Assembly (NCBI GenBank): GCA_039111535.1
Contig: JBCCIM010000027.1
Location: 1 to 43,173, forward strand
Direction: 5' to 3'
Origin: Bacteroidota bacterium
Lineage (GTDB): Bacteria > Bacteroidota > Rhodothermia > Rhodothermales > JAHQVL01
Length of the DNA: 43,173 nucleotides
Shown here piece by piece: positions 1-43,173 of this stretch. Numbering within the stretch: position 1 is the first letter of the stretch; each line of letters opens with the position of its first letter. Under the pieces are notes generated by a model. The model was not told the DNA's origin, ran no database searches, and saw nothing but the letters and a program-made list of their open reading frames with translations. The position numbers were made by a program, and so were the translations under genes.

Positions 1-172
1 ATTTTATAATAATATTATAGTCTATTAATTTAATTATTCGCGTATCCCTTCACTCATTCAAGGCATTTCTGGCACCTGCCCTTAGGTTGTAGTTGCAAGT
101 ATTGATAGCCCCATATCATTTCAGACAATGATGGGCATAGTGTAGGTTATTTGTGGAGTAGCACGCATTCCC

Positions 173-1570
173 ATGGAAAGCAAAACGCGCAGTTGGAGAG
201 ACCGATTAAAAGGACAGGATAACCTGGCCCAGTTTATCCGCGGCTCAGGGGGTGGCTTTGCTATCAAGATTTTATCGACGGCGGTCATTTTTGCCTCCAC
301 GATGTCGCTCACGCGCCTCCTGGGCAAAGAAGAATGGGGGGCTTATTCATTTGCCATTGCCTGGCTGAGCACCCTCTTGATCATCGCCCGATTTGGATTT
401 AACAAGTCGGTCATCCGGTATGTAGCAGCCTACCGATCCAAGCAGGATTGGTCGCGCATAAGCGGCTTCATCAAGTACGGACAGCGGACCTCGCTTAAAA
501 TTGCAACAGGGCTATCGCTTTCGGTCGGACTTATCGTATTTCTCTGCCGGCCTTACATCATCAACAAGTACGGGGATGACGCATTTTTCAATTCCCTGAT
601 GATCGCGCTGATCTTTCTGCCACTGGTTGCGCGATTAGAAATCCAGGAAGGCATTCTGGATGGCTTTAAACGCGTGGTGCTCTCTCAGCTTTCCATGCGC
701 ACGTTACGGCCGGCGCTGATTGCAATCCTGCTGATTTCGATATATCACCTCACGGAGATTGGTCAGTTTTTGCGCCCCGAAGGCGACACAGTGATGCACG
801 CAGAGCTTGCGATCATTATCAACCTCTTTGCTACCATTTGCGCTGTCCTGCTTTCCTTCTGGCTAATCAGGCGAACGGTCCCAGGTGAAGTAGGCAAAGC
901 CAAACCAAGCTACGAAAAGAAAGAATGGCTCAGCACGTCACAGGATATGATGCTCACGTCGGGCTTCAACTACATCCTGATTTCTGCGGACAGCCTGATG
1001 CTTGGCTTGCTGATCGACACAGATGCCGTTGGTGTTTACCGCATTGCGTCACAGGTTGCAGTTGCCATTGTGATTGCTTTAACTGCCATGAACGGCATCC
1101 TCCACCCTATTGTGGCAGATCTGTACGCCAATAACAAAAGGCAAGAATTACAACGTATCGTTTCCATTGGTGCAAATGCAGTATTTGCCATTTCAATCAT
1201 TGGCGGGCTTATTTTGTATTTTTCTGCCGACTTTCTCCCTCTCTTGTTCGGGGCAGAGTATATTGAGCCAATTCCCTTGCTGCGGATCCTGATATTCGGC
1301 CAGATATTTAACGCCTGCGCCGGCCCAGCTGTATTATTGCTTAACATGACAGGTCACCAGCGAGACGCCGCCAAAATCATGGCATTTGGCGCTATCCTAA
1401 ATCTGGGCCTGAACGCAGTCCTGATTACCAACATGGGCATCAAGGGCGCAGCAATCGCAACCATCATAACAACATTACTGTGGAACATCGCAGCTGCACT
1501 GGTGGTGTGGCGCCGGCTTCGAATCGTCAGCTTTGCACTGTGGTGGCCACGCAATAAAAAATCATCTTAA
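173..1570 (+). CDS. Wzx-type polysaccharide flippase (MOP superfamily)
   Basis: A 465-residue, very hydrophobic protein with a basic N-terminus (about residues 1-25) followed by about a dozen membrane segments. The first segments lie at roughly 29-50 and 57-75 and the last close to the C-terminus. This length and layout match Wzx/RfbX-like oligosaccharide flippases of the MOP exporter superfamily, which move undecaprenyl-diphosphate-linked repeat units across the inner membrane. The ATG at 173 has only a weak GGAG at 155-158, too far upstream to be convincing, as is common in Bacteroidota. The sulfotransferase begins directly after its stop codon, so the two are surely cotranscribed. The WbaP-like initiating transferase at 14848 fits a Wzx/Wzy-type pathway. 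No polymerase (Wzy) is visible in the window. The family call is firm; the substrate is unknown. Confidence 0.88.
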   Translation: MESKTRSWRDRLKGQDNLAQFIRGSGGGFAIKILSTAVIFASTMSLTRLLGKEEWGAYSFAIAWLSTLLIIARFGFNKSVIRYVAAYRSKQDWSRISGFIKYGQRTSLKIATGLSLSVGLIVFLCRPYIINKYGDDAFFNSLMIALIFLPLVARLEIQEGILDGFKRVVLSQLSMRTLRPALIAILLISIYHLTEIGQFLRPEGDTVMHAELAIIINLFATICAVLLSFWLIRRTVPGEVGKAKPSYEKKEWLSTSQDMMLTSGFNYILISADSLMLGLLIDTDAVGVYRIASQVAVAIVIALTAMNGILHPIVADLYANNKRQELQRIVSIGANAVFAISIIGGLILYFSADFLPLLFGAEYIEPIPLLRILIFGQIFNACAGPAVLLLNMTGHQRDAAKIMAFGAILNLGLNAVLITNMGIKGAAIATIITTLLWNIAAALVVWRRLRIVSFALWWPRNKKSS

Positions 1571-2551
1571 GTGGCAGACGCTGTAGCACCCATATTCTTG
1601 TTTTCGCTTCCTCGCAGTGGCTCTACCCTGCTGCAGCGCATTCTCGCCAAACATGAGGAGGTCGACACAGCAGCTGAGCCCTGGCTACTGCTCCCCTTAT
1701 TCAGCACGCTCAGGAGCGACGGGATTTACACGAACTACGACCAGAATGCTGTTGTAGAAGCTGTCAAAGATTTCTACACCGCCATTGATGGCGGCAAGCC
1801 GGCGTTTCTGGATGAAGTCCGCCAGATGGCCCTCAACCTGTACGGCCGGCGCACCCAGAAAGGCGCAACCTATTTCCTCGACAAAACGCCCAGATATCAC
1901 CTCGTCGTTTCCGAAATTCTGGAGACATTCCCCGATGCCCGCTTCATTTTTCTGTGGCGCAATCCGCTCTCGATTATCGCATCGATGTTAGACACCTGGC
2001 ACCGCGGCCACTGGTATCTGTATTTCTTCAAAGTAGACCTTTTTGAAGGCTGGGCGAGGCTCGTGGAAGCCTATACCGCGAATCAAGACCGCGTGCTGGG
2101 TATCAATTACGAAGACCTTCTAAAAAACCCTGAAGACACCGCACAAAAGATCTGTGACTATCTAGATCTGCCATTCCAGCAAGCCATGATTGAGGACTTT
2201 CAAAGTGTTGACCTGCAGGGAGACATGGGTGATCCTACCGGGACAAAATCTTATAAGTCAATCAGCGACAAACCGCTCAACAAATGGAAAGGCTCGTTAC
2301 GTAACCCCATTCGAAAATCATGGTGCAAGAAGTACTTACATTGGCTTGGTCAGGAACGGCTAGCCGCCATTGGCTACGACCAGGCAGCGTTGCTTAAAGA
2401 GCTGAAAGAAACACCGACTTCCTTTAAACGCATGGGCGGTGATATGGCACGTATTTCTTATGGATTTCTTTACCAGTTTGCAGAATTACGGCTTTTTCAG
2501 GATAAACTTAAACAGCTCCCCAACCTGAAAGAGATCCATCCACATCTTTAG
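1571..2551 (+). CDS. PAPS-dependent sulfotransferase family protein
   Basis: A 326-residue protein opening with a hydrophobic strand and the 5'-phosphosulfate-binding loop LPRSGSTLL (residues 13-21). A DKTPRYH segment follows at 104-110, then the 3'-phosphate-binding region RFIFLWRNPLSIIAS (124-138). These are the hallmarks of the sulfotransferase fold, which moves a sulfuryl group from PAPS to a hydroxyl or amine. No signal peptide is evident, so it should act in the cytoplasm, before the flippase exports the repeat unit. The start is a GTG at 1571, directly after the TAA of the flippase, which suggests translational coupling. PAPS can be supplied by the Sat-CysC fusion at 10262. The acceptor is probably a sugar of the lipid-linked repeat unit, an inference from context. 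A protein-tyrosine or small-molecule acceptor is not excluded. Confidence 0.87.
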   Translation: MADAVAPIFLFSLPRSGSTLLQRILAKHEEVDTAAEPWLLLPLFSTLRSDGIYTNYDQNAVVEAVKDFYTAIDGGKPAFLDEVRQMALNLYGRRTQKGATYFLDKTPRYHLVVSEILETFPDARFIFLWRNPLSIIASMLDTWHRGHWYLYFFKVDLFEGWARLVEAYTANQDRVLGINYEDLLKNPEDTAQKICDYLDLPFQQAMIEDFQSVDLQGDMGDPTGTKSYKSISDKPLNKWKGSLRNPIRKSWCKKYLHWLGQERLAAIGYDQAALLKELKETPTSFKRMGGDMARISYGFLYQFAELRLFQDKLKQLPNLKEIHPHL

Positions 2552-2710
2552 AAAGAAACCAGTTGCTCGAATAAGGCTTTACGGTCTGTAATATGGTAAA
2601 GTTATGTACGCGCAAGCCCTTAACAATTAAGGATTTTTGTTAATTGCCGATACGCGAAAATAGCCGCCATGGTCTTTCAGCAATAACCCCGACCCTGTAA
2701 CGAATCTGAG

Positions 2711-2779
2711 GTGTAGTTGTAAAGCCGGATCACATCCTGCGATATAGTGCAATTATACTGTAGACCCACACAACTACAC
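2711..2779. repeat. Perfect 10-bp inverted repeat (GTGTAGTTGT...ACAACTACAC)
   Basis: The arms are at 2711-2720 and 2770-2779 with 49 bases between them. They could form an RNA stem with a long loop, or mark two inverted protein-binding sites. The TGTAGTTG core of the left arm also occurs at 88-95, upstream of the flippase gene. Confidence 0.5.
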
Positions 2780-2780
2780 T

Positions 2781-2814
2781 TGTTTGCAATTAACTTCCTG
2801 TGTTTGCAGTTAAC
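2781..2814. repeat. 14-bp tandem direct repeat, 20-bp period
   Basis: TGTTTGCAATTAAC at 2781-2794 is repeated at 2801-2814 with a single A-to-G change. The 20-base period places the copies on the same face of the helix. They lie about 130-165 bases before the next gene, a plausible place for an upstream activator site. Confidence 0.5.
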
Positions 2815-2944
2815 GCCGTTGCAGCAACGCACTTTTTTGATAGATTACGGACAGCCCCCCATTGGTACCCAGTGTTCTTTGTAAGTACTGATGGGATAAT
2901 TATTTTCGTTCAAAACGAGATTCCCGCCAAGCGTGCAAAATTCC

Positions 2945-3835
2945 ATGAAAGATAAATCCGTCAGGATTGCCGCCATCCTTGCTTCATACAACCGTAAAGA
3001 ACTGACCCTGCAGTGTCTGGACGCTTTGTTTGCGCAACAGTCTGATACGCTCGATATTCGGGCCTACTTACTGGATGATGGCAGTACAGATGGTACAGCC
3101 GAAGCCGTCACCGAACAGTTTGACAATGCTGTTGTCATTACGGGGGATGGTTCTTACTTCTGGAACGAGGGCATGCGGACTGCTTTTGCAACCGCACTTG
3201 ATGCCGGCGCAGACTATTACCTCTGGCTCAATGACGACACAACACTGGAGCCTGATGCCCTGCAACGCCTTGTGGATACACAACAAGGCCTTGAGCAAAG
3301 TGGACACCCCCTTTCAATTATTGTGGGCTCAGTCCAGGATCCAGAGACCGGTGACCTTACTTATGGCGGGATGAAACGCGACAGCAAGTGGCATCCCTTT
3401 CATTTTAAGCTGGTCACGCCCGGCACAGCACCAAAAAAGTGTGATGTCATGCATGGCAACTGCGTTTTGATTCCGCATGAGGTAGCAGCCCTGGCCGGCA
3501 ACATGGACGCCGGCTACTCGCATGCTATTGGTGACATCGATTACGCATTAAAAGCTGGTAGCAAAGGCGCATCCATCTGGATCGCACCCGGATTTGTGGG
3601 CACCTGCTCAACCAATCCTGTAGCTGGTAGTTGGCTGGATACATCCCTCTCGCTCCGTGAACGATGGAAACAAATGAGCGGACCAAAAGGCTTACCGCCT
3701 TCAGACTGGATGCTTTTCTCCAGGAAGCATGCCGGCATACTCTGGCCCGTTTTTGGCTCTCTACCCTACATACGCCTCGTTTTATCCTCGATAAAAGCTA
3801 AAATCCGCCCCCAGGAGCTACATCCCGTCGCGTAA
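2945..3835 (+). CDS. Family 2 glycosyltransferase (GT-A)
   Basis: A 296-residue protein with the classic GT2 start: a beta strand ending in ASYNRKE (13-19), the nucleotide-binding DDGSTDGT at 44-51 and the metal-binding LNDDT at 95-99. No membrane segment is evident, so it acts at the cytoplasmic membrane face, adding a sugar from a nucleotide donor to the lipid-linked repeat unit. A GTG at 2933 would add MQNS in frame. The ATG at 2945 was chosen because it opens directly on the conserved fold, but neither start has a clear ribosome binding site. A second GT2 gene follows 65 bases downstream. The sugar and linkage cannot be read from sequence; rhamnosyltransferase-like proteins are common in this family. 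Confidence 0.86.
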   Translation: MKDKSVRIAAILASYNRKELTLQCLDALFAQQSDTLDIRAYLLDDGSTDGTAEAVTEQFDNAVVITGDGSYFWNEGMRTAFATALDAGADYYLWLNDDTTLEPDALQRLVDTQQGLEQSGHPLSIIVGSVQDPETGDLTYGGMKRDSKWHPFHFKLVTPGTAPKKCDVMHGNCVLIPHEVAALAGNMDAGYSHAIGDIDYALKAGSKGASIWIAPGFVGTCSTNPVAGSWLDTSLSLRERWKQMSGPKGLPPSDWMLFSRKHAGILWPVFGSLPYIRLVLSSIKAKIRPQELHPVA

Positions 3836-3900
3836 TCCACACGAAGAAGTCAGCATTTGCATGCTGAGCGTTTTCAGCGAAAGAATAGAAATTGGCGGAT

Positions 3901-4770
3901 ATGGTTTACGTTGTTACACCTGTATATAACAGAAAGGAACTGACTGAACGGTTTCTTAAATGTTTATTTAATCAAACCTACAACGACCTCGAAGTTGTTA
4001 TAGTTGATGATGGATCAACAGACGGTACGTCTGACATGATCGAGACCCTGTATCCCCGCGTCACCCTCATCAAGGGCACCGGCGATCTGTGGTGGTCTGG
4101 CGGCACCAACGAGGGACTGCTCTATGTCATCGAAAAGGCAACCGATGATGATTTTGTATTGATCATCAACGACGACCTGGAATTCGAAAGCGACTATATC
4201 GAGAAGATTGTCAATTTTGCCAGGGAGCACCCGAAGACGCTCGTTGGCTCAACGGTTGTAGACATCGAACATCCCGACATTATCTGGGACGGCGGCCGCA
4301 TGACCAACTGGTTCACTGCCAAAGATCGGATCCTGAATGTTGGCCGGTCGCTGGGTGAGTTCAAGAAAGGCGCCTACTTTGAAGTGTCTCAACTCACGGG
4401 CCGCGGTATGCTCGCACCTGTTAGTGTATTTAAAGATGCCGGCATCTACGATGCTGTTCGATTCAAGCACCGGGGTGATACAGAATTTCCTGTCCGGGCT
4501 ACCAAATACGGCTATAAACAAGTGGTGTATTACGATGCCATTGTAAAGAGCCACGTAGACAATACGTATGAGTTTGATATCAAAGATGAGTATCACCTCA
4601 GCGACATCAAGCGCTACTTCTTTGATTTCAGGTCTTCTTTCTGGGTTAAGTTCAGGTTTAACTTTGCCCTAAAAACGGCAAAATCGCCGTTTCAGTTCAT
4701 AAGCTTCTTTACTTGCGATATGATTCGGATTACGGTTCATTTTTTGAAGCGTCTAAAATTGACCAGTTAA
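3901..4770 (+). CDS. Family 2 glycosyltransferase (GT-A)
   Basis: A 289-residue GT2 protein with TPVYNRKEL at the N-terminus, DDGSTDGT at 37-44, a GDLWWSGGTN segment at 61-70 and the metal-binding INDDLEF around 89-95. It is a distant paralogue of the gene just upstream and probably adds another sugar to the same repeat unit. An in-frame TTG at 3892 would add three residues. The ATG at 3901 was preferred because the conserved strand starts right after it. The C-terminal part (residues 235-289) is aromatic and basic and may touch the membrane. The donor sugar is unknown. Confidence 0.86.
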   Translation: MVYVVTPVYNRKELTERFLKCLFNQTYNDLEVVIVDDGSTDGTSDMIETLYPRVTLIKGTGDLWWSGGTNEGLLYVIEKATDDDFVLIINDDLEFESDYIEKIVNFAREHPKTLVGSTVVDIEHPDIIWDGGRMTNWFTAKDRILNVGRSLGEFKKGAYFEVSQLTGRGMLAPVSVFKDAGIYDAVRFKHRGDTEFPVRATKYGYKQVVYYDAIVKSHVDNTYEFDIKDEYHLSDIKRYFFDFRSSFWVKFRFNFALKTAKSPFQFISFFTCDMIRITVHFLKRLKLTS

Positions 4771-4791
4771 ACGTTTGCGACTTCACTGATC

Positions 4792-4831
4792 GTTGGCTGT
4801 GGCCAGGGTTATTATTTCAAGCCACACCAAC
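4792..4831 (+). other. Intergenic hairpin between two glycosyltransferase genes
   Basis: GTTGG (4792-4796) and TGTGGC (4798-4803) can pair with GCCACA (4821-4826) and CCAAC (4827-4831), giving an 11-bp stem with one bulged C and a 17-base loop. No T-tract follows, so it is not a standard intrinsic terminator. It may be a partial attenuator or an mRNA-stabilising structure. Confidence 0.35.
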
Positions 4832-4870
4832 CAACCGCAAATGTCATACTGCATCTTGTAGAAAAGATAA

Positions 4871-5860
4871 ATGAGTAAAAAACAAAAGAAAGGACGGTGC
4901 CTTTTTATTGTATGGAAAGGGTACCAGCGCAGGGCTGAAGTATTGGCGCCCCTTTTCGACGCAGATATCAAGTTTATTCCGCACCTCTTTCGAGGGAAAT
5001 ACTTGCGTCCGTTGGATTACCTGTACAAACTGATGGTGACGGTCATTTATATGATCCGCACGCGGCCGGCGTATGCCATCGTACAGGCACCGCCACATTA
5101 CGCCGCCCTCCCTCCTCTTCTGCTGGGAACGCCGTACATCATCGACGGCCACAATGGCATTTTTCAATCGTACTGGCACAAGCTGCCGCTCTTCTCCACA
5201 ATCATGAAGAAGTCCAAGGCGATCATTGTGCACAATCCTGAATTCCTGGCCCTCTTTGGCAAGACATTTCCCCAAAAGCCGTTCATCGTTGTTGCTGACC
5301 CGTTGCAGTACATTGAATCTAAAGACGTAAGCCGGACAGATAACCAAATTCTGTTTGTCTGCTCTTTTGACCATGATGAACCAATTGATGCAATCATCAA
5401 CACGATCGAACGCACGCCCGATTACAACTTTGTTATCACGGCTGATCCGAAGAAGTTGCCGGCCCAACAGCGGCAACGCCTCGAAGCCTGTGATAACTTG
5501 CGGCTCACCGGATTCCTGAGTACCAAAGAATACCATGACACGTTGTGCTCAAGCACCGCAGCTATAGCGCTGACAAACATGGTTGCCACGCAGCAGTCCG
5601 GTGCTTGCGAAGCGCTGTCATCAAATACGCCGCTCATTGCTACGCGCTCTACGCTCTCAGAAAAATTATTTGGCGATTGGGCGATTCTGGTTGACAACAA
5701 CGCCGACTCAATTGTCGCCGGCATCCGCACCCTTTCCCCAACAACGCTGGATTTAACATCGGAACGTAAAGACTGGAATAACGCAGTACAATCCGGCGTC
5801 TCCAAAGTAAAGCTGGAAGTACTCGGCGAATCAGAGCCAATTCCAGAAGAAACAATGTAA
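4871..5860 (+). CDS. Glycosyltransferase, GT-B fold
   Basis: A 329-residue protein with a two-lobed GT-B look. The N-terminal lobe has a basic, amphipathic stretch (residues 37-62, likely membrane-associated) and an acceptor-side segment VQAPPHYAALPPLLLGTPYI. The C-terminal lobe carries the donor-binding pattern QQSGACEALSSNTPLIAT near residues 239-256, matching the E-x-G-x-P-x-I type motif of retaining GT4-like enzymes. The first residues, MSKKQKKGR, are strongly basic. It lies between the GT2 pair and the secreted beta-helix gene in the same direction, so a role in repeat-unit assembly is likely. It is shorter than typical GT4 enzymes (350-400 residues), and the exact CAZy family is uncertain. 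Confidence 0.72.
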   Translation: MSKKQKKGRCLFIVWKGYQRRAEVLAPLFDADIKFIPHLFRGKYLRPLDYLYKLMVTVIYMIRTRPAYAIVQAPPHYAALPPLLLGTPYIIDGHNGIFQSYWHKLPLFSTIMKKSKAIIVHNPEFLALFGKTFPQKPFIVVADPLQYIESKDVSRTDNQILFVCSFDHDEPIDAIINTIERTPDYNFVITADPKKLPAQQRQRLEACDNLRLTGFLSTKEYHDTLCSSTAAIALTNMVATQQSGACEALSSNTPLIATRSTLSEKLFGDWAILVDNNADSIVAGIRTLSPTTLDLTSERKDWNNAVQSGVSKVKLEVLGESEPIPEETM

Positions 5861-5982
5861 AACACAAGCCCCTCCTTGCTATCTGCATGGAATTTCTCGC
5901 AGGCATGTGACAGAAAATAAGCCCCCCTTATCCTCTCTGGCACCATTCCTATCCACAAGATATACCTGCTTTATCCATCGCT

Positions 5983-8070
5983 ATGCGATCTACTTTTTGC
6001 CTCCTGCTTTTCATGTCTTTTGCCTCCACAGCCCAAGGCCAATCCTGTTATTTGCAGCAGGATTGCGGCCCCGGTATGTTGTGTGACGGCAATGGTAGTT
6101 GTCAACCCGTTCGTTCATTGCTAGACACTGGCAACAACACGCTCTACTGGGTTGACCAGGCCGGCGGAAACGATGCGTTTCCCGGCACAGAATCACAACC
6201 TTTCAAAACCATACAACGCGCCGTACAGGCTAACACCATTGATCCCGGAGACGCGGTCATTATTCGGGCCGGTACCTACTACGGACAGGTAAGTCCTGGT
6301 ACGGGTGGCACTGCCGGCAACCGGATTACCATTACCTCTTTCCCAGGGGAAGAAGTTATTGTTTCCGGTGCGATCAATCTTACGGGAAGCTGGACACAAG
6401 ACGGCAACGCCTGGCGCCTGAGCTGGCCTTATGAAGCGTTATGGCACCGGTATGAAGGCCCCAACGACTTGTTTGGCGAAGCACGCCGGCGCGACGTGCT
6501 CATTGCTGACGGGCAGATGCTGCAAGCCGTGTACTCGCGGGCTGATGTACGGGAGGGCACGTTCTTTCTCGAAGGGTCACCCTATAACCCGACCACCATG
6601 TACACCATGCTGCCGGGCAACAAAAATCCGAACAGTGCTTCCATGCAAACCAGCTTGTTGAATCACCTGTTCAACCCGTCCAACAACGAGCCAAGTTGCC
6701 GGTTTGGTAATGTTAAAGGCTTTTACCATTTGATTGGTATTACCTTCAGACATACGGCAAACGATGGACAAATGGGCGCAGTTTGCGCCGGCACCGAAGG
6801 TTCAATCATTGAGAACGTGACCGCTGAATGGACCAATGGCTCTGGCTTCCTGATCTCAGGCAACAACCACATCGTCCGCGGTGTTCGGGCATACCACAAC
6901 GGTATGAGTGGAATCCGTGGCAATATCTGCAACAACTGTGTGGTTGAACACTCAGAAAGCAAATTCAACAACTGGAAAGGCTACAAACCGTTCTGGGAAT
7001 CAGGGGGTGGTAAATGGCTGTACACGTCGAACAGTGTATTCAGAAATCTGGACTTCTCTGACAACGAAGGCCCGGGCCTGTGGCTCGACATGGACAACTT
7101 CGATAACATTATCGAGAACAACGTCTTCGACAATAACCTCGGCGCCGGCCTGTTTCTTGAGTGGACAACGGACCGCACCATTGTTCGCAACAATGTATTT
7201 ACACGCGCCCGCTATGCCTGGCCCACCTTCTATGGACACGGCTTGCTCATTCATGCAGCAAATGATAACATCGTACTGCATAACACCTTTATGAAAAATG
7301 AAGGTGGTGGTATGCGTATCCGTGCTGACGACCGGGACCGTGCCATCGGCAACAGGTATTACAACAACCTCTTTATTGCCAACACACTCATTGACTGGAG
7401 CAGCGACAGAAAGAGCAGTGAAATTTCGTTTGAAGAGCATAGTGGCGACGCTGATGCACGATCCAACAAAGGAGAAGGCAACGTATTTTGGTACCGTGGC
7501 TACTCCACACATGAGTACAATACATACCAGTACCGGACCAAAGGCTCCAATGGCAGCAACGTTGTGCGCAGCTCAACGCTTGCAGACTGGCAAAACAAAG
7601 CCTTAACCGATTATATGTCTTCGACGATACTTCCAGCTGAACCGCATGTGGTCGACACCACGGACCATGTGAACGGCTGGCGGCTGGCAGCTGAGTCGCA
7701 GGTCATCGGCAGAGGGGTTTCCCTCCCTGCTGACCTGACTCCGCTCCTGGTTGACTTTGATGGGGATCCACGCCCCGTCCAGGGTGCCGACGTAGGTGCT
7801 GATCAGTACAAGTTTGGCGAAATTGAGCCTCCGCCGCCGTCAGGCGTTTCAGGTGATGCTTCGGGCAATGGTCTTGTAACAGCGCTGGATGCTTCTCTTA
7901 TCTTGCAGCACGCAAGCGGGCTGGTTGATCTGGATGGCAATACGCATGCAGATGCATCGGGTGACGGCTCGGTATCTGCATATGACGCATCGCTTATTTT
8001 ACAATACATAACAGGCTTTCTCACCTGCCTGCCGGCAGATATAGCCTGTATGCCTGGCAAAAGATTTTAA
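5983..8070 (+). CDS. Secreted right-handed beta-helix protein with C-terminal dockerin
   Basis: A 695-residue exported protein. A signal peptide (about residues 1-19, ending STAQG) is followed by a short Cys-rich piece (21-41). A DUF1565/pectate-lyase-like opening is next (YWVDQAGGNDAFPGT, then an A-G-T-Y-Y-G-Q segment), and then a long run of parallel beta-helix turns rich in N-N and I-x-x-N patterns (about 240-470). A PPPPSG linker near 617 leads to a type I dockerin (about 623-680) with two calcium-loop repeats, GDASGNGLVTALDASLIL and ADASGDGSVSAYDASLIL. Beta-helix proteins are often polysaccharide lyases, hydrolases or C5-epimerases. Inside an exopolysaccharide cluster, editing or trimming the polymer after export is a reasonable guess. 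No cohesin partner is in the window. The fold is well supported; the enzyme activity is not. Confidence 0.85.
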   Translation: MRSTFCLLLFMSFASTAQGQSCYLQQDCGPGMLCDGNGSCQPVRSLLDTGNNTLYWVDQAGGNDAFPGTESQPFKTIQRAVQANTIDPGDAVIIRAGTYYGQVSPGTGGTAGNRITITSFPGEEVIVSGAINLTGSWTQDGNAWRLSWPYEALWHRYEGPNDLFGEARRRDVLIADGQMLQAVYSRADVREGTFFLEGSPYNPTTMYTMLPGNKNPNSASMQTSLLNHLFNPSNNEPSCRFGNVKGFYHLIGITFRHTANDGQMGAVCAGTEGSIIENVTAEWTNGSGFLISGNNHIVRGVRAYHNGMSGIRGNICNNCVVEHSESKFNNWKGYKPFWESGGGKWLYTSNSVFRNLDFSDNEGPGLWLDMDNFDNIIENNVFDNNLGAGLFLEWTTDRTIVRNNVFTRARYAWPTFYGHGLLIHAANDNIVLHNTFMKNEGGGMRIRADDRDRAIGNRYYNNLFIANTLIDWSSDRKSSEISFEEHSGDADARSNKGEGNVFWYRGYSTHEYNTYQYRTKGSNGSNVVRSSTLADWQNKALTDYMSSTILPAEPHVVDTTDHVNGWRLAAESQVIGRGVSLPADLTPLLVDFDGDPRPVQGADVGADQYKFGEIEPPPPSGVSGDASGNGLVTALDASLILQHASGLVDLDGNTHADASGDGSVSAYDASLILQYITGFLTCLPADIACMPGKRF

Positions 8071-8082
8071 TTATACGTTGGT

Positions 8083-9321
8083 ATGAAGGTACTGCTATCC
8101 GCATATGCTTGTGAACCGCACCGGGGGTCTGAAGAAGGCTTCGGATGGAACTGGTCCACACATTTGGCGCGAGAAGGACATGAGGTGTGCGTGCTTACCA
8201 GGAACTGGGCACAAGATAAAGTTGAGCGGGAAATGCAGGAAAACCCTATCCCTAATCTACGCTTTATTTTTGTTGATATTCCGGCCCGATACAAGCCGGC
8301 CATGAAAGGCATTTTCGGCGTATACGCCCATTACTTTTTATGGCAAAAAGCAGCATATCGGCAAGCGCAGCAGTTGCTTAAAACAGAAGACTTTGACCTG
8401 GCGCACCATGTAACCTGGGGCAGCCTCATTGGCGGCTCATGGCTGTGGCGCCTCGAAGACAAACCTTTTGTTTTTGGTCCGGTTGGCGGCGGACAGGTTG
8501 CACCCGACGCATTCAAGCCGTACTTCCCTACCCGGTGGCGCCAAGAGTCAATTCGGACCTATATCACAAAAAAGGTACTGCCTTCTTTGCCCTCAACGAA
8601 GAAAATGCTCCGGCATACTGCGCTCCTGCTTGCAACCAATAGCGATACCCTGCACATTGCAGAACAAATGGGTGCAAAAAAAGCCGAGCTCTTTCTGGAT
8701 ACTGGATTACCAGACCATTACTTTGCGGACACTGCAAAAGATGGTTTCACAGACAATCGGATGAACATTTTGTGGGTCGGCCGGTTGCTAGAAAGGAAAG
8801 CCATCAAGTTGTCACTGCAAGTATTGGCTAAATTGAATTTCCCTTTCCGGATGACCATTCTGGGTGACGGTCCGGAAGATGTATATGTTAATGATTGGAT
8901 CAGGGAAATGGGGCTTGCGGACCGCGTTGAATGGAAAGGACGCGTTCCCTGGGATGAAGTACAGCGCGCATACGAGCAAAACGAAGTCTTCCTGTTCACT
9001 AGCCTGCGCGACTCTTTTGGATCACAGTTGCTCGAAGCAATGAGTAATGGCCTGGCCATCGTTACGCTGGATCACCAGGGTGCACACGATTTTGTACCCG
9101 ATGGCGCCGGCATCCGCGTACCTGTCTCAACACCCGGGGCAACAATCAACAGATTGGCTGAAGCCCTAACCCATATTCATGAAAATCCGGAAAAGCTCCC
9201 GCTAATGAGCAAAACAGGGCTGGATTTTGCGCGACAGAACAATTGGACTGTCAAAGCTGCAGAAATGACAAAAATGTACCAGTCGGTAGTGAAGAATTTG
9301 CCGGCAAAAGCACTGCATTAA
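8083..9321 (+). CDS. Family 4 glycosyltransferase (GT-B)
   Basis: A 412-residue GT-B enzyme. The N-terminal lobe has the nucleotide-sugar family signature ACEPHRGSEEGFGWNW (residues 8-23). The C-terminal lobe has the GRLLERKAI motif, the TILGDGPED strand, and SLRDSFGSQLLEAMSNG, which contains the E-x7-E-type donor-binding region of GT4. The start lies only 12 bases after the beta-helix gene, so they are probably in one operon. It should transfer a hexose or similar residue onto the lipid-linked intermediate in the cytoplasm. The ACEP-x-x-G-SE opening is typical of GT4 members in exopolysaccharide clusters. Confidence 0.88.
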   Translation: MKVLLSAYACEPHRGSEEGFGWNWSTHLAREGHEVCVLTRNWAQDKVEREMQENPIPNLRFIFVDIPARYKPAMKGIFGVYAHYFLWQKAAYRQAQQLLKTEDFDLAHHVTWGSLIGGSWLWRLEDKPFVFGPVGGGQVAPDAFKPYFPTRWRQESIRTYITKKVLPSLPSTKKMLRHTALLLATNSDTLHIAEQMGAKKAELFLDTGLPDHYFADTAKDGFTDNRMNILWVGRLLERKAIKLSLQVLAKLNFPFRMTILGDGPEDVYVNDWIREMGLADRVEWKGRVPWDEVQRAYEQNEVFLFTSLRDSFGSQLLEAMSNGLAIVTLDHQGAHDFVPDGAGIRVPVSTPGATINRLAEALTHIHENPEKLPLMSKTGLDFARQNNWTVKAAEMTKMYQSVVKNLPAKALH

Positions 9322-9447
9322 TTATATTAACCGTTAATTTTCAGAAGGCTTTTCCTTTTCAGCATGAAAACCAGGCTGCTACGAAGATGAAGTAAGTTTG
9401 GTTGGATTTGATAATTTTGGATGCTCCTTCCTGCTTAGACAGGTCTA

Positions 9448-10215
9448 ATGATAAAGACACATAGGGACTATCGAGATATTTTAAATATGCACGTCGATGT
9501 GACCAGCTACCCAGATGCTGCTGGCAGGGTGGTGAATTGGGCATCAAATGGACAATCTCGATATGTCTGCGCGGCAAACGTGCACATGGTAATGGAAAGC
9601 CATGATGATATGGACTTCCAGAAAGTGGTCAACGGAGCTGACCTTGTAACCCCTGACGGTGTTCCGCTCGTCTGGGCTTTGAAATTTCTAGGCGTTTCTG
9701 AAGCCACGCGTGTATACGGTCCGGATCTTACCCTCCACGTGTGCAAACAGGCTGCTGAAGAAAATATCCCTATTGGTTTGTACGGCGGTACACCGGAAAG
9801 CCTCGAGGCTTTTGTCCAGTTCCTCGAAGCCAATTATCCGGGTATCCAGATAAATTGTAAAATTGCACCTCCCTTTCGCCCGCTTACGCCGGAGGAAGAC
9901 GTGCAATACACACAACAGATCAATGAATCGGGTGTCCGCATTTTATTTGTGGGGATTGGATGCCCAAAGCAAGAAAAATGGATGGCAGAGCATAAAGATA
10001 AGCTCTCTGCCGTAATGCTTGGTGTAGGTGCAGCGTTCGACTTTCATACGGGTCGTGTAAAGCAAGCACCTTCATGGATGCAACGTGTCGGACTTGAATG
10101 GCTGTTCAGATTACTGATGGAGCCCCGACGGTTGTGGAAACGGTACTTCAAGCACAATCCGCGATTTGTATTTCTTTTTATCAGACAAATGATTTTTGCC
10201 AAGGCACCAGGCTGA
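9448..10215 (+). CDS. WecG/TagA/CpsF family glycosyltransferase (GT26)
   Basis: A 255-residue protein carrying all hallmark blocks of GT26: AANVHMVM (42-49), NGADLVTPDGVPLVWALK (62-79) with the conserved aspartate at residue 65, RVYGPDL (88-94), and VGIGCPKQEKWM near 167-178. Family members add N-acetylmannosamine, N-acetylmannosaminuronate or glucose to a lipid-linked sugar, working at the inner membrane through a C-terminal basic tail. The tail here (about residues 210-255, rich in R, W and K) fits that. The ATG at 9448 was kept; an ATG at 9487 would also preserve the fold. It sits just upstream of the PAPS synthase gene in the same direction. Confidence 0.9.
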   Translation: MIKTHRDYRDILNMHVDVTSYPDAAGRVVNWASNGQSRYVCAANVHMVMESHDDMDFQKVVNGADLVTPDGVPLVWALKFLGVSEATRVYGPDLTLHVCKQAAEENIPIGLYGGTPESLEAFVQFLEANYPGIQINCKIAPPFRPLTPEEDVQYTQQINESGVRILFVGIGCPKQEKWMAEHKDKLSAVMLGVGAAFDFHTGRVKQAPSWMQRVGLEWLFRLLMEPRRLWKRYFKHNPRFVFLFIRQMIFAKAPG

Positions 10216-10261
10216 CAAACTGGCTGCATGCCAAAACCCTAAACGATAAACTAATAGACGA

Positions 10262-11983
10262 ATGAGTACCCAAACATTAATTGAACCTCATGGCGGTGAG
10301 CTTTGTGAGTTGCTTCTTACAGGTGATGAATTAGCAAAAGCAACAAAAGAAGCAATTAACTACCCTTCTATCACACTTTCAGCTCGTCAACTTTGTGACA
10401 TTGAATTGCTCTTATCTGGCGGTTTCTCTCCGTTAAAAGGGTTTATGTCTCAGGCCGACTACGACAGCGTGCTGGATAACATGCGTCTTGCAGACGGCAG
10501 CCTCTGGCCAATGCCGATCACACTCGACGTTGACGAAGAAACAGCCGGCAACCACAGCGCGGGCGAAAAAATTGCCCTTCGCGACAACACCGGTCTGCTT
10601 GTAGCAATTATCACTGTTTCTGACATCTGGTCTCCTGACAAAGCCAACGAAGCTGAAAAAGCATTTGGCACGCAGGACAAAGCACATCCAGCTGTTGCTT
10701 ACCTGTTCGACCAGGCTGGCAGCCACTACATCGGTGGATCTATCGAAGGCATCTCTATGCCAATCCACTATGACTTTCTCGACTTGCGTAAAACGCCGGC
10801 ACAGCTTCGCGCTGAGTTTGAAGCCAACAATGCAGATCGCGTAGTTGCTTTCCAGACGCGTAACCCAATGCACCGGGCGCACAAAGAGCTTACCGACCGC
10901 GCCGCAGCCGGTATCGGTGGCAGCCTGTTGATTCACCCTGTTGTTGGCATGACCAAACCAGGCGACATCGACTACTTTACACGCGTTCGTTGCTACAAAA
11001 AATTGATCGAGCACTATCCGGAAGGACGTGCAATGCTGAGCCTCCTTCCACTGGCCATGCGCATGGCTGGTCCTCGTGAAGCGCTCTGGCATGCTATCAT
11101 CCGTAAAAACCACGGGTGTACACACCTCGTTGTAGGTCGCGACCACGCTGGCCCAGGCAACGACAGCAACGGCGATCCAATCTACGGACCGTACGACGCA
11201 CAGGAACTGGTTACCAAATACCAGGAAGAACTGGGCATCGAAATGGTACCATTCCGCCTCATGGTTTACGCACCAGCAATCGATGGCTACAAGCCAATTG
11301 ACGAAGTGGAAGAAGGCGAAGAAACGCTGAACATCTCTGGTACAGAGCTGCGTCGTCGTCTCGCCGCGGGCGAAGAGATTCCTGATTGGTTCTCATACGC
11401 AGAGGTTGTGGCTGAGCTGCGCAAAACGCATCCGCCGAAAAACCGCCAGGGCGTTACGGTATTCTTCACCGGACTCTCAGGCTCCGGCAAGTCTACCATT
11501 GCGAACGCTTTGATGACAAAACTGCTTGAAGTAACAAGCCGGCCTGTTACGCTGCTTGACGGCGACGTGGTTCGTACGCATCTGAGCAAAGGCCTCGGCT
11601 TCTCAGCTGAAGACCGCTCAATCAACGTACAGCGTATCGGCTATGTAGCCAGCGAAATCACAAAACACCGTGGTATCGCCATCTGTGCACCGATTGCGCC
11701 ATACTATGCAGACCGCAAGGTGAACGAAGATCTCATCAACAGCTTCGGCGGTTACATTGAGGTATTTGTTGACGCACCATTGGCAGTTGTTGAAGAACGC
11801 GACACAAAAGGACTGTACGCCAAAGCACGCGCCGGCCTGATCAAAGGCTTTACGGGCATTGACGATCCTTATGAAGCGCCTGAAAATGCCGATGTTGTTT
11901 GCAAGACCGCTGATGAAACAATTGAGGAGAGTGCGCTTAAAGTGCTCAACAAGCTCTTTGAACTCGGCTACCTGGAGAAATAA
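10262..11983 (+). CDS. Bifunctional ATP sulfurylase / APS kinase (PAPS synthase)
   Basis: A 573-residue fusion. Residues 1-390 are a homo-oligomeric type ATP sulfurylase with QTRNPMHRAH (198-207) and GRDHAGPG (292-299). Residues 395-573 are an APS kinase with P-loop GLSGSGKS (404-411), DGDVVRTHLSKGLGFS (433-448), and the FVDAPL and GLYAKARAG segments. Both active sites look intact, so one polypeptide should turn sulfate and two ATP into PAPS through APS. The domain order is sulfurylase then kinase, opposite to animal PAPS synthases. No PAPS reductase or sulfite reductase gene is nearby, while a sulfotransferase is in the same cluster, so its product is probably used for sulfation instead of cysteine synthesis. 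The codon choice is noticeably regular, which suggests high expression. Confidence 0.95.
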   Translation: MSTQTLIEPHGGELCELLLTGDELAKATKEAINYPSITLSARQLCDIELLLSGGFSPLKGFMSQADYDSVLDNMRLADGSLWPMPITLDVDEETAGNHSAGEKIALRDNTGLLVAIITVSDIWSPDKANEAEKAFGTQDKAHPAVAYLFDQAGSHYIGGSIEGISMPIHYDFLDLRKTPAQLRAEFEANNADRVVAFQTRNPMHRAHKELTDRAAAGIGGSLLIHPVVGMTKPGDIDYFTRVRCYKKLIEHYPEGRAMLSLLPLAMRMAGPREALWHAIIRKNHGCTHLVVGRDHAGPGNDSNGDPIYGPYDAQELVTKYQEELGIEMVPFRLMVYAPAIDGYKPIDEVEEGEETLNISGTELRRRLAAGEEIPDWFSYAEVVAELRKTHPPKNRQGVTVFFTGLSGSGKSTIANALMTKLLEVTSRPVTLLDGDVVRTHLSKGLGFSAEDRSINVQRIGYVASEITKHRGIAICAPIAPYYADRKVNEDLINSFGGYIEVFVDAPLAVVEERDTKGLYAKARAGLIKGFTGIDDPYEAPENADVVCKTADETIEESALKVLNKLFELGYLEK

Positions 11984-12017
11984 TCGGCCCATCGGGTAGT
12001 TTTTTGATACTAGCATT

Positions 12018-12048
12018 GGCAAGACCCCATACCAACAGGGGTCTTGCC
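12018..12048 (+). terminator. Hairpin downstream of the PAPS synthase gene
   Basis: A perfect 11-bp stem, GGCAAGACCCC (12018-12028) with GGGGTCTTGCC (12038-12048), has a 9-base loop and is followed by a moderately T-rich stretch. It is a plausible intrinsic terminator for the PAPS synthase gene, although the T-tract is interrupted. Confidence 0.5.
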
Positions 12049-12058
12049 TGCTTGTTTG

Positions 12059-12083
12059 CTGCCCCTTCTTCCTGAAGGGGCAG
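12059..12083 (+). terminator. Second hairpin before ugd
   Basis: A perfect 10-bp stem, CTGCCCCTTC (12059-12068) with GAAGGGGCAG (12074-12083), has a 5-base loop and stands 10 bases after the first hairpin. No T-tract follows directly. It may back up the first terminator or form the 5' leader of the ugd mRNA, whose ATG is 38 bases further on. Confidence 0.4.
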
Positions 12084-12121
12084 TGCCATTTCAATTAATT
12101 ATTACCTTTACATATAGATTC

Positions 12122-13507
12122 ATGAATATTGCCATTGTTGGAACTGGATATGTAGGCCTTGTTTCTGGTACCTGTTTCGCTGAGATGGGGTATGATGTTG
12201 TTTGTGTAGATATTGATGAGCGAAAAGTCGAAAGTTTGTCAAATGGCAACATCACCATTTTTGAACCAGGGCTCGAAGTCTTTTTTGAACGCAATTTGCG
12301 TGAAGGACGCCTCCGCTTCACAACTGAGCTGCTTGAGGCAGTTAAACACGCTGAGATCATCTTCCTGGCACTCCCTACACCGCCTTCTGAAGATGGATCA
12401 GCAGACCTGTCCTATGTACTCGGCGTTGCCGGCAACATTGCCGATCTCCTGATCGCTGACCCTGCACTCGGATATCGGGTGATTGTTAACAAAAGCACAG
12501 TACCTGTTGGGACTGCTGACAAAGTTAGCAACATCATGGCCAAAGCCGGCCTCACCCCAGGCAAACACTTTGATGTAGTTTCCAATCCGGAATTCTTGCG
12601 TGAAGGCGTTGCAGTAGACGACTTCATGAAGCCTGAGCGCGTAGTAATCGGCGCATCAAGCGAACGCGCAGCTGACCTGATGAAGCTGCTTTACGAACCT
12701 TTTGTACGCCAGGGCAACCCGATCCTGGCCATGGATGAGCGTTCAGCAGAAATGACCAAGTATGCTGCGAACTCTTTCCTCGCAACAAAAATCACGTTCA
12801 TGAACGAGGTAGCCAACCTCTGTGAACGGGTGGGTGCAAACGTTGACAACGTGCGCGTGGGCATTGGTCTCGACAGCCGCATCGGAAAATTATTCCTCTA
12901 CCCAGGCATCGGTTTTGGTGGTAGCTGTTTCCCAAAAGACGTAAAAGCACTCAAGCAGACAGCTGATCAGTACAGCTACGATTTTGCCATTTTGAACGCT
13001 GTACTCAATGTTAACGATGCACAGCGCCGAATTTTGGTAGACAGAATTCTGGAGCAATATGACGGTGATGTCTCCGGCAAGAAGTTTGCCGTATGGGGCT
13101 TGGCTTTCAAACCCAATACGGACGACGTGCGTGAGGCACCGTCTCATGTCATCATTGAAGAATTGATCGAGCGTGGCGCTTCCATTACGGCATTTGACCC
13201 GGAAGCCATCGAGACAACGAAGGATGTATTGGGTGACAAACTGGGATATGCTGAAGATCGGTACTCCCTGCTTCACGATGCTGATGCATTGATCATCTGT
13301 ACTGAGTGGCACGAATTCCGCCGGCCAGATTTCAAAAAAATGCACAGCCTGATGAAGGCTCCCGTTGTATTTGACGGACGTAACCTGTTCAAGCCAGAAA
13401 GAATGGCTGAACTTGGATTTGAATATTATTCCATTGGCCGGCCGCATTACCCTGCTGATGCGTCTGATGCAGTACTAACAGACGGTAGCAACGTAAATCA
13501 TTCTTAA
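12122..13507 (+). CDS. ugd: UDP-glucose 6-dehydrogenase
   Basis: A 461-residue cytoplasmic enzyme that oxidises UDP-glucose to UDP-glucuronate with two NAD+. The N-terminal Rossmann motif is [12 protein letters not shown] (5-16), followed by STVPVGT (125-131) and NPEFLREG (155-162). The catalytic loop [10 protein letters not shown] (264-273) has the nucleophile Cys269. The C-terminal UDP-binding part includes [17 protein letters not shown]. The reading frame is open back to 12044, but the extra 26 residues are poorly conserved in style and run through the hairpin at 12059-12083; the ATG at 12122 opens directly on the Rossmann strand. The UDP-glucuronate decarboxylase gene follows after 4 bases. 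Confidence 0.96.
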
Positions 13508-13511
13508 GGAG

Positions 13512-14462
13512 ATGAAACGAACTTTGGTTACAGGCGGCGCCGGATTCCTCGGATCACATCTATGTGATCGCTTCATTAATGAAGGACACGAGGTCATTTG
13601 CGTCGACAACTTTATTACTGGCCGCCCCGACAACATTGCCCATTTAATTGGCAATCCAAACTTTTCTTTTATCGAGCATGATGTGACCAACTTCATTTAT
13701 GTGGAAGGTCCGCTCGATTACATATTGCACTTTGCCAGCCCGGCCTCCCCTATTGACTACCTGAAGTATCCAATCCAGACACTGAAGGTAGGTGCGCTCG
13801 GTACACACAAGGCCCTTGGCCTTGCAAAAGCCAAAAAAGCGCGCTTCTTGCTTGCATCAACAAGCGAAGTATACGGAGACCCGCTGGTACACCCGCAGTC
13901 AGAAGAGTACTGGGGCAACGTGAATCCCATTGGGATGCGCGGGGTGTATGATGAAGCAAAACGTTTTGCTGAAGCGATGACGATGGCGTATCACCGCTAT
14001 CATGATGTTGAAACACGCCTCATTCGCATCTTCAACACGTATGGCCCGCGAATGCGCCTCGATGATGGCCGGGCATTGCCTACCTTCATGAAGCAGGCCC
14101 TTGAAGGCGAGCCTATCACTGTATTTGGAGATGGCAGCCAGACGCGTTCTTTCTGCTACGTTGCAGACCTCGTTGACGGTATTTACCGCTTGCTGATGAG
14201 CGATGAAGTTGAGCCGGTGAACATTGGCAATCCCGACGAGATCTCTATTCTCGACTTTGCACGCGAAGTTGTAGAGCTCACAGGAAGCCACAGCGAAATC
14301 ATCTTCAAAGATTTGCCAGCAGACGATCCCAAGGTACGCCAGCCGGATATCAGCAAAGCAAAAAGCAAGCTCCAGTGGTCACCGCAGGTGGACCGCAAAG
14401 AAGGGCTGCGACGCACGCTTGCGTTCTTCCAGAATGAAGAAGTAGCGCTTACATCCGCTTAG
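13512..14462 (+). CDS. UDP-glucuronate decarboxylase (UDP-xylose synthase), extended SDR
   Basis: A 316-residue extended short-chain dehydrogenase. It has the NAD-binding [10 protein letters not shown] (7-16), [15 protein letters not shown] (73-87), STSEVYGDP (116-124), and YWGNVNPIG (133-141), a stretch characteristic of UXS enzymes. The catalytic YxxxK is YDEAK (146-150). It should convert UDP-glucuronate from the preceding gene to UDP-xylose. The 4-base gap shows an operon with ugd. An AAGGAG at 13506-13511 overlaps the ugd stop and touches the ATG with no spacer, which is too close for a normal Shine-Dalgarno, yet the Rossmann strand begins at residue 4, so this start is secure. A C4-decarboxylase making UDP-4-keto-pentose is the main alternative. 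Confidence 0.92.
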
Positions 14463-14486
14463 GCAAACGGTATCATTTCGTTATTC

Positions 14487-14523
14487 ATGCGGATTCAAGC
14501 TTGTTCAGAGCTTGAATCCGCAT
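14487..14523 (+). terminator. Strong intrinsic-terminator-like hairpin after the UXS gene
   Basis: ATGCGGATTCAAGCT (14487-14501) pairs perfectly with AGCTTGAATCCGCAT (14509-14523), a 15-bp stem with a 7-base loop. The following bases are TTGTATG, so the T-tract is short. It lies 24 bases after the stop codon. Confidence 0.6.
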
Positions 14524-14554
14524 TTGTATGCACTGTTGAATCCGCATTGTATGC
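14512..14554. repeat. Short direct repeat TTGAATCCGCATT(T)GTATGC
   Basis: Two copies, at 14512-14531 and 14536-14554, differ by one T. The first copy includes the right arm of the 14487-14523 hairpin, so the hairpin arm appears to have been duplicated. Confidence 0.55.
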
Positions 14555-14847
14555 GCTGGTGTACCAAAGGCGCGTTCAATGTTTGCATAAACAGCGCACC
14601 AAAGGCCACGGGGATTATGCGCTATGGCGCATCCTGTCTACACCTAAAGGATGAGTCATCCTATCAACGCGTTTTGTATCTTCCTACTGCATGTCCGCTT
14701 GACCGTAGCAGGCATTGTGTAAGCAGACTGGCGAAACAGTGACGGGCTTAACACAAAACTGCAGCATAGCGACCAGGCGACCCGCATCTTCGTTCTGATT
14801 TTTCACTTCCCAGGAAGCTCCCCACTTTCAATTACGTAGTTTAGCGA

Positions 14848-16305
14848 ATGGAACTTGTAGAGGTACTTTCCGAGCGGTCGTTCTTCGACCGACTTCCTCG
14901 ATCAGGAGAAAGGCTTGTATCATATTGGAAACACCGATTCCAGAATGTCATCGTCTTAGCGGCAGGCGACATGCTGGCTATTGTGTTTGCTTTTCTTGTA
15001 GCCGGTTCTATTCGTTTTTTCTGGCAAGGCGCGCTGCTTATTCCCGAATGGGCCTGGTATCTCATTCCAGCCTGGTGGGTTGGCGCATCTATCACCCAAT
15101 TACTGCCTAGCTGGGGCCTTGGGCCCGTGGAAGAACTCAGGCGCACCACCCTGTTGCTTATCGTGGTGTTTGCAGGTGCTGCTGTTGTGCTCTTTATCAG
15201 TAAAATGTCAGAGTCAGTAAGCCGTATCACCCTTACCCTGTCCTTTTTGGTCAGTGTTGTATCGGTGCCATTTATGCGGTGGCTCGTAAAACGAACCCTT
15301 ATTTCTTTCAACCAGTGGGGCCTACCCACGGTTATTTACGGTGGTGGCGATTTTGCCGAACAGGTTGTTGGCTTCCTGCAGGAAGAAAAAGGCCTGGGTT
15401 ACAATCCGATTGGCATCTTTGATGATGACCCCAATTCCTGGAATACTGACCTCTTAAATGTACCCATTGAAGGCGGTACCAACCTCGTCACACCGGAAGC
15501 CTCCGTTGCTATCCTGACCATGCCAAGCATGAGCAGTACACGCGCTGCTGAGCTCCTGGAAGGTCCGTTGTCGTATTACCGGTCTGTGCTCATCATACCG
15601 AACATGTTCGACACGCCGTCGCTGTGGGTAAAGCCACGTGACCTCAATGGCATACTCGGTCTTGAAATCACGTCGAACCTGATCAACCCGTTTTCGCGGC
15701 TGGCCAAACTAATTTTCGACTACCTGCTTGTGTTGTTGAGCGTACCGTTTTGGTTTCCCATCTGCGCAGTGCTTTATATCCTCATCAAGCTTGAAGATGG
15801 CGGCGATCCGTTTTTCAGACAAGAACGCGTTGGGCGCGGCGGCCAGAAATTCAAAACCTATAAATTCCGCACCATGGTACCCAACGCGGAGGATGTCCTT
15901 CGCAAGAAGCTGGAAGAAGACGAAGAAATGCGCCAGGAGTGGGAGACGTTTTATAAGCTGCGTAACGATCCGCGCATCACGAAGATCGGCAAGATCTTGC
16001 GCCGGCTTAGCCTTGACGAGTTACCACAGCTCATCAACGTATTACGCGGCGAGATGTCACTTGTAGGCCCTCGACCTCTGCCACAGTACCACAGCAACGA
16101 ATTGCCACGCCGTGTCCGGGAATTGCGCGAACGCGTACGACCAGGCATTACAGGCCTATGGCAGGTCTCTGGCCGCAGTGACTCCGGCAATGAAGGCATG
16201 GAGCAATGGGATCCCTATTACGTGCGCAACTGGTCGCTCTGGCTTGATGCCGTGATTCTGATCCGCACCATCACAGCTGTAGTCAAAGGCTCAGGCGCTT
16301 ACTAA
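14848..16305 (+). CDS. WbaP-like undecaprenyl-phosphate sugar phosphotransferase
   Basis: A 485-residue inner-membrane enzyme. Four membrane segments lie in the first 160 residues. A Rossmann-like middle domain with VIYGGGDFAEQVVGFL follows, then a membrane-inserted hairpin at about 288-312, and the catalytic bacterial sugar transferase domain. Its motifs include FFRQERVGRGGQKF, KTYKFRTM, SLDELPQLINVLRGEMSLVG, PRPLP and RPGITGLWQVSGRS. It starts glycan assembly by moving a hexose-1-phosphate (galactose or glucose) from a UDP-sugar onto undecaprenyl phosphate. Five-segment members of this type include WbaP and WcaJ. It is the last gene of the + strand polysaccharide run; the preceding 385 bases suggest its own promoter. 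Confidence 0.93.
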   Translation: MELVEVLSERSFFDRLPRSGERLVSYWKHRFQNVIVLAAGDMLAIVFAFLVAGSIRFFWQGALLIPEWAWYLIPAWWVGASITQLLPSWGLGPVEELRRTTLLLIVVFAGAAVVLFISKMSESVSRITLTLSFLVSVVSVPFMRWLVKRTLISFNQWGLPTVIYGGGDFAEQVVGFLQEEKGLGYNPIGIFDDDPNSWNTDLLNVPIEGGTNLVTPEASVAILTMPSMSSTRAAELLEGPLSYYRSVLIIPNMFDTPSLWVKPRDLNGILGLEITSNLINPFSRLAKLIFDYLLVLLSVPFWFPICAVLYILIKLEDGGDPFFRQERVGRGGQKFKTYKFRTMVPNAEDVLRKKLEEDEEMRQEWETFYKLRNDPRITKIGKILRRLSLDELPQLINVLRGEMSLVGPRPLPQYHSNELPRRVRELRERVRPGITGLWQVSGRSDSGNEGMEQWDPYYVRNWSLWLDAVILIRTITAVVKGSGAY

Positions 16306-16307
16306 GG

Positions 16308-16331
16308 CAAATCAATCGGTTGATTGATTTG
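16308..16331. terminator. Hairpin between convergent genes
   Basis: CAAATCAATC (16308-16317) pairs perfectly with GATTGATTTG (16322-16331) around a GGTT loop. It lies 2 bases after the stop of the WbaP-like gene and about 100 bases from the stop of the opposing PHP gene. No strong T-tract follows in either direction, and the stem is A/T-rich. Confidence 0.4.
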
Positions 16332-16435
16332 GGTTGAAAGTTGCTGGCTTAAAGTTGAAGGTTATTTTCTTATCTGTCGATTGCCCGGGGCCTGGTTGCT
16401 GGGATTTTCGCGTGGAATAGAATGGGGCGATCAGC

Positions 16436-17755
16436 CTACTTAACAACCACTGGCTGTATCCAGGCCATTTCGGTTTCGCCGGCCTGGTAGGGATTCTCTT
16501 TTGGTTTTGTCGATGTGATGCGCGCACGAACGTACAACTCATCTCCAGTAAACGTATAGCTGGCTGATGCCCCATCCACAATGGCGAGCGTCTTCCCAAC
16601 CGAATCGCTATATCTCCGGGAGATAACCTCTCCATCTACTGACTGCGCACTGCTTGTGGTATCATGCGCTACCTCCGTACCGATGAATGCTGTCTGATAT
16701 GACACACCTGACGCTGCATCTATTGTCAGCGAAATACCTTCTGCATCTACAACCAATTCTTGCAGCGTAATACCGGTAGATCCGTAGAAACTGCCGGCCT
16801 CCATCGCGTTGATGATAGCTTCAGCAGATAATGCAGGAGCTCTCACCATCACCCAGGCACGGCCCGTATTGCTTTTGAACGTCCCTATTTCATGGTAGTG
16901 GTGGCTGTCGTCCACGGCAATGCCATACATTAAAGGCCGCCCGTGAAGCAAGCGTCTTGTCAGAATAATATCCCACATGCGCTCCATACCCGGGCGCGGC
17001 GCCACACCATAATTCCTAACCAGTGGGTGCCCATTATACACCTCAAAAAATTGCTCGCCTTCCAGTGCCGCCAGGTCTTCTGCAGTCACCGCCCATCCAA
17101 AGTTTGGATGATTGATGTGGGGAAACATTGGCACGTCCAGGCTATCCCGTTGCGCCAGCACAGCATCAACATTCCGTTGCATAACGTCCCGCACACTCTC
17201 CCCGCCCTGCGGCGCAATATACTCCCGTATATTTGTAGCGTTGACATGAATGGGTTTGCCATTGAAACCATCGGTGATCTCTTCAGAGCGAATCATCAAG
17301 AAAGAGTCCGCTACTTCAAACAAGCGCCTATACTCATCAAATGTTTTCAACCGTACCCAGGCGGTATCGCGTAACACGCGTTCTTCCACCCAGCCTGCCC
17401 CAAAGGTCGCCTTATATCTTTCAAAAGCAGCCTGCCCTCCACTGTTGTGCGCAATAGGGATCCAGCGTTCCCCCTCTGAAAGGATATTGTGGTCAGATAG
17501 TGCCAGAAAATGGTAACCGTGGTCGCGGTACCATCTAATAACCATCTCTGGATAATCATCACCATCGCTCCAGAGCGTATGTGTGTGTAGATTTCCTTTG
17601 TACCAGTTTGCTTCTGTCTGCTCTGACGCTGTTTCTAAACCAGGCCCTTCTGTGCAAGCCAAAAAAAACAAGGGCATCAACAATAATGCTATCCCATTGC
17701 CAAAGAACCAGTAAAAAGGGCTGATGGACAAGGGTGGCGCTATAATTTGTTGCAT
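16436..17755 (-). CDS. PHP/CehA-McbA-type metallohydrolase lipoprotein
   Basis: A 439-residue protein with a lipoprotein signal (hydrophobic 20-33, lipid Cys34 in FFLAC). The PHP-like domain begins KGNLHTHTLWSDGDDYPEM, with metal ligands His57, His59 and Asp64. Further ligand-rich segments are LALSDHN, FPHINHPNFGW and VDDSHHYHEIG. This pattern matches the CehA/McbA group of trinuclear-metal phosphoesterase-like hydrolases. The C-terminal third (about 330-439) is beta-rich with a V-x-A-R-I-T-S-T ending typical of this group. It should be tethered in the periplasm or outer membrane. The substrate is unknown; phosphodiester and carbamate hydrolysis both occur in the group. It faces away from the polysaccharide cluster and is probably independent of it. 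Confidence 0.8.
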   Translation of the reverse strand: MQQIIAPPLSISPFYWFFGNGIALLLMPLFFLACTEGPGLETASEQTEANWYKGNLHTHTLWSDGDDYPEMVIRWYRDHGYHFLALSDHNILSEGERWIPIAHNSGGQAAFERYKATFGAGWVEERVLRDTAWVRLKTFDEYRRLFEVADSFLMIRSEEITDGFNGKPIHVNATNIREYIAPQGGESVRDVMQRNVDAVLAQRDSLDVPMFPHINHPNFGWAVTAEDLAALEGEQFFEVYNGHPLVRNYGVAPRPGMERMWDIILTRRLLHGRPLMYGIAVDDSHHYHEIGTFKSNTGRAWVMVRAPALSAEAIINAMEAGSFYGSTGITLQELVVDAEGISLTIDAASGVSYQTAFIGTEVAHDTTSSAQSVDGEVISRRYSDSVGKTLAIVDGASASYTFTGDELYVRARITSTKPKENPYQAGETEMAWIQPVVVK

Positions 17756-17782
17756 GACGGAGCCTTAGCATTTTCAAACAAG

Positions 17783-17805
17783 AAGTGCACAATAATACAG
17801 CACTT
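17783..17805. promoter_or_regulatory. Small palindrome upstream of the PHP lipoprotein gene
   Basis: AAGTGC (17783-17788) and GCACTT (17800-17805) are perfect inverted arms around an A/T-rich 11-base centre. The site lies 28-50 bases upstream of the minus-strand start at 17755, a likely operator position. No regulator can be assigned. Confidence 0.35.
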
Positions 17806-17819
17806 TGCATCGAATTGCC

Positions 17820-17955
17820 GGCTTAAAAACTTAAAATCGCCGTTTTTGGGCTAATTTCGCATTTGGCAAGGTGGTTGCAATAAGGGTTAGTCATTGCAAC
17901 TGGGCACGGAGGTAGAGACATTACGTGGGCATCGGTCTCTACCTCCATTTTTTTT
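17820..17955 (+). ncRNA. Candidate structured small RNA with its own terminator
   Basis: Three successive stems can form in + strand RNA. The first pairs GCTTAAAAAC (17821-17830) with GTTTTTGGGC (17842-17851), 10 bp including two G-U pairs. The second pairs GTTGCAA (17874-17880) with TTGCAAC (17894-17900), extendable by two G-U pairs. The third is the 12-bp terminator stem 17908-17946 followed by eight T. No + strand gene lies nearby: both neighbours are on the minus strand, and the next + gene starts at 20272. The promoter is not clear; TTTTCA (17771-17776) and TAATAC (17793-17798) are only weak matches. It resembles no RNA family that could be named. Confidence 0.35.
17908..17955 (+). terminator. 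Orphan + strand intrinsic terminator
   Basis: GGAGGTAGAGAC (17908-17919) pairs perfectly with GTCTCTACCTCC (17935-17946), and an A plus eight T follow (17948-17955). The T-tract is on the + strand only; on the minus strand the stem is followed by GTGCCCAG. It therefore does not fit the kinase gene that ends at 17961 on the minus strand. Confidence 0.75.
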
Positions 17956-17960
17956 GCCCG

Positions 17961-20141
17961 TCAATTTCCATCTCCCTCTTCCGACTGCCAGTTGCTGGGC
18001 GCCACACCAAAGTGCTCCCGAAAACACTTCGTAAAGTAAGCTGGATTGTTAAACCCCACCGCATAAGCTACTTCGGCTATTGTACCGTATTTGTCAGCAA
18101 TCAGGTGGCCGGCTTTCTTCAGCCGCATAATGCGGATCAAGGCTGTAGGCGTTTCATTGGTTAACGCTTTGCTTTTTCGCTGTAATTGGCGCGTACTCAC
18201 GCCCAGCGCATCTGCCAATGCATCCGCATTAAAATGTTCATCTTGAAGGTTTGCATCGATTGCACTGCGCAGCTTTTCCAGAAAAACGTGTTCAGCTGAT
18301 TGTATATCTTCACGGGCCGGCGTCATAAACAGATGCGCTTGATTGTCCAATTGCATTCGTTGACGGGCAGCAAGCATATTGCGCACGCGGAGTTGCAGCT
18401 CTCTGCTATTAAAAGGCTTGGTAAGAAAGTCGTCAACACCATAATCGAGGCTCTCAAGGCGCACGGCGTTGTCATTGTCTGCCGTCAGCATGATAAACGG
18501 AATGTGGCTTAGCATGGGTTGCGCGCGAAGGTGATTCACAAGCGCCTTCCCATCCATCACCGGCATCATGAGATCACTGACGATCAGATCCGGCATATGG
18601 CGTGTAACCAGGGCTACCGCTTCTTCTCCGTTTGATGCTTCAAAGATGGTATACGTCTCAAGGCACTCGGTCAGATAGCCACGCACTTCCGGGTCATCAT
18701 CAACAACCAGAACTGTAGGTTGCCCCTCAATGACCGCCGGCACAATTTCCTCCGGGACAGCCGTATCGGGTGCTGCACGGGACAGATTCAGTCGAGGCAA
18801 CGATTCCGGGGCTACATCAAGCTTCGGCAAACGCACGTTAAACGTTGTGCCTACTCCAACGGTGCTGACGACATCGATTCGACCGTTCAATTGCTCAACC
18901 ATGACGCGGGTCAGGGCAAGCCCAAGTCCGAGGCCGGCTTTCTGGCGCACGTGCCCTTCTGCCACCCGGTAGAACCGATCAAAAATGTGCGGCAAGGCAT
19001 CTGCAGCGATCCCCGGCCCATTATCTTTTACAGCTAGCTCAATGCCCCATGCCCCATGCTGTATTAACGCTACATGGACAGCTCCCCCTGATGGTGTGTA
19101 CTTTATGGCATTCGACACGAGATTCGACACAATCACTTCCAGCTTCTCAAAATCGCTGACAAAAGGCGTCGCGCCAGTTTCAGGAATAAAAGTAACAGCT
19201 ACATGTTCGGCCTGAGCATAAGGCTGGAATGATTGCATCACTTGCTCCAGAAATTCAACAAGATCACCTTGATGCAACTGCATGGGTAGCTGTTCGCTCT
19301 CAGCGCGGGACAAATCCAACAACTGATTAATAAACGAGAGTAGCCTGTCCCCGCTCCGTCGGACTGCCCTGAGTACCTGCAACACTGGTGCGGGCAGGCT
19401 TGTAGCTGGTGCCTGAATCAAGTCGTCAACCGGCCCAAGAATGAGTGTAAGCGGCGTACGTATTTCGTGGGAAATGTTGGCAAAGAACCGGTTCTTCACC
19501 TCTAGCAAAGAGGCTTTGGCTGCGCGTTCCTCGTCGATAACACGGGTCTGCCAGTACGCCTGTCGCGCATAAGCCTCAAGGGCATAGCCGGCAAACATGC
19601 CGATAAGGTTCGCAGCAAAAAGAAAAATAGCGCTGGCCAGCAAATCTGTTGCGCGCATCCCTTCAACAAAATAGATGGCAACGCAATAAAGTAAGAAAAG
19701 TATCACGCCAATAATTGAGGCATGGATAAACCGAAGACGGAAAAGCACATACGCAGGCAAGATCAATAACACCGGGCCATCCAGGTAGGCATCCGGCGAA
19801 TGATCAAGGAGGATCATGGCGATAAGTCCAAGGCCGGCAACAAAGATGATGACACTGACAATGCCGTGCAGGTTCTGCGGATATACTGCGGTGCGGTTGT
19901 AGATTAACGCGCCTATCCCTATCAAACAAACCGTACCACGCAGCACCCAGATTTGCCACAGCGCATTGGTTGCCTGAACCCAATCCATGATCCCGAAAAT
20001 AACACCATATACGATAAGGCCGGCAACGAGTCCTATCTCAATAGAACGCCGCGACTTTTCAACGTAATCCGCCCAAAACGCTTGCTCAAGCGCCTCGTCT
20101 TGAAAACGCAATGTTATCGGGTTTTTAGCAGGTTCAGTCAT
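17961..20141 (-). CDS. Membrane hybrid histidine kinase with receiver and AraC-type output
   Basis: A 726-residue one-protein two-component system. About six membrane segments fill residues 35-190. The HisKA box FFANISHEIRTPLTLILG has the phospho-acceptor His225; the ATPase domain (about 330-440) has SNLVSNAIKYTP, DNGPGIA and GLGLGLAL. The receiver (about 475-590) has acid pocket DDD (481-483), phospho-acceptor Asp523 in SDLMMPVMDG and Lys575 in LTKPF. An AraC/HTH_18 DNA-binding domain fills 620-720. The layout resembles hybrid two-component regulators of Bacteroidota, but the usual large periplasmic propeller sensor is absent, replaced by a multi-pass membrane module with almost no external loops. 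It probably senses a membrane or small hydrophobic signal and controls genes directly. The targets are unknown. Confidence 0.92.
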   Translation of the reverse strand: MTEPAKNPITLRFQDEALEQAFWADYVEKSRRSIEIGLVAGLIVYGVIFGIMDWVQATNALWQIWVLRGTVCLIGIGALIYNRTAVYPQNLHGIVSVIIFVAGLGLIAMILLDHSPDAYLDGPVLLILPAYVLFRLRFIHASIIGVILFLLYCVAIYFVEGMRATDLLASAIFLFAANLIGMFAGYALEAYARQAYWQTRVIDEERAAKASLLEVKNRFFANISHEIRTPLTLILGPVDDLIQAPATSLPAPVLQVLRAVRRSGDRLLSFINQLLDLSRAESEQLPMQLHQGDLVEFLEQVMQSFQPYAQAEHVAVTFIPETGATPFVSDFEKLEVIVSNLVSNAIKYTPSGGAVHVALIQHGAWGIELAVKDNGPGIAADALPHIFDRFYRVAEGHVRQKAGLGLGLALTRVMVEQLNGRIDVVSTVGVGTTFNVRLPKLDVAPESLPRLNLSRAAPDTAVPEEIVPAVIEGQPTVLVVDDDPEVRGYLTECLETYTIFEASNGEEAVALVTRHMPDLIVSDLMMPVMDGKALVNHLRAQPMLSHIPFIMLTADNDNAVRLESLDYGVDDFLTKPFNSRELQLRVRNMLAARQRMQLDNQAHLFMTPAREDIQSAEHVFLEKLRSAIDANLQDEHFNADALADALGVSTRQLQRKSKALTNETPTALIRIMRLKKAGHLIADKYGTIAEVAYAVGFNNPAYFTKCFREHFGVAPSNWQSEEGDGN

Positions 20142-20271
20142 GCAGGTCTTTTGTCGTGTCCGGAATCAAAATTAAACCTTCTTTTTCCCAACGGGATACC
20201 TATCTTTAGCGCGCCGGCATTGCCGGCACTTCTTGACCGCAATGTAAACAATAATCCAATCCCAAGAAAAA

Positions 20272-21243
20272 ATGTTAAACTGGGGCATTCTCGGTACCGC
20301 ACGCATCAACCGATCACTTATTCCCCCACTTAGACTTTCCTTCCGCAACCAGTTGCTCGCAGTTGCAAGTCGAGATGCAGGAAAGGCAGCTGCCTACGCA
20401 GCAGAACGTGATATTCCCCGGTCATACGGCAGCTATGAAGCTTTGCTTGCCGACGAGGACATCCAGGTTATATACATCCCCCTCCCCAACAAGCTGCATG
20501 CTGAATGGGCGATTAAGGCTGCACAGGCCGGAAAACATGTACTGTGTGAGAAACCGCTGGCGCTCACGGTCGAAGAAGTTGACCGCATGGAAAAAGCTGC
20601 TGCAGATGCCGGCACCATACTCATGGAGGCCTTCATGTATCGCTTCCACGCGCGCACCCAGCAGGTTAAAGCCATGGTAGATGAGGGTCTTATTGGCGAC
20701 CTTCATCATATCAAGGGCGGGTTCACCTTTGCCCTTAATCGGGAAGGTGATGTCCGGTGGGACAATAAACTCGGTGGTGGCAGCCTCTGGGATGTTGGGT
20801 GTTACCCGCTCAACTTCGCCCGTTTCATAACCGGGCAGGAGCCCGAAAAAGTATTTGGTCACCAGGTTAGCGGCGCATCGGGTGTAGATATTTCTTTTGC
20901 GGCGCACCTGCAATTTCCGGGCGACATCACAGCACAATTCGACTCAGGCTTCAGGACACAGTTCAGGATGTATACCGAGGTTGCGGGAAGCAAGGGAAGC
21001 ATCCACCTTCCCATGGCTTTCAAACCAGGCCTGCGAAGCTACATCCATCTGACCAGAGGCAATACAAAAGAGCGCATTGCTGTAGATGGTAACATGCTGT
21101 ACCTGGATGAGGTGGAAGAAATTACCAACTGCGTATTAGAGGATCGCCAGCCGGCGTTGTCGCTTGCAGAAAGCCGCGGCAACATAGCAGCTATCCAGGC
21201 TTTGTATGATTCAGCAAGTAGTGGCCAGGTTGTGACGCTGTAA
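20272..21243 (+). CDS. Gfo/Idh/MocA family NAD(P)-dependent oxidoreductase
   Basis: A 323-residue cytoplasmic oxidoreductase. The N-terminal Rossmann motif is WGILGTARI (4-12), the loop YIPLPNKLHAEWAIKAAQAGK and catalytic segment CEKPLALT place the conserved E-K-P at about residues 96-98, and the C-terminal beta-sheet domain has GGGSLWDVGCYPLN. Family members oxidise or reduce sugar and inositol hydroxyls. The GGSLWDVGCYP variant is typical of the D-xylose dehydrogenase and trans-1,2-dihydrobenzenediol dehydrogenase-like subgroup. Its stop is 2 bases from the stop of the convergent kinase gene. With UDP-xylose synthesis and a DUF1080 hydrolase elsewhere in the window, a sugar substrate is likely but not shown. 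Confidence 0.9.
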   Translation: MLNWGILGTARINRSLIPPLRLSFRNQLLAVASRDAGKAAAYAAERDIPRSYGSYEALLADEDIQVIYIPLPNKLHAEWAIKAAQAGKHVLCEKPLALTVEEVDRMEKAAADAGTILMEAFMYRFHARTQQVKAMVDEGLIGDLHHIKGGFTFALNREGDVRWDNKLGGGSLWDVGCYPLNFARFITGQEPEKVFGHQVSGASGVDISFAAHLQFPGDITAQFDSGFRTQFRMYTEVAGSKGSIHLPMAFKPGLRSYIHLTRGNTKERIAVDGNMLYLDEVEEITNCVLEDRQPALSLAESRGNIAAIQALYDSASSGQVVTL

Positions 21244-21245
21244 CC

Positions 21246-23189
21246 TCAATCCAAAGAAGGTAACGGGGTTTCTGCCCCTATTGTCTTCGTGAGCCGTATC
21301 AATTCGCTTATAAGCTGTTGTCTGTTGATGGGTTTGGATATGTATCCATCAAACCCACCGGCGAGGTATTTCTCCCGATCACCCCGCATGGCATTGGCCG
21401 TAAGTGCAACGATGGGAACTGCTTTGCCGCCGGGTAATTCGCGGATTTCAAGCAGCGCCTGCTCACCGCTCATTACAGGCATTTGGATATCCATGAGGAT
21501 CAGATCGAATGTGTTTGCAGCGTACTGTGCCACAGCCTCGGCCCCGTTCAGCGCGACAACAATTTCATGGCCGGCATGCTCGAGGAATTTGACAGCTACC
21601 TTCTGGTTGATGATGTTGTCTTCCGCTAGCAAAATATGAAGTGGACGGCCCGTATCATTTGTTTGCTCTTCGGCTAATAGCTCTTCTGGATCGACGTCGA
21701 TGATCTCAAACGAGGAAGAGAAGGAAAAGGAAGACCCTTTGCCCTGTACGCTTTTTAACCAGATCTCACCGCCCATTAACTGCACAAGTCTGGATGAGAT
21801 TGCAAGGCCGAGGCCTGTTCCGCCGTACTCCCGAGTGGTTGTAGCATCCGCCTGGATAAACGCTTCAAAAATGCTTTTCTGTTTGTCTTCGCTAATGCCA
21901 ATACCTGTATCTGTGATAGTGAAGACAAGTTTTATGTTATCCGCGTCGACGCTATCAACAGCAACGCTTATACAGACATGCCCACCAGCCGGCGTAAATT
22001 TGATTGCGTTACCAATCAGGTTAACAAGCACCTGGCGTAACCGGTCCGGATCCCCTCTGAGGTATTCAGGGACCTCCTCAATATCTGCAAGATGCAGGTT
22101 AATGTTTTTCTGAGAAGCTAACACATTGTAAAGCTTCGGGATGTCACCCAACAGTTCAGAAATGGAGAATGTGGTTGGCGACAATTCAATTTTTCCGGCT
22201 TCTATTTTCGAGAAATCCAGAATATCATTGATGACCCTCAGCAGAGCTTCTCCGGAACGCTTGACAGATTGAGCGAGGTCAAGCTGTTCATCTTCGAGTT
22301 TTGTCGAAAGCAACAGTTCTGACATGCCCAAAACGCCATTCATGGGTGTGCGAATTTCATGGCTCATGTTGGCCAGAAACTCACTCTTTGCCTGACTGGC
22401 TTTTTTCGCATCTTCGAGGGCTTCGCGTAATTTCTCCTCAATGCGCTTCTGCTCATCTATATCAAAATGCTGACCGATCATGCGGAGCGGCATGTCACGT
22501 ACGTCATATTCTACAACCTGGCCAGCGCTTCTGATCCACTTATAAGAGCCATCTTGGCACTTCAACCGAAACTCGAGATCGTAGATATACGCTTTGTTCG
22601 TGTGTGCATTCTGAATGGCTTCATTTGCCCGTTCTACATCATCTGGATGCAACAAGTTAAGGAAATACGTTAGCGGCAACGGTTCTTCTGCGGGCTCTTC
22701 ACCTAGCATAAGGTGAAATAACTCATTTGTGATAAAAGAGCCTTCTGCTATATCCCAATCCCAAACTCCTGCGCGGGCCGCGCCAACCGAAAGCTCAAAA
22801 CGTGCCTCAGCACCTTTGCGCTCCGTTATATCCTCAAAAATACCATACAGTTCAACAACGTTGCCGGCTTCGTCACACTGGCAATCCCCCATCGAATGCA
22901 CCCACCGCAATGTCTCGTCTGGACGAATAATGCGCAATTCGAATTCAAATGGCTTTTTGTGCTCAATGGCATCAGCTATGCATTGCTGTACCAGCGGAAC
23001 GTCGTCAGGATGGTAAAATCCAATTGCGGATTCAAGCTCAGGGGTATATGCTTCCGGAGTAAGACCGTGAATACGAAATACCTGCTCCGACCAGAAAAGC
23101 GTATGATTTACCAAGCCAACGTGCCACCATCCCATACCGGCGACACGCTCCGCCATTTGTAGAAAGAGGTGCGGTTTATTTGTTAGCAT
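21246..23189 (-). CDS. Soluble PAS-PAS hybrid histidine kinase with receiver
   Basis: A 647-residue protein with no membrane segment. Two PAS_3-type domains (about 15-125 and 130-248) precede a HisKA box [18 protein letters not shown] with His277. The ATPase domain follows (about 375-495, [27 protein letters not shown]). The receiver (516-635) has the acid pair in LLAEDN, phospho-acceptor Asp567 in [11 protein letters not shown] and Lys619 in YISKP. There is no DNA-binding domain, so the signal must pass to a separate phosphotransfer protein or regulator, none of which is adjacent. Cytoplasmic PAS pairs often sense redox state or small ligands. OxyR is encoded just upstream on the same strand, which is compatible with a stress role, but that is only context. 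Confidence 0.93.
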
Positions 23190-23317
23190 TTGGCCTGCAA
23201 ATCTGATAAAAGGATGCAGACCTTCCGGTCTACCTTATCTTTTTCGACCAAAAACGCGTTGTATTAAATAAGCAGCAACCAAAACTCCTGTATAATTTGT
23301 ACCCTGCGCTAAAGCAG

Positions 23318-24247
23318 TCATGTGTTCGAAGAGCCTTGAGGCACAACATCATGTACTAAACTTTGTTGCAGGAGCACAGATGCTTCCTGCAACACCTCAA
23401 TCATCCGGGCAATCAAAGACCGTTTCGGAGAAGATTTTTGCCAAATAACACCAATTTCCCGCTTAAAGTGTTGATTAGCCAACGGGAGATACGTAATACC
23501 ATCGTTCTGTTTTATAGCCATTTGCGGGATGAGCGTGATGCCAGTCTCTGTAGAGACAAAATGACGCACCGTTTCAAGACTTGTCGCACTTAACAAAGCA
23601 TTCTCGCGAGCCGTTGTACTGTGACAAATGTCGAGTGCTTGTTTTCGAAAACAATGGCCTTCATCCAATAAGATCAGGTCTTGCCCCTTCAAAGCCTGAT
23701 CATCTATGATCTCTTTTGCAGCAAGCGGATGTGCATCAGCAACTGCGAGGTAGAAAGGTTCTTCAAACAATGACACAGATTCAAACACATTGTCATCTGT
23801 GGGTAAGCTGATAATTGCCATATCAATCTCCCGTGTCAACATCCCTTTAACCAGGTTTCCTGTTGTCGCCTCCTTCAGTACAAGATCGATATTCGGAGCA
23901 TGTTTTTTAACACTCTTTACCACGTAAGAAAACAAGTAGGGCGCTACAGTTAAGATACCTCCAACGGTTATTTTACCCTTGATCATGTCCACAGCCTCGT
24001 CGGCCATATCCCGAACCTCTTCCAGTAGCGCCAGTATTTGCTCAGCTCGCTCAATAAATCGCGATCCGTAGGCGGTAACTTCAACACTCCGCCGGCTCCG
24101 TTTAAACAACGAAACACCTAGCTCTGCCTCAACTTTTTTCACCTGCGTACTTAGCGAAGGCTGGGACACATGGCATAGCGCTGCCGCATAGCTAAAACTC
24201 CCGTGTTTCCCAACAGCCACAATATATTCAAGATCTCTCAAGTTCAT
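23318..24247 (-). CDS. oxyR: OxyR-type LysR family peroxide sensor
   Basis: A 309-residue LysR-family regulator starting MNLRDLEYIVAVGKHGSF, the usual OxyR opening, with the winged-helix DNA-binding domain in residues 1-60. The redox motif GHCFRKQALDIC places cysteines at 199 and 208, the same positions as in E. coli OxyR, followed by the conserved SATSLETVRHFVSTETGITLIP. Oxidation to a C199-C208 disulfide should switch its DNA-binding mode and activate peroxide-defence genes. The frame is open to a TTG at 24259, but the ATG at 24247 fits both the family start and the cysteine numbering. An ATAG-N7-CTAT palindrome lies 49 bases upstream. No catalase or peroxiredoxin gene is in the window. Confidence 0.93.
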   Translation of the reverse strand: MNLRDLEYIVAVGKHGSFSYAAALCHVSQPSLSTQVKKVEAELGVSLFKRSRRSVEVTAYGSRFIERAEQILALLEEVRDMADEAVDMIKGKITVGGILTVAPYLFSYVVKSVKKHAPNIDLVLKEATTGNLVKGMLTREIDMAIISLPTDDNVFESVSLFEEPFYLAVADAHPLAAKEIIDDQALKGQDLILLDEGHCFRKQALDICHSTTARENALLSATSLETVRHFVSTETGITLIPQMAIKQNDGITYLPLANQHFKREIGVIWQKSSPKRSLIARMIEVLQEASVLLQQSLVHDVVPQGSSNT

Positions 24248-24260
24248 TTCTTGCACCAAC

Positions 24261-24314
24261 TGTTATAGCCAAAACACCTCAAATTCAATTTACGCATAGG
24301 CAAAAACTATAACA
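24261..24314. repeat. Inverted repeat TGTTATAG ... CTATAACA upstream of oxyR
   Basis: Perfect 8-base arms at 24261-24268 and 24307-24314. The right arm overlaps the OxyR-like site at 24296-24310. The arrangement gives three ATAG/CTAT elements within 50 bases. Confidence 0.5.
24296..24310. promoter_or_regulatory. Candidate OxyR operator (ATAG-N7-CTAT)
   Basis: ATAGGCAAAAACTAT matches the known OxyR half-site consensus ATAG-N7-CTAT exactly in its outer bases, and also has the inner A before the last spacer base. It sits 49 bases upstream of the oxyR ATG. A classical full site has a second copy 22 bases away, which is not evident. Autoregulation of oxyR is the likely role. Confidence 0.5.
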
Positions 24315-24527
24315 AGGCAACACGCATATTCAGCACGTTTTTGACATAGAACGATCCAATACAAAGCACGGTAATTAACGCATGCCCTATCTCTACTAAC
24401 GGTCAGCGTACACGTCGGAACAGCTGTCTTCCATTCAGGGACTAATTCCGGCCAATCAGATGCAGGAGCAGGTTGTTCGTTGGATTTTTTGATACCTTAA
24501 TTGCCCGATCCAGATTCACCCGGTTAC

Positions 24528-26819
24528 ATGATGTCAAAACTCTATTCCAACTTCCCTCTTCTGCTTCTGTTTGCCCTAACGATTCAGGTAGCGCAAGCAC
24601 AACAAGGGACCCTTCGTGGCTTCGTCACTGACGGTGTAACGGAGCAGGCACTCCAGGGTGCATCCGTTGCGCTGTCGGATGATGCGGGTGCACTGCAGGG
24701 TGCAGTAACCGACGGTGATGGGTACTATGTTATCCAACGGATTACTGCGGGTGATTATACGCTTCGGATTTCCTTCATTGGTTATGAGACGTTCCAACAA
24801 GATCTCACGTTTGGTCCCGGGGCTTCACTAACACAAAATGTGATCTTGAATCCGTCTGAAGAGTCGCTCGACGAGTTGGTTGTGCAAGCAGAGCGTGAAA
24901 GCGGGGTAACTGCTGTGTCTGCAGGCCTGGAATCTGTTGTGCCGGCGCAAATAGAACGTGTGCCCATGCCCGGTGTAACCGGTGACCTTGCGAGTTACCT
25001 GCAAACGATGCCAGGCATCACAATCCAGGGGGACCGCGGGGGGCAATTTTTTGTACGTGGCGGCGCGCTCGACCAAAACCTGGCGCTTATCGATGGCATG
25101 CCCATCTACATGCCCTTTCACGTATTAAGCTTCTACTCAGCTTTTCCCGAAGAAATCATCAACAACGCAGACATTTACACAGGTGGCTTTGGTGCGCGTT
25201 ACGGGACGCGTATGTCCTCCGTTATGGATGTCAGCATCAGAAACGGCAACAAACAAAATCTCGCCGGCTCTGTGTCGCTTGCCCCCTTCCTGAGCACAGC
25301 TCGGATCGAAGGACCGCTTATCAAAGACCACCTTTCAGTGATCGGATCGATCAGGCATTCGTTGATTGAAGATGTAATTCCGAATATGCTGGGCCAGGAA
25401 TTGCCTTATCGTTTTGGGGATGTTTTTGGCAAAGTGCATGCGTTCATTAACGCAAACAACAGCCTGTCTTTTACGGCTATCCATACCTACGACCGCGGTG
25501 ACATCGCCGGCACGGTCAAATCATTTGAAGGTGACGCGCTTTCTACAGCGCCCGTGGACAGCAATACAGTATTTTGGAATAACACAGTCTTCGGTGGTAA
25601 GTACACTTACATTTCCCAAAGCCTGCCTTTGCTGGTAGAACTTTCGGCAAATCAGTCGGAAATGACCAATGAAATTGGTACCACGAGTAGTCCGGAGCGG
25701 ACCTCAGGCATAGAAAGCTTTGATGTAGCTGCCCACTTCACCTACTACCTCGATCAGAATGAAGTCCATGCCGGCTTTATGCGGCGCGAATCTACCTTGC
25801 GTTATGCCCTCGGCGGACAATTCCAGGGTGTACCGGAAATTGCCAGCAACGACCTCGAAGAACTGGATGCGTACGTGGAAGCAAACTTCACGTTTCCCGC
25901 AATCAACCTGAACTTCCAGCCGGGTATACACTGGTACCAGTTACCAGATATTGATGAGCAATGGATTGATCCGCGCGTTCGGCTGTCGTGGTCCCCAATC
26001 GCAGCGAAAGACAAGTTCAGCCTCAATGCTGCCTGGGGAATTTACCATCAGGGTACTGCCGGCTTGAACGACGAAAGAGATGTAGGTAACCTGTTCACCG
26101 CCTGGTTGCCCTCCCCGGCTGGCGCCATCCCGGAAAGCCAGCATTTTATTCTTGGGACCAACATCCAGCTCTATCCATGGCTATCCGTTGCCCTCGAAGG
26201 GTTTGCAAAAACCTTTGATAACCTTACAGTGCCTGTATTCAGTGCTTTGCCAAGTTTCACCACTTCGCTGCAAGCAGCTGATGGTGAAGCTTTTGGTTAT
26301 GACTTCCGACTCGATTTCAAAGACCGGCCGTTCTGGGGCGAATCCAAGCTCGACGGTTACATGAGTTATGCCTTTTCGAAAGTCGAGTACAAAGCGTCTA
26401 ACGTCACCTATACGCCGGCGCACGACAGGCGGCATCAGTTTAATGTGCTGCTCCATGCAGAAAAAGATCAGCTGGGGGTGACGGCACAATTCCAATATGG
26501 GTCTGGCCTGCCCTTTACGGAATCTTCCGGGTTTGATGTTTTTCTCCTGCTGACACCAGATACAGATGTCACCACGGAAGCCGGCCAGGATCGCATTCTG
26601 TATGGTTCTCCGTTTGATGGGCGGCAGCCTGCTTATCACCGCCTCGACCTTTGGCTTGAACGCCGTATAGACAAAGGCCGCACGGTAGTGACCTTGCGCG
26701 CCGGCGCCATTAACGTGTTGAACCGAAACAACCTGTTTTACTACGACCTGTTCACCTTTAGCCGGGTTGACCAGTTGCCGTTTATCCCTTCGGTTTGCCT
26801 CAAAGTAGAGCTCAGGTAA
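24528..26819 (+). CDS. TonB-dependent outer-membrane receptor with carboxypeptidase-regulatory-like domain
   Basis: A 763-residue outer-membrane protein. The signal peptide ends at about residue 24 (AQA). A CarboxypepD_reg-like beta-sandwich follows (27-105, GTLRGFVTDGV, then GYYVIQRITAGDYTLRIS). The plug domain is next (about 130-240, with LQTMPGITIQGDRGG and FFVRGGALDQNLALIDGMP), then a beta-barrel to the C-terminus ending VCLKVELR. At 763 residues it is a small barrel compared with SusC proteins (about 1000), closer to FecA or iron-type receptors of Bacteroidota. The in-frame TTG at 24501 was rejected for the ATG at 24528, since the signal peptide begins there. No clear TonB box was located. 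It is followed after 8 bases by a small lipoprotein gene, probably its partner. Confidence 0.9.
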   Translation: MMSKLYSNFPLLLLFALTIQVAQAQQGTLRGFVTDGVTEQALQGASVALSDDAGALQGAVTDGDGYYVIQRITAGDYTLRISFIGYETFQQDLTFGPGASLTQNVILNPSEESLDELVVQAERESGVTAVSAGLESVVPAQIERVPMPGVTGDLASYLQTMPGITIQGDRGGQFFVRGGALDQNLALIDGMPIYMPFHVLSFYSAFPEEIINNADIYTGGFGARYGTRMSSVMDVSIRNGNKQNLAGSVSLAPFLSTARIEGPLIKDHLSVIGSIRHSLIEDVIPNMLGQELPYRFGDVFGKVHAFINANNSLSFTAIHTYDRGDIAGTVKSFEGDALSTAPVDSNTVFWNNTVFGGKYTYISQSLPLLVELSANQSEMTNEIGTTSSPERTSGIESFDVAAHFTYYLDQNEVHAGFMRRESTLRYALGGQFQGVPEIASNDLEELDAYVEANFTFPAINLNFQPGIHWYQLPDIDEQWIDPRVRLSWSPIAAKDKFSLNAAWGIYHQGTAGLNDERDVGNLFTAWLPSPAGAIPESQHFILGTNIQLYPWLSVALEGFAKTFDNLTVPVFSALPSFTTSLQAADGEAFGYDFRLDFKDRPFWGESKLDGYMSYAFSKVEYKASNVTYTPAHDRRHQFNVLLHAEKDQLGVTAQFQYGSGLPFTESSGFDVFLLLTPDTDVTTEAGQDRILYGSPFDGRQPAYHRLDLWLERRIDKGRTVVTLRAGAINVLNRNNLFYYDLFTFSRVDQLPFIPSVCLKVELR

Positions 26820-26827
26820 ACAAGCTG

Positions 26828-27748
26828 ATGTCTTACATAGGCCTCAACAAGGTTAACACTACCTCCAGCCGGCTTGTAACCGGCTGGCTGGTGCTGTATT
26901 GTCTTTTTGCGTGGGGATGTGATGACGCATTCATCGACCCATTTAAAAACGACGGAAAATACTATACCGTCTACGGCTTCCTCGATGAGTCGAAGAACTT
27001 TTCTGCTGGCGCACGGCAAGCCTTCCGCATTATTCCCGTAACGCGCCGGGCGGCACAGATCTCTTCAGCAAGCGACCCTGATGCTGATTTTGACGGACGC
27101 GTGTTTCTCACGGATGTAAATCTGGAGCAAACACGAGAAATACCCCGCGAACTCAGAGAACTAGAACCCGGCATTTGGGGACATATCTTTGAAACGCAGT
27201 TGTTCGTGCAGCCCAATCACGTCTACCGACTTGAGATTATGCGTTCCGACGGTATCATAGCCAGTGCCGAAACGCGCGTCCCGGCCACCTCAAGCATGCG
27301 TATCGTGCAGGACATGCCCGTTGCAAACGCTGACTCGACAATCATCACCCAGGATGTGCGCATCGACGGCGCCCGTTCGTTGTGGGAATTGGACGTCATC
27401 TACTACACCGGTGGTGCAAGCTGCTTCACAGCGTCACCCAATACGATATCTTACGGACGGGCCGGCGCATTTGAGGATGACATGTGGCACCTGCAACTGA
27501 ATTTATCAGAAGACCTCGCCACAATGGGGTTAAGCAATGCAAACATATGCTCCATGGGCTTGCGCGCCAGAATCGTAGATGATCAATGGCTTTTTCCCGA
27601 AGGCACACTCAACCTCGAAGCCCTGACCCTGCCACAATCGCTTACCAATGTTGAAAACGGGTATGGCTTTTTTGGATCTATGGGGCTGTTCCAGTCAGAC
27701 TGGCCCCTCCTCGCAGAAGTCGACGCACTGCTCAACAGCGGCAGCTAG
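26828..27748 (+). CDS. DUF4249-like outer-membrane lipoprotein, TonB receptor partner
   Basis: A 306-residue protein with a short signal (hydrophobic 17-29) and lipid Cys31 followed by DDAFIDPF. The mature part begins GKYYTVYGFLDESKNF and looks beta-rich, with YRLEIMRSDG at about 140. This resembles DUF4249 proteins, which in Bacteroidota are commonly encoded directly after carboxypeptidase-regulatory TonB receptors. The receptor stop is 8 bases upstream. The frame extends to 26795, inside the receptor gene, but the ATG at 26828 gives the proper lipoprotein signal. Its stop TAG is shared base for base with the stop of the opposing gene, inside the palindrome CTAG. The family call is moderate and the ligand is unknown. 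Confidence 0.68.
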   Translation: MSYIGLNKVNTTSSRLVTGWLVLYCLFAWGCDDAFIDPFKNDGKYYTVYGFLDESKNFSAGARQAFRIIPVTRRAAQISSASDPDADFDGRVFLTDVNLEQTREIPRELRELEPGIWGHIFETQLFVQPNHVYRLEIMRSDGIIASAETRVPATSSMRIVQDMPVANADSTIITQDVRIDGARSLWELDVIYYTGGASCFTASPNTISYGRAGAFEDDMWHLQLNLSEDLATMGLSNANICSMGLRARIVDDQWLFPEGTLNLEALTLPQSLTNVENGYGFFGSMGLFQSDWPLLAEVDALLNSGS

Positions 27749-28248
27749 AAGCCGTTGCCTGCAGGTGCAGACGATGTATGCCCTGAAATAAATTGCCAGC
27801 CTTCCGCGCGATTCTCCATAACAGCCGTGATGGCGCCTGCAAACGTAAACTCGTCAGCAGATCCCTTCCCAACGGTTGTCCTGAACTTCGCAAATACCAT
27901 CACCTGGGTATCATTCAATGCCCATACCGTTGGTAAGCCAAAGTTTGAAACAACAACACCTTGCTGTGTAATGCCTTCGAGTGCACGCTTGATCTGGGCT
28001 TTCTTATCATACTTGATGGCCCCATCCTCAACCCACACAAAGCGTGGATCATCCGCATAGTAGTCGATCGACTCGGTAAACTTACTCTCCCTTAGCAGTG
28101 AAGCGTACGCTTTGAAAGCCGCAACTGCACTGCGCTCCAACTCAATACGATCTACACCCTGTTCAGCGGTTTCTGTATCCTGCGCCTGACAGGCAACAAT
28201 TGGCAAGCTACACAGCACGAGCATTGTCGCCCATAATAGTTGCTTCAT
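27745..28248 (-). CDS. NTF2/SnoaL-like (DUF4440-type) lipoprotein
   Basis: A 167-residue protein with a lipoprotein signal ending in PIVAC (Cys20). An alpha-plus-beta NTF2-like cone domain follows: helix AVAAFKAYASLLRESKF, then YYADDPRFVWVEDGAIKY, and strands VWALNDTQVMVFAKFRT and ENRAEGWQFISGH. This matches the SnoaL/DUF4440 layout, which is catalytic in some members and only ligand-binding in others. AGAGG about 9 bases before the ATG may be its ribosome binding site. It is exported, probably to the periplasm, and its role is unknown. It ends in a 4-base overlap with the convergent lipoprotein gene. Confidence 0.75.
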   Translation of the reverse strand: MKQLLWATMLVLCSLPIVACQAQDTETAEQGVDRIELERSAVAAFKAYASLLRESKFTESIDYYADDPRFVWVEDGAIKYDKKAQIKRALEGITQQGVVVSNFGLPTVWALNDTQVMVFAKFRTTVGKGSADEFTFAGAITAVMENRAEGWQFISGHTSSAPAGNGF

Positions 28249-28282
28249 ACAATCTATCCTCTAAAAATATGTACTGATGGAA

Positions 28283-28813
28283 TTACTCATGATAGGCAAC
28301 CGTATAGTGCCTTACGGAAATGCCACAATCATACGATTGGGTTTCAGTAAGTGCAAGGTCGGCAGATTTTACTGCACCAGTAAATAACGGGATCCCTTCT
28401 CCCAAAATCAGTGGATTGAGCTTAATGATCATGCGATCAATCAGCTGCTCATTAAACAGCTGTGCAGCCAGCTCTCCTCCGCCACATAACCAAATGGGTT
28501 TGTTTTCCGATGCTTTTAACGACCTTACAAGATCAGGTACACGATCCGGTACAATGGTAACGTTGGGATCGGGAGCAGTTTTTAATGATCGGGAAACCAC
28601 GTAGGTTTTTAAATCAGGGTACGGATTGGTGATCCCCTGCTTGTAGGCAACATCGTAGGTTTTACGCCCCATCAGGACGCTATCAAACCAGGCATATGAT
28701 GCAAAAAAGTCTTTAACAACGTCGTCGTCCCATAGAAATTTATCAAAAGAGCCGTCTGGTGCAGCGATATAGCCATCCAGCGAGCTCGCGACGTAATACA
28801 CGAGGTCAGTCAA
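28283..28813 (-). CDS. RibD C-terminal/dihydrofolate reductase-like oxidoreductase
   Basis: A 176-residue protein opening DLVYYVASSLDGYIA with DSVLMGRKTYD (45-55), the pyridine-nucleotide site SRSLK, and WLCGGGELAAQLFNEQLIDRM (109-129). These are the usual blocks of the RibD_C/DHFR-like family of small NADPH reductases (YwjB/YyaP type). The start is a TTG at 28813, supported by a full AAGGAGG placed 6 bases upstream (28820-28826). The gene is free-standing and not linked to riboflavin or folate genes, so a detoxification or unspecified reductase role is more likely than RibD itself. Confidence 0.86.
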   Translation of the reverse strand: MTDLVYYVASSLDGYIAAPDGSFDKFLWDDDVVKDFFASYAWFDSVLMGRKTYDVAYKQGITNPYPDLKTYVVSRSLKTAPDPNVTIVPDRVPDLVRSLKASENKPIWLCGGGELAAQLFNEQLIDRMIIKLNPLILGEGIPLFTGAVKSADLALTETQSYDCGISVRHYTVAYHE

Positions 28814-28819
28814 AATGGG

Positions 28820-28826
28820 CCTCCTT
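28820..28826 (-). promoter_or_regulatory. Strong ribosome binding site deciding a TTG start
   Basis: On the minus strand this reads AAGGAGG and ends 6 bases before the TTG at 28813. Most genes in this window lack a Shine-Dalgarno, so this one stands out and fixes the start of the reductase gene. Confidence 0.75.
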
Positions 28827-28834
28827 AATTCAGA

Positions 28835-29611
28835 TTATTGATGGTCGAATTGACCGTAGCGCAAGAAGTGTTTGGTTTGCCTGATTACTTCAGCGTTCTT
28901 CATCATGAATGAATGAGATACGGGAAGAACCAAGTGGTCGCGCATGCCGTCAAGACGGGTGCGGGACACGCTTACTTTACCATCGTCGTCACCTGGAATT
29001 ATGCCTGAATATACCGGGTTTAAGGAAGCATTGCCGGCAATTACGCCCAAGGACAGGCCTGTGGCCGGCGGCAATTGATTTACAAAACTTGTGTCTGCAG
29101 TTGAAAGTTGCTGACCTGCCGGCCCATTGAGCCAACCAAACAAACGCAGGTCGCCGAGCCGATCAACCAGCTCAGACCCTCTATTGGGAGGCCCGAGCAT
29201 TACTACGCGGCCCATGTTGCCAATAATTTGCTGACGCTGCAATACCCGCACAATGATTCCGCCCATCGAATGGGTAACAAAATGCGCACGCCGCACATCT
29301 TCCAACAAGCTGTCTTCTTCGCGCGAGCGCCCGTTACGTACGCAGTCTCGCAGAGCCGGCAGCACATAGTCGCGGACAAGCACAGCGACCGGGTGATACG
29401 TGGAAGGGTAATTGATGTTACACGTGCGATATCCATCAGCCAGTAAGGCCTTCTCCATCACCCGCATCGAGTTTGATGTGCGGGCCAATCCGTGCAATAA
29501 AACTACTGTACCTTCAGTTTGCTCACCATCTTGCGGCAGCGGCCCACAGCCGGCCACCAGCAACAGTGCCAGAACAACAAACTGGAGAAGCCGGGAAAGC
29601 ACAAATATCAC
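28835..29611 (-). CDS. Lipase-like alpha/beta-hydrolase lipoprotein
   Basis: A 258-residue protein with a lipoprotein signal (hydrophobic 8-20, VAGC with Cys22). The alpha/beta-hydrolase fold shows VVLLHGLARTS (oxyanion HG), THSMGG with the nucleophile serine, and a late DDGKVSVSRTRLDGM then VSHSFMM, which offers candidate acid and histidine residues. The length and the LHGLARTS opening resemble the LipA/EstA-type triacylglycerol lipase or acetyltransferase/hydrolase group. The frame is open to 29668, overlapping the upstream DUF1080 gene by 50 bases. The GTG at 29611, 7 bases after that gene's stop, yields a correct lipoprotein signal and was chosen. The substrate is unknown. Confidence 0.82.
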   Translation of the reverse strand: MIFVLSRLLQFVVLALLLVAGCGPLPQDGEQTEGTVVLLHGLARTSNSMRVMEKALLADGYRTCNINYPSTYHPVAVLVRDYVLPALRDCVRNGRSREEDSLLEDVRRAHFVTHSMGGIIVRVLQRQQIIGNMGRVVMLGPPNRGSELVDRLGDLRLFGWLNGPAGQQLSTADTSFVNQLPPATGLSLGVIAGNASLNPVYSGIIPGDDDGKVSVSRTRLDGMRDHLVLPVSHSFMMKNAEVIRQTKHFLRYGQFDHQ

Positions 29612-29618
29612 GACGCGC

Positions 29619-30311
29619 CTATAATACTTTAACCCGTAGATTCCTAAACCACACCGTTGCATCGCCATGTTTGCCCTGCAATCCGATGTGTCCGTATGTA
29701 GGCAATGCCGACAAAGGCGTGGTCAACCATTCCGGGACAGCTGAGCCATCAGGGTTGTCTTTAGCTGATGTGTACTCACCCATATCGATATCGATCACCT
29801 GTTCGCCATTCAGCACAACAGAAATGTGTTGATCAACCGCCTTAATGGTCATGTGATTCCATTCGCCAGGTCTTTTGACCACCTGCTTGCTCGCAGCTTT
29901 GTGCCCAAAAACAGCTGCACATTGCCAGTTTGCGGGCGACTCTGCCCACTTCTTGTTGTAGTCGTCTGCAATTTGAATCTCAACCGAGTTGGGCACCCAG
30001 TTAATCATATCTGTCCCATGAATAATCACACCGCTGTTGGTTCCATCAGCGTTTTTGAACTCAAGATCCAGCACAAAATTATCATATACACGTGCGCTCC
30101 AAATCGTTTGATCTTCGGAAGCAGTGAGTACGCCCTGGTCTACTGTCCAGACTTCTTTTTGATAAATTGCATTAGAAAGATCTGCTGTAAACAGATCCTG
30201 CCATCCATCAAGGCTGGCATCAGGATGGGCAGTCAATGCTGACTGGCCAACTGCGGGTACGGCACCGCAAAACAAAAATAGAAGCAGGCACCGTTGGATC
30301 ATAGTTTTCAT
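29619..30311 (-). CDS. DUF1080 (3-keto-disaccharide hydrolase) family protein
   Basis: A 230-residue secreted protein, signal peptide to about residue 22 (AVG). A single DUF1080 concanavalin-like beta-jellyroll follows: DGWQDLF, EVWTVDQGVLTA, DFVLDLEFKNADGTNSGVIIHG-like core (split by N-F), PNSVEIQIADD, and GHIGLQGKHGDATVWFRNLRV at the end. Family members include enzymes that cleave 3-keto-glycosides after oxidation by a Gfo/Idh/MocA or GMC-type dehydrogenase; many only bind glycans. One Gfo/Idh/MocA gene is in the window, about 8 kb away. The lipase-like gene begins 7 bases after its stop, suggesting one transcript. Confidence 0.88.
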   Translation of the reverse strand: MKTMIQRCLLLFLFCGAVPAVGQSALTAHPDASLDGWQDLFTADLSNAIYQKEVWTVDQGVLTASEDQTIWSARVYDNFVLDLEFKNADGTNSGVIIHGTDMINWVPNSVEIQIADDYNKKWAESPANWQCAAVFGHKAASKQVVKRPGEWNHMTIKAVDQHISVVLNGEQVIDIDMGEYTSAKDNPDGSAVPEWLTTPLSALPTYGHIGLQGKHGDATVWFRNLRVKVL

Positions 30312-30427
30312 GGTCGATAGAATACTGCATTTCCGAACGCATTATGGTGGGTATGCTACAGAAAGATCGGCGTTTTAACAAATGCCATTGGCACAATTTA
30401 CGCAACGCAGGCGCTTCTGACCTGTCA

Positions 30428-30988
30428 CTACAGCTCTTTAATACGGATTTTGCCACCACACCAGGGGTCGAAGGTAATGCCGGCGTCGACGGCCTTTTTG
30501 GCAATTGCCCGTGCAGATAACTTGGTGTCGTACAGCGCGTGTAATGCCCCAAGGCAATAATCTGACCCCGATCCAATTGCATAGTATTGATTGAATTTGG
30601 TCACCGTCATGTTGCCGGAAATTGTAAAGATGCCGTTTTTATTGAGCACCATAAACATAGAATTCAGGTCAGCAAACGGTTGAGATTTCTTGCCGCTCTG
30701 GTTGTTCACAAACGCATAGTTGTCCTTTAGCTCTTTCCAAAACTTCAGTATAAACCGGTAAATCTCCTTTTTATTGCTCAGCTTTACAGCCTTGCGGTCT
30801 TTCAGGTACTCATCCAAAATATTTTTATAGATACTGTATCCCGACATCGCCACGTAAGAATTGCCAATTTTGCGAATCTTGATAGACGAATAGTTCTCCT
30901 GCGATACATGAAGTCCGCCAAAGGTGGTCAGGCTATCACTGGCAATTACTGCTTTATTGCCTTTTCTAACGGCTACGATTGCGGTCAT
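30428..30988 (-). CDS. Lone proteasome/HslV-like Ntn hydrolase
   Basis: A 186-residue protein starting MTAIVAVRKGNKAVIASDS. If the initiator Met is removed, Thr1 is the N-terminal nucleophile, Asp17 aligns with proteasome/HslV Asp17, and Lys36 lies where Lys33 is expected (three residues longer loop). A later AIGSGSDYCLGALHA matches the IGSGG-x-x-A-xx-A strand-helix of beta-type subunits, and GITFDPWCGGKI matches the end of the fold. The frame is open 28 codons further to 31072, but only the ATG at 30988 exposes the threonine. No HslU, ATPase or alpha subunit is near, so it is not a standard HslUV. The Anbu/BPH-like orphan proteasome relatives are the closest kind of parallel. A peptidase or amidase activity is inferred only. 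Confidence 0.75.
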   Translation of the reverse strand: MTAIVAVRKGNKAVIASDSLTTFGGLHVSQENYSSIKIRKIGNSYVAMSGYSIYKNILDEYLKDRKAVKLSNKKEIYRFILKFWKELKDNYAFVNNQSGKKSQPFADLNSMFMVLNKNGIFTISGNMTVTKFNQYYAIGSGSDYCLGALHALYDTKLSARAIAKKAVDAGITFDPWCGGKIRIKEL

Positions 30989-31072
30989 GGTTGCCCAAAG
31001 TTTACTGATGAAAGAGAGGGTTAGTCGCATCAATATACGGCATGTCAATGCACGGGTGCCCGCGGCGACCAA

Positions 31073-32227
31073 TCAGGCCTGCCGTCGCCCGTCATAATCC
31101 AAAAAATGCTCGCGAAGCGTTACCCATGGCCATCGTTCATCCAGTGCGCGGCCAACAAAGTCTGCAGCCGACTCTGGCGCATTGCCCCCCAAAGGCGGAT
31201 CGGTATCCAGGTTGGTTGGAAAGGCATAACTATCTGCCACAGCTGCGATGGCATTCACGCGCTCAAGGCTGGTCATCTGTGAAGCATGCGACAACAAATG
31301 GGGGTAAACTGCTTCGAGCATTGCAAAGCGGTTCACGCTTTCCATTGGTCGGCCAAAAGCAGACGAGATTTGGAGCAGGTTCGCCAACCGATCAGCATCC
31401 GAACGATTGTTGCCGGCGCCGTGGTACAGCGCCGGGCTGAAGAACACCATATCCCCTTTAGAGAGCGGCAATTGGATAGCGTGCTGCTTGAAATACGCGA
31501 CAAAATCTGCTTCTTTAAATGCAAGATAGCCCCCTGGGTATTTGTGCGAATGCGGCATGAACTGTGTCGGACCGGCAAGCAAGGGCATATCTGTGTGTGC
31601 AATTGCACCCTGTAAAGTCAGCAACTGCGACATGCGTTGCACGCGCGCCGGGTATTGCGCTATGGTCGCGGCGCGCTGGAAACCGAGGTGATAATCGCGA
31701 TGTGGCGCTTGTGCCTCGCTTCCGGGCTTTACATTGTTGACCTGTGCGGTCATTTGATATCCAGGACCCAGCCAGGCGCGTGCAATAAGGGCTATTGCTG
31801 GATTTCCGTAATATGGCACAAACAACGCCGGCGCCCGAACGCACACCTTTTGCAACGCATTCCAGATACGTTCGTTTTGTCCAAAGTGGTCAGCTGCTAC
31901 GCGTTGTTCAGCCTTTTCAGCTTCTATGATTTCGAAGAATACAGCGGTCACCTCATCGATCAGCGAGGTGTCAGCATAGGCATCTCGAATAACAAGCACA
32001 CCCGGCCCGTCAGCCAAACAGGTATGCAACTCGCCCAGGATCTCGTAATCATCATGCCCCTTCGCTGCCAGATACCTGCCATCATAGATGACAACTTTTT
32101 TTTCAACACCAGCTGCATGCGAATACTCACTGCGCTCGGTCTCTTCCGCACAATAGCGTACAAAAGTAGCGAGATCAAATTCGGCCACATCAAAAAAGGG
32201 GCCTACTGAATTGGGTAACTTGAACAT
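31073..32227 (-). CDS. PhyH-type Fe(II)/2-oxoglutarate dioxygenase
   Basis: A 384-residue cytoplasmic protein. A double-stranded beta-helix core shows the iron-binding HRDYH (His176, Asp178), the distal ALYHGAGNN (His269) and the 2-oxoglutarate-binding RLANLLQ (Arg280). Substrate-facing segments include VNNVKPGSEAQAP and AGPTQFMPHSHKYPGGYLAF. This is the phytanoyl-CoA dioxygenase family, which hydroxylates diverse small molecules. It is longer than average (280-310), the extra length being the N-terminal 60 residues. The Ntn hydrolase gene starts 84 bases downstream. A 7-base inverted repeat, AACATAT (32223-32229) and ATATGTT (32265-32271), spans its start codon and may be a regulatory site. 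The substrate is unknown. Confidence 0.83.
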   Translation of the reverse strand: MFKLPNSVGPFFDVAEFDLATFVRYCAEETERSEYSHAAGVEKKVVIYDGRYLAAKGHDDYEILGELHTCLADGPGVLVIRDAYADTSLIDEVTAVFFEIIEAEKAEQRVAADHFGQNERIWNALQKVCVRAPALFVPYYGNPAIALIARAWLGPGYQMTAQVNNVKPGSEAQAPHRDYHLGFQRAATIAQYPARVQRMSQLLTLQGAIAHTDMPLLAGPTQFMPHSHKYPGGYLAFKEADFVAYFKQHAIQLPLSKGDMVFFSPALYHGAGNNRSDADRLANLLQISSAFGRPMESVNRFAMLEAVYPHLLSHASQMTSLERVNAIAAVADSYAFPTNLDTDPPLGGNAPESAADFVGRALDERWPWVTLREHFLDYDGRRQA

Positions 32228-32462
32228 ATGCTTTTAATAACTCTGCCTTACACAATGGGGGTCAATATGTTACCCTGCTTCATTTGGGAAATCAAGCCAA
32301 ACCTCCTGTGGCTTACAAATTGATTCAAGATCCGTACAGATACCTGCATAAAAGTCGTTTAAAAATAATATATTGCGTTTATCAAGCAGCATCACAAGGT
32401 CCGATGGACCTAAACCTGCCAGATGCTGCATCCTTGACGATACGTGCTTGCTCCCCACCAGT

Positions 32463-34013
32463 ATGTTCTCCGCTTTGCGAATAACAAAAGGCTTCAGCCA
32501 AATCCTGGGCCTGTGCTTCTTATTAACTGGACTTCAGTGCGCGACGCCTGAAGCTGTGCCAGTACCGGAAGGTCCTTACAACTTCCTGTTTTATATTGCT
32601 GACGACCTGTCTCCTTTTTCCGATACGCAGTATGTGCCGGCTTTCCGACGCATTGGAGATGAAGGTGTTGTGTTTTCCAATGCGTTTACCAATGCCCCAT
32701 CCTGTACGCCGGCACGTAGCATCGTATTGACAGGTCAGCCTTTATGGCATCTCAAAGAAGGCAGCACCCTCTTTGGGGCCTTGCCTGCAACGCTGCCTGT
32801 ATTCCCTCTCCTCCTCCAGGATGCGGGCTATTTTGTAGGACACACGGGCAAAGCATGGGGGCCCGGCAGCCTGGCAGCTGGCGGCTGGCCAGATACTACA
32901 AATCCTGTGGGTACCCCCTACCAAGACCTCAAAGTGGATCCCGCACATGAAGGAATGAGCAACGTCGACTATGCCGCGAACTTTGATGCATTCCTGGCTG
33001 ATCGGCCCGAGGAGACCCCTTTCTTCTTCTGGTACGGCTCATTTGAGCCACACCGCAAGTTTGGTGCTGGGCAAGGCCTGGCATCCGGCAAGCCCCTTAA
33101 TGACGCGCGTGTACCCGCCTCGCTGCCCGACACCGAAGTCATTCGCAACGACATGCTCGATTATGACATTGAGGTAGAGTATGCCGACCACCACTTTGGG
33201 CAGATGCTTACCGCCCTTGAAGCTGCCGGCGAACTCGACAGAACAATAATTATTGTAACATCAGATCATGGCATGGCCTTTCCACGTGCTAAGGCAACCG
33301 GACTGTATGATGACGCCACGCATATTCCATTGATGGTACACGGCCCCGGTATTACAGGAGGTGGTCGTGAGATCACAGATTTTGTAGGCCTGATGGATCT
33401 TGGCCCAACCATCCTGGATCTTGCTGGCATTACGCCCCCCGCAGACATGGTGGGCCAAAGTATTAAGCCACAGCTTACTTCTGCGGCCTCGGGGCGAATT
33501 GATCCTGCGCGCAACCATATTGTACTTGCGCTGGAACGGCACACCATTGCCCGGCCTAATTTTCTCGGTTACCCAATGCGGGCGCTACGCACCGACGACT
33601 TTTTACTGGTTCATAATTTTGAACCCACCCGGTGGCCGGCAGGCGATCCAGATTTCGAATCAATTCACCAGGGTATTTTTGGCGACATAGACGCCGGGCC
33701 TGCAAAAGACTTCGTGCTCTCTCTGGCGGATGATCCGAAGTTATCACGCTTCTTCAAAATGGCAACAGCACGCCGGCCGGCCTTTGAGTTGTTTGACTTA
33801 AAGCTGGATCGCGAGCAAATCCTGAGTGTAGCAGACGACCCGGTATATCTCCTGACGCTCGACAGCCTGAATACACAGCTTGAATCTTATCTGAGAGACG
33901 CAGGTGACCCACGGGTTTTTGGAAAATCACCCTGGGATCAGAATATTTATTATTTCGATGATCTACCTGAAACCATGCCCGCAGGCGACCCTGATCGCTG
34001 GAACCTCGATTAA
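32463..34013 (+). CDS. Sulfatase (formylglycine type)
   Basis: A 516-residue exported sulfatase. The N-terminus has a basic-hydrophobic signal (10-24) ending TGLQC, a non-standard lipobox. The metal-binding IADDLS (45-50) is followed by the formylglycine site SCTPARS with Cys81, then TSDHGMAF carrying late ligands. FFFWYGSFEPHRKFG and HTGKAWGPG are typical of the heparan N-sulfatase-like (SGSH) branch. It should remove sulfate esters or N-sulfate from glycans after maturation of Cys81 by a formylglycine-generating enzyme, which is not in the window. The frame is open to 32373, but the ATG at 32463 starts the signal peptide. With the sulfotransferase at 1571 it gives the window both sulfate-adding and sulfate-removing enzymes. 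Confidence 0.9.
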   Translation: MFSALRITKGFSQILGLCFLLTGLQCATPEAVPVPEGPYNFLFYIADDLSPFSDTQYVPAFRRIGDEGVVFSNAFTNAPSCTPARSIVLTGQPLWHLKEGSTLFGALPATLPVFPLLLQDAGYFVGHTGKAWGPGSLAAGGWPDTTNPVGTPYQDLKVDPAHEGMSNVDYAANFDAFLADRPEETPFFFWYGSFEPHRKFGAGQGLASGKPLNDARVPASLPDTEVIRNDMLDYDIEVEYADHHFGQMLTALEAAGELDRTIIIVTSDHGMAFPRAKATGLYDDATHIPLMVHGPGITGGGREITDFVGLMDLGPTILDLAGITPPADMVGQSIKPQLTSAASGRIDPARNHIVLALERHTIARPNFLGYPMRALRTDDFLLVHNFEPTRWPAGDPDFESIHQGIFGDIDAGPAKDFVLSLADDPKLSRFFKMATARRPAFELFDLKLDREQILSVADDPVYLLTLDSLNTQLESYLRDAGDPRVFGKSPWDQNIYYFDDLPETMPAGDPDRWNLD

Positions 34014-34190
34014 CCAGTCCGGCATGCATCAAAGCCATGCGTTCAGATTGTAAAACAACGCAGCACAGCGCGACTTTGAAATCGTTTGTTTGATGTGGAT
34101 ACGCTGCTATCGCATTTCCCAATATTACGTATACACACGCTCGAGCTTGTCCTACTATTAAAGCACCTGTCACACCCGATTGGCTACAAC

Positions 34191-34988
34191 ATGAATTGTG
34201 CTTTATTCAAATTTCGAATGATAGGTTTGCTGGTGCTGGTTTTGCTCGTGCCTGAAGCCCATGCACAACAATCAAACAGATTTCTGCATTGGAGTTACCG
34301 AGATGTTGGTCGGGTTGCCCGGCAGGTCCTCCCTCAGGCGCCTGTTTATGCCATTCTAGGGACGGCTGCGCTTGTGACTACCATGAACCTGGATGAACCC
34401 TTCCAAGATGAAGTGCGGGAAACGTATACCAACACGCCCTTCCTGCAATCCTATTTTAATGTAACCAATGAGTTGGGTGGGCCGCTTATGCTCTTCCCGG
34501 CAACGGGGCTGTTTACTGTTTCATTACTCACAGAAAACACCCGTTTTCAGGATGCTGCTTTTACCTCGCTTCAAAGCTGGGTGTACGCCGGCAGCATGAC
34601 GTTCGGGCTTAAACGAGCATTCGGACGCATGCGCCCCGAGGAAGGCATGGGTGCTTCAATTTTCCGCCCCCTCTCCAGGCATACCTCCTTCCCATCTGGG
34701 CACACAACTGCTGTCTTTGCGCTTATCACACCCTGGGTACTTTATTACCCAAACCCTGTCACGTACGGCCTCTTTGCCCTCGGCACCAGCACAGCTATTG
34801 CCCGCATGGCGCTCAACAAACACTGGCCTACCGATGTATTGGCCGGTGCGGCCATAGGTTTCTTCACAGGGAGATTTCTTGCCAGAATGCATCTGCGGGA
34901 ATCAGTCGGCAGCGCCATCAACCTAACCCGCCTTCGTATGCAAACCCACATTGCACCAAACGGCTTTGTACTGGCTTTGAACTGGTAG
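34191..34988 (+). CDS. PAP2-family membrane phosphatase
   Basis: A 265-residue protein with a signal-like segment (about 11-25, ending AHA) and the three-part phosphatidic acid phosphatase signature: KRAFGRMRP (141-149), PSGH (168-171) and R205-x5-H211-x3-D215 in ARMALNKHWPTD. Membrane segments flank these motifs. Members dephosphorylate lipid phosphates such as undecaprenyl diphosphate or phosphatidylglycerol phosphate at the outer face of the inner membrane; some Bacteroidota members sit in the outer membrane. A role in recycling undecaprenyl carrier for the polysaccharide pathway is possible but not shown by position. A TTG at 34086 opens the frame earlier; the ATG at 34191 was preferred for the signal peptide. 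Confidence 0.88.
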   Translation: MNCALFKFRMIGLLVLVLLVPEAHAQQSNRFLHWSYRDVGRVARQVLPQAPVYAILGTAALVTTMNLDEPFQDEVRETYTNTPFLQSYFNVTNELGGPLMLFPATGLFTVSLLTENTRFQDAAFTSLQSWVYAGSMTFGLKRAFGRMRPEEGMGASIFRPLSRHTSFPSGHTTAVFALITPWVLYYPNPVTYGLFALGTSTAIARMALNKHWPTDVLAGAAIGFFTGRFLARMHLRESVGSAINLTRLRMQTHIAPNGFVLALNW

Positions 34989-34990
34989 CG

Positions 34991-37354
34991 CTAAAATTTC
35001 TTGACGATACCCAGGCCGATTGATAAGGAGCTGTGGTCCAAATTTCTGGTGACATCAAGCCGGATTGGCATGTTGAAGAAGTTGGTCAATGAGATGCCGA
35101 TTTCGTGCTGCACAGATGTATCGTAACGCGAAAACACGTCTGCCACCCGACGCCCCCCTTTTGCCTGTCCGTGCGCACCGTGGAGTGTGAATCCAATGCC
35201 GTTCTGTGCTACACCCCACAGCCCCAACCATTCAAAAAAGCTTGTAGAAAAGTCGTGCTCCCAGGCTACAGACCAAACGTTGGCGCCTTTTATAGGCAAG
35301 CCATGTAATGATTTAAACGCGCCAAACGCAGTTATTGGCCGGCGGCTCGTTTCCAGAATACCCATAAACTGTGGCGGCAAGCTCCCGGTGTATGTTGCTC
35401 CGTATAAACGCAAGCGCAGTTCGTTGGGCCATTTCCTGCGTTGATACAGGGTTGGTATAGTCAACGCTGCATAGCCTTCATACCGGGTGAAAGGGGCAAA
35501 ATCAGTTTTGAGGACCGGATTATGGGTCACGGTAAACTTTACGCCATGTCCCTCCGGCTTTAGGTTTGCATTGGGGACATCGCCAATTTGTACTTCCCCA
35601 GTGAGTAGCGAAATGTCACCTGTATCAATAACAGGATTGTTACGACGCGTACTGCCAAAAAACCAGCCTTTTCGATCTCGAAAAACTTCAACGTCCTTAT
35701 GTGACTCCCGGGAGAACCTGAGTGAAGCTACTGTTTTAATTTTATCCAGTCCCAGGCCCAGCTCCAAGAAGCGAGACTGCCTTTTGTAATAGTCGAAGTA
35801 GTCTTCCCAGCCAACATAAGTTGTCGCCCCGGCAACGAAGCGGCTGTACCCGCGGGAAGCATACTGGGTGTCGCGCTGTTGCGCAATGCCACCCCTTAAA
35901 AAAGCCGGCCCTGTCTTTAGCCGAAGCCCCAAGGTATAAGCTGGCAACTTGCTCGATACGCCATAGCCGAGCCCAACTTCTGCAGCAAGCATCGAGGACA
36001 AACTGAGGTCTTGCCTGGCCCCAAGGTAAAAACCATCCACCCTGCTGTACCCGAGTTGCAGATTTGAAATCACCCGTTCTACAGGCCTCTTCGTTGCGGG
36101 CACATCTGCAGCTTCAGCTGCTTCACTCAAATCAATTGCGGTGTAGTTTGCCAGCAATCCGATGGGGCGAAACGATCGCCCGAGCCCCTTGCGCGGGTCC
36201 ATTGCCACAACCTCCTCTAACTCCTCTGGGGTCATGGGGATGAGCCCCGGATTCCATCTAAACAGATGATCCTGACGATCCACGTTCGGCGCTGCAACGA
36301 TGGATTGGTCAGACAAAAAGAGCGTATCTGGTACGGGAAGGTTAAACACATACTTCGTGATGCGCGAGACCTGCCGATACCGCGCGGTCGGATAGGCAAC
36401 ACCCAGCCGGCCAAAAGAGACATTGCCCTCTATCTGCAAATCAACAGGCAACCACAGCGAGTCCCCGTATGGCGCAAATTGCTGCTCATAGAACGCATCC
36501 CAATCTTTGATGGGCGCCGGCAACACGTTGTTCGGGCTGGGCCGCATTTGTGCCTTGAGGAGCACGTAGGCTGAATCGAGTACTGATACGTGCCCCATGA
36601 ACGCCGTACTCAGTGCCGACTTAGGACTAAAATAAATATCGTAGACCCGTTGCCCATCTTGCTCATGGTAGCCGGCCAGCGTGAACGTATACAGTTCTGG
36701 CGCCCGGGGATGTGTGGGGCCAATCAGCTTGAAGCCAAGGACTTCTATCGTATCATCGTAAAAGTTTGGGATGTTTTGGGTGGATGCAAAACGCATCGGA
36801 TCAGTGAAGACAGGCCGCATCCGCCGGGCACGCACATAACTGCGGGTGCCTTCACCGCGCTTCCAGTGCCACTGCGCAATCGACTCTTGTACTTGCGCAA
36901 GGTCAAACTCACTGTACAGCATATACCTAGAATAGCTTTCTGCTGTATACGTGGCCAGATTGGTCTGCCACGCCTGCTTGTTTTCGATCACTTTGCGCAT
37001 AATGTTATACGCAGGATCTTCGCCACTTACAACAACTTCTTCCAGCGTATAACGGACGGGTGTCAAGAGCACTTCCAATGTCGCCGGGGTGTCGTTGGTA
37101 ATTTCCAGCGTACGGGATTCATACCCGATGTGACGGATATCAAGCGTTGCAGGAAGGGCGGCAAGCCTCAACTCAAAACGTCCAACTGCGTTTGTGATGG
37201 TGCCTTCAGCCCGTGCAAAATCAAAGAGCGTAACGGCTGGCAGTGTCTCGCCAGTCTGGGCATCGATCACAACTCCAGTGATCACTTTCTGCCCAAGCGC
37301 CGGCCTTGCTGCCCACAGCAAGACGAAAGCTCCGATATACAATACCTTCTTCAC
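34991..37354 (-). CDS. DUF5686 outer-membrane protein with carboxypeptidase-like domain (copy 2)
   Basis: A 787-residue protein: signal peptide (to about residue 21, ALG), carboxypeptidase-regulatory-like domain (about 24-105, VITGVVIDAQTGETLPAV), then the DUF5686 region starting EEVVVSGEDPAYNIMRKVIE. The C-terminal half is a predicted beta-barrel of the Omp85-like kind, rich in alternating aromatic strands and ending SIGLGIVKKF with the terminal aromatic residue. It is a paralogue of the gene just upstream; IMRKVIENKQAW here corresponds to IMREVIEQKKVW there. The start is a GTG at 37354, supported by GGAGAGG on the minus strand (37358-37364). That site overlaps the stop codon of the upstream gene, so translation of the two is probably coupled. 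Function is unknown; surface assembly or glycan-related export is possible. Confidence 0.85.
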   Translation of the reverse strand: MKKVLYIGAFVLLWAARPALGQKVITGVVIDAQTGETLPAVTLFDFARAEGTITNAVGRFELRLAALPATLDIRHIGYESRTLEITNDTPATLEVLLTPVRYTLEEVVVSGEDPAYNIMRKVIENKQAWQTNLATYTAESYSRYMLYSEFDLAQVQESIAQWHWKRGEGTRSYVRARRMRPVFTDPMRFASTQNIPNFYDDTIEVLGFKLIGPTHPRAPELYTFTLAGYHEQDGQRVYDIYFSPKSALSTAFMGHVSVLDSAYVLLKAQMRPSPNNVLPAPIKDWDAFYEQQFAPYGDSLWLPVDLQIEGNVSFGRLGVAYPTARYRQVSRITKYVFNLPVPDTLFLSDQSIVAAPNVDRQDHLFRWNPGLIPMTPEELEEVVAMDPRKGLGRSFRPIGLLANYTAIDLSEAAEAADVPATKRPVERVISNLQLGYSRVDGFYLGARQDLSLSSMLAAEVGLGYGVSSKLPAYTLGLRLKTGPAFLRGGIAQQRDTQYASRGYSRFVAGATTYVGWEDYFDYYKRQSRFLELGLGLDKIKTVASLRFSRESHKDVEVFRDRKGWFFGSTRRNNPVIDTGDISLLTGEVQIGDVPNANLKPEGHGVKFTVTHNPVLKTDFAPFTRYEGYAALTIPTLYQRRKWPNELRLRLYGATYTGSLPPQFMGILETSRRPITAFGAFKSLHGLPIKGANVWSVAWEHDFSTSFFEWLGLWGVAQNGIGFTLHGAHGQAKGGRRVADVFSRYDTSVQHEIGISLTNFFNMPIRLDVTRNLDHSSLSIGLGIVKKF

Positions 37355-37357
37355 GCG

Positions 37358-37364
37358 CCTCTCC
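37358..37364 (-). promoter_or_regulatory. Ribosome binding site overlapping the upstream stop codon
   Basis: The minus strand reads GGAGAGG; its first G is the last base of the TAG at 37364-37366. The GGAG core lies 6 bases from the GTG at 37354, so the second DUF5686 gene is probably translated by ribosomes that have just finished the first. Confidence 0.65.
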
Positions 37365-39838
37365 TAAAATATTCTTGCAGAGCCAAGTCCAACCGTAAAG
37401 CCGGGCGCGTCCAGGCGGGTAGCAAAATCAACCCTGAACAGGGAAAACAAGCCACTAATAGACACACCAACTTCCTGGTGCCAGTTTGCTGTGGTCCTTA
37501 CCAAATCAGGTTCGAGTACCGAATACGATTGCCAGGTACGCGCATGGCCCCCAAATACAATCAGGTTAATTGCATTCTCAGCCGCCTTTCGCATGCCAAG
37601 TAGTTCAAAAGGTACTGTTTTGAAGTTATGCTCCCAGAATACCCCAAGCACGTCATCGCCCCGGTAGGGTTTGCTCTGTAGTGTTTTCAGGCTGCCAAAC
37701 TGGTTGTAGAATGTCATCCGGCCATCAATCGCTCCAAAACGGGTAATGGGCAATTCGCCAAATCCGCGCTGTCCTATCAGCTTAAGATCCAGTGTATTTG
37801 GCAATAACCGGCGTGTAAAGAAGGTATTGAAACGCCACTCTACAGAAAGATTGTACCGGGTGAACGTATGGTCGCTATCGAGGCCAGGCAGGGCATGCTC
37901 AACTTGAAACGCCAAAAACTTGCGCCCCGTCACGCCGAGTGTTTCCTCGTCATCGCCAAACGAAAAACCGGCTACAAGTGAATGGACGCCAAGCGAATTT
38001 ACAGCCGGGTTTTCGCGCTGTTCAAAGCTTCCATCAAAGAAGTCGTAATCGGTGAGTTTCGCCAACTCGCCATGAGACTCGATATGCAGCCCGGTTTGGA
38101 GGGTCAACTGCGTTTCAGGTACAGCAAAAGACAGGGTTGCGCGAAACCGTTCATTTCTGAAATAATCGTAATAATCTACGCCATCAAAGAGCACGACCAG
38201 GCCATTGAAGGTCCGCAGAAATGGTGTACTGCCCGTTTGCGTGTCTGTGTATTCAGCATAAGATAAATCAAGCAACAAACGCCTCGCCGTATCGATCCCG
38301 ATTTGAGCACCAAGTGAGAAGGCGACTGCTTGATCACTTTTCAGGGTTGAGCTGAGCCCGATCGCGCCATTGAGGTTGAAACGATTGCTAATGCGTTTGC
38401 CAATTCCAAGCTCGCCATACACACCCTCTACCCTGTTAAAGCGAATGTGCGGACTGAAATCCAAGTTGAGCCGGCGGCGCTTTGGTGAACCTTCTTCGCC
38501 GGCCAATACCACTTCATCATCCGAATCATCATTGCGCGCTGACACTTTCACAACACGCGCCAGCGGCCCGGTAGGCTCATATGCTTTGGCGAGGGTCATT
38601 GTACTGTCAATTGAAACGTATGCAGCAGACTCTGCCTTATCCAAGGGTACAGCGATCCCCTCTTCGTCGAGCAGCGTATCTTCAGCAATGGAAACAGAAT
38701 CCACAACAACCGAAGCGCCAGGCTCAAAAAGCGTATCCGGCACAATTGCATTTACATCATAGTTGGAGATACGCGAGACCTGCTCAATGTAAAAAGTGGG
38801 AAACGAGAGCAGTCGATTGAGTCCGATTTCCGCAGCCATTTCACTCCTAAAGTCAACCGGAAGCCAGGCTGAACCACCAAAGCTAGAAAACTGCTGGCTA
38901 TAGGTTACATCAAAGTCTTGAATGGGCGGCGGAAACAGAAATGCGTCCCCCGGTTCAAGCTCCACTTCGAGCAAGGCATACACTCCATCCAGCACAGCCA
39001 ACTTCCCTACAAAACCCGTCTTCAATCTATTGCGCGGCGATACGCCTATATCATAAACAACTTCGTCGTCGATGCGTCGGTATCCTAGAAGTTCGAACGT
39101 ATAATGGTCGAGGGCATCCGGATGTGTGACACCCATGAAGTTGTAGCCGGCAATATCGATATTGTCGTCGTACAGGTTGGCGACAAACTGGGCTGCCGGC
39201 AGGACGTCCCCGATATCCAGGTTTGAGGTCTGCCGGCGGGCTTTAACAACCTCCCGCGTTCCTTCCTGGGGATTCCAGTAGGTGTCCGTGAACGACTCGA
39301 TGATGGACACAATGCCGGTGTCATTTTTCAGCGTAAATCTGTTGTAAGCCTCTGCCGAATAAGATGCCAGTTCGGCCCGCCATACTTTCTTTTGCTCAAT
39401 CACCTCCCGCATAATTTCAACAGCAGGGTCTTTTTCGCTTACGACCACTTCCTCAAGTGCGTACACGATCGGAGGCATCTGAACACGTAGGGCAATTTCT
39501 GGTGCAGCAGTAACATCTACATACTGGCTTTCGTATCCAATGTAACGAACCACAAGTACGGCTGGCAGCGTCGGAAGCTGCAGGCTAAACTGACCATCGA
39601 CGTTCGTAATGGTGCCCTGATAGGTGCCATCGATTTGCACATTAGCCGCCGGCAGTGGCTCACCCGTTTCAGCATCCAGCACAATACCTTCGACGAGGTG
39701 CTGCGCGTGTGAAATTACCGGGACAAAAAAGGCACAAACAAAAATGCAAAAAGCAAGAAACAATACACGTACAATAGGGCTAAACAATAGAGTAGGTTTA
39801 CAAAAAGACGACTGGAGAAGGGGAATTTTTTTCTGCAC
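37364..39838 (-). CDS. DUF5686 outer-membrane protein with carboxypeptidase-like domain (copy 1)
   Basis: An 824-residue protein with a long N-terminal region before its signal core (hydrophobic 24-42, SHA cleavage at about 45). A carboxypeptidase-regulatory-like domain follows (about 48-125, VEGIVLDAETGEPLPAANVQ) and then DUF5686 beginning EEVVVSEKDPAVEIMREVIE. The C-terminal barrel ends VGLGSARIF with a terminal phenylalanine, the usual outer-membrane targeting signal. An acidic insertion (about 390-460) not present in the second copy lies before the barrel. The start is a GTG at 39838 without a clear Shine-Dalgarno; no ATG lies between it and the signal core. It is first in a two-gene operon with its paralogue. 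Confidence 0.85.
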   Translation of the reverse strand: MQKKIPLLQSSFCKPTLLFSPIVRVLFLAFCIFVCAFFVPVISHAQHLVEGIVLDAETGEPLPAANVQIDGTYQGTITNVDGQFSLQLPTLPAVLVVRYIGYESQYVDVTAAPEIALRVQMPPIVYALEEVVVSEKDPAVEIMREVIEQKKVWRAELASYSAEAYNRFTLKNDTGIVSIIESFTDTYWNPQEGTREVVKARRQTSNLDIGDVLPAAQFVANLYDDNIDIAGYNFMGVTHPDALDHYTFELLGYRRIDDEVVYDIGVSPRNRLKTGFVGKLAVLDGVYALLEVELEPGDAFLFPPPIQDFDVTYSQQFSSFGGSAWLPVDFRSEMAAEIGLNRLLSFPTFYIEQVSRISNYDVNAIVPDTLFEPGASVVVDSVSIAEDTLLDEEGIAVPLDKAESAAYVSIDSTMTLAKAYEPTGPLARVVKVSARNDDSDDEVVLAGEEGSPKRRRLNLDFSPHIRFNRVEGVYGELGIGKRISNRFNLNGAIGLSSTLKSDQAVAFSLGAQIGIDTARRLLLDLSYAEYTDTQTGSTPFLRTFNGLVVLFDGVDYYDYFRNERFRATLSFAVPETQLTLQTGLHIESHGELAKLTDYDFFDGSFEQRENPAVNSLGVHSLVAGFSFGDDEETLGVTGRKFLAFQVEHALPGLDSDHTFTRYNLSVEWRFNTFFTRRLLPNTLDLKLIGQRGFGELPITRFGAIDGRMTFYNQFGSLKTLQSKPYRGDDVLGVFWEHNFKTVPFELLGMRKAAENAINLIVFGGHARTWQSYSVLEPDLVRTTANWHQEVGVSISGLFSLFRVDFATRLDAPGFTVGLGSARIF

Positions 39839-39852
39839 TGTTGTTTGATTTT

Positions 39853-39881
39853 TTGTTGGGGGTAACCTGGCAAACTATAAT
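39853..39881 (+). promoter_or_regulatory. Sigma-70-like promoter candidate
   Basis: TTGTTG (39853-39858) is followed after 17 bases by a perfect TATAAT (39876-39881) on the + strand. It lies in the divergent region between the DUF5686 operon and the small membrane protein gene at 40052, 170 bases upstream of the latter. Bacteroidota proper use a different -7 box, so its use is uncertain. Confidence 0.3.
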
Positions 39882-40051
39882 TCGGCATTGCGGAATGTGG
39901 CCCGCCCGAATGGTATGGGTTTTGAGATGTAGGCGCTCTTCAGATGGAGGATAAACCCCGGCACTTCGGCTTGCCCCTATCCCTTGCTGTTCCCCCTGTT
40001 AAATTTATCCTGCAGATTACTATTCGAGAAAACTTTCATATCCTGATTTAG

Positions 40052-40585
40052 ATGTCTCACTGGTACGAAGTATTTGATAATGATCGCGTACAACTCCTCA
40101 CGCGAAAGCAGGCAACGAGACTCATTCGTATGCTGGTAGCTGCTTTTGCAGTGACTACGGCTGGCATCATCATAGGTTTTAATTATAAACCTTATTTCTT
40201 CCTGATTATTGTGTGCGTCCTCCTAACGTGGTTTGGCGCCTTCTGGTGGATCACCTGGCGACTCCGCATGCTGCGGCGCGTTGTTTGGTGCGTAAAAATT
40301 TCTGATCGCCGTGTTGAGGCGTATGATTATACCCGCAAGAAAATCACATTGGACTGGACGAAGGTACAGCGCGTGGAGATCACAAAAGACAGCCTGATTC
40401 TATTAGGCCCCAGTTTTTGCTCCTTCCAGATACCACACCTGTTTACCGACTTCCCAAAACTGAGCCACCGCATTATTTACTGCGCAGAATTGTATGAGGT
40501 GCCCATTTTCATCGATGGATTGCCCTGGCAAAGCCTCGATGTGTATGAGCTCTATCCCTTCCTTGAAGAAGGCGCAGCCGGCTAA
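40052..40585 (+). CDS. Small two-pass membrane protein, PH-like cytoplasmic domain
   Basis: A 177-residue protein not assigned to a named family. Residues 1-25 are polar, two membrane segments lie at about 26-43 and 48-67, and a soluble domain of about 100 residues follows. This domain has the alternating strand pattern CVKISDRRVEAYDY, KITLDWTKVQRVEI, DSLILLGPSFCSFQIP and a final helix. The layout (two membrane helices then a small beta domain with a W-x-K-V-x-x-V turn) recalls bacterial PH-like (bPH/YcxB-type) membrane proteins. Its stop is 2 bases from the stop of the opposing acetyltransferase gene. Function unknown. Confidence 0.7.
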   Translation: MSHWYEVFDNDRVQLLTRKQATRLIRMLVAAFAVTTAGIIIGFNYKPYFFLIIVCVLLTWFGAFWWITWRLRMLRRVVWCVKISDRRVEAYDYTRKKITLDWTKVQRVEITKDSLILLGPSFCSFQIPHLFTDFPKLSHRIIYCAELYEVPIFIDGLPWQSLDVYELYPFLEEGAAG

Positions 40586-40587
40586 CT

Positions 40588-41061
40588 TCACTCCGCTACC
40601 TGTGGTTCATTGATGCGCCAGACATAGCGTAGCTTGATCCGATCACCCCGTTTGTACATCTCCGTATCGCGGGGCACATTTTCTACGCCCAATAATTCGG
40701 CCCCCAATTTCTCTATCGTCCGCCGTGAAGCCTGATTATCTGGATTGCAGGTGATATACAGGAGGGCAAAATCGTGTGCCTTTGCGAGGGGTACAAGGAG
40801 TTTACAGGCTTTGCCGGCATATCCATGACCCCGATGAGCACGGTCAATTGTATAGCCAATATTCCCGGCATACCTATCAATCAGCATGTTGCTCCCGATC
40901 CGTAGGGAGATGCGCCCTACCCGCTCGCATGATACATTCTTCCGAATACCAAAAATGTAAGCCGGCACATAGTTCTTGTGCTTTGCCGCCGGGGCCAATG
41001 CTTCAACGAACAAATGGACCTCCGGACCTTCAATGATATCGCCGGTTTTCTTTATAAACAT
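40588..41061 (-). CDS. GNAT family N-acetyltransferase
   Basis: A 157-residue single-domain acetyltransferase. The acetyl-CoA-binding motif A is RAHRGHGYAGKACKLLVPLA (about 94-113, R/Q-x-x-G-x-G/A type), followed by YITCNPDNQASRRTIEKLGAELLG, the RimJ/RimL-type ending. IGYTID provides the beta-4 strand before the motif. It should acetylate an amine on a small molecule or protein N-terminus. The ATG at 41061 gives a complete fold. The SLOG-like gene lies 23 bases upstream on the same strand, so the two may be cotranscribed. The substrate cannot be predicted. Confidence 0.88.
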   Translation of the reverse strand: MFIKKTGDIIEGPEVHLFVEALAPAAKHKNYVPAYIFGIRKNVSCERVGRISLRIGSNMLIDRYAGNIGYTIDRAHRGHGYAGKACKLLVPLAKAHDFALLYITCNPDNQASRRTIEKLGAELLGVENVPRDTEMYKRGDRIKLRYVWRINEPQVAE

Positions 41062-41084
41062 GATTGCAACAGATGGCGCACTTA

Positions 41085-41606
41085 TCAGCTTGCGCGTCCC
41101 AGGGGCGTGGACATGAGTAAATCTACGGTTTTTTGATATATTTCTCCGTTTTCACTGGCACGCGGCCCAGCAACGTTGAGTTTTGCCGGCCTGACACGCC
41201 GCAACCAGGCATCGAGTGCCTGGCGAGCGGCCAACGTAGACAGGTCCAAAAGATCAAGACGCAACCGAGGCCTTTTCAGCGCTTCAGCCATATTGAAGGT
41301 AAAAGTAGTACCGCCACTTGCAATACCCACAGGGTGTACAACAAGCGTCGCATCTGCCAACTTCACGTTTAGAAAGGTTCGCTCCGCAGGAAGACAACTT
41401 GGCGCTTCAAGAATCCCTGTGTACCTGGCAGGTATGCGGCCGGCTTCATTTGTCCTGCCTGCCGGCACCCAGCCACCGATGGATATGCCTTGCGCCATCG
41501 CAACATCCCATGCAGCAAGATCGACCCCGGTTTGCCCACCAGACACAACCATCTGCACACCGTATCCATTATCAGCAGTATGTACCTTATCTTCAAACAC
41601 CTTCAC
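41085..41606 (-). CDS. SLOG / putative molybdenum carrier-like protein
   Basis: A 173-residue protein with the nucleotide-binding Rossmann-like opening VVSGGQTGVDLAAWDVA (20-36), then GGWVPAGRTNEAGRIPARY (44-62) and NVKLADATLVVHP (78-90), the pattern of the putative molybdenum carrier family (related to the YpsA/LOG superfamily). Members bind nucleotides or their derivatives, and the molybdenum link rests on structural homology only. The start could be the GTG at 41606 or the ATG at 41552 (MVVSGGQTG); the latter would leave more room for a promoter, since the divergent serine hydrolase gene starts only 30 bases from 41606. No molybdenum cofactor gene is nearby. Confidence 0.82.
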   Translation of the reverse strand: MKVFEDKVHTADNGYGVQMVVSGGQTGVDLAAWDVAMAQGISIGGWVPAGRTNEAGRIPARYTGILEAPSCLPAERTFLNVKLADATLVVHPVGIASGGTTFTFNMAEALKRPRLRLDLLDLSTLAARQALDAWLRRVRPAKLNVAGPRASENGEIYQKTVDLLMSTPLGRAS

Positions 41607-41636
41607 AGCCTCTTACAAGTAACCCATTTTTAACGC

Positions 41637-42917
41637 ATGTGTACCCAGGCTTTTATCCGCACAGCTTTCATTGGATTCAGTCTTTGCTTGTTTGTCAACG
41701 CCCCGCTGCAGGCACAGGCGCTGCCGGATAATGCCCAAAGTACCGGCAAGCTGTCAACAACGGGAGTGGCCGAACTCGATACGTATTTTGAGGAGTTTGT
41801 GGCCGCGCAAAAAATCCCGGGCGTAACGTATGCAATTGCGCATCATGGCAAAATAGAGGTCATGCGCAGTATCGGGTATCAGGATATTGAAAATCAAACC
41901 CCCGTAACCGACAGCACCATCTATCGCATTGCATCGATGACTAAGATAGTCACCAGCGTAGCCGTGCTGCAGCTGATCGAATCTGGAAAAATAGCACTCG
42001 ACGACCCGATTTCCCGCTATATCCCTGAGCTAAGCAATCAGCGTGTTTTAGTGGATGTGGAGAAACCCGATGGCCCAACAGAGCCGGCAACCCAGGCAAT
42101 GACCGTCAAACAACTGCTGATGCATACCTCCGGCCTCGGTATGACAGGCGGCAACGGCATCAATGGGCAGTATGGACGCATCATGGGTAACCCTTCCCTT
42201 TCTTTGCAGCAGCAAATGGAAGCCATTGGTGAACTGCCGCTGCTTTATCAGCCCGGTACACAATGGCGCTACAGCATGGCAACGGCAGCACTCGGCTACC
42301 TCGTCGAAGTAGTATCAGAAATGCCCTTTGCCATCTATCTACAGCAGCACATCTTCGCACCACTTGGCATGAGGGATACGGGATTTTATGTGGACGCATC
42401 CAGGCAGAGTCGCGTCATATCAGTTTACCGGGCAAGCGAAGGCAATTCCATTCAGCGCACTCGGCACGGGCTCATGCAACGAGAGACAGTACCTCCTAAT
42501 GCACCAAACGGCGCCGGCGGATTGTTTTCAACGGTGCCCGACTACTTGCGTTTTGCACAAATGTTACTCAATGGCGGCACCCTGGAAGGCGTGGAGATTT
42601 TGAAGGCGGAAACCGTAGACCTGATGACCAGGGACCATTTACCCGATACCATTACCCTCCCGGAACGGTTCGGACGAAACTACGGCCTTGCCGGCTATGG
42701 CTTCGGGCTGGGGGTTCGTGTGCGCACCGACGTCCAACGCTCCAACTTACCTGGTAATGCTGGAGAATATGGTTGGGGCGGCTTGTTTGAAACCTACATA
42801 TTGATTGATCCATCAGCCTCACTCGTCGCCCTCTACATGACCCAGGTTCGCCCCTCCAGCTTTTATCCCCTGCGGCGCGACTTCACGCGGCTTGTATATG
42901 GCACGCTCACGGAGTGA
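41637..42917 (+). CDS. Serine hydrolase, beta-lactamase/class C-like
   Basis: A 426-residue exported enzyme with signal peptide (to about residue 27, AQA) and the penicillin-binding fold: nucleophile Ser100 in SMTK (100-103), second motif Y-S-M in WRYSMATAALGY (normally Y-x-N, so the asparagine is missing), and GAGGLFSTVPDYLRFAQML. GEYGWGGLFETYILIDP near the C-terminus replaces the usual HTG/KTG box with a W-G-G form, as in many esterase/D-aminopeptidase-like members. It is therefore more likely an esterase or peptidase than a true beta-lactamase. It acts in the periplasm. The gene ends at a clear terminator at 42943-42977. Confidence 0.9.
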   Translation: MCTQAFIRTAFIGFSLCLFVNAPLQAQALPDNAQSTGKLSTTGVAELDTYFEEFVAAQKIPGVTYAIAHHGKIEVMRSIGYQDIENQTPVTDSTIYRIASMTKIVTSVAVLQLIESGKIALDDPISRYIPELSNQRVLVDVEKPDGPTEPATQAMTVKQLLMHTSGLGMTGGNGINGQYGRIMGNPSLSLQQQMEAIGELPLLYQPGTQWRYSMATAALGYLVEVVSEMPFAIYLQQHIFAPLGMRDTGFYVDASRQSRVISVYRASEGNSIQRTRHGLMQRETVPPNAPNGAGGLFSTVPDYLRFAQMLLNGGTLEGVEILKAETVDLMTRDHLPDTITLPERFGRNYGLAGYGFGLGVRVRTDVQRSNLPGNAGEYGWGGLFETYILIDPSASLVALYMTQVRPSSFYPLRRDFTRLVYGTLTE

Positions 42918-42942
42918 TATTTATCGAGCCATTGTTATAACT

Positions 42943-42977
42943 AAAAAAGGTGCGCCGGCTTACGGCACACCTTTTTT
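42943..42977. terminator. Bidirectional intrinsic terminator
   Basis: AAAAAAGGTGCGCC (42943-42956) pairs with GGCACACCTTTTTT (42964-42977) except at one position, and runs of six A and six T flank the stem, so it should work in both directions. It separates the + strand serine hydrolase gene from the minus-strand transporter fragment. Confidence 0.88.
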
Positions 42978-43007
42978 ATAATACAGCACGCTTACAGTTC
43001 AAGTGAC

Positions 43008-43173
43008 TTATGCAGCTTGTGCCTCAGCATCAACAGACTCATCAGCTGTTTCATCATTAAACATGAAGAAAAAGATGAGGGTGAAGACGAGGGTTGCAAC
43101 GGCAAAAATGCCCCAGAACAGCTGCCAGTCAGCCATGCTGAGTGTACCGTTTTCGCCATAAGCGTTTACAAAA
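43008..43173 (-). CDS. C-terminal fragment of a membrane transporter, probably MFS
   Basis: The last 54 codons of a minus-strand gene that runs off the window edge. The visible protein has a short loop (FVNAYGENGTLSM), one membrane helix (ADWQLFWGIFAVATLVFTLI to FFFMF), and a negatively charged tail ending EAQAA. A W-x-x-F/L-W-x-I-F-A helix followed by a short polar tail is how nucleoside:proton symporters of the major facilitator superfamily end. That assignment is only suggestive from so little sequence. The stop TAA is at 43008-43010, 31 bases from the bidirectional terminator. Confidence 0.6.
   Translation of the reverse strand, partial: FVNAYGENGTLSMADWQLFWGIFAVATLVFTLIFFFMFNDETADESVDAEAQAA

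Follow-up and report, generated by a model that had tools for sequence, protein, structure and literature searches.

A dockerin-tagged beta-helix protein with a GH120-like fold is encoded in a conserved exopolysaccharide operon of a Rhodothermales bacterium and may act on the cell's own polymer

The window analysed here, a stretch of 43,173 nt that makes up all of contig C27 in a genome of 6.59 Mb and 355 contigs (G000), encodes a beta-helix protein with a C-terminal dockerin within an operon for exopolysaccharide (EPS) synthesis. We propose that this protein is an exported GH120-like glycosidase of the EPS operon that trims the cell's own EPS and is kept on the cell surface by cohesins with a T9SS anchor, a reading to which we assign a probability of about 0.52. 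The enzyme would be functionally part of the operon, trimming or remodelling the polymer made there, and its dockerin would dock in a calcium-dependent manner onto cohesins carried by other proteins of that cell. These partners would be a four-cohesin scaffoldin and small one-cohesin proteins, brought to and kept on the surface by T9SS, such that the dockerin would substitute for the T9SS sorting domain of the enzyme's own paralog. By trimming the EPS as it emerges, the enzyme may control how long the chains become or how they are released, the role that PelA has for Pel (PMC9894940). The original prediction, made from the DNA alone, held that such a protein could edit the exported polymer while tethered at the surface, and both parts of that claim are well supported by the genomic context, from which we infer the tethering as well as the action.

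The gene at 5983-8070 (+) is an open frame with an ATG start and a product of 695 aa, in which a signal-type stretch, a four-Cys motif, a right-handed beta-helix, a Pro linker and a type I dockerin follow one another (Table 1). Pfam matches are to Beta_helix (2.4e-19), NosD (4.8e-10), DUF1565 (2.8e-6) and Dockerin_1 (1.3e-8), the last of these (PF00404) scoring 35.3 bits over residues 624-676 versus a curated cut-off of 22.9. The dockerin also matches solved dockerin structures, and the EF-hand-like Ca loops are intact in both repeats (D625/S627/N629/D636 and D657/S659/D661/D668). A T9SS C-terminal sorting domain (PF18962/TIGR04183) was not found in this protein, whereas its paralog has one. 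Searching the genome collection with the single window protein returned one relative, JAHQVL010000135.1 of Rhodothermaceae bacterium MAG.022.

Table 1. Coordinates of the dockerin gene's parts and of the EPS genes in the window
Feature	Position	Strand	Basis
Probable Sec signal peptide MRSTFCLLLFMSFASTAQGQ	5983..6042	+	sequence reading; helix 2-16 of model
Cys-rich motif C-x5-C-x5-C-x5-C, residues 22-41	6046..6105	+	present in most same-family homologs
Right-handed beta-helix catalytic-type domain, GH120-like, residues 51-607	6133..7803	+	Pfam, model, fold and profile match
Lys344, invariant, aligns with XylC Lys358	7012..7014	+	alignment, profile
Asp369, invariant, aligns with GH120 nucleophile Asp382	7087..7089	+	alignment, profile, PMC8954004
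Glu393, invariant, aligns with GH120 acid/base Glu405	7159..7161	+	alignment, profile, PMC8954004
Linker QYKFGEIEPPPPSGV	7804..7848	+	sequence; model confidence low at residues 611-620
Type I dockerin, residues 623-677, two Ca-binding repeats	7849..8013	+	Pfam, loop residues
C-terminal tail with C682-x-P...C689 motif	8014..8067	+	motif common to most dockerins of these genomes
Wzx-type flippase	173..1570	+	Pfam
Sulfotransferase (Sulfotransfer_3)	1571..2551	+	Pfam
GT2 glycosyltransferase	2933..3835	+	Pfam
GT2 glycosyltransferase	3892..4770	+	Pfam
GT4-like glycosyltransferase	4871..5860	+	Pfam, weak, just under cut-off
GT4 glycosyltransferase, 12 nt downstream of dockerin gene	8083..9321	+	Pfam
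WecG/TagA/CpsF glycosyltransferase	9448..10215	+	Pfam
ATP sulfurylase / APS kinase fusion (PAPS supply)	10262..11983	+	Pfam
UDP-glucose 6-dehydrogenase	12044..13507	+	Pfam
UDP-glucuronate decarboxylase-like (UDP-xylose synthesis)	13512..14462	+	sequence and synteny
WbaP/WcaJ-type initiating sugar transferase	14848..16305	+	Pfam

The EPS genes all lie on one strand, from 173 to 16305, the upstream end of the cluster lying outside view because the window is the entire contig, and the next co-directional gene starts 12 nt after the dockerin gene. The operon combines a sulfotransferase, its own PAPS supply, a UDP-glucose dehydrogenase and UDP-xylose synthesis, and is syntenic in three genera; the gene at 13512..14462 is one which we take, from its sequence and synteny, to be UDP-glucuronate decarboxylase-like. 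A sulfated polymer containing uronate or xylose is therefore the likely product of this gene complement. A sulfatase-like gene, so named from its sequence alone, is located at 32373-34013 on the same contig, beyond the EPS run. The EPS operon with a dockerin-tagged helix in the identical place was also observed in genomes G030, on one contig, and G029, in which the helix-dockerin gene is split over the ends of two contigs. As this position is kept in two other genera, the presence of a dockerin gene in the EPS cluster is not due to chance. Combined with the Pfam dockerin over cut-off and the EPS neighbours, this synteny bears out the dockerin-tagged secreted beta-helix protein that the original prediction had placed in an EPS cluster.

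The helix, as distinct from the dockerin, is not restricted to these genera, being found in 18 genomes of other families. A WbaP-type EPS initiating transferase adjoins it in 13 of the 17 other-family genomes whose surroundings were read, WecG is nearby in one, and no dockerin occurs on the other-family helix proteins that were read. WecG and the helix share one reading frame in at least two genomes (G101 and G086). These WecG/TagA and beta-helix frames (L081 8053-10320 and L082 7308-9644) would join a cytoplasmic enzyme to an exported fold or may represent two genes read together, and in a further genome (G047, L073 7768-12632) two beta-helix homologs adjoin one WbaP-type transferase. As the association with EPS is general and the helix proteins read from other families have no dockerin, this family seems to have added the dockerin to an EPS link that would predate it.

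An AlphaFold2 model of the helix domain, built from 18 sequences (mean pLDDT 84.5, pTM 0.81), has as its top PDB fold match by Foldseek the GH120 beta-xylosidase XylC (E 3.8e-19, TM 0.56/0.61), with GH136 lacto-N-biosidases (1.4e-11), BT_1002, pectate lyase Pel9A and AlgG well behind. A profile of the helix family matches XylC with an E of 5.5e-27, and the second stretch of this match, which is weak alone (i-E 0.0016), aligns Lys344, Asp369 and Glu393 with Lys358, Asp382 and Glu405, the equivalence of Asp369/Glu393 to the GH120 pair being one of profile alignment. Asp382 is the GH120 nucleophile and Glu405 the acid/base, and three other GH120 enzymes lost their activity when the corresponding residues were changed to Ala (PMC8954004). 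Lys344, Asp369 and Glu393 are invariant in 18/18 aligned homologs with identities down to ~25%, such that a conserved, GH120-aligned cluster of catalytic type is indeed present in the helix. The window protein thus resembles XylC of Thermoanaerobacterium saccharolyticum (PDB 3vst) in its right-handed beta-helix, its equivalent Lys/Asp/Glu and in having it as best profile and fold match, but differs in possessing a signal peptide, a Cys-rich motif, a dockerin and an EPS-operon location, and identity is ~14% over the whole fold. From the model and the alignments we regard the helix domain as a retaining glycosidase of GH120-like type, which may be a xylosidase or transglycosidase. Characterised GH120 enzymes are beta-xylosidases acting on xylo-oligosaccharides (PMC8954004, PMC6887791), and the probable synthesis of UDP-xylose by the operon would agree with a xyloside substrate.

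The activity had at first been left as that of a lyase, a hydrolase or an epimerase; the hydrolase is now favoured, while fold ranks and profile alignment speak against a lyase of the PL6 or PL9 type and against a C5-epimerase. A lyase or C5-epimerase acting in the same place and with the same tether would account for the PL9, AlgG, chondroitinase B and PL6 structures among the fold matches, and for an operon that makes UDP-glucuronate, uronic acids hence being likely in the polymer. However, these fold matches have E of 1e-8 or worse versus 3.8e-19 for XylC, and the sequence matches are limited to an N-terminal stretch that does not cover the catalytic region, making such an activity extremely unlikely. 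Beta-helices are also able to bind polymers, and a non-catalytic helix could hold the polymer while the dockerin/cohesin link fastens EPS to the surface, a geometry suited to capsule retention. In this case, invariance of Asp369 and Glu393, which align with the GH120 pair, in 18 sequences to ~25% identity would not be expected, and a mere binder is therefore very unlikely.

That the window itself contains no cohesin counts against a surface-held glycosidase. A profile search of the whole genome, as had been suggested at the outset, detected six PF00963 cohesins and ten dockerins over the cut-off, not counting weak PF00963 hits on C48 and C4 or weak dockerin hits on C79 and C48. With cohesins in the genome and a catalytic-type residue set in the helix, neither of the two outcomes named in advance as refuting the original prediction was obtained, and that interpretation is partly supported. 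The six cohesins are spread over four proteins, every one of which has a T9SS sorting domain at its end. One of these is 890 aa long and combines four cohesins with DUF4397 (C25), two are small one-cohesin proteins, and the fourth is a cohesin-dockerin protein. Scaffoldins are thus represented by the four-cohesin protein at C25 and a six-cohesin protein in G030 (C59), alongside conserved dockerin proteins; by Pfam, no carbohydrate-binding module was found on the scaffoldin, only cohesins, DUF4397 and the T9SS tail. SprA is present in the genome (2.2e-87), as are at least 150 T9SS sorting domains. In the three genomes G000, G029 and G030, representing three genera and scanned with locally built profiles, a T9SS domain ends all 16 complete cohesin proteins and is absent in 19 of the 23 proteins having a dockerin but no clear cohesin. 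This contrast (16/16 versus 4/23) yields a Fisher p of 1.5e-7, a value which overstates independence because orthologs, and thus related proteins, are counted. The four T9SS-bearing dockerin exceptions possess an extra stretch between dockerin and T9SS tail, which is weakly cohesin-like in one of them.

The absence of a T9SS domain from the window protein, together with its Sec-type signal, is also consistent with a periplasmic housekeeping enzyme that clears or edits stalled EPS, the dockerin meeting cohesins in transit or serving otherwise. AlgL, which has this role for alginate, provides a precedent (PMC8829089), and a search for type II secretion in the genome identified a single secretin gene of 459 aa whose neighbours match no Pfam family and which is not clearly type II. 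Conversely, all cohesin partners bear surface-sorting domains and the paralog has one replacing the dockerin; the dockerin therefore tracks with surface sorting, and a purely periplasmic enzyme is distinctly unlikely. What also counts against the surface-held glycosidase is that, according to PMC11285876, cargo of T9SS needs a C-terminal domain of its own, which these dockerin proteins do not have. Passage of the outer membrane by another route, or carriage together with a cohesin protein, may be possible. Cohesin and dockerin could even constitute a split secretion signal, in which dockerin enzymes without a T9SS domain bind cohesins in the periplasm and cross the type IX translocon as cargo of cargo; we regard this proposal as tentative and rather doubtful. 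If true, EPS-editing and degrading enzymes alike would be exported and anchored via cohesin proteins. The passage of dockerin enzymes without a T9SS signal across the outer membrane becomes a testable question with this system.

Most dockerin proteins belong to families common to several of the three genera, comprising PL14 with F5/8 type C, DUF5060 with a collagen-binding-like or apiosidase-like domain, PA14, beta-helix with F5/8 type C, and proteins that give no catalytic Pfam match. Cellulases and hemicellulases were not detected by Pfam among the scanned dockerin proteins, PL14, DUF5060 and others being observed instead. Dockerins number 10, 6 and 10 per genome in the three genera versus 0 to 3 in the rest of the order, indicating that the expansion is specific to this family. 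The system is cellulosome-like because most of the other dockerin proteins look polysaccharide-degrading or -binding (PL14, DUF5060/apiosidase-like, PA14). A non-cellulosomal use of the dockerin, as originally suggested, thus applies to one or two members in EPS operons, but not to the dockerin system of the genome, which is not devoted to EPS. The degradative or binding domains of its companions (PL14, DUF5060/apiosidase-like, PA14, F5/8 type C) would also suit a window protein that is a catabolic, cellulosome-like subunit degrading foreign (e.g. algal) polysaccharide, its place in the EPS operon being incidental or allowing the cell to recycle its own polymer as a nutrient. A helix-dockerin homolog in G030 (C117) is located near ABC-transporter permeases and not in an EPS locus, and the window protein's own paralog at C252 is likewise outside EPS loci; such homologs count against EPS trimming, as they fit a glycosidase but allow a catabolic role. 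However, the gene stays in the middle of the EPS operon across three genera, and dockerin-free homologs of other families adjoin the EPS initiating transferase or share a frame with WecG, so that we consider a catabolic subunit unlikely and retain the EPS-trimming glycosidase as the preferred reading.

On this enzyme, a dockerin and a T9SS sorting domain can take each other's place. The paralog at C252 is 68% identical over residues 1-607, beyond which a Gly-rich linker and a T9SS domain replace the dockerin, and G030 contains a T9SS-tagged copy (C279) plus two dockerin-tagged copies. In a maximum-likelihood tree, two T9SS-tagged and four dockerin-tagged copies are interleaved, with the C252 paralog among dockerin-bearing homologs; parsimony requires at least two tag changes, although bootstrap on the key branches reaches only 89 to 94%. 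In G030 (C117, L070 6578-10309), a cohesin-cohesin-dockerin-T9SS gene is directly upstream of the beta-helix-dockerin gene, the two being 6 nt apart.

Non-cellulosomal cohesins and dockerins have reportedly long been known, Peer et al. being said to have described them in 2009. In ANME archaea and syntrophic sulfate reducers, non-cellulosomal cohesin/dockerin proteins are linked to biofilm and discussed with polysaccharide synthesis genes; there they are proposed adhesins, and the relevant portion of that account describes no EPS-operon enzyme (PMC10553843). A T9SS-anchored scaffoldin with dockerin enzymes was inferred earlier in Cloacimonadota (Ca. Stygibacter), which shares with the present system a tandem-cohesin scaffoldin with a T9SS C-terminal domain and secreted dockerin enzymes, but which has chitinase, GH57 and peptidases for biopolymer breakdown and CBMs on the scaffoldin (PMC8542988). 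Here, in contrast, the scaffoldin has DUF4397 and no CBM was found on it, and dockerin enzymes occur within EPS-synthesis operons. The clostridial cellulosome is similar in its type I cohesin/dockerin pairs, multi-cohesin scaffoldin, carbohydrate-active cargo and adaptor-like cohesin-dockerin proteins, whereas the present system is found in a double-membrane cell with T9SS anchoring and a C-x-P...C tail, and no cellulase family was detected among the scanned dockerin proteins. Polymer-cleaving enzymes encoded in biosynthetic operons, as the window gene is within its conserved EPS operon, are well known from PelA, PslG, PgaB and the lyase AlgL; the window enzyme differs in having a dockerin, none being described for those four (PMC9894940, PMC9075953, PMC5933820, PMC8829089). 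A literature search that covered few subscription journals, and so does not prove absence, found no account of an EPS-synthesis operon encoding a dockerin enzyme and none of dockerin/T9SS tag exchange; both appear to be new. The cohesin/dockerin plug would thereby be shifted from the breakdown of plant polymer of foreign origin to what is likely a part in building and shaping the matrix of the cell itself, suggesting that the plug-and-socket of the cellulosome is reused to place an enzyme trimming the cell's own polymer. The genomes also supply cohesin and dockerin modules of a lineage that is unexplored, together with what may be a family of EPS-active glycosidases.

A second dockerin gene of the genome (C18, L026 6866-9334) is also in an EPS-type locus, accompanied by Wzy_C, asparagine synthase, two GT4, a hexapeptide transferase, two fucosyltransferase-like genes and a WecA-like transferase. 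Its ortholog in G030 (L131 1-2442) is followed by GT4-like and WecA-like genes with fucosyltransferase-like frames between them, as named from sequence. Dockerin genes in EPS loci thus amount to 2 of the 10 in the genome, which is small-number evidence. The C18 protein has no catalytic Pfam match, matched nothing in the PDB beyond its dockerin by phmmer and profile, and gave a pLDDT of 34.7 by AlphaFold from two sequences; a PL8-like alpha/alpha-barrel was considered as a candidate fold, based on sequence and predicted helices only. In a search of the order, its homologs occurred in three genomes only. A tail of the form C-[FLM]-P...C directly follows nearly all dockerins, most proteins ending at or near it, and possibly forms a disulfide loop. 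A further conserved dockerin family without catalytic Pfam match is represented in the window's genome at C76 (L025 3954-6233) and by a relative in G030 (L128 2879-5563), the former copy carrying a CxxCH heme-type motif.
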